NCBI GenBank assembly: GCA_003567475.1
Contig: PWZL01000021.1
Span: 1-64,000 of the forward strand
Origin: Gammaproteobacteria bacterium
Lineage (GTDB): Bacteria; Pseudomonadota; Gammaproteobacteria; Steroidobacterales; PWYM01
Length of the DNA: 64,000 nucleotides
Direction: 5' to 3'
A model generated the notes under the pieces. That model saw nothing but the letters and a program-made list of their open reading frames with translations. It ran no database searches and was not told the origin of the DNA. Shown piece by piece: positions 1-64,000 of this stretch (the first letter of the stretch is position 1; each line of letters starts with the position of its first letter). The translations under genes were made by a program, and so were the position numbers.

Positions 1-54
1 GAACCCCCCAAGGGCGAGCGGGACGAGGTATCGGACAGAGCGACTCATCGGCAT
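1..54 (-). CDS. Partial secreted or membrane protein, N-terminus only
   Basis: Only the first 18 codons lie in the window. The start is ATG at 54 (a second in-frame ATG is at 48), preceded by a strong GGGAGGAG ribosome site at about 61-68. The peptide begins MPMSRSVRYLVPLALGGF: two basic residues followed by a hydrophobic stretch, which is what the n- and h-regions of a signal peptide or a first membrane anchor look like. It lies 64 bases downstream of the first deacetylase gene on the same strand, so it is probably the next gene of that operon. A solute-binding or other secreted protein would fit, but the family cannot be told from this fragment. Confidence 0.5.
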   Translation of the reverse strand, partial: MPMSRSVRYLVPLALGGF

Positions 55-118
55 CGGAAACTCCTCCCGTCAGCGCCGGCGCCGGGGCATCGCCACGGCG
101 CCCTATCGGGTTGTCAGT

Positions 119-1045
119 TCAGCCCTGCGAACGCTGCCACTCCGTCAGGATGTCCCGGCCCGTGGCGGCCCAGACCCCCTCGTGGCCCAGTACGTAGTCC
201 AGCGCTCGCCTGAATGCGCGAATCCGGTAGGGCAGCCCACTGATATAGGGTATCACCGGCAGGCAAAGTACGCGCCCACCGTATTCCGAAGCCTCGGTAT
301 AGAGGCAGTCGAAGGCGTCCTGGACCTGCTCGACGTACTCGTCCTCGGAGAAGTGATAGTCGATGAGAATCTGTCGATCCGAGAGTTCGGTGCTGTGCGG
401 CATGGCGTACAGCGGCGCGCTGGCGGTCTGCATGGCGTAGGGCAGATCGTCATTGACCCAGTCGCAGACATAGTCCACACCACGCGCAGCCAGCAGGTCC
501 GGCGTGGCGAACGACTGGCTCTTGGCCGGCGACAGCCAGCCGGTGACCGGTTGACCGGAGGCTGTGCGCAGCGTCGCGAGTGCCGCATCGATCTGCTTCG
601 CCTCCTCGGCCTCATCCTGGCCACCGTAGTGCAGCGTATCCATATCGACACCGTGCGCGATGACTTCCCAGCCGCGCGAAGTCACTGCTTCCAGCAGCGC
701 CGGATAGCGCTCGGCAACGACCGAATTGAAAGCCACCGAGGCGGGAATCTTCAGCTCATCAAGGACTTTGAAGATACGGTAGATCCCGACACGGTTGCCG
801 TAATCCCGGGTCGTGTAGTGACGAAAATCCGGGTAGGGCGTGACCATGCTGCCGGGTGCCTTGAAGGGTTGACCCGTCGGGTTCAGCGGAAAAAACTCAA
901 GCGCCGGCACGACCCAGAGGGCGACTTTCGCCCCGCCCGGCCAGACCGCAGGCTTGCGTTCGAACAGATTGGAGTACGGGTAGCGGTCATGATCCATACC
1001 GTGGCGACGCCGCGGGTACTGGAGAAACTCTGCCGGCAGGGTCAT
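119..1045 (-). CDS. Polysaccharide deacetylase-family protein (PuuE/allantoinase-like)
   Basis: 308 aa with a NodB-type deacetylase fold. The N-terminal FERKPAVWPGGAKVALWVVP and the following TTRDYGNRVGIYRIFKVLD are typical of the PuuE-like branch of this superfamily, which hydrolyses small amides such as allantoin rather than chitin. A stretch resembling the second deacetylase motif (GWEVIAHG) is near residue 126. No signal peptide is seen, so the protein should be cytoplasmic. Its start overlaps the end of the paralogous upstream gene by 4 bases, indicating translational coupling. Together with the cysteine hydrolase further upstream it probably catalyses successive C-N bond hydrolyses in breakdown of a small nitrogenous compound. 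The substrate cannot be read from sequence. Confidence 0.75.
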   Translation of the reverse strand: MTLPAEFLQYPRRRHGMDHDRYPYSNLFERKPAVWPGGAKVALWVVPALEFFPLNPTGQPFKAPGSMVTPYPDFRHYTTRDYGNRVGIYRIFKVLDELKIPASVAFNSVVAERYPALLEAVTSRGWEVIAHGVDMDTLHYGGQDEAEEAKQIDAALATLRTASGQPVTGWLSPAKSQSFATPDLLAARGVDYVCDWVNDDLPYAMQTASAPLYAMPHSTELSDRQILIDYHFSEDEYVEQVQDAFDCLYTEASEYGGRVLCLPVIPYISGLPYRIRAFRRALDYVLGHEGVWAATGRDILTEWQRSQG

Positions 1046-1971
1046 GCGCGTGCCTCCCCGGGAGTCATACCGAGCAGCTTGCAGATGTCTGCGTAATACT
1101 GCTCATAGTAATAATCGGCGATCTCGTGCGCCGTGGTCACCCAGACATCCTCATGACTGGTGATGTACTTCAAGGCATCGGCGAACGGCCCGACGCGATG
1201 TGGATGGCCCACCAGGTAGGCGTGCAGCGGGATACACATCACCGTACCCGATTCCGCACCCTCCTCGTAGAGCTGATCGAACTGCATCTTGAGGATATCC
1301 CCATAGCGCCGTGGGCTCATGAGGTAGCTGTTATAGGCGATGACGTCATTGACCTCCAATGAATACGGCATGGAGATCAGCCGTCCCTGCTTCACGCGGA
1401 CAGGCTGGGGCTGGTCATCCTGAAACAGGTCGCAGGTGTATTTGATGCCGTACTCTGCCAGCAGGTCGAAGGTGCGCTCAGTGTGAGTCAGTGCCGGCGC
1501 CAGCCAACCGGCAATGCGCTGACCGGTGGCATCCATGACGGTCTTCAGCGAGTCTTCGATGATCGCGCGCTCCTGAGCCTCGTCCATGCCATAGCAGTAG
1601 CGCGTGTTGTAGATGCCGTGCGAAAAGAACTCCCAGTTTCGCTCGACGCAGGCCTGGATGATTTCCGGATGGTGCTGGCACAGCGCCACGGAGAGCGAGA
1701 TACTCCCACGGACGCCATACTTGTCCATCGCCTCCATCATCCGCCAGTGGCCGACGCGGTTGCCGTAATCACGCTGGGCGTAATGCAGGACGTCGGGGTT
1801 CGGCCGGGCCCAAGGCTTGCGGGAAGGGTTCTGCGGCGGATCGAATTCGTAGAACTCTATGTTGGGCGCCACCCAGAAGGCGATGCGTGCTCCGTTGGGC
1901 CAGGTGATTTTGGGTCGACCGTGGTAAGGCCAGAATTCGTAGAGTTTCGGATCGCGCATCATGACGGTCAC
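1042..1971 (-). CDS. Polysaccharide deacetylase-family protein, second paralogue
   Basis: 309 aa, clearly homologous to the gene at 119-1045. Shared blocks include YGNRVGHWRMMEAMDKYGVRG, a GWLAPAL block and a C-terminal TSHEDVWVTTAHEI. This copy is closer to PuuE-type proteins in its central block (WEFFSHGIYNTRY near residue 125). No signal peptide is visible. Start and stop each overlap the neighbouring genes by 4 bases, so the three genes are one coupled transcript. Two divergent copies side by side suggest either a heteromer or two consecutive hydrolytic steps. Assignment to the superfamily is firm; the reaction is not. Confidence 0.75.
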   Translation of the reverse strand: MTVMMRDPKLYEFWPYHGRPKITWPNGARIAFWVAPNIEFYEFDPPQNPSRKPWARPNPDVLHYAQRDYGNRVGHWRMMEAMDKYGVRGSISLSVALCQHHPEIIQACVERNWEFFSHGIYNTRYCYGMDEAQERAIIEDSLKTVMDATGQRIAGWLAPALTHTERTFDLLAEYGIKYTCDLFQDDQPQPVRVKQGRLISMPYSLEVNDVIAYNSYLMSPRRYGDILKMQFDQLYEEGAESGTVMCIPLHAYLVGHPHRVGPFADALKYITSHEDVWVTTAHEIADYYYEQYYADICKLLGMTPGEARA

Positions 1972-2639
1972 TGCCCCGACCAGTGTTCGAGGTAGTCGAA
2001 CACCTCCTGGACACCGACGACATCGGCATACTTCAACTGCAGGTCAGTCAGGTTCGCGAAGTGATAGCTTTCGTGCTTGTCCGCCACGCACTCCTCGGGG
2101 ACGATCGTACGGTAGCCATGGCTCAGGCTGTCGACGCCGGCCGCTCGCACGCAACCCGAGGTCGAGCCACCGGTCAGCACCAGGGTATCGATCTGATGCC
2201 AGACCAGCAGCGACTGCAGGTTGGTTTCGTGAAACGGCGAGGGCATGCGCTTGTGCATGATGATGTCGCGCGTGCGGTCGATGTTCAGCCGATCATCAAG
2301 TTCGGCCCGCTCGGAGCCATGCTTGATGTTCTGCAGCGAATCCGGGGTGTCGGTTCGGGTCCCCCAGACACCGGCATCCTCGCCGGACTCCATGAAGGCG
2401 ACATAGGTCCAGATCACCGGGAGCTTGCGCTCGCGAAACATCGCCGCCAGGCGATCGACGTATTCCAGCTGGCGGGGATCGGTCTGGTAGGCAGTCTTGA
2501 ACTTGCCCACCGCTGTATAGGCTTTCTGCAAATCGATATTTACCAGCGCCGGGCGCTTGCCGAAGCCGAATCGCGCACGGGCCGGATTGGCCTTGACTTC
2601 TTCATAGAGCTGGCGCGCAGTCTTGTTGCTCGTCTCCAT
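1968..2639 (-). CDS. Isochorismatase-family cysteine hydrolase
   Basis: 223 aa, related to N-carbamoylsarcosine amidases and other cysteine hydrolases of the isochorismatase superfamily. The expected triad is present: Asp36 (VNIDLQKAY), Lys130 (IMHKRMPS) and Cys163 in GGSTSGCVRA. Such enzymes hydrolyse carbamoyl or amide bonds, releasing ammonia and CO2 from ureido compounds. It is the first gene of the unit with the two deacetylase paralogues (4-base overlap) and has a GGGGAG ribosome site. It starts 43 bases after the last mrp gene, so read-through from mrp is possible. The pairing with PuuE-like proteins points to purine, pyrimidine or creatinine-type nitrogen catabolism, which is inference. 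Confidence 0.78.
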   Translation of the reverse strand: METSNKTARQLYEEVKANPARARFGFGKRPALVNIDLQKAYTAVGKFKTAYQTDPRQLEYVDRLAAMFRERKLPVIWTYVAFMESGEDAGVWGTRTDTPDSLQNIKHGSERAELDDRLNIDRTRDIIMHKRMPSPFHETNLQSLLVWHQIDTLVLTGGSTSGCVRAAGVDSLSHGYRTIVPEECVADKHESYHFANLTDLQLKYADVVGVQEVFDYLEHWSGQ

Positions 2640-2682
2640 TTCACTCCCCTGTCTTGGACGGGCACCTCTTGCCGGGACCGCG

Positions 2683-4365
2683 TCACAGGTAATAGATCAA
2701 CAGCGATGCGGCCAGCAGGATGGCCACCCAGAGTACCATGCTGCCGGTCGGCCATGTCCGGGCCAGAATGCCCTGCGGCCCATGGTGGGCCGAGACCGTC
2801 GCGACCAGCGCCGTCAGCTTGCGCATGAGCGCACCGAGCGTGGTCTGCCAGGCGCCACCGCCGACGCGATGCAGCGCACCGGCGACCGCGGGCATCGCCT
2901 TCCGATAGACCCAGTCGGTGTCGACACTGATCTTGGGCTCACCGCCAACGTGCTTGAGCAGCACGAAGAACCCGACACCTGTGAACAGCAGCAGCTGCAG
3001 CTCCCACAGGATGTGTCCGGAGGTGTAGGCCTGATAGTCCACCGTCGCCGGCATCATGGCGTACAGCCACTGCGGATAGATGCCGATGAACACACAGAAA
3101 AACGCGGCGATCCCCATGGCGACCAGCATGTTCACCGGCGCCTCACGCGGCTTCAGCCCGCGATCCGGTCCGAAGAACGTGAACCAGGGCAGCTTGAGCC
3201 CGGTGTGCAGGAACGTGCCGGCAGAGGCCAGCGAAAGCAGCAGCCAGACCCAGGCGCGCTGATCGAGTGCCGCAGCCTCCACCACCATGGTCTTGCTGAC
3301 GAAGCCGCTGAACAGCGGGAAGGCGGAAATCGAGAACGCTCCGATCATGTACAGCAGGAAGGTCACCGGCATGTAGCGGTAGATCCCGCCGAGCTCGGTG
3401 AGCTTGGCGCGGCCGGTCATGTGAATAACCGCACCAGCCCCCATGAACAACAGCGCCTTGTAGAGAATGTGGGTAAAGGCATGCGAGGCGGCGCCATTCA
3501 GCGCCATGATGGTCCCCATGCCGACGCCCGCGACCATGTACCCCACCTGGCTGATGATGTGATAGGCCAGCAGCCGACGGATATCGTTGGCAAGCACGGC
3601 ATACACTACACCCCACAGCGCCATCACCACCCCGAGCCAAACCAGCAGTTCGGTGCCGGGGAACCCACGGATCAGCGTATAGACGGCAGTCTTGGTTGTC
3701 AGTGCACTGAGGAAAATCGCACCGGTCACCGTCGACTCGGGATAGGCGTCCGCCAGCCAGGCACCGAGTGGTGGTACGGCTGCGTTGAGCAGGAAACCGA
3801 CGAGGATCAGATAGAAGGCAAGACCGGTATCTTCGATCTGTGCGAACTGCACGGTACCGGTATCGAGGTAGTACAAAATGATACCGGCGAGCAGCACGAT
3901 GCCGCCGAGGGCATGGACCAGCAGATACCGGAAGCCTGCGGCCATCGACGCCGGGTTACGCCGGCACCAGATGAGCCACACTGAAGTAAAGACCATCAGC
4001 TCCCAGAAGACATACAGGGTAACAAGGTCACCTGCGAACACGACGCCGAGTGCCGACCCGGCATACATCAGGGCAGCCACATGCTGAGGGGTGTCCTTCA
4101 CATGCAGCGCATAAATCGCCCCGACCAGGGTGATGATCGCGAACACCGAAGCGAACACCAGGCTCAACTTGTCCACGCGCATCGGTGAGAGTTCGATACC
4201 CAGGAACACCGTTGCGCCGAACACCCCGCCCGGCAGGGAAAACACCAGCCAGATCAAGGTGGCTGCAATCAGCAGCAGCGCACCCTGCTGCAACCGGCCA
4301 CGCAGGACGGCCACCACCAGCGCGCCGGTGAACAGCAGGATCGAGGGGTGCAACACCTCACTCAT
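2683..4365 (-). CDS. Mrp antiporter D-type (NuoL/M/N-like) subunit, third copy
   Basis: 560 aa polytopic membrane protein of the proton-translocating NADH dehydrogenase/MrpA-D family. The family core is visible: FWELMVFTSVWLIWC, then ALTTKTAVYTLIRGFPG with the buried Lys, then LLAYHIISQVGYMVAGVGMG and SHAFTHILYKALLFMGAGAV. It is longer than the other two D-type subunits, with an extra C-terminal part ending in a last hydrophobic helix (WVAILLAASLLIYYL). In this split-type operon it may take the role of the N-terminal half of MrpA. Its start overlaps the 83-aa gene upstream by 8 bases. It is the last gene of the mrp transcript. Confidence 0.85.
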   Translation of the reverse strand: MSEVLHPSILLFTGALVVAVLRGRLQQGALLLIAATLIWLVFSLPGGVFGATVFLGIELSPMRVDKLSLVFASVFAIITLVGAIYALHVKDTPQHVAALMYAGSALGVVFAGDLVTLYVFWELMVFTSVWLIWCRRNPASMAAGFRYLLVHALGGIVLLAGIILYYLDTGTVQFAQIEDTGLAFYLILVGFLLNAAVPPLGAWLADAYPESTVTGAIFLSALTTKTAVYTLIRGFPGTELLVWLGVVMALWGVVYAVLANDIRRLLAYHIISQVGYMVAGVGMGTIMALNGAASHAFTHILYKALLFMGAGAVIHMTGRAKLTELGGIYRYMPVTFLLYMIGAFSISAFPLFSGFVSKTMVVEAAALDQRAWVWLLLSLASAGTFLHTGLKLPWFTFFGPDRGLKPREAPVNMLVAMGIAAFFCVFIGIYPQWLYAMMPATVDYQAYTSGHILWELQLLLFTGVGFFVLLKHVGGEPKISVDTDWVYRKAMPAVAGALHRVGGGAWQTTLGALMRKLTALVATVSAHHGPQGILARTWPTGSMVLWVAILLAASLLIYYL

Positions 4366-4609
4366 CGTAGTAATCCTCTGGGCGATACAGCAGCAGGTAG
4401 CCCAGCGCCTTGGACACCACGATGATCAGCACACAGGAGATGAAGCCGTAGAACGCACCGAACCCACCGATACTCTCCCAGGGAAAGCGGTCATATTTCG
4501 AGGGCACCACAATGTCGGCGATGACCAGGCCGGCCAGCACGACGTACATGATCCGGCGCAACAACACGCCGCGCTCTACCATCGCCTGCAGCAGTCTGCC
4601 CAAGTCCAT
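4358..4609 (-). CDS. Small membrane protein of the mrp operon
   Basis: 83 aa with two hydrophobic segments (about residues 20-36 and 50-75) and an acidic tail (YRPEDYYDE). I do not recognise a named family beyond small proteins that accompany Mrp/Mbh-type antiporter clusters with several D subunits. The position between two D-type subunits, with an 8-base overlap onto the next gene, makes it very likely a real accessory subunit or assembly factor of the complex. No catalytic motif is present. Confidence 0.65.
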   Translation of the reverse strand: MDLGRLLQAMVERGVLLRRIMYVVLAGLVIADIVVPSKYDRFPWESIGGFGAFYGFISCVLIIVVSKALGYLLLYRPEDYYDE

Positions 4610-4642
4610 GTCAGGTCACTCCGTCATCGATCCGCGCGACAC

Positions 4643-6118
4643 TCAGCCGCCCGGCACCGCCAGATAGGGCCGTAGCAGCTCGGCCAGCGGCCCCGCCAGG
4701 ACGAACAGCGCCAGACAACCGAGCGCCGTCAAGCTCAGCGGCACGACACACAGCAACGGCGCCTCACGCACGCCACCGGTCTGCTCGCGCTCCGGCGACG
4801 GCAGCAGAAATGCCGTCACCACCGGCGGAATCAGATATGCGATGTTCAGCAGCGTGCTGACGACCAGCGCCACCACGACCAGCGGGTAGCCGGAATCGTA
4901 GGCCCCCATGAACAGGTGCCACTTGCTCCAGACCCCACCCATTGGCGGCACTCCGATCACACACAGGGCGCCGATGAAAAAGGCCGCAAAAGTCACCGGC
5001 ATGCGCCGGCCGAGTCCGTGCATATCGCTGATGGCGGTTTTCTTGGTGGCGACATAGATCGCGCCAGCGCAGAAGAACAGCGTAATCTTGCCAAAAGCAT
5101 GCATCACGATGTGCATACCGCCGCCCAGCGCCGCGAACTCGCTGACCAGCATCGCAGCGGCGACGATATAGGACAGCTGACTGACCGTGGAATAGGCGAG
5201 CCGCGCCTTGAGGTTGTCCTGCTGCATCGCCACCAGGGAGGCGGCAAGCAGCGTGAATACGGCAATGTAGAGAATCAGGTCACTGGTGGCGAGTTCGCGC
5301 AGGTAATCCAGTCCGAACAGATAGACACTGACCTTGAGGACGGTAAACACACCAGCCTTGACCACGGCCACCGCATGCAACAGCGCCGAGACGGGCGTCG
5401 GCGCCACCATCGCCGCGGGCAACCAGCGATGGAAAGGCATCAACGCCGCCTTGCCGATGCCATACATGAACAACACCAGCAGAATGGCACCCACCGTCGG
5501 ATCGACGCGCCCTGCCATGATTCCGCCTGGCGTGAACTCCAGCGTGCCCGTCAGCCACCATGTGGCAATGATCGCGGGTAACAGGAGACCGACCGACGTG
5601 CCGAGCAACAGTCCGAGATAAGTCCGCGCGCCTTTCTTCGCGGCCTCATTGCCCTTGTGTGCCACCAGCGGGTAGGTGGACAGCGTCAGCACCTCGTAGA
5701 ACACGAACAGCGAGAACATGTTCGCCGAGAACGCGATACCCGTGGCGCTGAACAGCGCGATGCAGAAGAAGACGTGAAAGCGCGTGTGGTTGAGCTCCTT
5801 GGCGCCCCGCATGTAGCCGATGGCATACAGCGCGGTGATGATCCACAAACCTGACGCCAGCAATGCAAAGACCATCCCGAGCGGCTCGACCACGAAAGCG
5901 ATCTCAAGCCCCGGGAAGAGCTCGAGCAGAGTCGCCGAGGGACGCTGGCCTTCGCGCACACGCGGCAGCAGCTGCAGGACCACGCCGAACATCACGGCGG
6001 CCGTGGTCACCACCAGGCCATCACGCAGACCCGCCCAGCGGCTGGCAGCCATCAGGGCAAACATCCCGATGAGCGGAACCGCCAGCGCGAGATAGATCAG
6101 GGCGGCATCGCTTACCAT
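4643..6118 (-). CDS. Mrp antiporter D-type subunit, second copy
   Basis: 491 aa polytopic protein. The D-subunit core is clear: FVFYEVLTLSTYPLVAHKGN, the Lys-containing GIGKAALMPFHRWLPAAMVAPTP block, LKARLAYSTVSQLSYIVAAA and MHIVMHAFGKITLFFCAGAI. These carry the Glu, Lys and His residues used for ion translocation in this superfamily. It overlaps the end of the preceding D subunit by 7 bases. It acts with the neighbouring subunits as a secondary Na+(K+)/H+ antiporter in the inner membrane. Confidence 0.88.
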   Translation of the reverse strand: MVSDAALIYLALAVPLIGMFALMAASRWAGLRDGLVVTTAAVMFGVVLQLLPRVREGQRPSATLLELFPGLEIAFVVEPLGMVFALLASGLWIITALYAIGYMRGAKELNHTRFHVFFCIALFSATGIAFSANMFSLFVFYEVLTLSTYPLVAHKGNEAAKKGARTYLGLLLGTSVGLLLPAIIATWWLTGTLEFTPGGIMAGRVDPTVGAILLVLFMYGIGKAALMPFHRWLPAAMVAPTPVSALLHAVAVVKAGVFTVLKVSVYLFGLDYLRELATSDLILYIAVFTLLAASLVAMQQDNLKARLAYSTVSQLSYIVAAAMLVSEFAALGGGMHIVMHAFGKITLFFCAGAIYVATKKTAISDMHGLGRRMPVTFAAFFIGALCVIGVPPMGGVWSKWHLFMGAYDSGYPLVVVALVVSTLLNIAYLIPPVVTAFLLPSPEREQTGGVREAPLLCVVPLSLTALGCLALFVLAGPLAELLRPYLAVPGG

Positions 6119-7599
6119 GACTGCGGCACCCCCAGCAGCGCGTCGGCGGCATTACGGGCGGCGCCGATCGGGAACTGCGCCCACACACCGAACACAATGG
6201 TGGCACCCGTCAGCACCCACGTCGGCACCAGCAGTGCCAGCGGCGCCTCACGAACCTCGCGGGCATCCTCTGGTGGCGCCCGGAAATAGGCCGCCTCCAC
6301 CACTTTCCACATATAGACCGCAGCAATCAGCGAGGTGGCGAGCAACAGTGCGGCCACCGGCCAGAACCCCTCCATCAGCGCCGCCTGCAGGAGATACCAC
6401 TTGGTGACGAAGCCGGCGGTCAACGGCACACCGATCAGACTCAGACCGGCCACGACGAATGCCGCCATGGTCCAGGGCATACGCTCGGCGGCTCCGGCGA
6501 CCCGCGCCAGGGAGACGCCGCCAAGCCGATACACCAGGCAGCCTACAGCCATGAACAGCGCCGCCTTGGTGATGGCATGATTGAACAGGTGCAGCACCGA
6601 GGCCATCAGACCGAGGGCACTGGCGAAACTGATCCCCAGAATCATGTAGCCGACCTGGGCGACGCTGGAGTAGGCGAGCAACCGCTTGACGTCGTCCTGG
6701 AACACCGCGATCAGCGACGGAATGACGATACCGAGCAGGGCGAGCGGCATCAGCACCCAAGCCATGGACAATTCGACGAAGCTGAATTCGAAGCCGAACA
6801 CCGTGTAGACGAAGCGCAGCAGCACGTAGATGGCCACTTTGGTGGCGGTCGCGGACAGAAACACCGTCACCATCGAGGGAGCGTAGCTGTAGGCGTTCGG
6901 CAACCACAGGTGTAGCGGGAAAAGCGCCAGCTTGAGCGAAATGCCGACGGCAATGAACGCGAAGGCCGCCCGAATCGTACGGGTGTCGGTCACCTCCGGA
7001 AGTCGTGCAGCCAGATCGCCAAGATTCAGCGTGCCCGTCATGATGTACAGAAAGCCTATGCCGATCAGCAGGAAAGTCGTGCCAATCGTGCCCATGATCA
7101 GGTACTGGTAGGACGCCAATACCGCGCGGCGATCCCTGCCCATGGCGATCAGGGCATAGGAGGCGAGCGCGGAGATCTCGAAGAACACGAAGATATTGAA
7201 GGCGTCGGCGGTGATGGCGATGCCAAGCAGGCCGGCATTGGCCAGCAGGAACGCCGAATAGAACAGGCCGATGCGGTCGGCTGGAATCTCCTGGTCGACG
7301 CTGCGTCGCGCAAACGGCATGACCACCGCGCTGACCAGCCCGATGATCAGCAACACCCAGGCGTTGGCACCATCAACGCGGTACTCGATACCCCAGGGGG
7401 GCGCCCAGCCGCCCATCTCGTAGCGGATGACGCTGCCGTCCGACACCTGCAGCAGCAGCATCACGGCCACCGCGAAGGTGGCCCAGCAGGTCACCAGGGT
7501 CACGCCCCAGGCCAGTCGTGGCAGCCGGTTCAGCAGCATCACCAGGGGGGCGGCGGTCAGCGCGATCACCACCTGAAGTGCAGGCAGATGCTCGGTCAC
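6112..7599 (-). CDS. mrpD: Na+/H+ antiporter subunit MrpD
   Basis: 495 aa. This copy follows mrpC directly and best fits canonical MrpD: NIFVFFEISALASYALIAMG, GISLKLALFPLHLWLPNAYSYAPS, VKRLLAYSSVAQVGYMILG and LFNHAITKAALFMAVG. The conserved membrane Glu (FFEISAL) and Lys (SLKLALFPLH) of the proton pathway are present. MrpD is one of the two large proton-channel subunits of the hetero-oligomeric Mrp antiporter, which uses proton motive force to export Na+. It has 4- to 7-base overlaps on both sides. Confidence 0.9.
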   Translation of the reverse strand: MTEHLPALQVVIALTAAPLVMLLNRLPRLAWGVTLVTCWATFAVAVMLLLQVSDGSVIRYEMGGWAPPWGIEYRVDGANAWVLLIIGLVSAVVMPFARRSVDQEIPADRIGLFYSAFLLANAGLLGIAITADAFNIFVFFEISALASYALIAMGRDRRAVLASYQYLIMGTIGTTFLLIGIGFLYIMTGTLNLGDLAARLPEVTDTRTIRAAFAFIAVGISLKLALFPLHLWLPNAYSYAPSMVTVFLSATATKVAIYVLLRFVYTVFGFEFSFVELSMAWVLMPLALLGIVIPSLIAVFQDDVKRLLAYSSVAQVGYMILGISFASALGLMASVLHLFNHAITKAALFMAVGCLVYRLGGVSLARVAGAAERMPWTMAAFVVAGLSLIGVPLTAGFVTKWYLLQAALMEGFWPVAALLLATSLIAAVYMWKVVEAAYFRAPPEDAREVREAPLALLVPTWVLTGATIVFGVWAQFPIGAARNAADALLGVPQSW

Positions 7600-7949
7600 T
7601 GTTGTTCGTCCTGCTGATGGATGTCGTCTTCTTCAATGGAGCCGTAGGTCTCGTGGATTCTCACCACGAGCGCCAGGCCCATGGCCGTCAGCGCCACGCC
7701 CACGACGATGGCCGTGAGGATCAGCACGTGCGGCAGCGGATTGGCGTATTCCGTCACGCCCGGCAGGGCGATCGGTGCGGTACCGCCCTCACGCCAGGCG
7801 AGACTGATGAAAAAAATGAATGCCGAGGTCTGGAAGATGTTCAGCCCGACGATTTTCTTCACCAGATTGCCCTGAGCAATCACGATATAGAAACCGATCA
7901 TCATCAGCACGACGACGATCCAGTAGTTGTACAGGCCGAGCAGCGTCAT
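7596..7949 (-). CDS. mrpC: Na+/H+ antiporter subunit MrpC (NuoK-like)
   Basis: 117 aa with three predicted helices. The diagnostic block GFYIVIAQGNLVKKIVGLNIFQTSAFIFF is the NuoK/MrpC signature. A second conserved part, PLPHVLILTAIVVGVALTAMGLALVVRI, is where most MrpC proteins carry PHALVLTAIVI. The C-terminal tail is acidic and Gln-rich. It lies between mrpB and mrpD with 4-base overlaps, as in other Mrp operons. Confidence 0.9.
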   Translation of the reverse strand: MTLLGLYNYWIVVVLMMIGFYIVIAQGNLVKKIVGLNIFQTSAFIFFISLAWREGGTAPIALPGVTEYANPLPHVLILTAIVVGVALTAMGLALVVRIHETYGSIEEDDIHQQDEQQ

Positions 7950-8368
7950 GCGTCCGGCCTCCGCCCGGCAAAGGAGTAGAACAGCGACAGGCCTACTGCT
8001 GCCACGGTAATCCCGACGCCCAATTCGATGCCGATGATGCCGAAGGTTTCACCCGCCTGGTCGTTGGGCAGCAGGACCTTGTATTCGAGGAAATTGCCGC
8101 CGAGAAACAGGCTCGCAAAACCGAACGCGGCGAACAGCAATACGCCGATCGCAGAAAGCGCATGCGCTGCTTCCGGCGGGATCGCTTTCTGGGCGGCTTC
8201 CAGGCCATACAGCAGCGTATAGACGACGAAGGCGGCGGTGAACACGATGCCGGCCTGGAAGCCACCACCGGGACTGTATTCCCCGTGAAACTGCACATAG
8301 AACGCGAATATCAGGATGATAGGGATCATCAGGCCACTGATGACCCTGAGCACGATGTACCGGTTCAT
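7946..8368 (-). CDS. mrpB: Na+/H+ antiporter subunit MrpB
   Basis: 140 aa, the MnhB/MrpB domain. The hallmark FHGEYSPGGGFQAGIVFTAAFVVYTLL near residues 28-54 is fully conserved, and four hydrophobic helices follow one another. MrpB is a small membrane subunit required for assembly and activity of the antiporter. Overlaps of 4 bases with the genes on both sides mark it as part of one coupled transcript. Confidence 0.9.
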   Translation of the reverse strand: MNRYIVLRVISGLMIPIILIFAFYVQFHGEYSPGGGFQAGIVFTAAFVVYTLLYGLEAAQKAIPPEAAHALSAIGVLLFAAFGFASLFLGGNFLEYKVLLPNDQAGETFGIIGIELGVGITVAAVGLSLFYSFAGRRPDA

Positions 8369-8886
8369 GGCCCCTCGTCCCCTGCGCCCCGACGCGCAGC
8401 GTCACGCGATTTACGCCCGCGCACCGAGCCACTGCCAAGCACCAGCAGCACGCCCACAGCGGCGGCGAACACCACCACGGCCTCCCCGAGCGTATCGATA
8501 CCGCGGTAGCTGGCCAGTACCGAGGTCACCATGTTCGGAATACCGATTTCCTCGGGCGACTCCTGGGTGAAACGCGGCGAAAGGTGGACATGCGCCGGCG
8601 CCTCCGGATCGCCGAACCTTGGCATGTCGAGGGTAGCGTAGATCAACGCGGCACCCGTGATCGCCACCACCACCAGAGCCAGCAGGTTGTGACGCATGCT
8701 GTGCCGGCGCTCCTCCCGGGTGGTCAGCGCGATGGTGCCCAACATCAGGATGACCATCAGGCCGGCGCCGACGGCCGCCTCGGTGAGGGCGACGTCCGGG
8801 GCATCCATCAGGACGAACAGCACGGCCACGACCAGACTGTAGATTCCCGTCAGCATGGTCACGGCCAGCAGGTTGCGGATACGCAC
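8365..8886 (-). CDS. MrpA C-terminal/MrpB N-terminal-like subunit (DUF4040-type)
   Basis: At least 173 aa from the GTG at 8886. The segment LFVLMDAPDVALTEAAVGAG is the conserved core of the small domain that forms the C-terminal part of MrpA in single-chain versions; a transmembrane MnhB-like tail (YRGIDTLGEAVVVFAAAVGV) follows. The frame stays open upstream of 8886 and encodes a further hydrophobic helix (ALIDIVLLTFLAIIAIAI) normally present in the family, but no ATG, GTG or TTG exists there. A GGGAGG site sits 6 bases before an ATC codon at 8946, so the true start may be a non-AUG codon at 8946 (ATC) or 8937 (CTG). Confidence 0.82.
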   Translation of the reverse strand: MRIRNLLAVTMLTGIYSLVVAVLFVLMDAPDVALTEAAVGAGLMVILMLGTIALTTREERRHSMRHNLLALVVVAITGAALIYATLDMPRFGDPEAPAHVHLSPRFTQESPEEIGIPNMVTSVLASYRGIDTLGEAVVVFAAAVGVLLVLGSGSVRGRKSRDAARRGAGDEGP

Positions 8887-8933
8887 GATGGCGATCGCGA
8901 TGATCGCGAGAAAAGTGAGCAGAACGATGTCGA

Positions 8934-9263
8934 TCAGCGCTTCGATGACGCACCTCCCGGCGCGCGGCGCCAGGGCTCAAGATGATCATGCCGCGCGGCC
9001 TTGGCCAGCGCATGGGCGGCAGTCGGGCCCGTGAACAATAGAAAGGCGAGCGTGAACAGAAGCTTCGCCGCCACCGGTATGCTGTCGGCCTGCAGCGTCA
9101 ACCCCAGCAGGATCAGGATCGAACACAGCGTGTCGGTCAGACCTGCGGCCTGGATACGCGAGTAGAAATCCGGCATCCGCATGAGACCGAGACCACCAAT
9201 CACCAGCAGCGTGGAGCCGGCCAGCAGCAGCACCCAGCTCAGGATGTCCAGCACGAGAGCCAT
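8934..9263 (-). CDS. mrpG: Na+/H+ antiporter subunit MrpG
   Basis: 109 aa with three predicted membrane helices. The conserved LVIGGLGLMRMPDFYSRIQAAGLTDTLCS block (about residues 21-49) is the PhaG/MnhG signature, followed by LLFTGPTAAHALAKAA. The C-terminal end overlaps the probable start region of the next subunit. It shares one base with the end of mrpF. Structural subunit of the Mrp antiporter. Confidence 0.9.
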   Translation of the reverse strand: MALVLDILSWVLLLAGSTLLVIGGLGLMRMPDFYSRIQAAGLTDTLCSILILLGLTLQADSIPVAAKLLFTLAFLLFTGPTAAHALAKAARHDHLEPWRRAPGGASSKR

Positions 9264-9562
9264 CAGCGCTCCCCCCCGCTCTGCTCGGTCTCTTCAGCAG
9301 GATCACCCACCAGGCTGCCGGATTCGAACACGCGCAAGACGGCGATGATGCCGATGTAGTTCAGCAGGGCGTAGACGATGGCGATGTCGATGAATTCCGG
9401 TCGCCCGGTAATGAACCCGACGACGGCGATCATCAGTACGGTCTTGGTCCCCACGACATTGACGGCGAGGATGCGGTCATGAATCGTCGGGCCGACGAAC
9501 GCCCGGACCAGCGCCATGCCCAGGGTGATGAGAATCGCGAGAGCCACCGCAAAAAACATCAC
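9263..9562 (-). CDS. mrpF: Na+/H+ antiporter subunit MrpF
   Basis: 99 aa with three helices. The family block ALVRAFVGPTIHDRILAVNVVGTKTVLMI (residues 17-45) and the RPEFIDIAIVYALLNYIG block with the conserved Asp in a helix are both present. MrpF has been proposed to take part in Na+ or cholate efflux and is essential for antiport in characterised systems. Overlaps mrpE by 4 bases. Confidence 0.9.
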   Translation of the reverse strand: MMFFAVALAILITLGMALVRAFVGPTIHDRILAVNVVGTKTVLMIAVVGFITGRPEFIDIAIVYALLNYIGIIAVLRVFESGSLVGDPAEETEQSGGER

Positions 9563-10044
9563 GACAGCCCCTCTTCGAAGCGCAGAACGCGGCGGTTCAT
9601 TTCACCGGTTTCCAGGTCATCGACGACTTCAGGCAGCAGGGCGTAATACTCGATGTAATCCTCGGTGACCTGCAGCGTGACGGTCCCCGGGGTCAGCGTG
9701 ATGGAATTGGCCATGATGGCCCGCCCCACATGGGTGCGCTGCAGGGTGTGCAGACGGGCGATGCGCGGGTCGATGGCATCGCGTCCGGCGAGGATCCGGC
9801 GCGCGACCAGCACATTGGCGAGCACGATCTGCCCCAGCAGCCATGGCCAGTAGCGCAGCGCCGCCGGCAACATGTGAAAGACTTCCGTGTCGCGCCCCAG
9901 CAGATCCATGCGCGCAACCAGCCAGACCGTCACGATCACGGACGCCACGCCCAGGGACAGGATGAGCGGATAGGTCCACATCCCCGAGAACAGCAGCCAG
10001 ACGATGGCCAGCAGCACTGTCAGACTGATCACGTACCTGGACAC
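9559..10044 (-). CDS. mrpE: Na+/H+ antiporter subunit MrpE
   Basis: 161 aa when started at the GTG at 10044, which has a GGGAG site 7 bases upstream and gives the usual MrpE length (about 160 aa). An open frame continues to 10188, but that extension is Arg/Cys-rich and unlike the family. Two hydrophobic helices at the N-terminus are followed by a cytoplasmic domain with the characteristic MANSITLTPGTVTLQVTEDYIEYYAL. First gene of the minus-strand mrp operon. The promoter must lie between 10045 and about 10350, sharing the divergent region with ectR. Confidence 0.88.
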   Translation of the reverse strand: MSRYVISLTVLLAIVWLLFSGMWTYPLILSLGVASVIVTVWLVARMDLLGRDTEVFHMLPAALRYWPWLLGQIVLANVLVARRILAGRDAIDPRIARLHTLQRTHVGRAIMANSITLTPGTVTLQVTEDYIEYYALLPEVVDDLETGEMNRRVLRFEEGLS

Positions 10045-10377
10045 GGCAGACTCCCGAACCGCTAGACGCCAAAATCCCTGTCGACACCTGATCGCGTCCC
10101 TGCGACGCGGCACCGGGGCAAGCTCACCGCCTGGGAGGCAGCAGCGACGCCGCAGCCACCCCTTGGCCGCGGCCGGATCACCCGGCACGAAAGCGCGGCA
10201 TCTTAGACTGAAATCCGCGCTGAATAAAGCACTTCCGGGGCTCGGGCGCTGCTGACCCGCCGTCCGCCAGCACCCGTCTCGCAGGCCTCAGCGGCCGCGA
10301 AAGCGTCGACGTCAAAGACGGTGTTAATAAGTCATGCGTTGCGCTGCAGCACGACCGCCAGAGTCGACACGCGCCGA

Positions 10378-10395
10378 TAGTTTTGCACAAAACTA
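10378..10395. promoter_or_regulatory. Putative EctR operator (8-2-8 dyad)
   Basis: Perfect inverted repeat TAGTTTTG-CA-CAAAACTA: two 8-bp arms with a 2-bp spacer. It covers the -35 hexamer of the ectR promoter, a position where a bound repressor would block RNA polymerase. The published EctR1 operator of Methylomicrobium alcaliphilum has the same 8-2-8 architecture with a different sequence. Auto-repression by the MarR-type regulator encoded immediately downstream is the simplest reading. It could also act on the divergent mrp promoter. Confidence 0.6.
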
Positions 10396-10411
10396 ATTGA
10401 TGGCATATAAT
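10383..10411 (+). promoter_or_regulatory. Sigma-70-type promoter for ectR
   Basis: TTGCAC (10383-10388), a 17-bp spacer, and a perfect TATAAT (10406-10411). Predicted transcription start is about 10418, only a few bases before the first ATG of ectR (10423). A transcript from here would be almost leaderless for that start, or would carry a leader of about 120 bases for the alternative start at 10540. Confidence 0.65.
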
Positions 10412-10422
10412 TTCTGGCTGAC

Positions 10423-10995
10423 ATGAACGAGCATCGAAACAACAGTGGAAAACACAGTTCGCGCGGTGAAACCGACGAGACCTCTGGCGCGCCCGAGCGC
10501 GACGCCGGCCATGAATGGGCGGCTCGGGAGGATCGGGTAATGTCTGCGGTACGCCATTTCCGCGTCGTGGTTCGCGCCGTGCAGGCGCATTCCAGCTGGG
10601 TGGAACGCCAGTGCGGCGTCACCGCAGCCCAGCTCTGGGCGCTCTGGGAGGTGTTTCGGGATCCCGGTATCCGGGTGTCCGACATTTCCCGGCGCTTGTC
10701 GATCAAGCCGGCCACCGCAAGCAACCTGCTCGACAAGATCGAGGGTAAGGGGCTGGTACGGCGGGAGCGCCGCGGCCCGGACCAGCGGGTAGTGCGCCTG
10801 TTCCCGACAGATGATGGCGCCCGCCTGCTGGCGAGGGCGCCGCGACCGGCCGAGGGCGCGCTGCTCGATGCCCTCACCCGCCTGGATGACCAGCAGCTCG
10901 AGGCGCTCAACGGCAGCCTCGAGGCACTGGTCGACATTCTGCGCGTCAAGGACGAGGGCTCGGCATTGTCGCCGATCCTGCCCGCCGGGAACTGA
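10423..10995 (+). CDS. ectR: MarR-family regulator of the ectoine operon (EctR-like)
   Basis: 190 aa from the first ATG. An in-frame ATG at 10540 has a much better ribosome site (GGGAGGA, 7-base spacing) and gives a 151-aa protein of normal MarR length, so the 39-residue hydrophilic N-terminus may be untranslated. The winged-helix core is VTAAQLWALWEVFRDPGIRVSDISRRLSIKPATASNLLDKIEGKGLVRRERRGPDQRVVRLFPT. MarR dimers bind short palindromes; a matching 18-bp dyad covers its own promoter. Identification as EctR rests on the family and on its place directly before the ectoine genes, where EctR repressors are often found. It is on the same strand as the operon and may be co-transcribed with it. Confidence 0.78.
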   Translation: MNEHRNNSGKHSSRGETDETSGAPERDAGHEWAAREDRVMSAVRHFRVVVRAVQAHSSWVERQCGVTAAQLWALWEVFRDPGIRVSDISRRLSIKPATASNLLDKIEGKGLVRRERRGPDQRVVRLFPTDDGARLLARAPRPAEGALLDALTRLDDQQLEALNGSLEALVDILRVKDEGSALSPILPAGN

Positions 10996-11040
10996 TGCGC
11001 CTCGCCGCCCCGGGCTCTCGCCGCCCGCGGCACTCTCCAT

Positions 11041-11059
11041 TAGCTATCAGATAGACAAC
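11041..11059. promoter_or_regulatory. Imperfect palindrome upstream of the aspartokinase gene
   Basis: The 19-bp element TTAGCTATCAGATAGACAA contains CTATC-A-GATAG (11044-11054) with matching TT and AA ends. It lies 19-37 bases before the aspartokinase start in an 82-base gap that is otherwise very GC-rich. It could be an operator for a second regulator of the ask-ectABC part, or a small mRNA hairpin close to the ribosome site. It does not share the 8-2-8 layout of the dyad upstream of ectR. Confidence 0.35.
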
Positions 11060-11077
11060 AAAAGGCTCACGAAGCAC

Positions 11078-12280
11078 ATGGACATCATCGTTCAGAAGTA
11101 CGGCGGGTCATCGCTCGCCGAAGACGCCAAGTTGTGCGCTGTTGCGCACCGGATCGCCGAGACACGCCGCAACGGCACAGGGCTCGTGGTGGTGGTTTCT
11201 GCCATGGGCAACACCACCAGCCGGTTGCTCGCACATGCCGGTCGCCTCAACGCGACACCGGAACATCGCGAACTGGACATGCTGCTGGCCGCGGGCGAGC
11301 AGAAGTCCGCCTCCCTGCTGTCTCTGGCCCTGCACGACCTCGGGATCGAAGCGGTGGCCCTGACCGGCGCACAGGCGGGCGTGCGCACCTGCAACGCCCA
11401 CCTCAATGCGCGCATTCGCAGTGTCGACCCGACGCGGATGCGCAGCGAGGTCGCCGCGGGACGGGTGGTGGTCGTCGCCGGCTTTCAGGGCGCCGGCCCG
11501 ACGGGCGACATCACCACACTGGGCCGGGGCGGCTCCGACACCACGGCCGTGGCCATTGCTGCTGCCGTCGGCGCCAGCCGCTGCGAGATTTATTCGGACG
11601 TCGACGGCGTCTACACCGCCGATCCGCGGGTGGTGCCGGAGGCAAGCCGACTGCGCATGCTCAGCCTGACCGAGATGAAGACACTGGCCCATCACGGCTC
11701 CGGGGTGCTCAACGAGCGGGCCGTCGACTATGCCATCGAGCATGGCGTCACCATCCACGCGCGCCGCGCCCATGGCGATGGCGGCCAGACGATTGTCCGG
11801 ACGGAACAGGGCACCGGCGGCCGCACCCGCATCGCCGGAATCGCCACTCACGGTGAGCTGCTGCGGATCGATTTCACCGAGCTCGCCGATCGTGCCGCGT
11901 TGAGTGAACTGCTCGACGAATACGACAGCTTCGCCCCGGAGCTGGCCCTGGGGGGGCGTGGCCTGTACCTGCTGCCCACCGATCAGCTGGCCGACGTCCC
12001 GGGCCTGTGCGCGGCCATTGAGGCTCGCTGCGGCGATGGCGTGCGGGTACACGGGACGGTGGCGTCGGTGTCCGCCGTGGGCCGCCAGGCCGGACGCGAC
12101 CCGAGCACTCTGGCCTTCGCGCAGCAGCTGCTGCAGGCGCAGGACATCACGGTGCATCACGCGTTCGCCACGGAACACGCTGTCACCTGCCTGGTGGCCG
12201 AAGAGATGCGTGCGACGGCGGCGCAGACCTTCCATACTGGCTTCCGTATCGCCGATACCGGAGTGGCCGATGTCGCCTGA
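11078..12280 (+). CDS. ask: Ectoine-cluster aspartokinase (Ask_Ect)
   Basis: 400 aa. ATP-dependent phosphorylation of L-aspartate, the entry step towards aspartate semialdehyde and diaminobutyrate. The kinase motif KYGGSS is at residues 7-12; the substrate block GRGGSDTTAVAIA and the nearby YSDVDGVYTADPR complete the catalytic domain; two degenerate ACT-like repeats fill the C-terminus. The ATG at 11078 is chosen because it begins the family sequence MDIIVQKYGG. Its end overlaps ectA by 11 bases, so they are coupled. Ectoine-linked aspartokinases are thought to escape lysine/threonine feedback. Here it stands before ectA; in most described clusters it follows ectC or ectD. Confidence 0.88.
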   Translation: MDIIVQKYGGSSLAEDAKLCAVAHRIAETRRNGTGLVVVVSAMGNTTSRLLAHAGRLNATPEHRELDMLLAAGEQKSASLLSLALHDLGIEAVALTGAQAGVRTCNAHLNARIRSVDPTRMRSEVAAGRVVVVAGFQGAGPTGDITTLGRGGSDTTAVAIAAAVGASRCEIYSDVDGVYTADPRVVPEASRLRMLSLTEMKTLAHHGSGVLNERAVDYAIEHGVTIHARRAHGDGGQTIVRTEQGTGGRTRIAGIATHGELLRIDFTELADRAALSELLDEYDSFAPELALGGRGLYLLPTDQLADVPGLCAAIEARCGDGVRVHGTVASVSAVGRQAGRDPSTLAFAQQLLQAQDITVHHAFATEHAVTCLVAEEMRATAAQTFHTGFRIADTGVADVA

Positions 12281-12809
12281 AGCGCTGACCCGCGCCACTG
12301 CATCGGCCATCCGCTTTCGTGCTGCGCGGCCCGAAGATGGCGCCGCCATGTGGCGACTCGTTCAAGACATGGGTGGACTCGAACTCAACACCGCGTATTT
12401 CTACGTGCTGTTCTGCATCGACTTCGCTGAAACCTGTGTCGTGGCCGAAGCGGACAACGGAGAGCTCGCCGGCTTCGTGCTCGGCCACCGGCCTCCCGCG
12501 AGGCCGGATACCGTATTCGTCTGGCAGGTTGGCGTGGCGCCCTGGATGCGCCGCCAGGGTCTGGCAGGGCGACTGCTCGAGGCGCTGCTGCGCCAGCAGG
12601 CACGCCCCGCGCGCTGGCTCGAGGCTACCGTGAGCCCCGACAACACTGCCTCGATGCAGCTGTTCCGCGCCCTCGCCCGCGCCCACGACGCGCGGTGCGA
12701 GGAAAGCGATTTCATGGACGCCGGACTGTTTCCCGGCGACCACGCGGCCGAGCGGTTGTTCCGCATCGGCCCACTGAACCCATCATCAGCACAGGGAAAA
12801 ACAGTATGA
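12270..12809 (+). CDS. ectA: L-2,4-diaminobutyrate N-acetyltransferase
   Basis: 179 aa GNAT-fold enzyme that acetylates diaminobutyrate with acetyl-CoA, the second step of ectoine synthesis. The start at 12270 gives MSPEALTRATASAIRFRAAR and overlaps the end of the kinase gene. Typical EctA parts are GLELNTAYFYVLFCIDFAETCVVAE and the acetyl-CoA site VGVAPWMRRQGLAGRLLEAL, followed by the ATVSPDNTASMQLFRALAR block. It lies between aspartokinase and ectB with a 4-base overlap (ATGA) to the latter. Confidence 0.93.
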   Translation: MSPEALTRATASAIRFRAARPEDGAAMWRLVQDMGGLELNTAYFYVLFCIDFAETCVVAEADNGELAGFVLGHRPPARPDTVFVWQVGVAPWMRRQGLAGRLLEALLRQQARPARWLEATVSPDNTASMQLFRALARAHDARCEESDFMDAGLFPGDHAAERLFRIGPLNPSSAQGKTV

Positions 12810-14086
12810 GCATTCCAACCATCGAACGCCTCGAATCGGCAGTCCGCGGCTATGTGCGCAGTTTCCCGTGTGTATTCACACACGCGAAAGGCGCGCGGAT
12901 GACCAGTGAGGAGGGTCGCGAATACATCGACTTCTTCGCCGGCGCAGGCGTGATGAACTATGGCCACAATCATCCGGCACTGAAGACAGCGCTGCTCGAG
13001 TACCTCGCCGAAGATCACATCATCCACAGCCTGGACATGGCGACTGCGGCCAAGATCCGCTTCCTCGAGCGCTTCGAGGAGGTCATCCTCAAGCCGCGCG
13101 GCCTGGACTACCGCGTCCAGTTCCCCGGACCCACGGGCACCAACGCTGTCGAGGCGGCGCTGAAACTCGCGCGCAAAGTCACCGGCCGTGAGCGCATCCT
13201 GTCCTTCACCAATGCCTTCCACGGCATGACGTTGGGCGCACTCGCTGTGACGGGTAACTCGTTCAAGCGCGCCGGTGCCGGCGTACCCCTGTCGCATGCC
13301 ACGATGATGCCATTCGACAGCTACCTTGATGAGGGCGACGAACAGAGCCTCAAGCTGCTGGAGGCGATGCTCGGAGACGAGGGCTCGGGCATGGACAAGC
13401 CCGCCGCCGCCATCATCGAGACGGTTCAGGCTGAAGGCGGGGTGAACGTCGCCCGGATGGAATGGTTGCGGGAACTCGCCGCAATCCTCAAACGCCACGA
13501 TGTGCTGCTGATCGTGGACGATATCCAGGTCGGCTGCGGCCGCACCGGACCGTTCTTCAGCTTCGAACCGGCGGGTATCCAGCCAGACATCATCTGCCTG
13601 TCGAAGTCCTTGAGCGGCTTTGGTCTGCCTCTGGCTGTCACGCTCATGCGCCCAGAGCTCGACGTCTGGGCCCCGGGTGAGCATAACGGGACCTTCCGCG
13701 GCCACAACCCCGCCTTCGTCACGGCCACAGCGGCGCTGGGCTTCTGGACCGATGACCAGCTCGAGCGCGAAGTCGGGCGTAAGGCGACGGTGATCGAACA
13801 GCGTCTTCACGCACTGGTCGAACGCTTGCCGGTCGAGGCGACCCACCGGGGCCGTGGAATGATCCAGGGCATCGAATTCAGCGATCGCACGCTCGCCGCA
13901 GAGGCCTCACAAGCGGCATTCCAGCGCGGCCTGATCATCGAAACCGCCGGTATCGACGACCAGGTGTTGAAACTGCTGCCGCCGTTGATGATTGCCGACG
14001 CGGATCTCGCCGCAGGCCTCGATATCGTCGATGCCGCGGTCACTGCGGTGGCCCGACGGGCAGCGCCTGGCCGTAAGGTCGCCTGA
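12806..14086 (+). CDS. ectB: Diaminobutyrate-2-oxoglutarate transaminase
   Basis: 426 aa, class-III PLP aminotransferase that converts aspartate semialdehyde to L-2,4-diaminobutyrate using glutamate. The PLP-binding lysine is in IICLSKSLSGFGLPLA; the cofactor-contacting Asp is in LLIVDDIQVGCGRTG; the substrate block FTNAFHGMTLGALAVTGN is typical of EctB. The start ATG overlaps the ectA stop (ATGA) and has an AGGG site 9 bases upstream. Normal EctB length. Confidence 0.94.
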   Translation: MSIPTIERLESAVRGYVRSFPCVFTHAKGARMTSEEGREYIDFFAGAGVMNYGHNHPALKTALLEYLAEDHIIHSLDMATAAKIRFLERFEEVILKPRGLDYRVQFPGPTGTNAVEAALKLARKVTGRERILSFTNAFHGMTLGALAVTGNSFKRAGAGVPLSHATMMPFDSYLDEGDEQSLKLLEAMLGDEGSGMDKPAAAIIETVQAEGGVNVARMEWLRELAAILKRHDVLLIVDDIQVGCGRTGPFFSFEPAGIQPDIICLSKSLSGFGLPLAVTLMRPELDVWAPGEHNGTFRGHNPAFVTATAALGFWTDDQLEREVGRKATVIEQRLHALVERLPVEATHRGRGMIQGIEFSDRTLAAEASQAAFQRGLIIETAGIDDQVLKLLPPLMIADADLAAGLDIVDAAVTAVARRAAPGRKVA

Positions 14087-14134
14087 GCATCGCCCCGACG
14101 TCACCTGATCAAACCACTCCAGGGAAGCCATGAC

Positions 14135-14545
14135 ATGATCGTAAGGACACTGAACGGAACGCTCGGCACCGAGCGCGAAATCGACACGCCAGGCTGGACC
14201 AGCCGACGACTGCTGCTGAAGAGCGAGAACATGGGTTTCTCGCTGCACGACACGCTGATCAAGCCTGGCGCCGAACTGCCCATGTGCTATCGCAATCACC
14301 TCGAGGCGGTCTACTGCATCGAGGGCGAAGGCGAAGTGGAGACTGTCGCCGACGGTGTCCGCCACCAGATCAAGGCGGGCACCGTCTACGCACTGGACCA
14401 GCACGACGAACACATCCTGCGGGCGCGCACGCAGATGCGCATGGTCTGCGTGTTCAACCCGCCGATTACCGGCCGGGAGGTGCACGGCGAAGACGGCGCC
14501 TACCCGCTGATCGAGGATGACGAGCCGGTGACCCGCGTCTCCTGA
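14135..14545 (+). CDS. ectC: L-ectoine synthase
   Basis: 136 aa cupin that cyclises N-gamma-acetyl-diaminobutyrate to ectoine. Diagnostic segments are [16 protein letters not shown] at the N-terminus, [13 protein letters not shown], and [15 protein letters not shown] with the cupin metal-site Glu. AGGGAAG lies 7 bases before the ATG at 14135. A minimal ORF of two codons (ATG ACA TGA from 14130) overlaps the start, which may be accidental. No ectD hydroxylase follows, so the window encodes ectoine and not 5-hydroxyectoine synthesis. Confidence 0.94.
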
Positions 14546-14625
14546 GCCCGCGCGGCCCCCTCCACGGCCTCAGTTTCTGGCCAATCGCCGCGATGCCGCA
14601 CCCTTGACGCCAGTGCCGGGGCAAG

Positions 14626-15210
14626 TCATTTCCGATTGAGAAACACCGCATCATGCGGGGTACGACTACCGCGCAGCGTCAGGCTTGCATTGATGCCTTC
14701 GTCCTGGATCATGGTCGACGGCACGTTCTCGTTCCAATCCATGACGACCTGTCGGCGCGCGATACGCCACTCGCCGTGACGCTTTTCAAGACGATCGACG
14801 TAGCGGCCGCCGAAGATGTAGAGATGCCGACCGCGTTGATCAGGGCCGACGTTGAACTGCTGCATGTAGCTGGAACCGAAAATGTCATCCATGCGGTCCG
14901 GCCGGACGATGTGATAGGCCAGCAGATAACTCTCCGTAAAGGCCACGTCGCCGTCGATCTCCATGTGGACATTGCAGATGGCATGAGTGGTCACCTCAAA
15001 CCACACCTGGATTTCCCGGATGATGTATTCCGCAAACTCCTGGGCATTGCCCTGGAAAATACCATGATCATCGAAACCGTCCTCGTGATAGACGGTTTTC
15101 ATCAGTTCGACGTCGCAGCGATCGAGTGCACGGCAGTATCGGGTCAATACGTCGTAGCATTTCTGACGCGCAACGAGTTCGCGAATTTCGGCTTCGGTGA
15201 CGGTGTCCAT
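14626..15210 (-). CDS. SnoaL/NTF2-like family protein
   Basis: 194 aa alpha+beta cone protein of the SnoaL_4 type: RQKCYDVLTRYCRALDRCDVELMKTVYHEDGFDDHGIFQGNAQEFAEYI is the conserved N-terminal helix-loop, with the Tyr-Cys-Arg-Asp pattern seen in dehydratases and small-subunit-like proteins of aromatic degradation. No signal peptide. The fold matches the beta subunit of ring-hydroxylating oxygenases, but no alpha subunit is adjacent (the Rieske gene in this window is 23 kb away). Convergent with ectC, unrelated by operon. Function unknown. Confidence 0.7.
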   Translation of the reverse strand: MDTVTEAEIRELVARQKCYDVLTRYCRALDRCDVELMKTVYHEDGFDDHGIFQGNAQEFAEYIIREIQVWFEVTTHAICNVHMEIDGDVAFTESYLLAYHIVRPDRMDDIFGSSYMQQFNVGPDQRGRHLYIFGGRYVDRLEKRHGEWRIARRQVVMDWNENVPSTMIQDEGINASLTLRGSRTPHDAVFLNRK

Positions 15211-15360
15211 GATTCCCCCATGATGACTGACTGAGGCCTGTACGCACCGGGATAAGTGTGTCGCCCGGATGCCCGCCGATCAACACTCCGCTGCCACCGA
15301 ACGTCCGCATCCCTGGCGATGCTAGACTCACTGCCCAGCAGACGTCACCTTGGATAGCCG

Positions 15361-16662
15361 ATGAGCGATAGTCAACGCTTCCCGCCTCAGGTGCACCTTA
15401 ACCTCAACGTCCGGGGCCTGGAGCATTCCGCAACCATTGCCATCAACGAGCGCAGCAATGCCCTGCGGCGCGAGGGCCGGGACATTGTGCGACTCGGCCT
15501 TGGCCAGTCACCCTTCCCGGTGCCGGCACCCATGGTCGCGGCCCTCAGGGAGTCTGCCGGCGAAAAGGATTATCTCCCGGTGAAAGGTCTGCCCCGACTG
15601 CGCGAGGCGATCGTCGAGTACTACCGACGGACCGAAGGGCTGGACTATCACCCCGACCATGTGCTGGTGGGTCCTGGCACCAAGGAGCTCATGTTCCTGG
15701 TGCAGCTGGTGTATTACGGCGATCTGGTGATTCCGGCGCCCAGCTGGGTGTCCTACGCCCCGCAGGCGCGCATCATCGGCCGCCATCTCCACTGGCTGCC
15801 CACGCGTATCGAGTCAGGCCTTGGGGTCACCCCCGAGGCATTGGAGCGACTGTGTGCCGTGGACCCGGAACGCCCCCGCCTGTTGATCCTGAACTACCCC
15901 GGCAATCCTACGGGGACGACCTATCCTCCGGAAAGCCTCGAAGCCATCGCCGAAATCGCCCGCCGGTATCGCCTGCTGGTGCTGGCCGACGAGATTTACA
16001 GTGGCCTGCACTTCGAAGGCGGCCATGTGTCGATCGCGCGCTACTACCCTGAGGGCACGATCATCAGTAACGGGCTGTCGAAATGGGCCGGTGCAGGCGG
16101 CTGGCGTCTTGGCGCCTTCACCTTTCCGGCGTCACTCAAATGGCTGGTGGATACGATGGCCGCAGTGGCGAGCGAGACCTTCACGGCCACGGCAGCACCG
16201 ATCCAGTACGCGGCCATTCGCGGCTTCGAGGACAGTCAGGACATGCAGGATTACCTGTCGCGGACGCGACGCATCCTGGCGGCGCTCATGCGCCACGCCT
16301 GGCGGCGGCTCGAGGGCATCGGCGCTGAGCTCACCGAACCACGTGGCGGGTTCTACGTGTTCCCGAATTTCACGCCCCTGCGGGAGCAGCTCAACGCCAA
16401 GGGAGTGCTGACCAGCCCGGAGCTGTGTGAACGCGCGCTTGAACGCGCCGGCGTGGCCTTTCTACCGGGTACGGCCTTCGGCCGGCCTGAGCACGAACTC
16501 TCGGTGCGCATGGCCTGCGTGGACTTCGACGGCGCGCGCGCAATGGCGGCGCTTGACGAACTGGCGCCGGGAGAATGTCCCGACACCGCCTTCCTTGCGC
16601 GCTACTGCCAACCAACCTTCGATGGCATCGAACGCCTATGTGACTGGATCACCCGGCCCTGA
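15361..16662 (+). CDS. Class I/II PLP-dependent aminotransferase
   Basis: 433 aa, fold-type I. Seen: the N-terminal IVRLGLGQSPFPVPAPMV substrate-arm region, NYPGNPTGTTYPPE with the PLP-ring Asn, VLADEIYSGLHF with the PLP Asp and Tyr, the Schiff-base lysine in NGLSKWAGAGGWRLG, and the C-terminal VRMACVDFDG where the substrate-carboxylate Arg sits. It resembles aspartate/aromatic aminotransferases. The substrate cannot be named, and it has no partner gene in an operon. Its last 27 bases overlap the end of the convergent CDF transporter. Confidence 0.82.
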   Translation: MSDSQRFPPQVHLNLNVRGLEHSATIAINERSNALRREGRDIVRLGLGQSPFPVPAPMVAALRESAGEKDYLPVKGLPRLREAIVEYYRRTEGLDYHPDHVLVGPGTKELMFLVQLVYYGDLVIPAPSWVSYAPQARIIGRHLHWLPTRIESGLGVTPEALERLCAVDPERPRLLILNYPGNPTGTTYPPESLEAIAEIARRYRLLVLADEIYSGLHFEGGHVSIARYYPEGTIISNGLSKWAGAGGWRLGAFTFPASLKWLVDTMAAVASETFTATAAPIQYAAIRGFEDSQDMQDYLSRTRRILAALMRHAWRRLEGIGAELTEPRGGFYVFPNFTPLREQLNAKGVLTSPELCERALERAGVAFLPGTAFGRPEHELSVRMACVDFDGARAMAALDELAPGECPDTAFLARYCQPTFDGIERLCDWITRP

Positions 16663-17880
16663 CCGCCGCGCGGTGGCCCCATCACCGCCACCGCGAAACC
16701 GCCCACCCTCGCCATCCTCCGGCGCAAACCAGACCTGTACGTCTCCCACCCGCGGATGTCGCCGCGTCGCAGCCATCAACCGGGCCGCCTGCCAGGCCGC
16801 GCGACCCTCGGCACCGCCGGCACCCGGTGCCAGAAACAGCTCGACGTGAATGCGCCCGTCCAGGTAGTGGAGATCGACCCGCTGGATCCGCTCGGCGCAC
16901 TCGATCCCCTGCCAGTAGGCGGCAAGTTCCGCGAGCAGTTGCGCGCGCACGGGCAGCGCCAGACTCAGGCGCTCGCGAGCTTCGTCGATCTCGGGATCGA
17001 CATGCACGGTGACGTCGGCGACATCATCATCGGCCTCGAGCAGCCTCGCGCGGACACACTCGCTGACATGATGCGCTTCGGAGACGCTGATCCGCGAGGC
17101 GAGCCTGACGTGAACATCGACCAGTGAGTTGCCGCCCATCCGTCGAGTCCGCAGCAGGTGCAGATCCTGCACACCGTCGACCGCGCGAATCGTGGCATCA
17201 ATGCGCGCCAGGCGCTCGGGATCCAGCCCACGATCGATCAGTTCGGCGAGCCCTCGATACACCAGCCGGGCGGCGATGAAGGCAATCATCACTGCCACCA
17301 GCAACGCCGCAACACTGTCCAGCCAGGGAAACCCGACCAGCGCACCGATCACACCGGCCAGCACCACCAGCGAGGAGGCCACATCCGAGCGATGGTGCCA
17401 GGCGTTGGCCGCCAGCAACGGCGACCGCAGACTGCGCGCCACGCGCCGGGTATAGCGGAACAGTGCTTCCTTGGTCAGCACAGCCACAGCGGCGAACAGC
17501 AGCGCCAGCGGCGCCGGCGCAACCTGCACCGAATCATCGAGCAGATGTCGGGCAGCGTAGAGGGCCAGCGTGAAGGCCACCCCCGCGAGCAGGACACCCA
17601 CGATCACCGACGCCAGCGTCTCGATACGACCGTGTCCGTAAGGATGCGCGCCATCAGCGGGACGGCTGGATTCACGGGCCGCCAGCAGCACGACCGCGTC
17701 GCTGATGAGATCGGAGAGGGTGTGCAGCCCGTCGGCGATCAACGCCTGGGACTGCGACACGACGCCACCAGCGAGTTGCAGGGCGGCAAGACCGAGGTTG
17801 GTGACGGCCCCGACGAGTGTCACCCGGCGCATCGCCGGATAACGGCCGTCGCTACGGCGCTCCGGCGAGCTGATGTTCAC
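16636..17880 (-). CDS. Cation diffusion facilitator (CDF) family metal exporter
   Basis: 414 aa inner-membrane protein with about six helices. The metal-site motifs are ADGLHTLSDLISD (helix 2), HPYGHGRIETLAS (loop after helix 2) and ANAWHHRSDVASS (helix 5), i.e. the HxxxD pairs that bind Zn2+, Fe2+ or Mn2+. A cytoplasmic ferredoxin-like domain follows (DGVQDLHLLRTRRMGGNSLVDVHVRL) and then an extra C-terminal domain of about 100 residues. It uses the proton gradient to export divalent cations. Metal specificity is not decided by sequence here. Confidence 0.87.
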   Translation of the reverse strand: MNISSPERRSDGRYPAMRRVTLVGAVTNLGLAALQLAGGVVSQSQALIADGLHTLSDLISDAVVLLAARESSRPADGAHPYGHGRIETLASVIVGVLLAGVAFTLALYAARHLLDDSVQVAPAPLALLFAAVAVLTKEALFRYTRRVARSLRSPLLAANAWHHRSDVASSLVVLAGVIGALVGFPWLDSVAALLVAVMIAFIAARLVYRGLAELIDRGLDPERLARIDATIRAVDGVQDLHLLRTRRMGGNSLVDVHVRLASRISVSEAHHVSECVRARLLEADDDVADVTVHVDPEIDEARERLSLALPVRAQLLAELAAYWQGIECAERIQRVDLHYLDGRIHVELFLAPGAGGAEGRAAWQAARLMAATRRHPRVGDVQVWFAPEDGEGGRFRGGGDGATARRSGPGDPVT

Positions 17881-17901
17881 CCGGGAAACGCCTCCGCCGG
17901 G

Positions 17902-18405
17902 TCAGTTCACCGTCAGCACCTTCACCGCGAAATTCAGCGCCTGACCGGCCAGCGGGTGGTTGAAGTCGAGCACCACCCTGTCATCACGCACCTCGGCGAC
18001 GCGCACCTGGAAAGGCATGCCATCCGGATCGACGCCGACCAGCATCTCTCCGACCTGGCGGCCTTCCTCGGGGATACGGTCCAGCGGGACTTCCTGGAAG
18101 CCTCGGGGATCGACTTCACCGTAGCCCTCCTCGGCATCCAGCCGAAACTCTCGCGCGTCGCCCGCTGTCAGCCCGGTCAGCGCCTCTTCCAGCGCCGGGA
18201 GCAGCTGGCCGGCGCCATGGGTGTAGACCAGCGGCTCACCGCCGACGTTGCTGTCCGCCGTGCTGCCGTCATCGAGGGTCAATGTGTATTCAATGGTGAC
18301 TTCGCGACCCTCGCCCACGACGCCCCCCTCTTGCGCCTGCGCCAGCGGCGCGGCGAGAGCCCACCAGAGTGCCAGCGCAACGCCGGCAGACAGCTTGATC
18401 TTCAA
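17902..18405 (-). CDS. Periplasmic SlyD-like FKBP-type peptidyl-prolyl isomerase
   Basis: 167 aa. Residues 1-24 form a clear signal peptide ending APLAQA-Q, so the enzyme should be periplasmic. The FKBP domain contains VTIEYTLTLDDGSTADSNVGGEPLVYTHGAGQLLPALEEAL, then an inserted-in-flap domain, then VVLDFNHPLAGQALNFAVKV, the SlyD-type closing motif. Unlike classic SlyD it has no histidine-rich metal tail. It lies 21 bases upstream of the CDF gene start on the same strand, so both may be co-transcribed. Confidence 0.85.
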   Translation of the reverse strand: MKIKLSAGVALALWWALAAPLAQAQEGGVVGEGREVTIEYTLTLDDGSTADSNVGGEPLVYTHGAGQLLPALEEALTGLTAGDAREFRLDAEEGYGEVDPRGFQEVPLDRIPEEGRQVGEMLVGVDPDGMPFQVRVAEVRDDRVVLDFNHPLAGQALNFAVKVLTVN

Positions 18406-18481
18406 CGGAAAACTCCTGAGGATGTTGGATACCGTAACTATAGCCCAGTCACACTACACGCGAGCATGGCCGCATCTCAAG

Positions 18482-18913
18482 ATGAAATTCTCCCTCCACC
18501 CTGCCCTGGCGCAGGACACCATCCCGATCACCCGGCTCTGCGGCAGCAGGCTGCTGTTGATGAAGGACAGCCGATTCCTCTGGTGCCTGCTGGTGCCGGA
18601 GTGTCCCGGCCTGCGCGAACTCCACGAGTTGCCGCTACCGCAACGCGGCCTATTTCTGGAGCTCGTCTGCCAGTTCTCGGCAACCCTGCACACCGCCTTC
18701 AATGCGGACAAAATGAACGTCGCGGCACTCGGTAACCGCGTCCCCCAACTCCACGTGCATGTCATCGTGCGCCACCAAGACGATGCGGCCTGGCCGGATC
18801 CGGTCTGGGGCGCCGGCACACCCGTGCCCTGGGGCAGCAGCGCACTCGCCGACATCATTCCGCGGGTGCGCGAGTGCGCCGCGACCGTCGAGGCCGGGCA
18901 GCGGAGGACATGA
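18482..18913 (+). CDS. HIT-domain protein
   Basis: 143 aa histidine-triad protein, a nucleotidyl hydrolase or transferase. The triad is in PQLHVHVIVRH (near residues 93-103), and NVAALGNRVPQLH is the typical lead-in. The start at 18482 (MKFSLHPALAQD) begins the family sequence; the frame upstream is open but has no family character. Its stop overlaps the start of the next gene (ATGA). Divergent from the periplasmic FKBP gene. Confidence 0.85.
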   Translation: MKFSLHPALAQDTIPITRLCGSRLLLMKDSRFLWCLLVPECPGLRELHELPLPQRGLFLELVCQFSATLHTAFNADKMNVAALGNRVPQLHVHVIVRHQDDAAWPDPVWGAGTPVPWGSSALADIIPRVRECAATVEAGQRRT

Positions 18914-19335
18914 ACACCGCCACCCTGCGCCTGCTCCTCGGGTTCGTGGTCGCACCACTGCTGCCGCTGGCGATCTGGGTGGTCACGCCATCCGGCTTCA
19001 ACGTGATTGCCTTCGTGCAGACCCTCCCCGGAGCGTATGCACTGGGGCTTGGCGTCGGGATCCCCCTGTGGCTGCTGTTGCGGCACTGGAACCGCTTGAA
19101 TCCCTTGCCTGTGGTGCTCTGCAGCGGGCTGATGATTGCCCTCGCCGGCACCCTTCACCAGGCCTGGGTCCTGCGCCAGGCGCGATATGTGCGCCAGCGC
19201 GAGCGCGATCTCGTGCTCGACGGCCAACTCACTGGCGACGGCCTCAGCGCACTGCTTGGCCATGCAGTCACCCTGTCATGGCTCGCCGCCATCGGCGCCC
19301 TGGCCTGGTGGCTGATCGTGCGCGCGCGCCGCTGA
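18910..19335 (+). CDS. Hypothetical membrane protein, about four helices
   Basis: 141 aa, not recognised. Hydrophobic segments are near residues 5-27, 36-60, 66-90 and 115-138; a basic loop (RQARYVRQRERD) lies between the last two. GGAGG precedes the start at very short spacing, and the start overlaps the HIT gene, so the two are translated together. No catalytic motif is visible. Confidence 0.6.
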   Translation: MNTATLRLLLGFVVAPLLPLAIWVVTPSGFNVIAFVQTLPGAYALGLGVGIPLWLLLRHWNRLNPLPVVLCSGLMIALAGTLHQAWVLRQARYVRQRERDLVLDGQLTGDGLSALLGHAVTLSWLAAIGALAWWLIVRARR

Positions 19336-19391
19336 CCCCTGGGCTACACTGGCGCGAGAAGCTTGCGTACCACTCCGGGGGGAGAGATGTC

Positions 19392-21593
19392 ATGAGCGAA
19401 CGCGTTTCATCGATTTGCAGGTTCTGCCACGCCCAGTGTGCCATCCACGTCGACCTCGAGAACGGGCGACCGGTGCGGGTCGACGGCGTCAAGGATCACC
19501 CCATCTACCACGGCTATGCCTGCGCGAAGGGCCGGGAGCTGCCGCGTTTCCATGACGCGCCCGACCGCCTGCTGCAACCACAGCGCCGCGGGTCTGATGG
19601 CCGGTACCAGACAATCGATTCAGCCACCGCGATGGACGACATCGCCGCCCAGCTGAGGGCCATCCGCGAGCGTCATGGTGAGCGGGCCATCTCGCTCTAC
19701 ATCGGCACGCACGGTTACAACAATCTGGCCTCCACGCAGCTCGCGCTGGCATTCATGGAAGCGCTGGGCTCGAAAATGGTCTTCACCAGCGTGACCATCG
19801 ACCAGCCTGGCAAAGCGGTATCGCAGGCGCTTCATGGCACCTGGCTGGCCGGCGCCAGCAATGCCTGGGAGGCGGACAGCTGGCTGGTGACGGGAGCCAA
19901 CCCGATCGTCTCGATGCTCGGACCGGTCAACCCGGCCTGGACGTTCAAACAATCGCAGGCCCGGGGGATGAAGCTCATCGTCATCGATCCGCGGCGGACC
20001 GAACTGGCCAGGCGCGCCGATCTCCACCTGCAGGCCCGCCCCGGCCAGGATCCGGTCATCCTCGCCGGGCTGCTGCATGTCATTCTGGACGAAGGCCTGC
20101 ACGACGCCGCGTTCATGGCGCGTTACACCCGCGGCCTGGCGGCCCTGCAGGCCGCGGTCAGCGCCTACACGCCGGAATTCGTCGCCGCCCGGGCCGGCCT
20201 GCGGCCCGAGGACGTGGTGATGGCCGCACGGCTCTACGCCGGGGGCCGGCGGGGCGTGGCCACCGTCGGCACCGGCCCGAACATGTCGGGCCATGGCAAT
20301 CTCACCGAGTATCTATCCAAGGTGCTGATGAGCGTTTGCGGTCACTGGCTCCAGGCCGGCGACCCGGTGCCCAATCCCGGCGTGTTCGTCAATCCGATGC
20401 CGGCGCTCGCGCAGGCGATCGATCCCATGCCGGCGTGGGGCTTTGGTGAACGACTGCGGGTACGGGGCCTGACCGATACCGCCGCCGGGTTGCCGACCGC
20501 GGCGCTGGCCGACGAGATCCTGCTGCCGGGAGATGGCCAGGTGCGCGCGCTGATCGTGCTCGGCGGCAACCCGATGATGGCCTGGCCCGATCAGCTGAAA
20601 ACCCGCGAGGCGATGGACGCCCTCGACCTGCTGGTCTGTGTGGAGCCGGTGATGTCGGCCACCGCCCGGCTGGCGCACTACGTCATCCCACCGAAGCTGA
20701 CCTTCGAAATGGCCGGGTGCTCGGTGCTGCAGGAGTTCCTCGGCGTGATCCAGGGCTGGGGCTACCCCCAACCTTACGGCCAGTGGGCGGACCCGCTGGT
20801 GTCACCCCCGCCCGGCAGTGACGTGATCGAGGACTGGGAACTGTTCTACGGCCTGGGCCAGCGTCTCGGGCTCGCGCTGTCGGTCAAACCGGTCAGCCAC
20901 CTTGATCCGGCGGTGCAGGCACGTGAGGCCACGCCGCTGGACATGCGCCATCCGCCCACCAGCGAAGCGCTCTGGGAGATGCTCCTGAAGGGCTCACCCA
21001 TCCCCCTGTCGGAAGTCAGGACATATCCCGACGGCCACGTATTCGACCGCGGCGAGTCGCAGGTCGCCGACGGCGACCCTGCCCACACCGGTCGGCTCGA
21101 CGTGGGCAACCCGGTAATGCTCGAGGAACTCGTGGCCCTGCAGACCGTCGACCCCGACGCCGCCCATGGCGACTACGCATTCCGGCTGGTCAGCCGGCGG
21201 CTGGCCGATGTACTGAATTCCGCATGGCACAGTAACGAGAAGCTCATGCGTCGCTGGAAGTACAACCCTGCGTTCATGCATCCCGACGACATGGCCGCGC
21301 TGGGGGTTCGCGCGGGCGAAGTGGTGGAGATCAGCTCCAGCCGCGCGAGCATCCGTGGCGTGGTCGAGCCGGCCGAGGACGTCCGCCAGGGGGTGATCTC
21401 GATGACCCATTGCTTTGGCGACCTCCCTGAAGATGAACACGACGTGCTCACCCAGGGAAGCAACACCGGGCGGCTGACGCCCGTGGATCGCGACTACGAC
21501 CCCTACACCGGGATTCCCCGGATGAGCACCATCCCGGTCAACGTGCGGGCGGTGGTGTCGGCACCGCTGGCCGAGGATCGCGCAGCGGGCTGA
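19392..21593 (+). CDS. Molybdopterin-dependent oxidoreductase (DMSO reductase superfamily)
   Basis: 733 aa. The N-terminal [4Fe-4S] motif is complete: Cys9, Cys12, Cys16 and Cys44, followed by Lys46 (CAKG) which relays electrons to the cofactor. MGD-binding stretches include VTGANPIVSMLGP, KLIVIDPRRTELARRADLHLQ and ALIVLGGNPMMAWP; the C-terminal MGD domain has LVSRRLADVLNSAWHSNEKLMRRW. No twin-arginine signal is present, so it should be cytoplasmic. The protein-derived Mo ligand is not obvious: no Cys or Sec appears at the usual position in the GTWLAGASNAWEADSW region. No electron-transfer or membrane subunit is adjacent. The substrate is unknown. Confidence 0.85.
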   Translation: MSERVSSICRFCHAQCAIHVDLENGRPVRVDGVKDHPIYHGYACAKGRELPRFHDAPDRLLQPQRRGSDGRYQTIDSATAMDDIAAQLRAIRERHGERAISLYIGTHGYNNLASTQLALAFMEALGSKMVFTSVTIDQPGKAVSQALHGTWLAGASNAWEADSWLVTGANPIVSMLGPVNPAWTFKQSQARGMKLIVIDPRRTELARRADLHLQARPGQDPVILAGLLHVILDEGLHDAAFMARYTRGLAALQAAVSAYTPEFVAARAGLRPEDVVMAARLYAGGRRGVATVGTGPNMSGHGNLTEYLSKVLMSVCGHWLQAGDPVPNPGVFVNPMPALAQAIDPMPAWGFGERLRVRGLTDTAAGLPTAALADEILLPGDGQVRALIVLGGNPMMAWPDQLKTREAMDALDLLVCVEPVMSATARLAHYVIPPKLTFEMAGCSVLQEFLGVIQGWGYPQPYGQWADPLVSPPPGSDVIEDWELFYGLGQRLGLALSVKPVSHLDPAVQAREATPLDMRHPPTSEALWEMLLKGSPIPLSEVRTYPDGHVFDRGESQVADGDPAHTGRLDVGNPVMLEELVALQTVDPDAAHGDYAFRLVSRRLADVLNSAWHSNEKLMRRWKYNPAFMHPDDMAALGVRAGEVVEISSSRASIRGVVEPAEDVRQGVISMTHCFGDLPEDEHDVLTQGSNTGRLTPVDRDYDPYTGIPRMSTIPVNVRAVVSAPLAEDRAAG

Positions 21594-21610
21594 ATCGCGG
21601 GCCGGTCGGG

Positions 21611-22996
21611 TCAGTCGCGCAGTGCGGTCAACAGCGCCTGGAAACGGGGGTGTCCGCGCAGAGCCGCGAGGTCGGGATCATGCTCAACCCAGGCTCGGTT
21701 GGCCATCTGGCGGAGTTCGAGGCGCTCGAGGCAGGCCAGTGCGGTATCCACATCGCCAAGCCGTGCGTACAGGCAGGCGGCGTTGTAGTGGACTGCGACA
21801 TCGTCCGGATCGAGCGCGAGGGCGCGATTGATCCAGTCGCGGGCCGCGTCGCGCTCGCCCAGACGCAGGAAGGCCGCAGCGCCCATGGACAAGGCACGAC
21901 CATCGTCGGGAAAGGCCTGGTGATGCCGGGTCACCCGGGTCGCGCCCTCACGCGTCCAGGCCAGTGTCTGGACCTCGTCGCCCAGCTGCTCGTAGGCCTG
22001 GGCAGCCAATAGCGTGGCCTGGTATTCGTGAGGCATCACCCCGGCGGCGGCGCGGTAGAGTTCGGCCGCGCGCTGGTGTTCGCCCTGATGCATGCAGGCG
22101 CGGCCGAACTGATACAGCGCGTTGTAGTGATCGCGCTGGAGCGCCAGTGCGCGCCCGAAATGCTGCTGTGCATCGCCCCAGCGATCGAACAGCATCGCCA
22201 CCAGCCCGGCGGCGACATGGCTGCCCGGATGCTCTGGGGCCAGGGCCAGAGCGCGCGCGACCGCCTCGGCCGCCTCGTGACGCAGGCCCTCCTCCGCCAC
22301 GGAATAGGCATAGATTCGAGCACTGCAGCCGGCGAGCTCCGACCACGCGCGGGAATAGTCGGCGTCCAGTGTGACCGCTTCGCGAAACAGCCGGCGCGCC
22401 TGTTCGAGGCGGCGGCGCCCGGGCTGGCTCGCGTAGTGGCGACCCTGCAGCACCGCCAGATACGCGGGACCACCGCGGGGACCATGCAGGTCGGTCACCG
22501 ACGGAACGAGTGACGGTGCCACGCCCAGCGCGTCAGCGACCTCGGTCACCACGGCACCCAGAATCACGGCGTAATCGGGGTCGCAGTCCGCGAAGCGCCC
22601 GGCCCAGCGCGCCCGGCCAGAGGCCGGACTCAGGTCGAAGCGCAACCGATAGCCCCCACCGGCGGCGTCGCCCTGGACTTCACCCGACAGCCGCCAGTGG
22701 CCCTGGGCTGGGGGATCGAGCCGCGCGTCATGGCGGCCCTCGGCGGCATCAACCAGGGCCAGACCGACGGAGAGGCCGGGGAGACGCGCCAGGGCGGCAT
22801 GGAGATCGTCGGTGAAGCTGCCCAGCAGGGCGGTGGCGGAGGCGTCGTCAGTGCGATCCGCCAGGGGGACCACAAGCAGATCCACCACCCGGGTCGCCGG
22901 CCCGACGACCGGCAGCGCGGCAGCGTTGGTGGCCGGCGACCGCCTGGCAAGCAGGCGGCGGCCGAACGAGCGGATTCGCAAGCCTATTGGACCCAC
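21611..22996 (-). CDS. TPR-repeat protein with TolB-like N-terminal domain
   Basis: 461 aa. The N-terminal half (VDLLVVPLADRTDDASATALLGSFTDDLHAALARLPGLSV, then a WRLSGEV block) matches the TolB-like amino domain found in CadC- and adenylate-cyclase-associated TPR proteins. Residues from about 190 onward are at least six TPR units (LQRDHYNALYQFGRACMHQGEHQRAAELYRAA is one). No DNA-binding or cyclase domain is fused here. It probably acts as a scaffold. Convergent with the molybdoenzyme gene. Confidence 0.68.
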   Translation of the reverse strand: MGPIGLRIRSFGRRLLARRSPATNAAALPVVGPATRVVDLLVVPLADRTDDASATALLGSFTDDLHAALARLPGLSVGLALVDAAEGRHDARLDPPAQGHWRLSGEVQGDAAGGGYRLRFDLSPASGRARWAGRFADCDPDYAVILGAVVTEVADALGVAPSLVPSVTDLHGPRGGPAYLAVLQGRHYASQPGRRRLEQARRLFREAVTLDADYSRAWSELAGCSARIYAYSVAEEGLRHEAAEAVARALALAPEHPGSHVAAGLVAMLFDRWGDAQQHFGRALALQRDHYNALYQFGRACMHQGEHQRAAELYRAAAGVMPHEYQATLLAAQAYEQLGDEVQTLAWTREGATRVTRHHQAFPDDGRALSMGAAAFLRLGERDAARDWINRALALDPDDVAVHYNAACLYARLGDVDTALACLERLELRQMANRAWVEHDPDLAALRGHPRFQALLTALRD

Positions 22997-23068
22997 GCAG
23001 CTTCAATCCCCGAACTGGCACAGCCCCCAGTCTACGCCGCAGTGCGGCCCGCGACCGTCGACCGCGTC

Positions 23069-24598
23069 TCAGCGCCGACGCCGTTCCAGGTCGACCACCA
23101 GCGGGAGGTGGTCGCTGTAGGCCGCATCCTCGGCAGTGAGTCCATGCCTGTCCAGCGCCTGCGCCGTCAGGCCCGAGGTGTCCAGCAGAAACGCATTGAC
23201 GGCCACGGTCGCCGACGCGGCATAGAGCACATAGTCCAGCCGTGAGGGCGGAAACCTGGAGCGCGGATCGCGCCACGTGGTGGCCGCATCCCCGGCCAGG
23301 GTCAGCATCCGTGCAGCTTCCAGATTCACCCCGGCGGGATCGAGACTGGCGGCGATGATCTCCTTGGGCGCCGTGACGCCGACCAGGTTGAAATCGCCGC
23401 CCACCAGCACCCCCTCGGCGCCGGTCTCGCGCACGGCGCGGCGCAGTGCCAGATTGATGCTCACCGCCTCGGCCTTGCGCTGCAGATCTTCCGCGGAACC
23501 CGCCGACCCGCAGCATTTCAGATGGACATTGGCCACCAGCACAGGACCTATCCGCGACTCGGCGAGCGCGGCGACATAACGCACACTGCGCTCAAGCAGG
23601 GCATCCTCTCCCTCAGCCAGCCGATAGGCCAGCGGTGCCTCGCCGACCGGCGTGAGGGGCACCTGGGAGACAATCACCACCCCCAACGCCCCGGTCCGGT
23701 GCACCTGCCACGGCCGCTCGGCAGGCGCGTGGGTGTCGAACCAGCGGGCGATGGAACTCGCGGACAGGCGCGGCGGTGGTCGCCCACGCGCATCACGCGT
23801 CACTCGATCCCATTCCTGCAGGAGCACGATATCGGGCTGGGTGGCCGCCAGCAGCCGGGCGAACGGTGCTGGAGTGTCCAACGGTGCGGCCCATTCGACG
23901 TTCGCCGAGAGCACCCGCAACGCCCCGTCAGGGCGCACCGGAATGCCAGTGTCGGCCCGCCACGGCCCGGGGGCGGCCAGCGGCCGCGACAACGCCAGGA
24001 CCCCGGACTCCCAGACCACGCGCCCGCTGGCATCCAGCCGACGCACGAGCACCCGCGCCGTCCCCGCGGCGCGCAGCAGCGGCCCCAGACGACGGTCTTC
24101 CAGTAGATGACGGGAGATGCGCAACTCGAATTCATCGGCGAGATGAGTCGGCAGTGCCGCGAAACCGACCTGCTGATGGCGCAGGCTGCGCGGCGTACCG
24201 TCACGCCGATAGGCACGCGCGGCGGCACCGCTGCCCTGCCCGGCCTCGTCGCGCGTCGCCGCCGGCGCGAACAGCAGCGCCAGGTCCACCCCGAGCGACG
24301 CGTCACCCTCGGCAGGCGTGATCGGCCGACCCGTGCCAGCCTCGTCATCCAGGTCGATCAGCACTTCGGTGGCGACCGACGAGGTCTGCAGGCTGACCGG
24401 TTCCGGCAGCGACAGGCGCAAATGGAGGTGCCACGGATCGGCCAGGGCCTGTTCGCCCGCAGGCCAGTCGCTGAACTCACCGTCCAGCACAATGGTTGGT
24501 TGGGCCTGCACCGGCAGGAGCGGCACCAGCAGGCAAACCAGCGCGATGCGGGCCCATGACCCGGGAGGGCACCTCTTGGTCCTGGCTTCGGGTAGCAT
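23069..24598 (-). CDS. Secreted endonuclease/exonuclease/phosphatase (EEP) family enzyme
   Basis: 509 aa from the ATG at 24598 (GGAGG 12 bases upstream). A signal peptide ends PLLPVQA-QP. Residues to about 230 form a beta-rich region (IVLDGEFSDWPAGEQAL resembles a carbohydrate-binding-type module). The C-terminal EEP domain has LRVLSANVEWAAP (metal Asn), DIVLLQEWDRV (metal Glu), LVANVHLKCCGS, VLVGGDFNLVG and the closing YSDHLPLVVDLE. Such extracytoplasmic enzymes cleave nucleic acids or phosphodiesters. It shares a short divergent region with phnD, where a PhoB-box-like element lies, which suggests phosphate scavenging. Confidence 0.78.
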   Translation of the reverse strand: MLPEARTKRCPPGSWARIALVCLLVPLLPVQAQPTIVLDGEFSDWPAGEQALADPWHLHLRLSLPEPVSLQTSSVATEVLIDLDDEAGTGRPITPAEGDASLGVDLALLFAPAATRDEAGQGSGAAARAYRRDGTPRSLRHQQVGFAALPTHLADEFELRISRHLLEDRRLGPLLRAAGTARVLVRRLDASGRVVWESGVLALSRPLAAPGPWRADTGIPVRPDGALRVLSANVEWAAPLDTPAPFARLLAATQPDIVLLQEWDRVTRDARGRPPPRLSASSIARWFDTHAPAERPWQVHRTGALGVVIVSQVPLTPVGEAPLAYRLAEGEDALLERSVRYVAALAESRIGPVLVANVHLKCCGSAGSAEDLQRKAEAVSINLALRRAVRETGAEGVLVGGDFNLVGVTAPKEIIAASLDPAGVNLEAARMLTLAGDAATTWRDPRSRFPPSRLDYVLYAASATVAVNAFLLDTSGLTAQALDRHGLTAEDAAYSDHLPLVVDLERRRR

Positions 24599-24681
24599 TG
24601 CGCTCGACGACCTCCGTGAATGGATCAGCATGGCAGGCGCGACGGTAAGCGTCGGACGCCGCCTGCGCAAGTGCCCGGGCA

Positions 24682-24698
24682 TGTCGTCATTTCGTAAC
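24682..24698 (+). promoter_or_regulatory. PhoB-box-like element upstream of phnD
   Basis: The 17-bp sequence TGTCGTCATTTCGTAAC contains two half-sites, GTCGT and GTAAC, spaced 11 bp as in the Pho box (consensus half-sites GTCAT/GTAAC every 11 bp). A -10-like TGTTAA lies 15 bases further down. It is 28 bases before the first phnD ATG. The region also serves the divergent secreted phosphodiesterase gene. Confidence 0.5.
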
Positions 24699-24726
24699 CC
24701 GGAACGGCCACACTGTTAAGTTTTGG

Positions 24727-25683
24727 ATGCTGACGGCGATCTGCGTGACCCAGAAACTACGACCCAGCGTTCTCCTGCTCGGAATGCTCGCCGCCGTGGT
24801 CAGCGCGAGCTGCTGCCCGCCACCCGATATGGACGAGCGCGGCTGGCCACGACAGCTCGTGCTGGGCCTGGTGCCGGCCAACGAGGCCGAGGCGATGGTC
24901 GACAACCTCGAACCGCTGGCAGAGTTTCTGGAAGAGCGGCTCGGCCTGTCGGTGCGAGCATTCGTTCCGCAGGACTACACCGGCGTGGTGGAGGCCATGG
25001 GCAGTGGCCGCGCCGATATCGGCATGCTGCCACCCTTTGCCGCCATGCTCGGGATGCGTCGCTACGACATCGAGCCCATTCTGATCTCGGTGCGCAATGG
25101 CGAGACCGGCTACCGTTCACAGTGGATGACCAATGACCGCTCACTCTGTGACAGCGATCTGGTGACCGATGCAGCGGGCATGCTGAGTTGCGAGGGACGA
25201 CTGGACACCATCGCCGGACGCTCGGTGGCCTTCACCGACCCGAACAGCACCTCGGGCTTTCTCTTCCCGTCGCTGCAGCTCGTCGAACTCGGGATGGACC
25301 CGGAACGGGAACTCCGCAGACTGTTCGTGGGCGCGCACGACGCCGCGGTGCTGGCGGTCTACGGCGGCGATGTGACCGTAGGCGTGTCCTACGACGACGC
25401 CCGCGGCATGGTCCGTCCGCAATTCCCGGACGTCGGCGAGCGGGTCATCGTGTTCGCCCATTCTCCGCGCATCCCCAACGACGGCGTGCTGCTGCGCGCC
25501 GACCTGCCCGAGGATCTCAAGACGGCCATCCGCGATGCCTTCGTCGCGCTCGCCCGGGAACAGGCCGAGCTGCCACGCGAGCAGCGGGTACTGTGGATCA
25601 TCTACGAGATCGACGATTTCATCCCGGCCACGCCGGGCATCTATGACCCCGTGGCCGCCGCCTACGACTTCATGCGGCGCTAG
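24727..25683 (+). CDS. phnD: Phosphonate/phosphite/phosphate-type ABC transporter binding protein PhnD
   Basis: 318 aa from the ATG at 24727; a GTG at 24745 would start a more regular signal peptide (TQKLRPSVLLLGMLAAVVSASCC) and is perhaps the real start. The double Cys after the hydrophobic stretch hints at a lipoprotein, though the lipobox (SASC) is imperfect. The PhnD fold is clear: LVLGLVPANEAEAMVDNLEPLAEFLEERLG, DYTGVVEAMGSGRADIGMLPPFA, and VAFTDPNSTSGFLFPSLQL with the Ser-Thr-Ser anion-binding segment. It captures an oxyanion of phosphorus in the periplasm. No C-P lyase, phosphonatase or phosphite dehydrogenase gene is nearby, so phosphonate, phosphite or phosphate cannot be distinguished. 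Confidence 0.85.
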   Translation: MLTAICVTQKLRPSVLLLGMLAAVVSASCCPPPDMDERGWPRQLVLGLVPANEAEAMVDNLEPLAEFLEERLGLSVRAFVPQDYTGVVEAMGSGRADIGMLPPFAAMLGMRRYDIEPILISVRNGETGYRSQWMTNDRSLCDSDLVTDAAGMLSCEGRLDTIAGRSVAFTDPNSTSGFLFPSLQLVELGMDPERELRRLFVGAHDAAVLAVYGGDVTVGVSYDDARGMVRPQFPDVGERVIVFAHSPRIPNDGVLLRADLPEDLKTAIRDAFVALAREQAELPREQRVLWIIYEIDDFIPATPGIYDPVAAAYDFMRR

Positions 25684-25692
25684 GAGCCCACC

Positions 25693-26496
25693 ATGCCCGC
25701 GCAAACTGACAGCCACGACGTCATGATCCGCTTCCGTGGCGCGGGCGTGACCTATCCGAACGGTGTGGTCGGTCTCCAGGACGTCACCCTGGATATCCGG
25801 CGCGGCGAGTTCGTGGTGATCGTGGGATCCTCCGGCGCTGGCAAGTCGACCTTTCTACGCACCATCAACGGACTGACCCCTCTCAGCACCGGGGCGGTCG
25901 AGGTCGCAGGCCAGCCCGTGCCACGCCGGCAGGGCCGCGAACTGCGCCAGCTGCGGGCACGCATCGGCATGGTCTTCCAGGACTTCCGCCTGGTGCGGCG
26001 GGTATCGGTGCTCAACAACGTCCTGATCGGTCGGGTGGCGCGCGTGGCGGGCTGGCGCAGCGTGCTCAACCTGTGGCCACGCGAAGACATTGATCTCGCG
26101 TTCTCCGCACTGGAACGCGTCGGCATCGTCGACAAGGCCTACACTCGCGCAGGCCAGCTCTCCGGGGGCCAGCAGCAGCGGGTCGGCATCGCCCGTGCGC
26201 TCGCCCAGGAGCCCGAGGTGATTCTCGCCGACGAGCCGGTGGCATCGCTCGATCCGGTCACCTGCCACCAGGTGATGGAGGATCTGCTGCGCATCAATCG
26301 GGAACTGGGCATCACCACACTGGTGAACCTGCACTTTCTCGATCTGGCGCGACGCTATGGACAGCGGATCATCGGGCTGCAGCAGGGTCGCCTGGTGTTT
26401 GACGGCGCGGGCAGCGATGTCACTGACGCTGATTTCCAGCGGATCTACGGCCGCCAGCCGGAGGAGGACGACTTTCTCCAGGAGGCCCGCGCGTGA
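25693..26496 (+). CDS. phnC: ABC transporter ATPase PhnC
   Basis: 267 aa. Walker [10 protein letters not shown] (about residues 43-51), Q-loop [10 protein letters not shown], signature [15 protein letters not shown] and Walker [16 protein letters not shown] are all intact. The [25 protein letters not shown] stretch is characteristic of PhnC. It energises the importer formed with the two permeases that follow. It begins 9 bases after the phnD stop and overlaps the first permease by 4 bases. Confidence 0.9.
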
Positions 26497-27272
26497 ACCG
26501 TCCCGCGCCGCCGCCACGCCAGCTCGGCCTGTGGTTCACGATCGCCGCCGGTCTCGCGGCCATGACAGCGTGGTCCGGGATCAGCATCGGTTTTTCGGTG
26601 AGCGAACTGGTCTGCAACGCCGCCGGAGGCAGCCGGCTGCTGCGCGAGTCCTGGCCTCCGGACTTTGCCTTCCTGCCGCGGCTGATCGGCCCGTTTCTGG
26701 AGACCGTACAGATCGCGCTGATCGGCACGGTCGTCGGCGCCGTGATCGCGATTCCGGTGGCGGTGCTGGCCGCGCGACCGGTCAGCCCGAACTGGCTCAC
26801 CTGGATCCTCGACCGGAACTTCATGAACATCCTGCGCACGCTGCCGGATCTGTTCTGGGCCATGCTGTTCGCCACGGCTGTCGGGTTCGGTCCGTTGGCG
26901 GGCGCGCTGGCACTGTCGGTGTTCAGCGTGGCCGTCATCAGCAAGCTGTTCTCCGAATCGGTCGAGGCCATCGACCTCAACCTCACCGAGGCGGTGCGCG
27001 CCAGTGGCGGCAGCTGGCTGCAGATGATCGGTCTGGGCACCTTGCCCCAGGTCTGGCCCCAGTACGCGGCCTACGTGCTCTACGCCTTCGAACTCAATGT
27101 CCGCGGATCGATGGTGCTCGGCCTGGTCGGCGCCGGGGGGATCGGCATGATCCTCGAGACCCAGCGCGCCAACTTCGAGTATGAGCGCGTGGCCATGATC
27201 ATCCTGGCGGTGCTGGTGGTCGTGCTGTTGATCGAGCAGTTCAGCATCGCCGTGCGCCGGCGGCTCACATGA
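26493..27272 (+). CDS. phnE: PhnE-type ABC permease, first copy
   Basis: 259 aa with about six helices. The PhnE family block is RNFMNILRTLPDLFWAMLFATAVGFGPLAGALAL, followed by the EAA-loop equivalent EAVRASGGSWLQMIGLGTLPQVWPQYAAYVLYAFELNVRGS. Forms the membrane channel with the second PhnE. Overlaps phnC and the next gene by 4 bases each. Confidence 0.88.
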   Translation: MNRPAPPPRQLGLWFTIAAGLAAMTAWSGISIGFSVSELVCNAAGGSRLLRESWPPDFAFLPRLIGPFLETVQIALIGTVVGAVIAIPVAVLAARPVSPNWLTWILDRNFMNILRTLPDLFWAMLFATAVGFGPLAGALALSVFSVAVISKLFSESVEAIDLNLTEAVRASGGSWLQMIGLGTLPQVWPQYAAYVLYAFELNVRGSMVLGLVGAGGIGMILETQRANFEYERVAMIILAVLVVVLLIEQFSIAVRRRLT

Positions 27273-28057
27273 GCGCGCAACGCCTGCCCATGCGCCAGTG
27301 GCGGCCCGGCTTCGCGAGCTGGACTACCCTGACTGTCGGTGTGCTGTTGCTGTGGTCACTGTGGGCCATTGAGGCCTCGCCGGAACGTCTGGCACGCCTG
27401 CCCTCGCAACTCGCCCAGGTGCTTGGCTTTTTCTGGCCGGTCGACTGGCAGTACGGCCATACCCGCGTGGTCCCCGCCATCATCGAGTCGATTCAGCTCG
27501 CCTGGATCGGCACCATCATTGGCGCGGCGCTGTCACTGCCGCTGGCCATTCTCGGCGCAAGCACGCTGTTTCCATGGGCGGCCAAGGTCGTCAAGGGCAT
27601 CTCGGCCGCCATCCGCGCGGTACCGGAGATTCTCTGGGCGCTGTATCTGGTGCCCATCGTGGGGCTCGGACCGTTCGCCGGCGCGCTGGCGCTGGGCATC
27701 AACTCGGTCGGCATGCTTTCCAAGCTCGGCGCCGAGGTGGTCGAGTCGGCCGATCTCGCGGCGATGGAGGCGGTCGAGGCCGCCGGCGGCTCACGCCTGG
27801 CAGCGATTCGGCTGGGGCTGCTGCCGCAGGTTCTGCCGGAGCTGATGGCCCACTGGCTGTTCCGCTTCGAGCTCAACCTGCGGGCCTCGGCGGTGCTGGG
27901 CGTGGTTGGCGCGGGCGGGGTCGGTGGCCTGCTCCTCAACACGCTGCGTTATCGGCAGTTCGAGATGGCCGCAGCCGTGCTGGTGCTGACGATACTGGTG
28001 GTGCTGGCCATCGACATGGTGTCGGGCTCGGTGCGCCGCAAACTGCTGCGTGGTTGA
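27269..28057 (+). CDS. phnE: PhnE-type ABC permease, second copy
   Basis: 262 aa, homologous to the preceding permease: KGISAAIRAVPEILWALYLVPIVGLGPFAGALALG, then EAVEAAGGSRLAAIRLGLLPQVLPELMAHWLFRFELNLRAS. Two different PhnE proteins in one operon imply a heterodimeric channel, as known for some phosphonate and phosphite systems. Last gene of the operon; it ends 14 bases before the convergent amidohydrolase gene. Confidence 0.88.
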   Translation: MSAQRLPMRQWRPGFASWTTLTVGVLLLWSLWAIEASPERLARLPSQLAQVLGFFWPVDWQYGHTRVVPAIIESIQLAWIGTIIGAALSLPLAILGASTLFPWAAKVVKGISAAIRAVPEILWALYLVPIVGLGPFAGALALGINSVGMLSKLGAEVVESADLAAMEAVEAAGGSRLAAIRLGLLPQVLPELMAHWLFRFELNLRASAVLGVVGAGGVGGLLLNTLRYRQFEMAAAVLVLTILVVLAIDMVSGSVRRKLLRG

Positions 28058-28071
28058 ACTGCGCCGCGCAC

Positions 28072-29418
28072 TCAGTTCGCGGCGGCGGTCACCAGCAGAT
28101 CCCGCCGATAGACCTGGCCCCCTTTCATCACGAAACCCACCTGCGTGAGCTCGTTGACGTCGACCAGCGGATCACCGGCCACCGCGATGATATCGGCATA
28201 GCGCCCGGGGGTGATCGAGCCGATGTCCTCCTGCATCCCGAGCAACTCGGCGGTATTCACCGTCGCCGTCTGGATGGCCTGCATCGGCGTCATGCCCCAC
28301 TCGACCATCCGCGCGAACTGTCGCGCGTTGTGTCCGTGCGGGAACACGCCGGCATCAGAACCGAAGCTCATGCGCACGCCGGCTGCCAGCGCCCGCTGAA
28401 AGTTCTCACGCTGGGCCGTCCCGACGATGCGTTCCTTCTCCAGCGATTCCGGCAGAATCCCCATCGCCTCACCACTGCCCAGAATGAAATCGCTCACGTA
28501 GATGTCCATCGACAGAAAAGTCCCGCGCTCGCGGGCGAGCCGGATCCCCTCATCATCGATCAGACTGGCGTGCTCGATTGAATTCGCGCCGGCGCGGATA
28601 GCGGTCTTGATGCCTTCGGTGCCATGCGCGTGTACCGCCACCCGCAGGCCCAGCATCTGCGCTTCCTGCACGATCGCCTCCATCTCTTCGAACGTGTACT
28701 GCTGGGCGCCGATCGAGGTACCGGCCGACAACACCCCGCCGGTCGCACAGAACTTGATCAGGTCGACCCCGTATTTCAGGTTCTCGCGGACACGCTGACG
28801 CACTCCCCAGGGACCGTCGGCCACCCCGTCGGAGAAGGCCCGGAATTCCGGCGGCAACAGGTTGTTGTCGCAATGGCCACCGGTGATGCCGATTGACGGT
28901 CCGGAGACCAGCATCCGCGGGCCGACCACCTCGCCATCATTGATCGCGTCGCGAAGGGCGACGTCGGCAAAGCCACCAGCGCCGACGTTGCGCACGGTGG
29001 TGAACCCTGCTCGCAGGGTGTGCAATGCACTGGCCACCCCGGTGAGGGCCGCCCGCGGCGTGGACACCGCCAGGCCGCGATAGCCGTGCTGATCATGCCG
29101 GCTGGTGAGATGGACATGGCCATCGAGCAGCCCGGGCAACACCGTCGCGCTCGACAGGTCGATGACCTGGGCAGCTTCAGGGACCGGCGTATCCGCCACC
29201 GGCCCGACCGCAATGATCCGCTCGCCCTCGATGACGATCAGTTGGTCACGGAGTGCTCTGCCCTGATCGACGTCGAGCAGCGTGCCGGCATGGATCGCCA
29301 GCACGCGCGGGCTGTCTGCGTTCGCCGAGGCAACAGCCGACACTGCCATGCCAAGGCAAAGCCACAGCAGGGACACAACACCAAGGGCAACCGGCAAACG
29401 TACGCGGGGGATGGACAT
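28072..29418 (-). CDS. Secreted amidohydrolase-family metalloenzyme
   Basis: 448 aa from the ATG at 29418 (GGAGAGG upstream). A signal peptide is present at residues 1-33 (about VSAVASANA-D). The metallo-dependent hydrolase pattern is complete: LPGLLDGHVHLTSR (HxH), then KFCATGGVLS at the bridging-lysine region, HAHGTEGIKTAIRAGANSIEHAS (two His), SFGSDAGVFPHG (Asp) and the C-terminal GSITPGRYADIIAVAGDPL. This group includes Xaa-Pro and imidazolonepropionase-like dipeptidases, often periplasmic in bacteria with many TonB receptors. It follows a terminator that ends the TonB receptor transcript, so it is probably expressed on its own. Confidence 0.82.
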   Translation of the reverse strand: MSIPRVRLPVALGVVSLLWLCLGMAVSAVASANADSPRVLAIHAGTLLDVDQGRALRDQLIVIEGERIIAVGPVADTPVPEAAQVIDLSSATVLPGLLDGHVHLTSRHDQHGYRGLAVSTPRAALTGVASALHTLRAGFTTVRNVGAGGFADVALRDAINDGEVVGPRMLVSGPSIGITGGHCDNNLLPPEFRAFSDGVADGPWGVRQRVRENLKYGVDLIKFCATGGVLSAGTSIGAQQYTFEEMEAIVQEAQMLGLRVAVHAHGTEGIKTAIRAGANSIEHASLIDDEGIRLARERGTFLSMDIYVSDFILGSGEAMGILPESLEKERIVGTAQRENFQRALAAGVRMSFGSDAGVFPHGHNARQFARMVEWGMTPMQAIQTATVNTAELLGMQEDIGSITPGRYADIIAVAGDPLVDVNELTQVGFVMKGGQVYRRDLLVTAAAN

Positions 29419-29533
29419 GGGGCCTCTCCAGAGCTGACTGAACTCGCCGACGCGAGCCGACTGCGCTCGAGGATAGCGGCCAACCTGCCGGCTGTCCAAA
29501 TCCGAAGCCGCTGCGAGGCGCCGGCACAGGGAC

Positions 29534-29563
29534 AAAAAAAGCGGCCGGCGAATGCCGGCCGCT
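29534..29563 (-). terminator. Rho-independent terminator after the TonB receptor gene
   Basis: On the minus strand a perfect 10-bp stem AGCGGCCGGC/GCCGGCCGCT (29540-29563) with a 4-base loop is followed by seven T residues (29540-29534). It begins 24 bases after the stop of the TonB receptor gene. Confidence 0.9.
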
Positions 29564-29587
29564 CGTGGAGCAAGATACCGCAAGGCC

Positions 29588-32500
29588 TCAGAATTCGTAG
29601 CGAATTCCGATCCGCGCGTACCACACAGCCTGGGAGTTCGAACGGAAGCTCGTCGCCCCGCCGCCGAACGAGTTGTAGCGGAACAGACAGTCGTCGGCAC
29701 TCAGGCAGTTGGTGCGCGGCGCATCCCCCGTGAGGGCAGGGGCTGCATCGATGCCCAGCGCCGCCACATCCTCTGCCCGGACCAGATCGGCGTTGAGGAT
29801 GTCACGCTGACCGAAGCCCGGAGCGTTCTTGGCCGTGCCCCAGCGCTTGTTCAGCAGGTTGGCGACGTTCTGGATATCGAGCTCGATCCGGAAACGATTG
29901 TCACCGAAGAAACCCGGCAGCTCCTGCTGCAGCTTGAGATCCCAGCGCTGGCGCCACGGACCACGCGCCGAGTTCACCGCCTGGATGGCACCGCGCGTCA
30001 TGCCATTGTCGGTGATGTAGTTGTCGAAGGCCGTGACGTCGAAGCCCGACCCGTAGACCACGCGTGGATCGTTGACCGTCGGAACGTAGACCGGGCTGTT
30101 GTTGAACGGCGCTTCGAAGTTGCCCGGACGACCGAACAGCGGGTTGCCGCCACCACCGGAAAACCCGGAGTAGGTGAAGGTAAACGGCGCCCCCGAATTG
30201 AACTGGCCGAACAGATCGACGCGGGTCATCAGGTCACGGACGAAGTTACGCTCATACGACAGTCCAAGCTTCAGCGCATGCCGCACCTCGTAGATGGAGG
30301 TCCGCGGCTCGGGGTCGTTCGGATTTGCCGTCACCTGGCCACGGAACGCAGAGATGCCGCGCGAGGACGAGCCCTCGGTGATCATGTCGACATCCTGGTA
30401 GGAGTACGCCGCATAGACGCCAAGCCCGTTATCGAACTGGTTAGCCATCGACAGTGTGAAGATCCAGTTCTTGTCGCCCGACGTGTTGGCCAGAATCGTA
30501 CGGTTGGACACCCCCAGCGCCTGCAGATCCGCGTAGATCGGTCGGCCATCGGGCGCCACGCCGGTCTGGTTGAACGGGGACTGCAGCACCTGGGCACCCT
30601 CGATCCAGACGAAGGAGTCCCGCGAGCGGCTGTGCAGCAGCTGGGCCGTACCCAGCCAGCCGCGGCCCAGATTGAGACCTTCGAAGTCGAGATCAATCTG
30701 CTGCTCGACACGCACGGAAGCCTTCCAGTCTGACGGGATCCGGAAATTCGGATCGATGGCATCGATGGCGGTGGGCGTACCCCCGGCCACGGCGTCGAGC
30801 AGCGCCTGGGGCACGTCCCGTCCGGTGACGCCGGCCACGTTGCTCGCCGAGGCGAACACTGCCGGCACCTGGAAGGCATTGGAAGTCCACACGCCCGGCG
30901 AACCGCCAGCGAACAGACCGAGACCGCCGGTCACCGTCGTGCGATCCGCCGCATCCCAGCGGAACGAGAAGCGCGGCATCCACAGGTCCAGACCATCGGT
31001 CGTCGCGGTGTTCGAGAAGCCTACGGCCTCTGCGAAACTCGGATCGAGCGTCGGGCGGTCGCTGGTCGAGATCCGCTCATAACGAAGGCCGAACCCGAGT
31101 TCGAGATCCGGACGAGCCTGCCAGCGGACCTGGGCGAACGGCGCGAACGTCGAGTATCCCCATTCCGCGGCGCCGTCACGCGACACATTGGACGGGACGT
31201 TACGGTACTGGACGCTGTTGGCGACCTGGTTGGCGATATTGTCGGCGTTCTGGAACCGGAACAGACCGCGGGAACGCTCGACAAACTCATTGAAGATATC
31301 GAGGTTCTCGTAGTCGATACCGAAGGTGAAGATGAAGTCGTCCATGAAGTAATCCGCCTTGGCGAACAACTGCAGACGCTCATCGGCGTAGTCGTTGGCG
31401 TGGCGGAAGCGGTCACAGCCGCCGGTGAACGTCAGGTTGTTGGCCCGCGTGAACAGGCCCTCCAGGGGCGAACCGGCCACAGAGGCGGCGTTCAGCTGGA
31501 ATTCCAGCGTGCCGACATCCGCCGGCGCGCGGCAGTTCTGACCCCGGGTGTAGTCGATGTAGCTCGCGCGCAGTTCGGTGGAGAAGTTCGGTGACCAGTC
31601 TGAGAACAACTGTACGGTGTAGTTCTCGAGCAGCGTGGGCGTGTCATACCACGCCGACTGGAAGTTGGTCGCCGAGATTCCGCTGACGCCGGTATCTTCA
31701 CTGCGCTGATAGTTCATCTGCAGGCGCTGGGAATCGTTGATGTCCCAGTCGAGGCGCACGAACCAGCGCTCGGTCTGCTCCGGCACGGCGGCCTGCTGTG
31801 GACGACCGAGCATGTCGATGCCGTAGGTATCGAGAACCAGCTGGTTCAGCGTGCTGAAGAAAGCCGGGTCGACGCTGTTGTTGGCGTCGGTCGCGACGAA
31901 GTCGAGCTGGCGTGCGGTATCGAACTTGTCGTAAGACAGTGCGAAAAACAGCCGATCCTGGATGATCGGGCCGCGGAATGAGATACCGTATTCCTTTTCC
32001 TCGAACTCGCCAGGGCGGAAGGCACCCTCGCCACCGAACGGCTTGCGTCCGATCCAGCCCTCGTCGCGATAGTAGTAGAACGCCGCACCTTCGAACTCGT
32101 TGCTGCCGCCACGGGTCACGACGTTGACCAGGCCACCGGTGAATCCTGAGCTGGTCACCGAATACTCGGAGGCCACCAGCGAGACGGACTCGATGATGTC
32201 GATATTGATGGGCGAGCGTGCTGTCGCGAAGGTGTTGGAGCCGAGGCCGAAGTTATCCTGCTGCCGGGCGCCGTCGATGGTCACCCCATTGAAGCGCGGG
32301 TTCACGCCACCGACCGAAAGATTGTTCGGGCCGCCGGAAATCGCCAGCGGATCACGCGACAGTGTGGAAATCACGTCACGCGAGAGTGACGGCTGATTTG
32401 CAATGTCCTGCGCATTGAAGTTCGAGCCGACACCGCTGTTCAGATCCAGGGCCTGCACCGCCTGGCCGACCACGACGATCTCGTCGAGTTGCCGCATGCC

Positions 32501-32872
32501 GCTCAGGGTGATCCGCAGGGGGGGCTGGGTGCCGGGCTGCAGCCGAAGATCCTGTACGACACCGCCTTCAAAACCAGGCGCCGAAACGCGAATGGTGTAG
32601 GGTCCGCCCACCCGCAGTCCGGCCTGCAGGAAGCTGCCGGTTGCGCCGGTCGTCGAACTGCTGGTGCTGCCGGTAGGCTCATGAATCACCGTCACGGTCG
32701 CGCCGCTGACGGGGGCGCCCTCTGCGCTCACCACCGAGCCGCGAAGCTCGGAGGAGGTGATCTGCGCATGAACGGCTGCCACCGGCGCCATCGCCAGCAA
32801 CGTCGAAATGGATGCCGCGAGAGACGTTCGTCCCGGGCGCGCAAGCGCCGCCTGCAATGCCTGCTTCAACAT
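29588..32872 (-). CDS. Oar-like TonB-dependent receptor with carboxypeptidase-regulatory domain
   Basis: 1094 aa outer-membrane protein. A signal peptide ends near APVAAVHA-Q (residue 36). Residues of about 40-115 form a carboxypeptidase-regulatory-like beta-sandwich (SELRGSVVSAEGAPVSGATVTV). The plug follows (QDIANQPSLSRDVISTLSRDPL, VNPRFNGVTIDGARQQDNFG, then EYSVTSSGFTGGLVNVVTRGGSNEFEG), and then a 22-strand barrel ending in RIGIRYEF with the terminal Phe. Oar-type receptors are common in marine and lysobacter-like gammaproteobacteria and in Bacteroidetes; many are thought to take up peptides or oligosaccharides. The next gene downstream is a secreted amidohydrolase that could process imported or periplasmic peptides. 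Confidence 0.88.
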   Translation of the reverse strand: MLKQALQAALARPGRTSLAASISTLLAMAPVAAVHAQITSSELRGSVVSAEGAPVSGATVTVIHEPTGSTSSSTTGATGSFLQAGLRVGGPYTIRVSAPGFEGGVVQDLRLQPGTQPPLRITLSGMRQLDEIVVVGQAVQALDLNSGVGSNFNAQDIANQPSLSRDVISTLSRDPLAISGGPNNLSVGGVNPRFNGVTIDGARQQDNFGLGSNTFATARSPINIDIIESVSLVASEYSVTSSGFTGGLVNVVTRGGSNEFEGAAFYYYRDEGWIGRKPFGGEGAFRPGEFEEKEYGISFRGPIIQDRLFFALSYDKFDTARQLDFVATDANNSVDPAFFSTLNQLVLDTYGIDMLGRPQQAAVPEQTERWFVRLDWDINDSQRLQMNYQRSEDTGVSGISATNFQSAWYDTPTLLENYTVQLFSDWSPNFSTELRASYIDYTRGQNCRAPADVGTLEFQLNAASVAGSPLEGLFTRANNLTFTGGCDRFRHANDYADERLQLFAKADYFMDDFIFTFGIDYENLDIFNEFVERSRGLFRFQNADNIANQVANSVQYRNVPSNVSRDGAAEWGYSTFAPFAQVRWQARPDLELGFGLRYERISTSDRPTLDPSFAEAVGFSNTATTDGLDLWMPRFSFRWDAADRTTVTGGLGLFAGGSPGVWTSNAFQVPAVFASASNVAGVTGRDVPQALLDAVAGGTPTAIDAIDPNFRIPSDWKASVRVEQQIDLDFEGLNLGRGWLGTAQLLHSRSRDSFVWIEGAQVLQSPFNQTGVAPDGRPIYADLQALGVSNRTILANTSGDKNWIFTLSMANQFDNGLGVYAAYSYQDVDMITEGSSSRGISAFRGQVTANPNDPEPRTSIYEVRHALKLGLSYERNFVRDLMTRVDLFGQFNSGAPFTFTYSGFSGGGGNPLFGRPGNFEAPFNNSPVYVPTVNDPRVVYGSGFDVTAFDNYITDNGMTRGAIQAVNSARGPWRQRWDLKLQQELPGFFGDNRFRIELDIQNVANLLNKRWGTAKNAPGFGQRDILNADLVRAEDVAALGIDAAPALTGDAPRTNCLSADDCLFRYNSFGGGATSFRSNSQAVWYARIGIRYEF

Positions 32873-33198
32873 GGTCTACCCCACCTGTGAGTGTGCTTGA
32901 GAACTCGTGATGTCGGATCGCCGCGACGACAAGGCGACACCAGACCCCTGGTGTCGCCTAAGCGCAACAGCTCTACGCCGATCGATGTTAGTTTGAGGGC
33001 CAAACATGACAGTTTTCTGTACGTCAGGTGACCGGTTGACTGCAGCGGCCCGATCAGGTGGAGGACGAACACCGCGGAACGTCGGCGATACGCACACTCA
33101 CCCCCGATCCGGGAGACAAAACAGGCTTGAGGCCACCGGCCGCGTGTTGAACTGCTCCGTGACAGGATGTTGTTTTTTATTTACAGCCCAGGTGACCC
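32873..33198. other. Intergenic region between the TonB receptor and mechanosensitive channel genes
   Basis: 326 bases upstream of the TonB receptor gene. I see no coding potential. It contains a strong 28-base hairpin (32932-32959, separate entry) and, further upstream on the minus strand, a weak promoter match (CTGTCA, 16 bases, TAACAT; about 32986-33013). An AT-rich patch near 33170-33185 follows the channel gene but does not form a standard terminator. Confidence 0.4.
32932..32959 (-). promoter_or_regulatory. 12-bp perfect inverted repeat in the TonB receptor leader
   Basis: AGGCGACACCAG and CTGGTGTCGCCT are perfect complements separated by ACCC. The dyad lies 60-87 bases upstream of the receptor start, downstream of the most likely promoter, so it would form a very stable hairpin in the 5' UTR. 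No T-run follows, so it is not a standard terminator. It could be a repressor operator or an mRNA stability or attenuation element. Confidence 0.5.
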
Positions 33199-34041
33199 TC
33201 AGGTCCCTGAGGGTGCCGGTGACGGCTGGTCGTGATGATACACGTGCACATCGCGCTGGGGGAACGGAATGCTGATGCCTTCCTCGTCAAACCGCTGTTT
33301 GATGCGCTCGGTCAGATCGAAAAATACCGGCCAGTAATCACCGGCCTTGACCCAGGGGCGGACCACCCAGTCGATGCTTGAGTCGGCGTGGGACATCATG
33401 CGCACCACCGGCGCAGGCTCCGACAGCACCCGCTCGTCGGCTGCGAGGATGTCTTGCAGCACCCGACGGACGTGATCGGAATCATCGTCATAGCTGACGC
33501 TGGCGGTGAGATCCACACGGCGGGTGTCGTGGGCCGAATAGTTCACTATCGTGCCGCTCATCATCTGGCCGTTCGGGACGATGATTTTCTTGTTGTCCGG
33601 CGACTTCAGGATGGTGGTGAAGATCTGCACCTCTTCGATGGAGCCGGCCACGCCGCCACCCTCCACGTAATCCCCGATCTTGTAAGGGCGGAAAATGATG
33701 ATCAACACCCCGGCCGCGAAATTCGCCAGCGAGCCCTGCAGGGCGAGACCCACCGCCAGACCGGCAGCACCCAGGACGGCGATCAGCGAGGTGGTCTGGA
33801 TGCCGACCTGGCTGATCGCCGCCAGCACGACAAACACCAGCAACAGCGTGTAGGTGATGTTGCCGAGAAATTTGACCAGGATGGCTTCCATCTTGGCCTT
33901 CTCGAGCCCCTTGACGAGCACCCGGTGTACGATTTTCGCGACCCAGCGACCGATGATGAAGATGGCGATCGCCGCCAGCAGGTTCAGTCCGAAGCTCGCC
34001 CCGACCTCCTGAACGGTGTCCAGCAACTGCTCGGTATCCAT
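33199..34041 (-). CDS. Small mechanosensitive channel (MscS family)
   Basis: 280 aa from the ATG at 34041 (GGGAGG 6 bases upstream). The family core is visible: an N-terminal helix pair, then TTSLIAVLGAAGLAVGLALQGSLANFAAGVLIIIFRPYKIGDYVEGGGVAGSIEEV, in which the Gly/Ala-rich pore helix TM3 and the beta domain are typical of MscS. The C-terminal cytoplasmic vestibule ends at FPQRDVHVYHHDQ. It releases solutes on hypo-osmotic shock, fitting for an ectoine producer. A 9-bp dyad (33195-33214) overlaps the stop codon. Confidence 0.9.
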   Translation of the reverse strand: MDTEQLLDTVQEVGASFGLNLLAAIAIFIIGRWVAKIVHRVLVKGLEKAKMEAILVKFLGNITYTLLLVFVVLAAISQVGIQTTSLIAVLGAAGLAVGLALQGSLANFAAGVLIIIFRPYKIGDYVEGGGVAGSIEEVQIFTTILKSPDNKKIIVPNGQMMSGTIVNYSAHDTRRVDLTASVSYDDDSDHVRRVLQDILAADERVLSEPAPVVRMMSHADSSIDWVVRPWVKAGDYWPVFFDLTERIKQRFDEEGISIPFPQRDVHVYHHDQPSPAPSGT

Positions 34042-34218
34042 TCGCTGCCTCCCTTGTTGCACTGGAATTTCGCGCGAGATGGTTACACATGCCGGCCGCG
34101 ATGAAAACGCTGTCTACGCCAGCCCTGCGCTGTCGCCGGACTGTCACAGGTCTTTCGCGCTGCTGACATCTCCCGGTGGCTCAATTGAATCTCCGTGATT
34201 CCGGGGGCTTGCCGCAAC

Positions 34219-36042
34219 ATGGTTACCGTGGTTCGTAACTCCCTCCAGCTCCGCGACCCGCAGCACACCGGGCTGGGCGCACTGTGGCGCAGCGCACTTG
34301 ACCGGGTGCTCGGCCTGCGTGCGCTCGACCGGCTTTACCGCAGCCTGCCACCTGGGCTGGATGCGCGCGGCCTGCTGGATGTCGCCGCCGACACACTGGC
34401 GCTGGACTACGACCTGCTCGGCAGCGATCTCGAGACGCTGCCGGCCAACGGGCCGCTGGTCATCGTTTGCAATCACCCCTTCGGCGGCACCGACGGGATC
34501 CTGCTCACCCGTCTGCTGCTGCGGCGACGCCCCGACCTGCAGGTGCTGGCCAACAGCGCACTGCTGCGCCTCGCGGAACTTGGGGAAATTCTGCTGCCGC
34601 TCGATATCCTGGGGACCACACGCAGCTCGGCGGTCAACCGACGCAGCCTCCGGGCGGCGGCCCGCCATCTGGGCCAGGGTGGCGCGGTCCTGGTGTTCCC
34701 CGCGGGCGAAGTGTCCCACATGAGCCTCGACGGCCGGACCATGGACCGGCGCTGGAGTGCGGCGGCCGGCTGGCTGGTCCGGCGCGCGCGCGCGACGGTC
34801 GTTCCGGCCTGCTTCGAGGGCCGAAACCCGTGGTGGTTCCAGGTGGCCGGTTGGGTCCATCCGCGCTTGCGCACGGTCCTGCTGCCCCGCGTGCTGCTCA
34901 GCCAGCAGGGACAGCGGTTCCGGCTGCACCTCGGTGCCAGAATTCCTTACGGACGGCTGGACAAGCTGGCCTGTGAGCAGTCGATCAGCGACGTCCTCAG
35001 AGCGCTCACCCTCAACCTGCCCATGCAGGCATCGGATTCATCCGGCGACGCGGCAGACTGGCACCTTGCACCCCTGGCTCCCGCTGTCGCCCCGGAGCTG
35101 CTGCAGGCCGAGCTCGAGGCATTGCCCGCACGTGGCCTGCTGCTGAAAAATCGCAGCCTGCACGTCCACCTTGCCCGGGCCAATGAAATCCCCTGGATGC
35201 TCAGGGAGATCGGGCGGCTCCGGGAGCTGACCTTCCGGCGCGTTGGCGAGGGCACCGGGCGGGCGCTGGACCTCGACCGTTTCGACGAGGACTACCAGCA
35301 CCTGTTCATCTGGGATGCCTCCGCGCGGCGGCTGGTCGGCGCCTACCGGCTCGGACCGGTCGATGAGATCCTCGCGCGGCGTGGCCGGCACGGACTCTAT
35401 ACGCACTCGCTGTTTCGCTATTCCGACGCCCTGCTCCAGGATCTCGGGCCAGCGGTGGAACTGGGCCGTTCATTCATCGTTCCCGAGTACCAGCGCAGTT
35501 TCGCCCCGCTGCTGCTGCTATGGCGGGGCATCGGCGCGTTCATGGCGCAGCATCCACACTATCGCTGCCTGTTCGGACCGGTAAGCATCAGCGCCGACTA
35601 CCGGCCTGATGCACGACGCTGCCTGGTGCGCTATCTGCGTCGCCACGCCTATGACCGGCGGCTGGCACGTCGCGTCAGACCACGACGGCCCTATCGCAGC
35701 TGGCCGTTGCCGGGGAACCATGAACATCTCTGGCGGGAGGTCCGCAGTGTGTCTGATGTCGATCTGTTCTCCAACCTGCTGAGCGCCGGTGACCGCGACG
35801 GCCGGGGCGTGCCGGTACTGCTGCGCCATTACCTCAAGCTCGGCGGCCGGATCATCGGCTTCAACGTCGATCCCGCGTTCCGCGACGCACTGGATGGCCT
35901 GATTGTCGTCGATCTGCTGCAAACCGATGACGCGTCGCTGCAGCGCTACATGGGCATCGAAGAAGCTGCGGCCTGGCGTACCCTGCATCGCCGACACGAT
36001 GTCGCCGACGGCAAACGCGATGGCAGACAGCAGATTGCCTGA
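34219..36042 (+). CDS. Fused lysophospholipid-type acyltransferase and GNAT N-acyltransferase (OlsF-like)
   Basis: 607 aa. The N-terminal half is a PlsC-type acyltransferase: VCNHPFGGTDGILL holds the catalytic His-Asp pair, and VFPAGEVSHMS is the glycerophosphate-type motif. The C-terminal half (from about residue 300) is a GNAT-like N-acyltransferase of the OlsB/hemolysin type: LRELTFRRVGEGTGRALDLDRFDEDYQHLFIWD, YRLGPVDEIL and ELGRSFIVPEYQRSFAPLLLLWRGI. Such fusions (OlsF) make ornithine lipids in Serratia by N- then O-acylating ornithine, giving phosphorus-free membrane lipids. A hemolysin-like annotation is also common. The start is the ATG at 34219; a GTG at 34195 is possible. Divergent from the MscS gene. 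Confidence 0.75.
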   Translation: MVTVVRNSLQLRDPQHTGLGALWRSALDRVLGLRALDRLYRSLPPGLDARGLLDVAADTLALDYDLLGSDLETLPANGPLVIVCNHPFGGTDGILLTRLLLRRRPDLQVLANSALLRLAELGEILLPLDILGTTRSSAVNRRSLRAAARHLGQGGAVLVFPAGEVSHMSLDGRTMDRRWSAAAGWLVRRARATVVPACFEGRNPWWFQVAGWVHPRLRTVLLPRVLLSQQGQRFRLHLGARIPYGRLDKLACEQSISDVLRALTLNLPMQASDSSGDAADWHLAPLAPAVAPELLQAELEALPARGLLLKNRSLHVHLARANEIPWMLREIGRLRELTFRRVGEGTGRALDLDRFDEDYQHLFIWDASARRLVGAYRLGPVDEILARRGRHGLYTHSLFRYSDALLQDLGPAVELGRSFIVPEYQRSFAPLLLLWRGIGAFMAQHPHYRCLFGPVSISADYRPDARRCLVRYLRRHAYDRRLARRVRPRRPYRSWPLPGNHEHLWREVRSVSDVDLFSNLLSAGDRDGRGVPVLLRHYLKLGGRIIGFNVDPAFRDALDGLIVVDLLQTDDASLQRYMGIEEAAAWRTLHRRHDVADGKRDGRQQIA

Positions 36043-36074
36043 CACGCTCCGCCCACCGCCAGACACGGGAGGCG

Positions 36075-36575
36075 TCAGTCAGTGTGCCTGCCGATCATGA
36101 CCAGCTCACGCTTCAACGACTCGGCCGTCATGGTCTCCACCGGCAGCGCGAGCAGCCGATCGACGCGGGCACGGACCCGTTGCAAGGTGTCTGCGAAGGC
36201 CGCCTGTCGGCGTGCATCATCGCCGGCCACCGCAGCCGGGTCCGGCAGCCCCCAGTGGGCCCGCAGGCCGCCGCCCGGGAACAGCGGGCAGCTTTCGGCC
36301 GCGGCGCTGTCACACAGCGTAATGGCGGCATCGATCGTCGGGGCATCGGGACCGGTGAAGCTGTCCCAACTCTTCGAGGCCAGACCGTCCAGCGCATAGC
36401 CCGCGCGCTCAAGACAGCGCAACGCATCCGGATTGACTTCGCCACGAGGCTGACTGCCGGCGCTGAAGGCCCGCATCCGACCCGCCGCCGCCGCGTTGAG
36501 CACCGCCTCTGCCAGAATGCTCCGGGCCGAGTTCGCGGTACACAGGAACAGCAGGGTGAACGGCTGCGGGCTCAT
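36075..36575 (-). CDS. arsC: Low-molecular-weight phosphatase/arsenate reductase family protein
   Basis: 166 aa. The P-loop CTANSARS (Cys12 to Arg18) binds the oxyanion. Cys88 and Cys96 (TLCDSAAAESCP) sit where the thioredoxin-coupled ArsC of the Staphylococcus type has its resolving pair, which favours arsenate reductase over tyrosine phosphatase. No arsB, acr3 or arsR lies nearby. Its start overlaps the end of the amidohydrolase gene by 4 bases, so it is the last gene of the Nudix-amidohydrolase-ArsC unit. Confidence 0.72.
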   Translation of the reverse strand: MSPQPFTLLFLCTANSARSILAEAVLNAAAAGRMRAFSAGSQPRGEVNPDALRCLERAGYALDGLASKSWDSFTGPDAPTIDAAITLCDSAAAESCPLFPGGGLRAHWGLPDPAAVAGDDARRQAAFADTLQRVRARVDRLLALPVETMTAESLKRELVMIGRHTD

Positions 36576-37930
36576 GGTGCCTCCCGTCGGCGGTTGCGGA
36601 TCTCGTCAAGTCCGGCATCGAGTGCGGCGCGGTCGAACCAGTCGCCCCGCAGCATCACGCCCAGCGGTCGACGCAGCGGTTCGAGGTCATCGAGCGGATT
36701 GCCGTCGAGCAGCACCAGATCGGCCACGCGTCCCTCGCCGAGGGTGCCGAAATCCGCCCGATCGAAGAAGCGGGCGACGTTCACCGTGCCAGTCTGCAGC
36801 GCCTCGAACCGGGTCAGGCCCGCTGCCAGCAGTGTCTCGAGTTCCGGCACGATCGAAAAACCGGGCGCATTGAAAAACTGCGGTGAATCCGAGCCCAGCA
36901 GCAGATCCACCCCGGCGGCGTGCAGCTGCGCCGTCAGCGTCCGCCGGAGTTCGAAAAAGCGCTCCGCCCGCGCCGGCGAATAGGCGGGGTGGCCAAGAAA
37001 GCTCTGCTTGGCCGCCGTCCAACGCGCCACCAGTTCGGTCGGCAGATAGGCCATTTCCGGTCGCGAGGCCAGGACCTCAGGCGGCTCAGGCGACAGGCCG
37101 TTCAACATGATCGTCTCGGTCGGGACGATCCAGACGTCCTGCTGGCGGGTCGCGCGCGCCAGTCCCGGGAGGCGGGCTTCGTCGACCAGGTCCACGAGAT
37201 TGAAGCCGAAAAACCCGGGTGTCAGATCGTCCGGGATCCGCGGCACGAGCGCGTCGAGATAACCGTCCAGATGATCGATGGCCTGCTGGCGCGCCGCCAG
37301 GGCGCGAGGGACGCCGACCGCCGACGACACATGCCCGGAGAATGCGATGTCGTGAACTGCCGCGGTGGCCACAATGGCCTCGAAAGTCTCGCGACTGAGG
37401 CCCGGGTGGAGCTTCAGGAAGTCATAGCCTGCAGCGGCCTGCTCGGCGACCATGCGCGCGCCGTCTTCCGGGCTGCGGACACTGTTGCCGTTGAGCGACG
37501 GCCCCGAGGTGAAGATGCGCGGGCCCGGCACTTCGCCGGACGCCACCGCCTCACGCAGCGCCAGGTGCCACGGCTCGCCGAGCATGCCGCGGATGGTGGT
37601 CACGCCATGGGCGAGATACATGAACAGCACGTCAGCCGCAAACTCCTGCTGGGCGTGTCCGGGGATATGCGCGTGCATCTCGCCAAGGCCGGGCAGCAGC
37701 CAGCCCCCCTGCGCCTCGATCACCCGGTAGCCGTCGAGCGCTTCTGGCGCCACCTCGGCGGCCTCGACCAGGCGTTCGATCCGCCCGGCCCGGATGAAGA
37801 CATGCCGATCTTCGAGGACGGTCTCGGTCGCCATCGGCACCACATTCACATGGGTGAAGACCCAGGCCTCCCCGGCCTGCACCATCGCTGCGCCGGCCAG
37901 CCCAAGCACCAGGACTGCTGATCTGATCAT
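36572..37930 (-). CDS. Secreted amidohydrolase-family protein, second copy
   Basis: 452 aa from the ATG at 37930; a signal peptide ends GAAMVQA-G. The N-terminal metal pair is in LPGLGEMHAHIPGH (HxH); FSGHVSSAVG and the following block correspond to the third metal-ligand region, and LLGSDSPQFFNAPGFS carries the last metal Asp; GRVADLVLLDGNPLDDL closes the composite domain. The family resemblance to the enzyme at 28072-29418 is moderate. Its substrate is unknown. It begins 4 bases after the Nudix stop and ends overlapping arsC. Confidence 0.75.
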   Translation of the reverse strand: MIRSAVLVLGLAGAAMVQAGEAWVFTHVNVVPMATETVLEDRHVFIRAGRIERLVEAAEVAPEALDGYRVIEAQGGWLLPGLGEMHAHIPGHAQQEFAADVLFMYLAHGVTTIRGMLGEPWHLALREAVASGEVPGPRIFTSGPSLNGNSVRSPEDGARMVAEQAAAGYDFLKLHPGLSRETFEAIVATAAVHDIAFSGHVSSAVGVPRALAARQQAIDHLDGYLDALVPRIPDDLTPGFFGFNLVDLVDEARLPGLARATRQQDVWIVPTETIMLNGLSPEPPEVLASRPEMAYLPTELVARWTAAKQSFLGHPAYSPARAERFFELRRTLTAQLHAAGVDLLLGSDSPQFFNAPGFSIVPELETLLAAGLTRFEALQTGTVNVARFFDRADFGTLGEGRVADLVLLDGNPLDDLEPLRRPLGVMLRGDWFDRAALDAGLDEIRNRRREAP

Positions 37931-37934
37931 GGCT

Positions 37935-38369
37935 CTACTCCCGTTCGCCCAGTGTCCGCAAGGCACTGGCCACGACATCGGCATGGTCGAACGCCAGCCT
38001 CGGCAGTGCCTGCAGACCAAACCAGCTGGCCTCGGCCGCATCGCTGCCAGCATCCGGTGTCGTGGTGCCCGGCAACTCACCCAGATACACCACACTGATG
38101 ACCCGTTCGCGGGGGTCGCGTCCCGGCGTGCCCCAGGTGCCGAGCTGGCGCAGCGGCCCGACGGTCAGCCCTGTTTCCTCGGCAAGTTCACGACGCGCAG
38201 CCGCCTCAAGGTCCTCGTCGATATCCACGAAACCGCCCGGCAGCGCCCAATGGCCGGCGAACGGCGCCGCGGCGCGGCGGATCAGCAGCAGCCTGCGCCG
38301 GGCCGGCAGACCGGCAAACAGGACAACATCCACGGTCACTGCCGGATGGGGATAACGGTAGGTGTACAC
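37935..38369 (-). CDS. Nudix hydrolase
   Basis: 144 aa. The Nudix box GGFVDIDEDLEAAARRELAE plus ETGL is intact (Gly-x5-Glu-x7-Arg-Glu-x2-Glu-Glu-x-Gly), preceded by RLLLIRRAAAPFAGHWALP as in ADP-ribose and NAD-type pyrophosphatases. It cleaves a nucleoside diphosphate linked to another group. First gene of the minus-strand unit with the amidohydrolase and ArsC-like protein, 18 bases after the Rieske oxygenase gene, so that gene may belong to the same transcript. Confidence 0.87.
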   Translation of the reverse strand: MYTYRYPHPAVTVDVVLFAGLPARRRLLLIRRAAAPFAGHWALPGGFVDIDEDLEAAARRELAEETGLTVGPLRQLGTWGTPGRDPRERVISVVYLGELPGTTTPDAGSDAAEASWFGLQALPRLAFDHADVVASALRTLGERE

Positions 38370-38387
38370 GGTCCGGGGAAGCTGACG

Positions 38388-39554
38388 TCAGGCCACCCGG
38401 GCCATTTGCGGGGGACGGCCCAGCACCCGCCCGATCTGGCGGTGCATGTTCTGCACACCAATCTCGTTGCGTCCGATGATGACGTTGCGCTCGAGCCCCG
38501 AATCGATACCCCGCTGCAGCCTCTCACCCAGCCAGTAATCCTCCTCGATGACCACGCGGGTGATCATCTCGAAAAACTCGCGGTAGTGGCGCTCCTCGGC
38601 CTCATCGGCGGGCGGGCGGGGCAGGAACAGCGACTGATAGACCACCGAATGACAGTGATCCACCGGGTATACCCGCCAGAGCTGGAAATGATCCTCGACC
38701 ACGAAAAACACGGTGGCGGGAAAAGCGTAATACACGAACGAGAGATGGTTTCGAGGCTGCCAGCGATCCCGCGGCGTGTCTTTCAGTTCGGCGATCGTGA
38801 GTTTCGGGGCGCAGAGGCGGTGGTTCGGTCCGAGTTGCCGGTAATGGCAGATGTTGTTGTAGCTGATCGCGCCGATGGTGTTCGGGTGCAGCGCCGCGAA
38901 GTGGTAGAACTCGTGATAGCCCTCGAGCAGCGACTTCCAGTTCTGGCGGACCGGGATGCGGGTGGTATCGAAGAGATGATGATCCTCGAGACCGAAGCCG
39001 GCCATGTCCTGACCCAGATCGGCCTGCACCGCGGCCAGGTCGATCGTGCCCTTCGGCTCCACCAGCACGTAGATCATCCCGTCGCGCTCGACTGCCGGCA
39101 GCGGTGTCAGACCGAGCTCGGCCCGATCACAGTTCGGGAACCCTTCGCGCCCCGGAATCCCGCGCAGACGGCCTTCCAGGGTGTAGGTCCAGGCATGGTA
39201 CGGACAGGACATCACCCCGCCGGGCAACTGCCCGCTGCCGACGGCCACGGGCGCCCCCCGGTGACTGCAGACATTCAGGAAGGCACGAACACGGCGATCC
39301 CGATCCCTGAGCAGCACGACAGGCACACCAGTATCGTCGAAGGTGAAATAGTCACCCGGCTCGCGGAGCAGGCAGCTCGGCCCGACACACAAGGGATGCT
39401 CGCGGAACAGCTGTCTGGTCTCCTCGGCAAACTGCCCAGGATCCCGGTAGATGCTGTTGGGCAGAATCATCTCTGCCTGGTCAAGGCAGGTGGCCTTGCG
39501 CTCGACGTAGTCGAGCAGGATTTCGGCCTCCGTGGCCAGCGCGTCGGCATGCAT
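38388..39554 (-). CDS. Rieske non-heme iron oxygenase, alpha subunit
   Basis: 388 aa from the ATG at 39554 (GGGGGAGG 7 bases upstream). The Rieske [2Fe-2S] ligands are Cys96, His98, Cys117 and His120 (CSHRG ... CPYH). The mononuclear iron site is in EGYHEFYHFAALH, giving the HxxxxH pair. The whole chain resembles ring-hydroxylating, choline or carnitine-type monooxygenases. No beta subunit, ferredoxin or reductase is adjacent, so the electron donor is encoded elsewhere. The substrate is unknown; betaine-type osmolyte degradation would fit the habitat but is a guess. Confidence 0.83.
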   Translation of the reverse strand: MHADALATEAEILLDYVERKATCLDQAEMILPNSIYRDPGQFAEETRQLFREHPLCVGPSCLLREPGDYFTFDDTGVPVVLLRDRDRRVRAFLNVCSHRGAPVAVGSGQLPGGVMSCPYHAWTYTLEGRLRGIPGREGFPNCDRAELGLTPLPAVERDGMIYVLVEPKGTIDLAAVQADLGQDMAGFGLEDHHLFDTTRIPVRQNWKSLLEGYHEFYHFAALHPNTIGAISYNNICHYRQLGPNHRLCAPKLTIAELKDTPRDRWQPRNHLSFVYYAFPATVFFVVEDHFQLWRVYPVDHCHSVVYQSLFLPRPPADEAEERHYREFFEMITRVVIEEDYWLGERLQRGIDSGLERNVIIGRNEIGVQNMHRQIGRVLGRPPQMARVA

Positions 39555-39708
39555 GATCAACCCTCCCCCGAAGGCTTCCCTCGACGGCCATCAGCCTAAA
39601 CCGGCGCGGCACCCCACGCAACGATGCTGATGCGGGTTCCCCGGTCGGCCTGACGCCAGCTGCCAGACAGGTTAAACTTGCTGACTCATGCCAACTTGAG
39701 GAGCGCTC

Positions 39709-40203
39709 ATGCAGATCGCGCAGGACACCGTCGTGCACATTCACTACACGCTGAAGAGCGATGCCGGCCAGGTGCTCGACAGTTCCGAGGGCAATGAGCC
39801 GCTGAGCTACCTGCACGGTAACAGCAACATCATCCCGGGTCTGGAGAAAGCGCTGGACGGCCGCAGCCAGGGCGACAGCTTCGAAGTCAGCATCCCGCCG
39901 GACGAGGCGTACGGGCCGCGCGATGAATCGCTGCTCCAGGCGGTGCCGAAAACCGCCTTCCAGGGCTTGGGGGACCTGCAGCCAGGCATGCAGTTCCAGG
40001 CGCAGACCGACCAGGGGCCCCGCATCGTCACCATCGCCGCGGTCGCCGAGGAGTCGGTCACGGTGGACGGCAACCACCCGCTGGCCGGTCAGACCCTCAA
40101 CTTTGCCATCGAAGTCGCCGCCGTACGCGAAGCGACGACCGAAGAACTGTCCCAGGGCCAGGTCCAGGATCACGATCAGGATCAGGCCCCGGATCCGGAC
40201 TGA
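39709..40203 (+). CDS. slyD: SlyD-like FKBP-type peptidyl-prolyl isomerase
   Basis: 164 aa cytoplasmic enzyme. DTVVHIHYTLKSDAGQVLDSS and the SYLHGNSNIIPGLEKALDG block form the FKBP active site around the inserted-in-flap domain, and VTVDGNHPLAGQTLNFAIEVAAVREAT is the SlyD closing sequence. The tail is short and Asp/Gln-rich (QDHDQDQAPDPD) instead of His-rich, so nickel binding is doubtful. GAGGAG precedes the start. Upstream of rimO on the same strand, 39 bases apart. Confidence 0.87.
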   Translation: MQIAQDTVVHIHYTLKSDAGQVLDSSEGNEPLSYLHGNSNIIPGLEKALDGRSQGDSFEVSIPPDEAYGPRDESLLQAVPKTAFQGLGDLQPGMQFQAQTDQGPRIVTIAAVAEESVTVDGNHPLAGQTLNFAIEVAAVREATTEELSQGQVQDHDQDQAPDPD

Positions 40204-40242
40204 GTCCATGACCGACGTCACCGACCCGTTCAGGTAGACACC

Positions 40243-41556
40243 GTGGCCAGAGTCGGTTTCGTCAGTCTTGGATGCCCCAAGGCGCTGGTTGACTCCGAGC
40301 GCATCCTCACGCAGTTGCGGGTCGAGGGCTACGAGATCTCGCCCAGCTATGAGGCCGCGGATCTCGTGATCGTCAACACCTGCGGGTTTATTGACGATGC
40401 CGTGCATGAGTCGCTCGACGCGATCGGCGAGGCGCTGGAAGCCAACGGTCGGGTGATTGTCACGGGGTGTCTGGGCGCAAAGCCCGAGACCATCACCTCC
40501 CGCCATCCCGGCGTCCTCGGGGTCACCGGACCACAGGCCTACGAAGAGGTCATGGCGGCGGTTCACACCGCACTGCCGCCGGTCCACGACCCCTTCATCG
40601 ATCTCGTGCCGCCACAGGGTATCCGCCTGACGCCGCGGCACTTCGCCTACCTCAAGATCTCCGAGGGCTGCAACCATCGCTGCAGCTTCTGCATCATCCC
40701 CTCCATGCGTGGCGACCTCGCCAGCCGCCCGATCGGCGAGGTGATGCAGGAGGCCGAGCGACTGGTTGATGCCGGCGTCCGCGAGCTGCTGGTGATCTCT
40801 CAGGACACCAGCGCCTACGGTGTCGATCTGCGCTACCGCACCGACTTCTGGAACGGGCGCCCGCTGCGCAGCCGGTTTGCCGAGCTGTGCCGCGCCCTGG
40901 GCTCACTGGGTGTGTGGGTGCGCCTGCACTACGTGTATCCGTATCCGCACGTCGATGAGGTCATCCCGCTGATGGCGGAGGGCAAGCTGCTCCCCTACCT
41001 CGACATCCCCTTCCAGCATGCCAGCCCGCGTATTCTCAAGCTGATGCGCCGACCCGCCGCAGCCGAGAACACCCTCGCGCGACTGGCCGCCTGGCGCAGC
41101 CTCTGCCCGGACATCACGGTGCGCAGCACCTTCATTGTCGGGTTCCCTGGCGAGACCGAAGCGGAGTTCCAGGCTCTGCTCGACTGGCTGGAAGAGGCGC
41201 AGCTCGATCGCGTCGGCTGTTTCGCCTACTCGCCGGTGGCCGGTGCGGCCGCCAACGCTTTGCCGGACCCGGTACCTGAGGACATCAAACAGGCGCGGCG
41301 GGAGCGTTTCATGCAAGCGGCGGCCGCCATTTCGGCGAAGCGCATGGCGGCGAAGGTGGGTCGGCGTCTGCAGGTGCTGATCGATGAGGTCGATGACACC
41401 GGCGCCATCGGCCGCAGTGCTGCAGATGCCCCTGAGATCGATGGCGTGGTTCATGTGGCCCCGGCGCCCGGCCTGCGTGCAGGCGAGTTTTGCGAGGTCG
41501 AAATCCTTTCGGCTGACACCTACGATCTACATGGACGCCTGGTCAGTCCCGCCTGA
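40243..41556 (+). CDS. rimO: Ribosomal protein S12 methylthiotransferase
   Basis: 437 aa radical-SAM enzyme that methylthiolates the conserved Asp of ribosomal protein S12. The N-terminal UPF0004 domain begins [18 protein letters not shown] with its three Cys; the radical SAM cluster is Cys143, Cys147 and Cys150 (CNHRCSFC); the C-terminal TRAM domain ends [19 protein letters not shown] start at 40243 gives the full family N-terminus. Its last 26 bases overlap the sirtuin gene. Confidence 0.93.
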
Positions 41557-42388
41557 GGGTGACGAGACGGCCCTGGGGCACGCCCTGGCAGGTTTCCTGC
41601 GCGACCATCAGCGGGTGGCGGTGCTGACAGGTGCCGGCGTCAGTACCGCCTCAGGCATCCCCGACTACCGCGATGCCGATGGTCAGTGGAAACACTCGCG
41701 GCCGGTGATGTTCGAGGATTTCCGGCGGGAGGCGCGGGTGCGTCGTCGCTACTGGGCGCGCAGCCTGGTGGGTTGGGAGTATTTCCGGCGGGCGCGCCCC
41801 AACCCGGCCCATGCGGCATTGGCCAGCCTGGAAGATGCGGGTCGTGTTCGTGGTCTGGTCACCCAGAACGTCGATCGTCTGCACCAGCAGGCCGGCCACC
41901 GTGTCGTGCTCGACCTGCACGGACGGCTCGATCGTGTCGTGTGTCTGGACTGTGGCGATGTCAGTGAGCGTGAAGACATGCAGGTGCGCCTGCAGACGCT
42001 CAACCCGCAGTTCACTGGCACGGTGGCAGTGACCCGCCCGGACGGCGACGCCGACGTCGACCTCGCGGTCAGCGGCGAGCGCTTTCAGGTGCCGGCCTGC
42101 CAACACTGCGGTGGACCGTTGAAGCCCGCGGTGGTGTTCTTTGGCGAAAGCGTGCCGCGCGCCTGGGTCCGTCAGGCCCTGGATGACGTGGACGCAGCCG
42201 ACGCCCTGTTGGTGGTGGGCAGCTCGCTGATGGTGTTCTCGGGCTTTCGTTTTGTCCGCCACGCCGCACAGCACGGCAAGCCTGTGGCCATCCTGGGTCT
42301 GGGACGTACCCGCGCCGACGAGCTGGCGACGCTGCGCCTGCCTGGCGACTGCAGCAGCGTGCTGAACGCCGCGCTGGCGGCACTGTGA
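41531..42388 (+). CDS. NAD-dependent protein deacylase, sirtuin (class II-like)
   Basis: 285 aa. The NAD site is [14 protein letters not shown] (residues 34-47); [14 protein letters not shown] and the catalytic His in DLHGRL follow; zinc is held by CLDCGD and CQHCGG; NAD closure is at [14 protein letters not shown]. The length and the DR-DADG loop resemble SIRT4-like class II sirtuins rather than CobB. Its start lies 26 bases inside the rimO gene and its end overlaps the next gene, so rimO, sirtuin and the barrel gene are translationally linked. Confidence 0.88.
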
Positions 42389-43551
42389 CCCGCCAGTCGA
42401 CGGTGATCACCGCCGCCGCAGTGCTCATCGCGACGATGGCGCTGACCGGACCCCGCGAGGCCAGCGCCACGGCCCCGGTTGACCGCAGCTGGCACTGGTC
42501 CGGCGATGCCCGCGGTGGCCTCTTCGTCAGCGAGCGACGGGTCGAGGGCGAGACTGTCGGGCGCAGCGAGGACCTGCGCTGGCGACTGCGCCTGTCGGCC
42601 CGCCGCAGCCTGGCCGAGCGTCTGGAATTCCGTGCCCGGGCGGCGGGCACCTGGTCGCTCGATGAGCCCGGCACACGCGCCTACCTTCGTGCCTCCAGCC
42701 CGAGCGCTACGGGTGCGAACGCAGGCGATGTCACCTTTGACGAACTGCAGCTTCGCGTTCGCGGCGCCGACAACACCTGGTGGCTGGTGGCAGGCCGGTT
42801 CCAGAACCGTTTCCTGCTGCCCGGTGTCGCCGCCAAATCACTGGACCGCAACGACGGCTCCAACGTCGGCGTCGCCTGGCGCGACGGCCTGCATTACTCG
42901 CACCGATTGAACGAGGCGTGGCGCGCACATGTGGTCGTGACGCACCGGCCGCGCGACGGCGGCGGCAGTGCCCGCCGGGCGCCACTGGACTTCATGCACA
43001 CCGACCACCGCGCCAGTGTGTTCACCGGGCTGGCCAGCGAACGGGCCGAGGGCCCGATCATCATGCGCATGGTCGGCATCGACTGGCTGCCTGATGCACT
43101 GGCCAGCGATCAGGCCGACCCGTCGCGCCGGGAAGACTATGTCGCCCTTGTGGCCCGAGCGGCGGCACAGTGGCCGCTCGGCGCTCACGGGACACGGCTG
43201 CTGGCCGGAGCGGAAATCGGCTATGCGCCGAGGACGCAGCGGCTACCCGGAGCGGCAGGCATGACGGGCGGTCGCGCCTCCGGGCTCGCCTGGCAGGCGT
43301 CAGTGAATCTCTACGACATCCGGCCAGGCCATCACCTCGGGCTGGTTCACGGCCAGGCCGGCGCCGGCTGGCTGCTTTCGAATGATTTCCGGGCAAACGA
43401 TCGGCTGACCGAGCTGCGTTATCAGCGCCGCTTCAGCCCGGCACTCTCCGTCGAAATCCGCGGCCGCTATCGCGACACGCTCGTCCCCGCCCCGGGACAG
43501 CCCCGCCGCCACGACCGCGATGCCTATGCGCGGATCACGCTGCGATTCTAA
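42385..43551 (+). CDS. Outer-membrane beta-barrel protein, alginate-export-like
   Basis: 388 aa from a GTG start overlapping the sirtuin stop. A signal peptide (residues 1-29, ending ASATA) precedes alternating hydrophobic segments: LRWRLRLSARRSLAERLEFRARAAG, then TWWLVAGRFQNRFLLPG, and the chain ends YARITLRF with a terminal Phe, all typical of outer-membrane barrels. No TonB box or plug. It resembles porin-like proteins with about 16 strands, but I cannot name the substrate. Confidence 0.7.
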   Translation: MTRQSTVITAAAVLIATMALTGPREASATAPVDRSWHWSGDARGGLFVSERRVEGETVGRSEDLRWRLRLSARRSLAERLEFRARAAGTWSLDEPGTRAYLRASSPSATGANAGDVTFDELQLRVRGADNTWWLVAGRFQNRFLLPGVAAKSLDRNDGSNVGVAWRDGLHYSHRLNEAWRAHVVVTHRPRDGGGSARRAPLDFMHTDHRASVFTGLASERAEGPIIMRMVGIDWLPDALASDQADPSRREDYVALVARAAAQWPLGAHGTRLLAGAEIGYAPRTQRLPGAAGMTGGRASGLAWQASVNLYDIRPGHHLGLVHGQAGAGWLLSNDFRANDRLTELRYQRRFSPALSVEIRGRYRDTLVPAPGQPRRHDRDAYARITLRF

Positions 43552-43589
43552 GTCGCGGGTGGAGTCAGCCGGGTGCTCTGTGTCCCGAC

Positions 43590-44606
43590 TCAGAACGGGA
43601 AGATGAACCCGACAGCCAGCCCCTGAGGCGTGTTGCCCTCCAGGCCGGTGAGGTCGAGTTCCGCGCCGTGAGCACCGCCGCCTGACATGTTGTAGTTCGC
43701 CAGGCGATCATTGCGGGTCGTGGCGTAGGTCAGGTAGAGCACCGCACGATCACCGAGGTGCCAGTCTGCGCCGATGGCGAAAAGCGTGGCGTCCCGATCT
43801 GACAGTGAGCTGTCGGTCGTGAACACATGCGCCTTGAAGGTCAGGTCCTGCCAGCGGCGGCTGACACCGACGCCGTAAGTGTCAACGTTACCGCTGGCGC
43901 GCAGGCGGGCAAACTGTGCCAGGCCCATCACAGTCCAGTCCTGGTACTGCCACTGCGCCGCCAGACGGGTCGCCTGTGGGCGCACGCCACCGGCACGTTC
44001 CCAGGCACCCAGCAGCAGCAGATCACCCAGCGTGTAGCCCAGGCCAACGCTGAGCACGTCGGCATTGCGAGCGTCCTGACTGGTGCCGGTGTTGTCATTG
44101 GTGGCGTAATGGACATCGGCGACCAGCCCGTTGAGTGCCGGCGTGCGGTAGTGGATGCCGTTGCGCAGGCGGAAGTCCCAGTTCTTACCACCGAACTGGT
44201 CGTCGAGTTTCGTGAGGTTGCGAAGATCGCCGATGCGGTTGCCGAACAGATCCAACCGTGAACGGATCAACATCAATGGCGACTGCATATAGCCCAGACG
44301 CAGCATGCCGAAATCGCCCCGCAGGCCGACGAAGGAATCCCGGCTGGCCCAGTTGCCGGCGCCGTTGTCCATCCGCAGCCCCTGCTCGATCTGCATCATC
44401 GCAGTCAACCCCGGCTGGAGTTCGGTATGGGTCCGGAAGCCGATCCGGCTGGCATTGCTGGACGTGTTCATGCCGGCACGATCGCCGTCATCCAGCCACT
44501 CCACACTCAGGTGCGCCTCGCCGTAGAGCTGAATCTGTTCGGCTGCCGCGGCCTGGGCAAAGCCAAGACTCAGAATAACCAGGGGCAATATCATTGTGCT
44601 GCGCAT
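43590..44606 (-). CDS. General porin (Gram-negative porin family), second of two
   Basis: 338 aa outer-membrane porin. A signal peptide ends QAAAA-E; AEQIQLYGEAHLSVEWLDDGDR starts the barrel; GNWASRDSFVGLRGDFGMLRLGYMQSPL contains the porin-family eyelet loop region; the C-terminus is GLAVGFIFPF with a final Phe. A PhoB-box-like element lies 71 bases upstream of the start (44677-44695). It is a paralogue of the porin at 44814-45848. Separated from that gene by a terminator, so it has its own promoter. Confidence 0.87.
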   Translation of the reverse strand: MRSTMILPLVILSLGFAQAAAAEQIQLYGEAHLSVEWLDDGDRAGMNTSSNASRIGFRTHTELQPGLTAMMQIEQGLRMDNGAGNWASRDSFVGLRGDFGMLRLGYMQSPLMLIRSRLDLFGNRIGDLRNLTKLDDQFGGKNWDFRLRNGIHYRTPALNGLVADVHYATNDNTGTSQDARNADVLSVGLGYTLGDLLLLGAWERAGGVRPQATRLAAQWQYQDWTVMGLAQFARLRASGNVDTYGVGVSRRWQDLTFKAHVFTTDSSLSDRDATLFAIGADWHLGDRAVLYLTYATTRNDRLANYNMSGGGAHGAELDLTGLEGNTPQGLAVGFIFPF

Positions 44607-44676
44607 CAGCGCTCTCCTGTCGAACCCGTATATTCCGCTGCGGCTGGGTATCCGGGCGTTTCGCCGGCGGCGCCAA

Positions 44677-44695
44677 GGTTACGGGAACATGACGC
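44677..44695 (-). promoter_or_regulatory. PhoB-box-like element upstream of the second porin
   Basis: On the minus strand GCGTCATGTTCCCGTAACC holds half-sites GTCAT and GTAAC exactly 11 bp apart, as in the Pho box consensus. It lies 71 bases upstream of the porin start, the same distance range as the elements before pstS and the first porin. Confidence 0.6.
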
Positions 44696-44725
44696 CGATG
44701 CAAGCACGTTATGGCATGACGATAT

Positions 44726-44754
44726 AAAAAAACCCCGCCACAGGGTGACGGGGT
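44726..44754 (-). terminator. Rho-independent terminator after the first porin gene
   Basis: On the minus strand a hairpin pairs ACCCCG with CGGGGT (inner CAC/GTG, one mismatched pair, 3-base loop; 44732-44754) and is followed by seven T residues (44732-44726). It lies 60 bases after the stop of the porin at 44814-45848. Confidence 0.88.
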
Positions 44755-44813
44755 CCAAGTCTCCACCTTGCGGGGGGGAGCGGGCCCTCTCGGACCCGTT
44801 GGGGAGTCTTGCC

Positions 44814-45848
44814 TCAGAAGTCGTAGCGAAAGCCTACCGACAGGCCGCTGTGGTTGAGGCCGGGCGCGGCTGTGGCCAGCTGCGTGTCGCGGCCACCGCG
44901 GGACATCGAGTAGGTGGCATTGTCGTCGTTGGCAGTCCGGGCATAGGCGAACAGCAGCCGGAAGGGCCGTGCGATCCGGTAGTCCAGTCCGACAGCGATC
45001 ATATTCGCATCACGCTCGTCACCGTCGGCCGAGATCATGTAGTACTGCGCCTTGACGGTGGTCTTGTCATTGACCTTGTAGCTGCCGCCGATACCAAAGG
45101 TGTTCACGTCCTGGTCAGGGCCCAGGGTCGAGCTTTTGATGGTGGCGAACTGCGCCAGGGCGGCCACGTCGAAATCGCCAAAGCTGTAGCGGGCGCCCAG
45201 ACGGATCGCGTCGGACTTGCTCTGGTTCTTGCGCTCGTAGGCACCGGCCAGGTACAGGTTGCCCTCGGTGTAACTCACGCTGGTGCTGAGCGCATCGTTG
45301 TCGTTATCCACCGTCGTACCGCCATCGGTGTTGGTGGAATAATGCAGGTCGACCACCACGCCGCCCATGCGCGGGGAGCGGTAGTGAATGCCGTTGCGGA
45401 ACCGGGTATCGAAATCGAAATCGCTGCCGCTGTATCCATCACGCAGGCGGGTCATGTTGCGGGCATCGCCGATCTGATCACCAAAGAAGTCGGTGCGGCT
45501 GCGCACGCTCTTCAGCGGAGTATCGAAAAAGCCGGCGCGAATCATGCCGAAATCGCCCTGCAGACCGACGAAGCTGTCGCGGCTGGCGAAACTGCCGGCG
45601 CCGTTCTCGAAACGGATATTCTGCTCGATCTGCATCACCGCCCGCAGATTGTTGCCGAGATCATGATTGGCACGGAAGCCCAGTCGGCTTGAGTTGCTCG
45701 ATACATTGAGCCCATCGTCAGCACCGTTGTCGAGCCAGTCTAGGCTGACGTGAGCGCGGCCGTACAGTTGCACCGAGGTGTCGGCCAGTGCCGCCACCGG
45801 GCTGAGCATCGCCGTGGCGACCGCGGCGGCAAGAAGTTGCTTGTTCAT
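44814..45848 (-). CDS. General porin (Gram-negative porin family), first of two
   Basis: 344 aa. A signal peptide ends SPVAALA-D; DTSVQLYGRAHVSLDWLDNGADDG is the first barrel strand; GAGSFASRDSFVGLQGDFGMIRAGFFDTPL marks the eyelet region; the chain ends GLSVGFRYDF. Passive channel for small hydrophilic solutes in the outer membrane. Four PhoB-type 11-bp repeats lie 75 bases upstream, and phoU is the next gene upstream, so it is likely induced by phosphate starvation like PhoE. A strong terminator follows. Confidence 0.9.
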   Translation of the reverse strand: MNKQLLAAAVATAMLSPVAALADTSVQLYGRAHVSLDWLDNGADDGLNVSSNSSRLGFRANHDLGNNLRAVMQIEQNIRFENGAGSFASRDSFVGLQGDFGMIRAGFFDTPLKSVRSRTDFFGDQIGDARNMTRLRDGYSGSDFDFDTRFRNGIHYRSPRMGGVVVDLHYSTNTDGGTTVDNDNDALSTSVSYTEGNLYLAGAYERKNQSKSDAIRLGARYSFGDFDVAALAQFATIKSSTLGPDQDVNTFGIGGSYKVNDKTTVKAQYYMISADGDERDANMIAVGLDYRIARPFRLLFAYARTANDDNATYSMSRGGRDTQLATAAPGLNHSGLSVGFRYDF

Positions 45849-45922
45849 GCGAACTCTCCGGGAGTCTGTTTTGGAATAGTGTTGCAGCGGGAGAACACGT
45901 TGCGGGGGGCAGTCTACGCCGA

Positions 45923-45966
45923 CCGGGTGACGGCGGCGTGACTCTGATATGTCACTTATGTTACGA
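45923..45966 (-). promoter_or_regulatory. Tandem PhoB-box-like array upstream of the first porin
   Basis: Four half-sites in 11-bp phase on the minus strand: GTAAC, GACAT, GTCAC and GTCAC. All four are spaced exactly 11 bp, as PhoB dimers require. Position is about 75-118 bases before the porin start. It lies just downstream of the phoU stop in the 181-base gap. Confidence 0.68.
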
Positions 45967-46029
45967 ACTGAAACCTGTTGGGATCACACAACGCAGTCCC
46001 GACCATCGGGCCGCGGCTCGGGGCCGCAC

Positions 46030-46752
46030 TCAGTCCGTGCGCCTGGCCTCGCGCTCGAGGTCTTCGAGGCTGGTGTGGCGGACATCCTTTCCCTTGACGA
46101 TGTAGATCACGTACTCGCAGAGATTGCGAGCCCGATCGCCGATGCGCTCCAGTGAGCGTGCGGCCCAGATCACGTTCAGGGCTCGCGGGATGCTGCGCGG
46201 GTCTTCCATCATGTGGGTGATCAGTTCGCGGGTGAGCCCCTCGAAGTCGGCGTCCACGCTGAGGTCTTCGCGCACGACCTGCGCTGCCAACTCGGTGTCC
46301 AGTGTGTCCATGGCGCGCAGGGCCTCGGCCAACTGTTGCTGGACGTTGCGACCCAGTCGCCCAAGCTCCGCAAAACGCCGACTCGGCTCCTCGGCGGCCG
46401 GCCCGAGGCGCACCGCCATGTGACCGATACGCTCGGCCTCGTCGCCCATGCGCTCCAGATCCGTGGTGCTCTTGGCCATGGCGATGATGAACCGAAGATC
46501 CGTCGCCGTCGGTTGACGCCGCGCGATGATGTGCGCGCACTCCTCATCGATACGGACTTCCATGGCGTTGATCAGATGGTCGCTAGTGATCACTTGCTCG
46601 GCCAGTTCGACGTTACCGGTCACCAGCGCGTCCACTGCCGAGATGATCTGCGCCTGCACCAGCGCACCCATCTGCATGACCGTGCTGAAAAGCTCCTGCA
46701 ACTCGCGATTGAACTGACTGGAGATATGCTGCGAGATATGGGCCTTATCCAT
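46030..46752 (-). CDS. phoU: Phosphate signalling regulator PhoU
   Basis: 240 aa from the ATG at 46752 (AGGACAG upstream); an open frame upstream to 46788 lacks a ribosome site. Two symmetrical helical PhoU domains are present: MEVRIDEECAHIIARRQPTATDLRFIIAMAKSTTDLERMGDEAERI is the first metal-binding helix set, and VIWAARSLERIGDRARNLCEYVIYIVKG the second. PhoU links the Pst transporter to the PhoR/PhoB system and limits Pho regulon activity when phosphate is plentiful. Last gene of the pstSCAB-phoU order, 55 bases after pstB. Confidence 0.92.
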   Translation of the reverse strand: MDKAHISQHISSQFNRELQELFSTVMQMGALVQAQIISAVDALVTGNVELAEQVITSDHLINAMEVRIDEECAHIIARRQPTATDLRFIIAMAKSTTDLERMGDEAERIGHMAVRLGPAAEEPSRRFAELGRLGRNVQQQLAEALRAMDTLDTELAAQVVREDLSVDADFEGLTRELITHMMEDPRSIPRALNVIWAARSLERIGDRARNLCEYVIYIVKGKDVRHTSLEDLEREARRTD

Positions 46753-46807
46753 GGGCTGTCCTGAACAGGTGACGGGAGGATACCGCAAGCTTGCCGCGCG
46801 CGGCGGC

Positions 46808-47704
46808 TCAGCCGTAACGCCCGGTGATGTAGTCCTCGGTCGCCTTTTCCCTGGGGTTGGTGAACAGCGTGATCGTGTCGCCGTACTCCACCAGTTCGCC
46901 GAGGTACATGTACGCGGTGTAATCGGAGACCCGGGCCGCCTGCTGCATGTTGTGCGTGACGATCATGATCGTGTACTGCGTTTTCAGCTCGCCTATGAGC
47001 TCCTCGATTTTGGCGGTAGAAATCGGATCGAGTGCGGAGGTGGGCTCATCGAGCAGAATCACTTCCGGCTCGATGGCAATCGCCCGGGCGATCACCAGCC
47101 GCTGCTGCTGACCACCGGACAATCCAAAGGCGTTGCTTTGCAGCCGGTCCTTGACCTCATCCCACAAGGCGACCGACTTCAGGGAACGTTCGACCACCTC
47201 GTCGAGCAGTGCCTTGTTGGTCACGCCCTGCAGCCTGAGGCCGTAGGCGACATTTTCGTAAATGGACTTGGGAAACGGGTTGGGCTTCTGGAACACCATA
47301 CCGATGCGACGACGCAGCTCGGCAATGTCGGTTGCACGGGAATAGATGTCGTCTCCCTGCAGCACGATGCGGCCCTCGATCCGGCAGATGTCCACCAGAT
47401 CGTTCATGCGGTTGAAACAGCGCAGCAGTGTGGATTTACCGCAGCCGGAGGGGCCAATGAACGCCGTCACCCGCCGAGAAGGGATCTGCATGTTGATCCC
47501 CTTCAACGCCTGCGTGTCCCCGTAGTAGAGATCGAGGCCCTCCACCGACAGGGTGATGTCCTCGTCCTGCAGCGAGAGCGCCTCACGCGCGCTGTCCTGA
47601 AACAGCGACGCGGCCATGCTGCTGACGGTGTTCTGAGTCTCCTTCATTTCAGTCTCCACGGCTCTGGGTGCCGGTGTGCCTGCGACGGTCTGGCCGGAGG
47701 CCAT
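46808..47704 (-). CDS. pstB: Phosphate ABC transporter ATPase PstB
   Basis: 298 aa from the ATG at 47704, which overlaps the pstA stop (ATGA). Walker [11 protein letters not shown]-loop [21 protein letters not shown], signature [14 protein letters not shown] and Walker [14 protein letters not shown] are complete. The N-terminal 40 residues before the ABC domain are longer than in Escherichia coli, and a later start at MKETQN is possible. It drives phosphate import by PstC and PstA. Confidence 0.94.
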
Positions 47705-49356
47705 CAATCGCTCTCTGCGCGGTATTTTTCGCGCAGGTGATTTCGAATGGTGATGGCTGTCAGGTTGAGCATGACGATCAACAGCACCAGGATCAGTGCC
47801 GTTGCGTATACCAGCTGCTCCGCGGCTTCGGCATGCGGGCTCTGGAAACCCACGTCGTAGATGTGGAACCCGAGATGCATGATCTTGCGTTCCAGATGAA
47901 TGAACGGGAAGTTGCCATCGATCGGCAGGGTCGGCGCCAGCTTGACCACGCCCACCAGCATCAGCGGCGCGACCTCCCCTGCAGCCCGGGCAATGGCCAG
48001 AATCAGTCCCGTCATCATCGCGGGCGTCGCCAGTGGCACGACAACCTTCCACAGGGTCTCGCCCTTGGTCGCGCCCAGGGCCAGCGACCCTTCGCGCAGC
48101 GTCGAGGGAATTCGCGCGAGGCCTTCCTCCGTCGACACGATCACCACCGGCAGCGTCAGCAGCGCCAGTGTCAGGGACGCCCAGAACAGACCTGGCGTGC
48201 CGAACGTCGGCGCCGGCAGTGCTTCCGGATAGAACGTCCGGTCGATGGCGCCGCCCATGAAGTACACGAAGAAACCAAGACCGAACACGCCAAAGACGAT
48301 CGAGGGCACGCCAGCGAGGTTGTACACTGAAATCCGTACGGTCCTGAGCAGCGGCCCCTGTTTGGCGTACTCGCGCAGATAGATGGCCGCGAGAATGCCG
48401 AAAGGCGTCACGATAATCGACATGACGAGCACCATCACGACCGTGCCGAAGATCGCCGGGAAAATCCCCCCCTCGGTGTTCGCTTCACGCGGATACCCGA
48501 AAATGAAGTCCTTGAAATCGAGGAGGTAGAACCAGACCTTCTGCAGCACGGACATGTTGTTCGGCTGCCAGGCCTTGACGATATCGGCGAGGCGGACCGT
48601 GACCTCACGACCGTCCGCCACCCGCATCACCAGGCTGTCACGTCCGGCTTCTTGATAGAGTTCGTCAAGACGCGCTTCAAGCACTGCGTAGTCGGCATCG
48701 AGTGCCGCTCGGCGAGCGGCCAATTCGGCCTCCAACTGTGGCGTGAGCGTGTCGCGCAGCACAGCCCGTCGACGGTCGAGGCGCACGCGCTCGATCGCGA
48801 AGTTGATCCGTCCGATATCTACCCGCTCGATCTGGCGGATTTCATCGTAGAGCGCGTTGCTGCGGGCCAGACGCAGCTTGAATTCCGGCCAGAGTGCATC
48901 GCCCGTGGCCACCGAGCCCCCCGCCTCGAGCAGGCGGACCGGAAAGCCGATGAAATCACCCCACTCGCGGCGCTCAAGCACCGTGGCGTCGCGGGGAAAC
49001 GACCATGGGGTCATGAAGTCGGCGACGAAAAACCCGAAATCCCGCCCGGTGACGTCACGGTTACCCATCTTGATGAGGTGACGATCCACCAGGGCCTGTT
49101 CCTGAGGGATGTTCAGCCCGGCATCGCGCATGGCCTCAGCCGTGAACACCTGGGATCGACGCAGTGACCCGAGAATCTCAAGCTGTGCCTCACCCGGCTG
49201 GGTGTAGGTGGTCTGCAACACCGGATGCGGCCAGAACGCGCTGAAACCACGCACCAGAATCAAGGTGATCAAGCCGAACACCATGACCATGCTGATCGTG
49301 ACGGCGCCCCCGTTCAACCAGATCCAGGGCGCACCGCTTTTCCACCATTCCTTCAT
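47704..49356 (-). CDS. pstA: Phosphate ABC transporter permease PstA (long form)
   Basis: 550 aa. The N-terminal half (to about residue 280) after the first helix carries a periplasmic coiled-coil-like region ([34 protein letters not shown]). The C-terminal permease has [38 protein letters not shown] and the EAA-loop [31 protein letters not shown]. The length is typical of the extended PstA of Pseudomonas and relatives. Inner-membrane channel half with PstC. It lies 24 bases after the pstC stop. Confidence 0.92.
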
Positions 49357-49380
49357 GAGATCACTACCGGCTGCATGGCA

Positions 49381-51678
49381 TTACAAGGAGGCATAACGTT
49401 TGCGCAGACGCTGGCGAACGATTTCCGCGGCGGTATTCAGCAGGAACGTGAACACCAACAGCACGAGCGCCGAGAGAAACAGCACACGGAAGTGGGTCGA
49501 GCCCACATCGGTCTCCGGCAGCTCCACGGCAATGTTGGCGGCCAGCGTACGCATACCCTCGAACAGGTTGAAATTCAGCACCGGGCTGTTACCCGAGGCC
49601 ATCAGCACGATCATGGTTTCCCCGACCGCACGGCCGAAACCGATCATCACGGCCGAGAAGATTCCCGGGCTGGCCGTGAGCAGCACGACGCCCATGACGG
49701 TCTGCCAGGGCGTCGCGCCCAAGGCCAGCGAGCCCATGGTCAGGTGTTTTGGAACATTGAATACGGCATCTTCGGCGATCGAGAAAATTGTGGGAATGAC
49801 GGCAAACCCCATGGCCATGCCAACGATCAGCGCATTGCGCTGGTCATAAGGAATACCGACATCGGAAAACCACTGACGCATCGAGCCATCGAAGAACCAC
49901 ACCTCGATCCACGGGCTCGAGGTCACCACGATCCAGCCGGTGAACAGCACCACCGGGACCAGCAGTGCCGCCTCCCAGCCGTCCGGGACCATCCGACGCA
50001 CCTGGGTCGGCAAACGCGACCAGCCGAAGGCCGCCACCAGAATGAGCAACGGAAAGAGCACCGCGCCGGTAATCAGGATCGGCAAATTGTTCTCGACATA
50101 GGGCGCCAGCCAGATACCGGCGAGGAAACCTAGGATGACCGTCGGCAGGGCCTCCATGAGTTCGATCGACGGCTTCACCACCCGACGAATCCGCGGTGAC
50201 ATGAAATAGGCGGTATAGATCGCGCCCATGATCGCCAGTGGTGTCGCCAGCAGCATGGCGAACAGCGCCGCCTTCAGGGTGCCGACCGAGAGCGGGACGA
50301 TGCTGAACTTGGCCTCGAAGGCATCGTCGGCCGATGACGACTGCCAGATGAACTCCGGTTCGCTGCGCCCTTCGTACCACACCCGGCCCCAGAGCCCGCT
50401 GAGCGAGGTCTGCGGGTGGGGATTGTCGATGGCCAGCACGGTCAGCTGCGCAGCGTCTGCGCCTTCGATCAAGGCGCGGCTGTTGTTGGGCCCGATTGCG
50501 AGCCGCGCGATCTCCCCCTCGACGGCCGGCTTCATGGCGAGCGTCACACTCGATGTCGCATAGTGCAGACCGACCGTGCCGCTGGCATCGCCGACCAGAA
50601 AGCCCTTGCGGATGTACTCCGGATCGATGAACGTGATCGCGGCGGGGTGCTGACGAAAACTGCGGATCAACGTCAGATGCGGGACGTTGGTCTCTTCGTC
50701 ACGAACCAGGAACCACTGGCGGACGCTGCCATCGGATCCGCCGACGATCAGCGACCGGCTGCCGACCAGGAACTCGGCAGCAGTGACCTCCGCACCATCG
50801 GCGACCAGCTGCACCTCCTCGATCAGTGTGGGGGCGTTGCGATCGACGATGTCGAAATTGAACAACCGGCCGCGGTCGTCGATGACAAAGATGTTGCGCA
50901 GGGTTTCGTTCACCAGGATCCGGCGCACCGGGCGGCCCAGGGCAGGCAGGCGATAGTCGGATCGGGTGACCTGGGTCTGCCCCGTCATCAGGTTGGTACG
51001 GGTGGCGAACATCGCCATGTCCAGATCGCCGGCCGCCGTGCCACCGGCCACGACAAACCCCCCGCGGCCCTGGATGACGGTCAGCGCGGAGAACTCGCTG
51101 ACGTCCTCGTCGCCGAGGCGGATCGGGTCCTCACCCAGCGGGTAGCCAAGCTCAACGGAGATCTCGCGAATCCCGGTGTCGAAACTCTGCGGATAGTCGA
51201 CACGGATCGGCAATACCGAGCCGTCAGAAAAACCATAAACGAACAGGCTACGGCGGTTTTCGCCACGGCCGAATGCCGTGATGTGCGCGCCTGGCGGCAC
51301 CGGCACCTGGATGCGGTCGCGTACAGCACCGGTACCGGCAGCGAACACGGTGATCTCGCCGGTATCGGCGAAACGCGCCCCGATCGTCTCGAAGCGGTCG
51401 AGCGTCATGTGCAGGGTTGTCTGGCCATCACCGGCCCACGGGACCTCGAATTGGGTCTCCACGACGACGCTCGCAGGCTTGAGCATCGGGAACGTTTCAT
51501 AGAACAGATAGACGAAAATCAGACCCAGGGCGATGATCACCCCGATCCCACCGGCGCCCACCCCGTACAGCGACAGGCCGTCGCGAAGGGCCCGGAGCTT
51601 GCGCAGCTTCAGCCGTCGCTCGGTGTCGGGCAGCAGCGAGCCGGAGCTGAGGGGTTGTTCACTGGCTGGCGTAGACAT
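49381..51678 (-). CDS. pstC: Phosphate ABC transporter permease PstC (long form)
   Basis: 765 aa, more than twice the Escherichia coli PstC. After the first helix (residues about 35-60) comes a large periplasmic beta-rich domain resembling a propeller (repeats such as VTRSDYRLPALGRPVRRILVNETLRNIFVIDDRGRLF). The permease domain follows (LKAALFAMLLATPLAIMGAIYTAYFMSP, then [33 protein letters not shown]) and ends LRKRYASL. This extended architecture is shared by Pseudomonas and other gammaproteobacteria. It forms the phosphate channel with PstA. A hairpin between pstS and pstC (51702-51739) may lower its expression relative to pstS. Confidence 0.92.
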   Translation of the reverse strand: MSTPASEQPLSSGSLLPDTERRLKLRKLRALRDGLSLYGVGAGGIGVIIALGLIFVYLFYETFPMLKPASVVVETQFEVPWAGDGQTTLHMTLDRFETIGARFADTGEITVFAAGTGAVRDRIQVPVPPGAHITAFGRGENRRSLFVYGFSDGSVLPIRVDYPQSFDTGIREISVELGYPLGEDPIRLGDEDVSEFSALTVIQGRGGFVVAGGTAAGDLDMAMFATRTNLMTGQTQVTRSDYRLPALGRPVRRILVNETLRNIFVIDDRGRLFNFDIVDRNAPTLIEEVQLVADGAEVTAAEFLVGSRSLIVGGSDGSVRQWFLVRDEETNVPHLTLIRSFRQHPAAITFIDPEYIRKGFLVGDASGTVGLHYATSSVTLAMKPAVEGEIARLAIGPNNSRALIEGADAAQLTVLAIDNPHPQTSLSGLWGRVWYEGRSEPEFIWQSSSADDAFEAKFSIVPLSVGTLKAALFAMLLATPLAIMGAIYTAYFMSPRIRRVVKPSIELMEALPTVILGFLAGIWLAPYVENNLPILITGAVLFPLLILVAAFGWSRLPTQVRRMVPDGWEAALLVPVVLFTGWIVVTSSPWIEVWFFDGSMRQWFSDVGIPYDQRNALIVGMAMGFAVIPTIFSIAEDAVFNVPKHLTMGSLALGATPWQTVMGVVLLTASPGIFSAVMIGFGRAVGETMIVLMASGNSPVLNFNLFEGMRTLAANIAVELPETDVGSTHFRVLFLSALVLLVFTFLLNTAAEIVRQRLRKRYASL

Positions 51679-51701
51679 CGTCCACCTTTAAGTCAGTAGC
51701 G

Positions 51702-51739
51702 AAAACGCGGCCCCGACACTGCATGCCGTCGGGGCCGCG
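51702..51739 (-). terminator. Attenuator-like hairpin between pstS and pstC
   Basis: On the minus strand a perfect 12-bp stem CGCGGCCCCGAC/GTCGGGGCCGCG (51706-51739, loop 10 bases) is followed by TTTT (51705-51702). It lies in the 76-base gap after pstS. The short T-run suggests partial termination, which would keep binding protein in excess over the permease. Confidence 0.7.
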
Positions 51740-51754
51740 CGGTCGGTCGTCGCC

Positions 51755-52711
51755 TCAGTCGAGATTGAACTGGGTGCGGAAGCGCTCGGCGGCGCTGGCA
51801 TCCAGCGTCACGTAGCCGTCACGGTTAACGACGCCCTGGCCTTCGCTGGACAGCACCATGCGGAAGAACTCGCGCTCCAGCGGATTCCAGCCGTCGACCG
51901 GATTCTGGTTGGCCGCGATATACAGGAAGCGCGCCAGCGGATAGTCGCCCGTGGCGGCGTTCGCGCCCGACGCCTCGAAGCCGTTCAGCGGCACGACGCG
52001 GACACCGGAGGTGCGGTAGCCGATGCCGGAGTAGCCGACGCCACCCAGGGTCTGCTCGACGCCACGTACGACGGCCGAGGAGCCCGGTTGCTCGTTGACG
52101 GTGTCCTTGAAGTCGCCACCGCAAAGCGCGACCTCGCGGAAGAAACCGTAGGTCCCGGAAACCGCGTTACGGCCATAGATGGTGATGTCGCGGTTGGCCC
52201 AGCCGCCGGTCAGACCGACCTGGCCCCAGGTGCGGATGTCACTGGGACCCCCACAGGCTCGGGTGGCCGAGAAGATCGCGTCGACCTGCTCCATGGTCAG
52301 CCCTTCGATCGGGTTGTCCTGGTTGACGTAGACGGCAATCATATCGATGGCGACCGGCACCAGCGTCGGGGCATAACCGAAACGGTCCTCGAAGGCGCGC
52401 TGCTCGGAATCCCGCATCGGACGGCTCATGGGGCCGAAATTCGACGTGCCCTCGATCAGCGCCGGCGGTGCCGTGGAGGTGCCTGCACCCTGGATCTGGA
52501 TATTGACGTTCGGATAGAAGTTCGCGAACTCTTCCGCCCACAGGGTCATCAGGTTGTTGAGGGTGTCCGAGCCGACCGAACTCAGGTTGCCCGAAATCCC
52601 CGAGACGCGCTCGTAACTGGGCAGGTTGGGATCGACGTCGGCGACGGCAGACTGGGCCGAGATGCCGAGCGCTACGGCGACACCCACGGCGAGTGTGGTT
52701 TTAAAACTCAT
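51755..52711 (-). CDS. pstS: Periplasmic phosphate-binding protein PstS
   Basis: 318 aa. A signal peptide ends AQSAVA-D (residue 24). Phosphate-binding segments are SSVGSDTLNNLMTLWAEEF near the N-terminus, GAGTSTAPPALIEGTSNFGPMSRPM, and NRDITIYGRNAVSGTYGFFRE. Captures phosphate for PstCAB. First gene of the pst operon. Three PhoB-type repeats lie 87-119 bases upstream (52798-52830), so it should be induced by phosphate limitation. Confidence 0.93.
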   Translation of the reverse strand: MSFKTTLAVGVAVALGISAQSAVADVDPNLPSYERVSGISGNLSSVGSDTLNNLMTLWAEEFANFYPNVNIQIQGAGTSTAPPALIEGTSNFGPMSRPMRDSEQRAFEDRFGYAPTLVPVAIDMIAVYVNQDNPIEGLTMEQVDAIFSATRACGGPSDIRTWGQVGLTGGWANRDITIYGRNAVSGTYGFFREVALCGGDFKDTVNEQPGSSAVVRGVEQTLGGVGYSGIGYRTSGVRVVPLNGFEASGANAATGDYPLARFLYIAANQNPVDGWNPLEREFFRMVLSSEGQGVVNRDGYVTLDASAAERFRTQFNLD

Positions 52712-52797
52712 GGTGCGAAGTCCTCATGTATGAGTGATGGTCCCGGCCGGGGCAGCGGTGAGCGCTGAGTCCCGAGCGTTGCGGGAGTCTCTGCCCC

Positions 52798-52830
52798 CTG
52801 CACGACAACCGTATGACGCCAACGTTACAA
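52798..52830 (-). promoter_or_regulatory. PhoB-box-like triple repeat upstream of pstS
   Basis: On the minus strand three half-sites follow at exact 11-bp spacing: GTAAC, GTCAT and GTCGT, in the context TTGTAAC, GCGTCAT and TTGTCGT. This matches the PhoB consensus of direct repeats with a GTCAT/GTAAC core. It lies 87-119 bases before the pstS start, in the gap between pstS and the FKBP gene. Confidence 0.72.
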
Positions 52831-52850
52831 CTTGATGATGGTCACGAAGC

Positions 52851-53402
52851 TCAGCGCAGGTTCGGCACCGGCTGCTCCCACTCGGCCCGCGCCTGCGTCG
52901 CAGGTGGCGGCACGATCGCCAGCAGCTTGAGTTCGAACACCAGGGTCTCGTCCGGACCGATCACCCCGGCGCCGGAGCGCCCATATGCGCGCTCCGGGGG
53001 CGTCACCAGCCACATCCGCGTGCCCACCGGCGACTGCGCGAGCACGTCCTGCCAGCCGGCAATGGCGCGCGCGACCGGCAGCGTCGCCGGCTCCTCCCGC
53101 CGCCAGGAGTTATCGAATTCCCGTCCGTCGATCCGCCAGCCGCGATAATGCACCCGCACCCAGTCTTCCAAGGCCGGCACCTCGCCGTCACCAGGCACCA
53201 GCACTTCCACCAGCACACCGCTGGACAGCCGCACGACGCCCGGGCGCGCCGCCTCCCGGCGACGGTAGTCGGTCCCTTCCTCGGCGTTGAGCGTTGCCAG
53301 CAGCACCCGATCTTCGATCTGCTGGGGCGTGAGCCCACTGGAGCGCGCCACCAGAAACACGGCGACCAGCGCGGCCAGGCTGAGCAGAATCACCCGCAGC
53401 AT
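52851..53402 (-). CDS. FKBP-type peptidyl-prolyl isomerase, membrane-anchored
   Basis: 183 aa from the ATG at 53402. Residues 1-24 (MLRVILLSLAALVAVFLVARSSG) form a hydrophobic anchor or signal. The FKBP domain contains VVRLSSGVLVEVLVPGDGEVPALEDWVRVHYRGWRIDGREFDNSWRR and then WLVTPPERAYGRSGAGVIGPDETLVFELKLL, the classical FkpA/Mip-like pattern with the active-site YGRSG..GVI..ETLVF. It acts on prolyl bonds of periplasmic proteins. It starts 10 bases after the Sel1-protein gene, so the two are co-transcribed. Confidence 0.87.
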   Translation of the reverse strand: MLRVILLSLAALVAVFLVARSSGLTPQQIEDRVLLATLNAEEGTDYRRREAARPGVVRLSSGVLVEVLVPGDGEVPALEDWVRVHYRGWRIDGREFDNSWRREEPATLPVARAIAGWQDVLAQSPVGTRMWLVTPPERAYGRSGAGVIGPDETLVFELKLLAIVPPPATQARAEWEQPVPNLR

Positions 53403-53412
53403 CGGGGCTGCC

Positions 53413-54336
53413 TCACTGGGCGGCCGCCCAGGCGATCGCGCGGGCACGGACTTCACGGCGCTCGGCCTCCGTGAGGACGCCGTCGAGCAGCCGGCGCAGG
53501 CGCTCACCCGAGGCATCACCGCCAGCGGCGGCCAGGTTGGCCCATTTCGCAGCGGTCAGGGCGTCCTGCTCGACGCCCTGGCCTTCGAGGTAAAGATAGG
53601 CCAGCCGCGCCTGTACCGACGCATGACCGCGCGCGGCCCCGAGTTGCGCATACTCCGCCGCACGCGTGGCATCGATCGGATGCCCGCCGATCCCCTCCAG
53701 ATACAGTCGGACCAGGAAGTGCGTCGCCAGGGTCTCGCCGTCCGCGAGCGCGGTCTCCAGCAGGGCACGTGCCTCAGCAACCCGGGAAGGCTCGGCGCCG
53801 CCCATGGCATCGGCGATCAGCACAGAGGCCCAGGCGACACGGGCGGGGGCATAGTCCGCCTCGATCGCCTCCTCGAACCAGTGCTCTGCCAGAGCCACAT
53901 CCTGGGCAACGCCCTGCCCGCCGAGATACATCCAGCCGAGTTTCAGGGCGTACTCAGACGCCCCACCGCGGGCCGCGGCGGCATACCAGCGGGCAGCCTC
54001 CTCGCCATCCATCGGCACGCCATGCCCCTGCTCGTAGATCCAACCCAGTTGCGTCATCGCCGCGACCGAGCCTGCAGCGGCAGCACTCTCGAAACCTTCG
54101 CGCGCACGCTGCCAGTCGGGCGGGGTCTCCCTCAGGGCGGCATGCGCGCGGGCTTCGGCCACCTCGGCCGCCACCGTGGTGGGGGCGACGCCTGGCGTGC
54201 CATGCGACGCGGCTGGCGGGCTGGACCGGTCCTGCGGCGCGGTTGCGCAGCCCAGCAGGATGATCACCACCGCGGCGCACAGCGGCAGCGTGCGCGCCAG
54301 CGACGTGACGGGATAAGATGGTTCAGGCGGGTTCAT
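53413..54336 (-). CDS. Sel1-repeat lipoprotein
   Basis: 307 aa. The N-terminus has a lipoprotein signal (VVIILLGCATAP, Cys at the lipobox). The chain is a run of Sel1-like repeats: AAMTQLGWIYEQGHGVPMDGEEAARWYAAAARGGASEYALKLGWMYLGGQGVAQDVALAEHWFEEA shows two. Such repeats bind proteins and often scaffold periplasmic or envelope enzymes. Its partner is unknown. Upstream partner of the FKBP gene. Confidence 0.8.
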   Translation of the reverse strand: MNPPEPSYPVTSLARTLPLCAAVVIILLGCATAPQDRSSPPAASHGTPGVAPTTVAAEVAEARAHAALRETPPDWQRAREGFESAAAAGSVAAMTQLGWIYEQGHGVPMDGEEAARWYAAAARGGASEYALKLGWMYLGGQGVAQDVALAEHWFEEAIEADYAPARVAWASVLIADAMGGAEPSRVAEARALLETALADGETLATHFLVRLYLEGIGGHPIDATRAAEYAQLGAARGHASVQARLAYLYLEGQGVEQDALTAAKWANLAAAGGDASGERLRRLLDGVLTEAERREVRARAIAWAAAQ

Positions 54337-54484
54337 GCGTCGCCGTCTCGTGGCCGGAAGCGAAACGCCCGGCCCTGGTTACCGACCCGGGAAGCTTAAG
54401 CCCCGTTTGTTACGATCATGTGACGAGATGGCCGCAAGGCCCGCAAAGCGCGGTCCCGAGGACGCGCGGCGAGGAGGGAAGCCC

Positions 54485-54940
54485 ATGGACAGCGTCATCA
54501 CGGCGCGCGTCGGCGCAGCGCGACCGACGCCAGCACACCACCCCGGCCAAGCGCGCTGGGGCACGGTCACACTGACCTGGACCGGCGCGCTGCTGGCGGC
54601 AGGCGCCGGCTGGGCGGTCGCCGCGGCCACTGAGGCGACGCCGGTGGACCCGGAACTCGCCCTGCTGATCCGCGGCATGGCCGGGATCAAGGCGCTGATC
54701 GTGGTGGCGCTGCTCGCGGCGCTGAGCTGGCGGACCCGATGGCACCTGTCACGCCCCCTGTGGGCGGCTTACGCCATGGGCGCCTGGGGCATGGCCTTCG
54801 CGACCCTGCTGATCTGGCAGGCCGCCTTCATCGGCGCCGCCGCGGTATTTTTCCACGTCGCCGAGCTGGCCGTACTCGTCCTGGCGTGGCGCGACGGTCG
54901 CCGGAGTTTCGGCCTGCTCGACTACGCCGGACGGGGCTGA
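54485..54940 (+). CDS. Hypothetical membrane protein
   Basis: 151 aa from the ATG at 54485, with GGAGG 6-10 bases upstream. Hydrophobic segments at about residues 28-48, 62-82, 92-112 and 115-134; the N-terminus is hydrophilic. No conserved motif is recognised. The open frame continues upstream, but the ribosome site decides the start. Divergent from the Sel1-protein gene. Confidence 0.6.
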   Translation: MDSVITARVGAARPTPAHHPGQARWGTVTLTWTGALLAAGAGWAVAAATEATPVDPELALLIRGMAGIKALIVVALLAALSWRTRWHLSRPLWAAYAMGAWGMAFATLLIWQAAFIGAAAVFFHVAELAVLVLAWRDGRRSFGLLDYAGRG

Positions 54941-54986
54941 TCAGCCCCCCCGGCGCCGGCGCGTCACCGCCGTTTTCGAACCCGGC

Positions 54987-55787
54987 TCAGGGCGCCCCGG
55001 CCTTCCGACCGACCGCCTCACCTTCGGCACGGTAATGACCGTTCACCGCCAGCGCAGGCTTGTCGTCCGTCTCGTCGTCACGGCCGTGTTCATCAGCCGC
55101 GGTCGAGGTTGCGGCCTGGCCGTCACCGTCCTTGACGTCCTCGCGCGCGTCGCCGTCAGCAGCACCCGCGTCCTGCAGGACAGGTGTCTCGGCCGCCGAA
55201 TCGGCCGCCGGGATGGCCCCCTCCGCTGCGGCACTGGACTCGGCGGCGTGAGCGGCCTGGGCGGGCGGATCGGCGACTTCAGGGGCGGCCGTCGACTTGG
55301 CAGCCTCGGGCTCCTCGGACGCGCGGTCGTGGGCCGGGGTTGCCGCGGCCCCGGCGGCCGCCGCACCCACCGCGGCCCCCGCGACGCCCGCGCGCGCCGG
55401 ATCCGGCCCTGAGGACGCGGTCGCCGACCCGGGCGGATCCCCCGCGTCGTCGGTGCCGGCCTCGGTGTCCGTCACGGCCTCGGTCAAGCGTCGCCGCTCG
55501 GGCTCCGCCTGCAGCACGTCCTGCCGCGGCGCATCGCAGAGCTCGGTGGCGCCGGAGGCGAGGTGCTCATACAGACTGCGGTAGTCCGCGGTGATCTGGT
55601 CGAACAGCTCGCCGGTGTGCTGGAAATGATCCGTGACCTGCTGACGGTAGTCCGCCAGCGCCTGCTTGGCCGCATCCCGCTCAGCCTCGACCTTGCCGGC
55701 ACGCGACTTGTCGGACGAGAGCCGGCCGACGGCGAGGCCGATGACCCCACCGGCGACAACCAGAAGCAGGTAGACGAGTATCTCCAT
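54987..55787 (-). CDS. YhcB/ZapG-like membrane protein with long disordered tail
   Basis: 266 aa from the ATG at 55787 (GGAGG 5 bases upstream). Residues 1-22 are a membrane anchor (MEILVYLLLVVAGGVIGLAVG). RLSSDKSRAGKVEAERDAAKQALADYRQQVTDHFQHTGELFDQITADYRSLYEHLASGATELC is the YhcB (DUF1043) domain, including the conserved HFxxTxxLFxxLTxxYRxLYxHLA core. In Escherichia coli this protein (ZapG) helps coordinate envelope growth and division. Residues of about 115-266 are unusual: a low-complexity Ala/Glu/Asp/Pro-rich, probably disordered tail that ordinary YhcB proteins lack or have much shorter. Confidence 0.8.
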   Translation of the reverse strand: MEILVYLLLVVAGGVIGLAVGRLSSDKSRAGKVEAERDAAKQALADYRQQVTDHFQHTGELFDQITADYRSLYEHLASGATELCDAPRQDVLQAEPERRRLTEAVTDTEAGTDDAGDPPGSATASSGPDPARAGVAGAAVGAAAAGAAATPAHDRASEEPEAAKSTAAPEVADPPAQAAHAAESSAAAEGAIPAADSAAETPVLQDAGAADGDAREDVKDGDGQAATSTAADEHGRDDETDDKPALAVNGHYRAEGEAVGRKAGAP

Positions 55788-55902
55788 GACAACCTCCACG
55801 CGGACACACCCGAGCGCCGGGTGACCCGCAACAGTGAACTGCGTCGAGCATAGGCAATGCGTAACGGCTTTACCACCGTATTTTCCGCAGCGCCACAGGG
55901 GT

Positions 55903-55930
55903 TTGCCTGTCGTGACATTCCCGCTACAGT
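55903..55930 (+). promoter_or_regulatory. Candidate promoter for the pcs-mcr operon
   Basis: TTGCCT (55903-55908), a 16-bp spacer and TACAGT (55925-55930), each 4 of 6 matches to sigma-70 hexamers. It is the best match I see in the 284-base gap before pcs, leaving a leader of about 135 bases. I see no strong dyad or known riboswitch in that leader. Evidence is weak. Confidence 0.35.
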
Positions 55931-56071
55931 GCACTCGCCGGATAAGGGGAGGACGTTCACGGCAGGGTCGGCCCGAAGACCTCAGAACGTGCGGCTCCGG
56001 CTTGCAGCAACCGCCCGCGGCGCTCGAAGGACGCGCACGCCGCCGGCCATGCTCCGCGAGGACATGGCAAC

Positions 56072-59000
56072 GTGATCGAAGAGCCCTCTACCGTGCCCGC
56101 GGTGCTGCCGCCGAAGGCGTCCGTCAATCCCCTGCGCACGCGCGCGGACTGGCAGTCCGCGCGTACGGCCTGCGAGACCGACCCCGGCCGCTACCATGGC
56201 GACCTCGCCGCTCACGAGCTGCACTGGTTCGATCCCGCGACAGGCAGCCACGGCGCCTGGCTGACGCTCGACGCCGGCGGCCACTGGTCAGGCTGGGACG
56301 CGGTCAGCGGGGCTGCCGTCACCGCCGATCATGCCGCTGACTGGCGCCCGTGGCGCTGTGGCCTGGACGACACCGAGGCGCCCTGGTATCGCTGGTTCGT
56401 CGATGCCCGCACCAATGCCTGTTTCAACGAAGTCGACCGGCATGTGCTCGCAGGACATGGCGAAGAGCCCGCGCTGCTGGTGGAAGGCGATCGCTGGGAC
56501 CAGTCGCGTGCCGAGGGTCGCGGCGGCCCGGTGGTGTCCTACCCGGTCTCCCGACGCCGGCTGCTGGTGGAGGTTGCCAGCGCCGCGCTGGTGATGCAGC
56601 GCTTGGGCTTGCGGCGGGGTGACCGCATCGCCCTGAACCTGCCGAATATTCCTCAGCAGGTGGTCTGGACTGAGGCGGCCAAGCGCCTGGGGATCATCTA
56701 CACGCCGGTGTTCGGCGGTTTCTCCGACAAGACGCTGGCCGATCGCATCCACGATGCCCGTGCCCGCGTGGTGATCACCGCTGACGGCGGTTACCGCAAC
56801 GCCCAGATCGTGCCGTTCAAGGCCGTCTACACGGATCCCGCGCTGGACCAGTATCTGCCAGGCGAGCGTGCGCTCACCGTGGTCGCCGAGGCGCTGGCAA
56901 CCCTCGGACTGGGTGCCGAAGCCGTCGAGCGCATTATCGCCTGTGCGGCCGATGCGGTGGCTGGCGAAATCACCGTCGAGCGCCGGGATGTCATGCGTGG
57001 TGTGGGCGTGGCCCTGGGCGAACTGAGCGAGCGCGCCGATCTCGACGCCGCGGCCGCCGGGCGTATCCGCACGACCCTGGCCCGCGCGCTGGTCGATGCC
57101 GGTGCCGACGTCGAGCATGTGATCGTGGTCCGCCACACCGGCCAGGAGGACCTGCCCTGGCGCGAGGGGCGCGATCTCTGGGCTCACGAACTCCTCGCCG
57201 AGGCCACTGAGACACTGCTCGAGGCCGCCCGCGGCGCCGGCATCGAGGTGGCGGACGCCGCCGGCCTGCTTGCCCTGCCGGATGCCGACTGCGTCCGTGC
57301 CGTCTGGGCCGCCTGTCCGCCAGCGCCGCTCGACGCCGAATATCCGCTGTTCTTCATCTACACCTCCGGCTCCACCGGCAAGCCCAAAGGCGTCGTGCAC
57401 GTGCACGGCGGCTACACGGCCGGTATCGCACACAGCATGCGCATCAGCTTCGATGCCCGGCCGGGCGATGTCATCTATGTGGTGGCCGACCCCGGCTGGA
57501 TCACCGGCCAGAGCTACATGCTCTCCGCGGCACTGACTACCCGGGTGACCAGTGTCCTGGCCGAGGGTGCGCCGGTATTCCCCTCCGCGGGGCGCTTCGC
57601 CTCGATCATCGAGCGCTATGGCGTGACCATCTTCAAGGCCGGCGTCACGTTCCTCAAGACCGTGATGACCGATCCGCAGAACGTCGAGGACGTGCGCCTC
57701 TATGACCTCTCCTCGCTGCGGGTGGCGACGTTCTGTGCCGAGCCCACCTCACCGGCGGTGCAGCAGTTCGCGATGGAGCTGATGACCCCCTGGTACATCA
57801 ACTCCTACTGGGCCACCGAGCACGGCGGCATCGTCTGGACACATTTCTATGGCAACGGCGACTTCCCGCTGCGCGCCGACGCCCACACCTGGCCCCTGCC
57901 GTGGGTGATGGGCGACGTCTGGCTGCCGGATGGCCCGCCCGCCGCTGACGGCCGGCTGCCCTGGCGCCGTGCCGACGATGGTGAGAAAGGCGAGATCGTG
58001 ATCCATGCGCCCTACCCTTACCTCGCCCGCACCATCTGGGGCGACGCCGAGCGCTTCGTGGTCGAGGATGACCGCGTAAGCCCCGGCTGGCGCGGCGACT
58101 TCGCCCGTTACCGCGACACCTACTGGGCGCGCTGGCAGGACACCTGGGCCTATACCCAGGGCGATTTCGCCATCCGCCATGCCGATGGCAGCTTTTCGCT
58201 GCACGGGCGCAGCGATGATGTGATCAACGTCTCCGGCCATCGCCTGGGCACCGAGGAGATCGAGGGCGCGATCCTGCGTGACAAGCAGCTCAATCCGGGC
58301 TCGCCGGTCGGTAACGTGATCGTGGTCGGCGCGCCGCACCGCGAGAAGGGCCTGACGCCGCTGGCTTTCGTGACGCCGGCACCGGGCCGACGCCTTACGG
58401 TCGATGACCGCCGACGGCTGATCGAGTTGGTGCGCCAGGAGAAAGGCGCCGTGGCCGTCCCCGAGGACTTCCTGGAGGTGCCGGCGTTCCCCGAAACGCG
58501 CAGCGGGAAATACCTGCGTCGCATGGTGCGCGCGCTGGTCGAAGGCCAATCCCCGGGCGACACCACCACGCTACGCAACCCCGAATCGATTCCCCCGCTC
58601 GAACGGGCGATCGGCGAGTGGATCGCGCGCCAGAAGATCCGCGAGACACAGCGCCTGCTGGAGCGTGGCCGCTACTTCCATATCCACTACCACCCGGTGC
58701 CGCTCGCAGGCCACGAAGACTCACGGCTGGCGCTGGTGACGGTCAGCAATCCGCCGGTCAACGCGCTCAACGAGCGCGCGCTCGACGAACTCGTCACCGT
58801 GGTCGAGCACCTGTCGCGCCGGCCCGAGGTGGTGGCGGTGATCTTCACCGGCGAGGGCACCTCCTCGTTCGTGGCCGGCGCAGACATTCGCCAGCTGCTC
58901 GAAGACGTGCACACGCTCGACGAGGCCATCACGCTGCCCAACGTCGCCCACCTGGCCTTCCGCAGCATCGAGCGCATGGACAAGCCCTGCATCGCCGCGA

Positions 59001-61549
59001 TCAACGGCGTGGCGCTCGGCGGCGGCATGGAATTCGCGCTGGCCTGTCACCTGCGCCTGGCCGAACCGGTGGCGAGCTTCGGCCAGCCGGAGATCCGCCT
59101 GAACCTGCTGCCCGGCTACGGCGGCACGCAGCGGCTGACCCGGCTGCTGGCCGACCGCGACGGGCTGACGGGCCTGGTGGGGGCCGTGGAGCTGCTGATG
59201 GGCGGGCGCAGTGTCGAGGCCCCGGAGGCGCTGCGGCTCGGACTGATCGACGGCATCGCCGAGGGCGGTGATGATGTCGTGAGCCTCGCGGCCGGCATGG
59301 TCTACGACTGGCTGCGCGACCCCGCAGACAGCGCCCTGGGTCAGCGCTGGCAGCGCGTACGGGCGCAGCGGCTGGCCTGGGAGCAGCCCGGCCGCCTCAA
59401 TCTCGAGGCCGCCCTGGCCAGCGAGCAGGTGGCCGCCCTGCTCGCCCAGGCCACGGCAGTGGGACGCAGCGCCGCGGCCACGCGGGTGCTCGAGGCTGTA
59501 CGCACCGGCTGGGAACAGGGACTGGCCGCCGGCCTCAAGCACGAAGCCGCGCTGTTCGCTGCGGCGGTGATCGACCCCGAGGGCGGCAAGGCCGGTATCC
59601 GCGCCTTCTTCGACCGGCGCAGCCCGCCGCTGCCCGTGCGCTTCGGCCAGCCGCGCTCACTCGAGGAGGTCCCGGCGCTGATCGCCCGAGGCGAGCTGCT
59701 GCCGGTCGGCGCGCCCTTCTATCCGGGCCTGACCCCCCTGCCACGCTGGCAGATCGGCCAGGGCGTGGTGCGCGACGCGGCCACCGGTGCGCCCCGCCAT
59801 GGCGACCCCGCCGAGGTCGAGTGCGAAGTCATCGTGCCGGTGGAACGCCCGGAGGCCGACGAGGTGCTGCTGTACATCCTCGCCTCCGAGGTCAATTTCA
59901 ACGACATCTGGGCCATCCAGGGCATCCCCGTATCCCCGTTCGACAGTCACGACCGCGACGTGCAGGTCACCGGCTCAGGCGGTGTGGCCCTGATCGCGGC
60001 CCTCGGCGATTCGGTGAAGCGCGAGGGACGGCTGCGCGTGGGTGACCTGGTGTCGATCTACTCCGGCCAGTCGACCCTGCTCTCGCCCTTCGCCGGCCGC
60101 GACCCGATGTCGGCAGATTTCCGCATCCAGGGCTACGAGACCCCGGACGGCAGCCACCAGCAGTTCCTCCGGGTGCAGGCACCCCAGTGCCATCCGCTGC
60201 CCCCGGATGTCCCGCTGGAGGCGGCCGGCTCCTACATCCTCAATCTCGGCACCGTTGTCCGCGCGCTCTTCACCACGCTGGGTATCGAGCCGGGTCGGCG
60301 GATGTTCGTCGAAGGCGCGGCCACGGGAACCGGCCTGGAGGCGCTCAAGACGGCGGCGGCGCAGGGACTGCGGGTCACCGGCATGGTCTCCAGCCCCGCC
60401 CGCGCGAACGTCGTACGGCAGTACGGCGCGGTCGGGGCGATCGACCGACGCGACCCGGCGCTGGCCGATTGCTTCCGGCCGGTTCCGGGCGAGCGTGAGG
60501 CGATTCTGGCCTGGGAGCGCGCCGGTGAGCCGCTGCTCGAGGCCTTCCGGACCCAGCATGGCGGCCAGCTCGCCGACTATGTGGTCTCGCACGCCGGCGA
60601 GCAGGCGTTCCCGCGCAGCTTCCAGCTGCTCGACCAGGGCGGCTGCCTGGCCTTTTACGGCGCCTCCAGCGGCTATCACTTCACCTTTGCCGGCAAACCC
60701 GGCGCCGTCCGTGTGGAGGAGATGCTGCAGCGCGCCCGGCTGCGGGCCGGCGAGGCCGTGCTGGTGTACTACGGCCCGGAGCTCGACGCCGAGGCCCTGG
60801 TCGACCCCCACGGTATCGAGGCGATCGAGGCCGCGGCCGCGCGCGGGGCGCGGGTGGCCGTGGTCTGCTACAGCGAGGCTCAGCGGGAGTTCGTGCGTTC
60901 GCTGGGCTTCGGTGACCGGCTCGCCGGGGTGGTTTCGATCGAAGAGCTGTCCCGCCGGGCCACGATGGACTTCGAGTGGCCGGACACCATGCCCGGCCTG
61001 CCGGAGGTGCGCGACGATACGGCAGCCTTCCGCGAAGCCGTGCGGGCCTTCCAGGAGCGCACCATCAAGCCGCTGGGTCAGGCGGTTGGCAAGCTGCTGC
61101 GCTCGGCCGACAACCCGCGTGGGGCGCCCGAACTGATCATCGAGCGCGCCGGTCACGATGCACTGGCCGTCTCGACCTCGCTGGTCCAGCCGTTCACCGG
61201 CCGGGTGGTGTACGCCGAAGACATGCACGCACGCCGCTACAGCTTCTACGCCCCCCAGGTCTGGACCCGCCAGCGGAAGATTCTGCTACCCACCTGCTCG
61301 ATTCTTGGCACGCACCTGTGCAACCCCTACGAGGTCACGCAGATGAATCGCATGCTGGCGAGCGGCCAGCTGGAGATCACGCCGCCGACCCTGGTCGACT
61401 GGCACGAGTTGCCGGAAGCCCACCAGGCGATGTGGGAGAACCGTCACGCCGGCGCGACCTATGTGGTCAATCACGCACTGCCGGCCGCGGGCCTGCGCAG
61501 TCGCGACGAACTTTTTGAAGCTTGGGCAGCGGGAGGTCAGGGAACATGA
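56072..61549 (+). CDS. pcs: Propionyl-CoA synthase (trifunctional, 3-hydroxypropionate pathway)
   Basis: 1825 aa, the same size and domain order as the 201-kDa enzyme of Chloroflexus aurantiacus. Residues 1 to about 860 are a CoA ligase: YTSGSTGKPKGVVHVHGG near 429, GDVIYVVADPGWITGQS, and the catalytic Lys in ETRSGKYLRRM near 808. Residues of about 870-1200 are an enoyl-CoA hydratase with AAINGVALGGGMEFALACH near 976 (oxyanion hole). Residues of about 1250-1825 are an NADPH-dependent enoyl-CoA reductase of the MDR type (SEVNFNDIWAIQG; EGAATGTGLEALKTAA near 1413; YVVSHAGE). Together they turn 3-hydroxypropionate into propionyl-CoA inside one chamber. The GTG start is chosen because the N-terminal VNPLRTRADWQ region is collinear with the known enzyme. 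It overlaps mcr by 4 bases. Confidence 0.95.
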   Translation: MIEEPSTVPAVLPPKASVNPLRTRADWQSARTACETDPGRYHGDLAAHELHWFDPATGSHGAWLTLDAGGHWSGWDAVSGAAVTADHAADWRPWRCGLDDTEAPWYRWFVDARTNACFNEVDRHVLAGHGEEPALLVEGDRWDQSRAEGRGGPVVSYPVSRRRLLVEVASAALVMQRLGLRRGDRIALNLPNIPQQVVWTEAAKRLGIIYTPVFGGFSDKTLADRIHDARARVVITADGGYRNAQIVPFKAVYTDPALDQYLPGERALTVVAEALATLGLGAEAVERIIACAADAVAGEITVERRDVMRGVGVALGELSERADLDAAAAGRIRTTLARALVDAGADVEHVIVVRHTGQEDLPWREGRDLWAHELLAEATETLLEAARGAGIEVADAAGLLALPDADCVRAVWAACPPAPLDAEYPLFFIYTSGSTGKPKGVVHVHGGYTAGIAHSMRISFDARPGDVIYVVADPGWITGQSYMLSAALTTRVTSVLAEGAPVFPSAGRFASIIERYGVTIFKAGVTFLKTVMTDPQNVEDVRLYDLSSLRVATFCAEPTSPAVQQFAMELMTPWYINSYWATEHGGIVWTHFYGNGDFPLRADAHTWPLPWVMGDVWLPDGPPAADGRLPWRRADDGEKGEIVIHAPYPYLARTIWGDAERFVVEDDRVSPGWRGDFARYRDTYWARWQDTWAYTQGDFAIRHADGSFSLHGRSDDVINVSGHRLGTEEIEGAILRDKQLNPGSPVGNVIVVGAPHREKGLTPLAFVTPAPGRRLTVDDRRRLIELVRQEKGAVAVPEDFLEVPAFPETRSGKYLRRMVRALVEGQSPGDTTTLRNPESIPPLERAIGEWIARQKIRETQRLLERGRYFHIHYHPVPLAGHEDSRLALVTVSNPPVNALNERALDELVTVVEHLSRRPEVVAVIFTGEGTSSFVAGADIRQLLEDVHTLDEAITLPNVAHLAFRSIERMDKPCIAAINGVALGGGMEFALACHLRLAEPVASFGQPEIRLNLLPGYGGTQRLTRLLADRDGLTGLVGAVELLMGGRSVEAPEALRLGLIDGIAEGGDDVVSLAAGMVYDWLRDPADSALGQRWQRVRAQRLAWEQPGRLNLEAALASEQVAALLAQATAVGRSAAATRVLEAVRTGWEQGLAAGLKHEAALFAAAVIDPEGGKAGIRAFFDRRSPPLPVRFGQPRSLEEVPALIARGELLPVGAPFYPGLTPLPRWQIGQGVVRDAATGAPRHGDPAEVECEVIVPVERPEADEVLLYILASEVNFNDIWAIQGIPVSPFDSHDRDVQVTGSGGVALIAALGDSVKREGRLRVGDLVSIYSGQSTLLSPFAGRDPMSADFRIQGYETPDGSHQQFLRVQAPQCHPLPPDVPLEAAGSYILNLGTVVRALFTTLGIEPGRRMFVEGAATGTGLEALKTAAAQGLRVTGMVSSPARANVVRQYGAVGAIDRRDPALADCFRPVPGEREAILAWERAGEPLLEAFRTQHGGQLADYVVSHAGEQAFPRSFQLLDQGGCLAFYGASSGYHFTFAGKPGAVRVEEMLQRARLRAGEAVLVYYGPELDAEALVDPHGIEAIEAAAARGARVAVVCYSEAQREFVRSLGFGDRLAGVVSIEELSRRATMDFEWPDTMPGLPEVRDDTAAFREAVRAFQERTIKPLGQAVGKLLRSADNPRGAPELIIERAGHDALAVSTSLVQPFTGRVVYAEDMHARRYSFYAPQVWTRQRKILLPTCSILGTHLCNPYEVTQMNRMLASGQLEITPPTLVDWHELPEAHQAMWENRHAGATYVVNHALPAAGLRSRDELFEAWAAGGQGT

Positions 61550-64000
61550 CAGGCAGCCAGGACACAGGCGGCGATCGCCGCCGGACATCTCGCGGGCGAC
61601 TGGCGGGCAAGATCGCCCTGGTCACCGGTGCAGGCGGCAACATCGGCCGGGTGGTCTGCGAACGCTTCCTGAAGGAAGGCGCCACCGTGGTCATGACCGG
61701 GCGCACGCGCGAGAAACTGGAGGCGCTGCGCAGCGACCTTCGGGAACGCCTGCGGGTGCCCGCGGCGCGCATGCCGGTGGTGGTCATCGACGGCGCCGAA
61801 CCCGGGCAGGTGCGCGTCGGCATCGAGAACATCATCGCCACGCACGGGCGAATCGACGTACTGGTCAACAACGCCGGCTCAGCCGGCCCGAAGTGCCCGC
61901 TGGCCGACCTGCCGATCACGCCGGACGACCTTGCGGCATTGAAGGCCGCCGGCATCGAGGAGCACGAGACCGTGCCCATGGCGGCGCGCAATTTGCTGGG
62001 CATCGCCTGGAACTTCGTACGCGCGGCGGCCCCGCACCTGCCGCCCGGCGCCAGCGTGATCAACGTCTCCACGATTTTCTCGCGAACCCAGTACTACGGC
62101 CGGGCCGCCTACGTCGTGCCCAAGGCGGCACTGAACACGTTCTCGCGCCAGCTGGCGCTAGAACTCGGGCCGAAAGGCGTCCGCGTCAACACCGTGTTTC
62201 CGGGACCGATCGCCTCCGAGCGCATCCGGACCGTGTTCGCCGCCATGGACACGCTGCGCAGCCAGCCCCAGGGCACGACGGCCGACGAGTTTCTCGGGCT
62301 GATGACCCTGGCACGGCCCCAGGACAGCGCGGCACCCGCCTACGGCTTCCCGACCATCGATGACGTGGCCAATACCCTGGTGTTCCTCGCCAGCGATGAG
62401 TCGGCCGCCATGAACGGCCACAACATCGAGGTCACCCATGGCATGCAGGTGCGCCAGGAGTCGCGCAGCACGGCCATCTCGCGACCGGAACTGCGCACCG
62501 TCGACGGCGTGGGCGTCCGGATCCTGCTGGCAGCCGGCGATCAGGTGAGCGACGCCCTCACCGTGGCCCGGGTGCAGGCCGACTGCGGCGCCGAGGTGCT
62601 GCTTGGGCTGGGCTCTGAGGAATCGGTCCGCGCGGCCCGCGAGGCTCTGGAGGACACGGGCCGAGACCAGCGGATCCGCACGGTATTGCTGGACCGGACC
62701 CGGCCCGACACCGTCAGGGCAGTGTTCGAGGCGTTATGCGACGCCGGGGAGGCGCTGCATGGGGCGATCATCATGCCGGCCTACGGGGCCTGGCGCTTCC
62801 GCGGCACCCTGGTCGGGGACAGTGACGCCGACGTGGCCGCGTTCCTCGACGGCGAGCTGGTCGGCAGCCTGGTCATCGCCCGTGAACTGACGCGGTTCTG
62901 GAAGCGGATCGGAGACGCGCTGCGGCTGGCGCCGAGCGTGGTGTTCGTCTCCAATGGCGACGACGGCCACGGCAATGTCTATGCCGACATCCTGCGGGCG
63001 GCCACCGAGGAACTCTGCCGCATCTGGCGCAACGAAACCGAAGTGCAACAGCAGGCGGGCGAGCGCCGGTTCCAGGAATGGTCCAACCAGGTGATCCGCT
63101 GGCCCAACCGCGAAGGCGAGGAAGTGCCCTTCGCCGCCGGGCAGGCGGCCAGACTGCTGTATACCCGGCGGCGGATCCGGCAGGTGAACCTCTACCTGCC
63201 GGCCTCGATTGCCGAGGCGACCGGTTCACGGCGCGCGATCTTCGGCTGGATGGAAAGCCTGATGGGCCTGCACCTCGGCAAGGTCGCGCTGATCACCGGC
63301 GGCTCGGCAGGCATCGGCGGACAGCTTGGCCGGCTGCTGGCCATTGGCGGGGCACGGGTCATGCTGGTGGCGCGCCGCGCCGATCAGCTGGCCGAGATGC
63401 GTGCGTCCATCGTGCGGGAACTCGAAGACATCGGCTATTACGCGGCCGAAGAACGGGTCCAGGTGATGGCCGACATTGATGTCGCCGACGAGGCGGCGCT
63501 GGCCCGCTCGGTGGCGCAGACCATGGCGAAGTTCGGGCGTCTCGACTATCTGATCAACAACGCCGGCATTGCCGGCGCCGAGCAGATGGTCGTCGATATG
63601 GAGGTGGACGACTGGCGCAACACCCTGAATGCCAATCTGGTCTCGAACTTCTCACTGATCGAGAAAGTCGTGCCGATCATGAAGGCGCAGGGCAGTGGCT
63701 ACATTCTGAACGTCTCTTCCTATTTCGGCGGTGAAAAATACATCGCCGTGCCCTATCCCAACCGGGCCGATTACGCCGTCTCCAAGGCCGGCCAGCGCGC
63801 CCTGACCGAAAACCTCGCGCGCTTCGTCGGCCCGGAAATCCAGATCAATGCCATCGCTCCCGGCCCGGTCGACGGCGACCGGCTGCGGGGTACGGGCGGC
63901 AAGCCGGGGCTGTTCGAGCGTCGCGGGCGGCTGATCCTCGAGAACCGGCGTCTCAATGCCCTGTACGCCGCAGTCATCGAGGCCCTGAAGGCCGGCCATG
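61546..64000 (+). CDS. mcr: Malonyl-CoA reductase (bifunctional), 3' end outside the window
   Basis: First 818 codons of a protein expected to have about 1220 residues; there is no stop before base 64000. Two SDR units are seen. The N-terminal unit has the cofactor loop TGAGGNIGR near 27 and catalytic Tyr189 and Lys193 (YVVPK), matching the half that reduces malonate semialdehyde to 3-hydroxypropionate. The C-terminal unit begins GLHLGKVALITGGSAGIGGQLGRLLA near 577 and has Tyr743 and Lys747 (YAVSK) after VSSYFGGEKYIAVPYPNRAD, the half that reduces malonyl-CoA to malonate semialdehyde. The ATG overlaps the pcs stop (ATGA). The sequence is collinear with Chloroflexus Mcr. NADPH use is family knowledge. 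Confidence 0.95.
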   Translation, partial: MTGSQDTGGDRRRTSRGRLAGKIALVTGAGGNIGRVVCERFLKEGATVVMTGRTREKLEALRSDLRERLRVPAARMPVVVIDGAEPGQVRVGIENIIATHGRIDVLVNNAGSAGPKCPLADLPITPDDLAALKAAGIEEHETVPMAARNLLGIAWNFVRAAAPHLPPGASVINVSTIFSRTQYYGRAAYVVPKAALNTFSRQLALELGPKGVRVNTVFPGPIASERIRTVFAAMDTLRSQPQGTTADEFLGLMTLARPQDSAAPAYGFPTIDDVANTLVFLASDESAAMNGHNIEVTHGMQVRQESRSTAISRPELRTVDGVGVRILLAAGDQVSDALTVARVQADCGAEVLLGLGSEESVRAAREALEDTGRDQRIRTVLLDRTRPDTVRAVFEALCDAGEALHGAIIMPAYGAWRFRGTLVGDSDADVAAFLDGELVGSLVIARELTRFWKRIGDALRLAPSVVFVSNGDDGHGNVYADILRAATEELCRIWRNETEVQQQAGERRFQEWSNQVIRWPNREGEEVPFAAGQAARLLYTRRRIRQVNLYLPASIAEATGSRRAIFGWMESLMGLHLGKVALITGGSAGIGGQLGRLLAIGGARVMLVARRADQLAEMRASIVRELEDIGYYAAEERVQVMADIDVADEAALARSVAQTMAKFGRLDYLINNAGIAGAEQMVVDMEVDDWRNTLNANLVSNFSLIEKVVPIMKAQGSGYILNVSSYFGGEKYIAVPYPNRADYAVSKAGQRALTENLARFVGPEIQINAIAPGPVDGDRLRGTGGKPGLFERRGRLILENRRLNALYAAVIEALKAGH

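Follow-up and report, generated by a model that had tools for sequence, protein, structure and literature searches.

Propionyl-CoA synthase and malonyl-CoA reductase genes in a predicted phototrophic gammaproteobacterium and their possible connection to the methylcitrate cycle

The pcs-mcr gene pair described here is best explained as a module that probably converts acetyl-CoA to propionyl-CoA in a photoheterotrophic purple gammaproteobacterium and delivers its product to the methylcitrate cycle. The function we predict is co-assimilation, not autotrophy. Such pairs are already known in Proteobacteria; the novelty lies in the host and in the probable link to the methylcitrate cycle. The host genome (G000; 3.06 Mb, a 98.4% complete draft) contains both enzymes in intact form, a reaction centre, a complete prpBCD set, AccA/AccD and isocitrate lyase, and searches of it found neither RuBisCO nor Mct. 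Absence calls rest on HMM family searches of the draft genome. The DNA analysed (the window) covers bases 1-64000 of a contig that is 89,029 bases long, and mcr was read beyond the window on the same contig.

The pcs-mcr gene pair

The pcs gene is a single uninterrupted frame of 1825 codons with a GTG start (Table 1). The phmmer match of its product to Erythrobacter PCS (PDB 6eqo) spans residues 23-1822 with 2453 bits, and the Pfam domains follow in the order AMP-binding, ECH_1 and ADH_zinc_N, i.e. one chain of ~1800 aa carries ligase, enoyl-CoA hydratase and MDR reductase. The mcr product and full-length MCR of the Roseiflexus/Chloroflexus type (8hjw, 8hi4) match from one end to the other; the product thus comprises four SDR domains, which is the norm for the bifunctional malonyl-CoA reductase class (PMC10470521). 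The earlier note had claimed a full-length pcs overlapping a "two-SDR" mcr through ATGA at 56072-64000. Overlap and coordinates proved correct, and both genes are full length. Two SDR domains, however, describes only the part of mcr visible in the window; the gene runs on to 65241, and the class has four.

Table 1. Features of the contig (positions 1-64000 form the window).
Feature	Position	Strand	Description
Mrp-type Na+/H+ antiporter set	2683-10032	-	identified by eye from translations
ectoine genes	about 11078-14545	+	identified by eye from translations
pcs	56072-61549	+	trifunctional propionyl-CoA synthase, 1825 aa: ligase, enoyl-CoA hydratase, acrylyl-CoA reductase domains
ATGA overlap	61546-61549	+	mcr start codon overlaps pcs stop codon; sequence ACATGACAGG
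mcr	61546-65241 (61546-64000 inside window)	+	bifunctional malonyl-CoA reductase, 1231 aa
NiFe hydrogenase set	79051-86630 (beyond window)		predicted

The ATGA overlap suggests translational coupling of the two genes. An identical -4 overlap is present in two sister species, deposited as DLM2.Bin61 (RECU01000042; G003) and CSSed162cmB_305 (SKYU01000081; G004), both labelled Gammaproteobacteria, and in G082, an unrelated gammaproteobacterial carrier. PCS identity to the two sister species is 94% and 90%, and gene order and overlap recur in both; the arrangement is therefore no assembly accident.

Judged by alignment to the PCS of NAP1 and Chloroflexus, the window PCS keeps the ligase Lys in TRSGK, the crotonase Glu pair (GGGMEF, GQPEI) and the reductase cofactor motif GAATGTG. 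The catalytic residues of MCR have been named for the Roseiflexus enzyme (RfxMCR numbering, PMC10470521). Conserved among these are Thr165-Tyr178-Lys182 of SDR1 and, in SDR3/ED, Ser731, Tyr743, Arg746, Tyr749 and Lys753 as well as the equivalents of Arg785, Leu795 and Arg799. The equivalent of Arg1164 is presumably an Arg close to the C terminus that is invariant and stands at the expected place. Loss of catalytic residues in the part of mcr outside the window had been considered a possible objection; none of the SDR1 and SDR3/ED residues compared is lost, and with the residues checked intact the two proteins can be regarded as genuine Pcs and Mcr. Pairwise dN/dS values against the two sister species were 0.07-0.08 for pcs and 0.03-0.05 for mcr, with similar values for neighbouring genes, indicating that both genes are under purifying selection.

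A predicted phototroph, probably from soda lakes

Judging from the bin names of G003 and G004, the genus probably comes from soda lakes in Canada and Siberia, for both of which sampling programmes have been published. PufL/PufM were detected in all five sampled species. In G000, pufL and pufM are accompanied by pufC, antenna genes, pucC and carotenoid genes, i.e. by the PufL, PufM, PufC and antenna complement of a type II anoxygenic phototroph, and from this gene content the host is predicted to be a purple phototroph with a type II reaction centre. A search for photosystem genes, as proposed when the pair was first noticed, was thus positive. The RuBisCO large subunit was found in none of the eight genomes searched, and on this ground a Calvin cycle is rejected. 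The initial description of a gammaproteobacterial host with ectoine and Mrp genes also stands, both sets being recognisable by eye from the translations.

About 14 kb downstream of mcr lies a predicted NiFe hydrogenase set, syntenic in G003. It resembles the four-subunit NAD(P)-linked sulfhydrogenase type and is accompanied by a protease gene, hypA and hypF.

Enzymes of the 3-hydroxypropionate bi-cycle

The first half of the 3-hydroxypropionate bi-cycle has two diagnostic enzymes, Mcr and Pcs, and the earlier note had counted a full bi-cycle among the possibilities, suggesting searches for propionyl-CoA carboxylase (PCC), methylmalonyl-CoA mutase (MCM), mcl and mct. MCM was indeed found in G000, in one operon with epimerase and MeaB and all over curated cut-offs, so that the epimerase and mutase steps are represented. 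The other searches of G000 yielded no classical PCC, clear Mcl or Mct. For Mct, the best score was 107 bits versus a cut-off of 725, whereas Chloroflexus genomes reached 871 in the same search. The sole HpcH/CitE-like lyase gave 150 bits with CitE, 143 with CLYBL and 140 with malyl-CoA lyase; this CitE/RipC/CLYBL-like protein reaches none of the curated cut-offs set for the models it matched and is shared by species that lack pcs. The three PF01039 proteins are AccA, AccD and an MCC-type subunit, the latter scoring 801 bits with MCC beta, at most 253 with classical PCC beta and 794 with PDB 9tps, which was deposited as PCC beta. In view of the Mct, Mcl and PCC results, we reject a full autotrophic bi-cycle for G000, considering it extremely improbable despite the presence of Mcr and Pcs.

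These data also bear on a reading in which the module is the same, but propionyl-CoA is carboxylated and converted via MCM to succinyl-CoA, an assimilation branch that the first half of the bi-cycle also uses. With MCM, epimerase and MeaB encoded in G000, this methylmalonyl-CoA route could operate provided that propionyl-CoA is a substrate of the MCC-type carboxylase; the genome encodes a biotin carboxylase pair of MCC type, and 9tps scores nearly as high as MCC against the G000 subunit. We nevertheless consider the succinyl-CoA route unlikely: none of the three PF01039 matches is a classical PCC beta, a stand-alone MCM was not found in G003 (100% complete) or G004, which encode the fused IcmF only, and no MCM was found in G082, although all of these carry pcs-mcr. 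Carbon co-assimilation through both carboxylases, as initially envisaged, is thus supported for acetyl-CoA carboxylase (AccA and AccD present) and doubtful for PCC.

The methylcitrate cycle as probable fate of propionyl-CoA

In G000, prpB, prpC and prpD form one operon, with each protein scoring over its curated cut-off. A propionyl-CoA-consuming pathway, whose absence the earlier note had listed as a refuting condition, is thereby complete, which makes the methylcitrate cycle the best-supported fate of propionyl-CoA. The prpBCD operon and pcs-mcr reside on different contigs. Both are kept in G003 and G004. G082 (100% complete) combines an overlapping pcs-mcr pair with a reaction centre, bchY/Z and prpB-prpC; PrpD and an HpcH lyase were not found in this genome.

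From these gene sets we infer the direction of flux, the joining of Mcr-Pcs with the methylcitrate module, the source of reductant and the conditions of use. According to our proposal, acetyl-CoA carboxylase would form malonyl-CoA from acetyl-CoA and bicarbonate, Mcr would reduce it to 3-hydroxypropionate with 2 NADPH, and Pcs would activate, dehydrate and reduce this intermediate to propionyl-CoA at the expense of 1 NADPH and the cleavage of ATP to AMP. Propionyl-CoA would most likely enter the methylcitrate cycle (PrpC, PrpD, PrpB) to yield pyruvate and succinate, and from succinate oxaloacetate would be regenerated with the return of two reducing pairs. The net conversion would be acetyl-CoA + CO2 + 2[H] -> pyruvate, which would amount to a pyruvate synthase reaction that tolerates oxygen and could serve in building C3/C4 skeletons and in absorbing photosynthetic reductant. 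The driving reductant may be derived from light or from hydrogen, the latter via the predicted NAD(P)-linked NiFe hydrogenase with its hyp genes (79-86.6 kb of the contig). The Acc, Mcr, Pcs and methylcitrate steps are established reactions of these families, and three NADPH are spent per propionyl-CoA.

This NADPH demand would also suit a module acting mainly as a valve for excess NADPH/acetyl-CoA, or providing propionyl-CoA for the synthesis of odd-chain lipids or polyhydroxyalkanoate, and gaining little carbon overall. Such a role is in line with the type II reaction centre in 44 of 49 PCS carrier genomes and with the predicted hydrogenase, also present in G003; given a complete propionyl-CoA catabolic operon, however, carbon need not stop at propionyl-CoA, and we regard this role as quite improbable. 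Directly upstream of prpBCD are an acrylyl-CoA-reductase-family gene and an enoyl-CoA hydratase gene (L154:4897-6691), an arrangement conserved in G003; the reductase-family gene scores over the family cut-off and under the AcuI cut-off. The position of these two genes could mean that the pcs-mcr pair uses external 3-hydroxypropionate or acrylate, with Mcr being incidental or detoxifying malonate semialdehyde, and some haloarchaeal PCS genes indeed lack an mcr within about 9-10 kb. That mcr overlaps pcs and is conserved at the low dN/dS given above, and that enzymes of the Mcr class are known to reduce malonyl-CoA (PMC10470521), makes use of external substrates very improbable.

We thus favour the route from Mcr-Pcs into the methylcitrate cycle for the window genus. 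For gammaproteobacterial phototrophs in general, the idea that Mcr-Pcs joined to this cycle forms an oxygen-tolerant, CO2-incorporating route from acetyl-CoA to pyruvate is advanced more tentatively, as a possibility falling just short of probable. Two gammaproteobacterial lineages whose pcs-mcr copies differ greatly both combine the pair with prp genes, PrpD being missing in one. A demonstrated natural Mcr-Pcs-methylcitrate pathway was not found in the literature searched; a 2021 review lists propionyl-CoA-forming reactions plus the methylcitrate pathway among possible anaplerotic routes in purple bacteria (PMC8307300). As a counterpoint, PrpB and PrpD also occur in G002, a species of the genus without pcs, and are therefore not tied to the pcs-mcr module. 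Moreover, PrpB exceeded the cut-off in only 5 of 49 other carriers and, apart from Rhodopila, in none of the alphaproteobacterial carriers searched. A general rule that pcs-mcr goes with the methylcitrate cycle is hence rejected, and the link is lineage-specific. Isocitrate lyase is encoded in G000 and likewise in G082; in G000 the pcs-mcr module is therefore not the sole anaplerotic route.

Distribution and phylogeny

Within the genus, pcs is present in three of the five sampled species (G000, G003 and G004) and was not found in G001 (94% complete) or G002 (87% complete). The other sampled genomes of the order gave partial ligase- or hydratase-like matches only and no pcs-mcr pair; of 369 genomes sampled evenly across the class, only 4 had a PCS-type C-terminal part. 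Among 80 PCS loci from named genomes, 60 had mcr nearby, in 55 cases directly downstream on the same strand; in the remaining five (four Chloroflexota and one Parachlamydiaceae bin) mcr was upstream of pcs. With reaction centres as frequent among carriers as stated above, pcs-mcr looks rather like an accessory that type II phototrophs use to add CO2 to acetyl-CoA and absorb reductant.

Trees of Pcs and Mcr, another check proposed in the earlier note, group the window proteins with proteobacterial enzymes and not with those of Chloroflexus. In these quick trees, both copies fall within a proteobacterial clade (including Gemmatimonadota in the case of PCS) apart from Chloroflexota, and the nearest MCR neighbours are other gammaproteobacterial and proteobacterial bins; the positions of the G082 and G277/G161 proteins are unsure owing to long branches. 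Transfer from Chloroflexus is thus not supported. Neither is a recent acquisition by the species of G000, as codon-position GC and synonymous divergence resemble those of neighbouring genes; the pair looks vertically inherited within the genus. Acquisition as a unit, which tight coupling had been taken to indicate, is plausible but not specific, since pcs-mcr adjacency is the rule in Pseudomonadota.

Several more distant homologues were seen. Haloarchaea encode full-length PCS homologues (CP095391, CP095395, NZ_CP095398, NZ_CP099392, NZ_CP084883) with about 55-57% identity over the whole protein, several of them on large plasmids; those annotated are termed "AMP-binding protein" only. None of the haloarchaeal loci examined had an mcr within the distance mentioned, and in Natrinema zhouii the PCS gene is located beside MCM, B12-binding and MeaB genes. 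G277 and G161, from another gammaproteobacterial family, encode divergent PCS-like proteins without adjacent mcr or a reaction centre, and the G161 protein has lost the GAATGTG motif. The contig of the Parachlamydiaceae bin carries PCS with a divergent MCR upstream; a reaction centre was not found in that genome, and a binning error may be involved.

Comparison with known systems

Aerobic anoxygenic phototrophs (Erythrobacter sp. NAP1, Porphyrobacter/Erythrobacter, Blastomonas, Novosphingobium) share with the window genus the two full-length enzymes, mcr directly downstream and the type II reaction centre. Their enzymes share about 60-64% (PCS) and 49-56% (MCR) identity with those of the window, but pcs and mcr lie up to about 200 bp apart instead of overlapping, and the hosts lack PrpB over the cut-off. 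Among the nearest relatives are WB4_1_1000, RE-18aug17-100, Loc090721-4m, Burkholderiales LacPavin, Rhizobacter GL140 and Gemmatimonadaceae ES-bin-51 (PCS 63-68%, MCR 54-64%), proteobacterial and Gemmatimonadota carriers in which a reaction centre is present and, in some, PrpB.

Common to the Chloroflexaceae bi-cycle and our genus is the Mcr and Pcs segment from acetyl-CoA to propionyl-CoA. G000 differs in having no Mct, clear Mcl or classical PCC and in the proteobacterial affiliation of its proteins; in Chloroflexota loci, mcr is upstream of pcs or not nearby, whereas it is downstream in the window genus. A 2022 survey proposed the bi-cycle in other Gammaproteobacteria from Mct plus pathway completeness (PMC9802188), a test that the window genus would fail. 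Three of the nearest-relative carriers named above (gammaproteobacterial G423, Rhizobacter G427 and Gemmatimonadaceae G428), all with pcs and a reaction centre, have Mct homologues of 672-710 bits, just below the cut-off of 725 and without counterpart in the window genus. In line with that survey, they are candidates for a fuller bi-cycle.

Ca. Kentron is likewise a gammaproteobacterium using part of the bi-cycle for assimilation, yet it represents the mirror image, lacking Mcr and Pcs and keeping most other steps (PMC6593406). The synthetic Lcm module (PMC11599936) shares the net aim (acetyl-CoA + CO2 to pyruvate, oxygen-tolerant) and the start with acetyl-CoA carboxylation, Mcr and the Pcs ligase domain. 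It then employs a B12 mutase on 3-hydroxypropionyl-CoA, whereas the natural candidate here would use Pcs and the methylcitrate cycle; methylcitrate is not mentioned in the text of that paper.

Significance

The "diagnostic" bi-cycle genes pcs and mcr are separated here from the bi-cycle itself, and genome surveys taking pcs plus mcr as a sign of autotrophy would misclassify this host. An oxygen-tolerant reaction of the pyruvate synthase kind is a goal of synthetic biology (PMC11599936). If the connection to the methylcitrate cycle is true, the organism would possess a natural oxygen-tolerant counterpart of pyruvate synthase in a bicarbonate-rich habitat.
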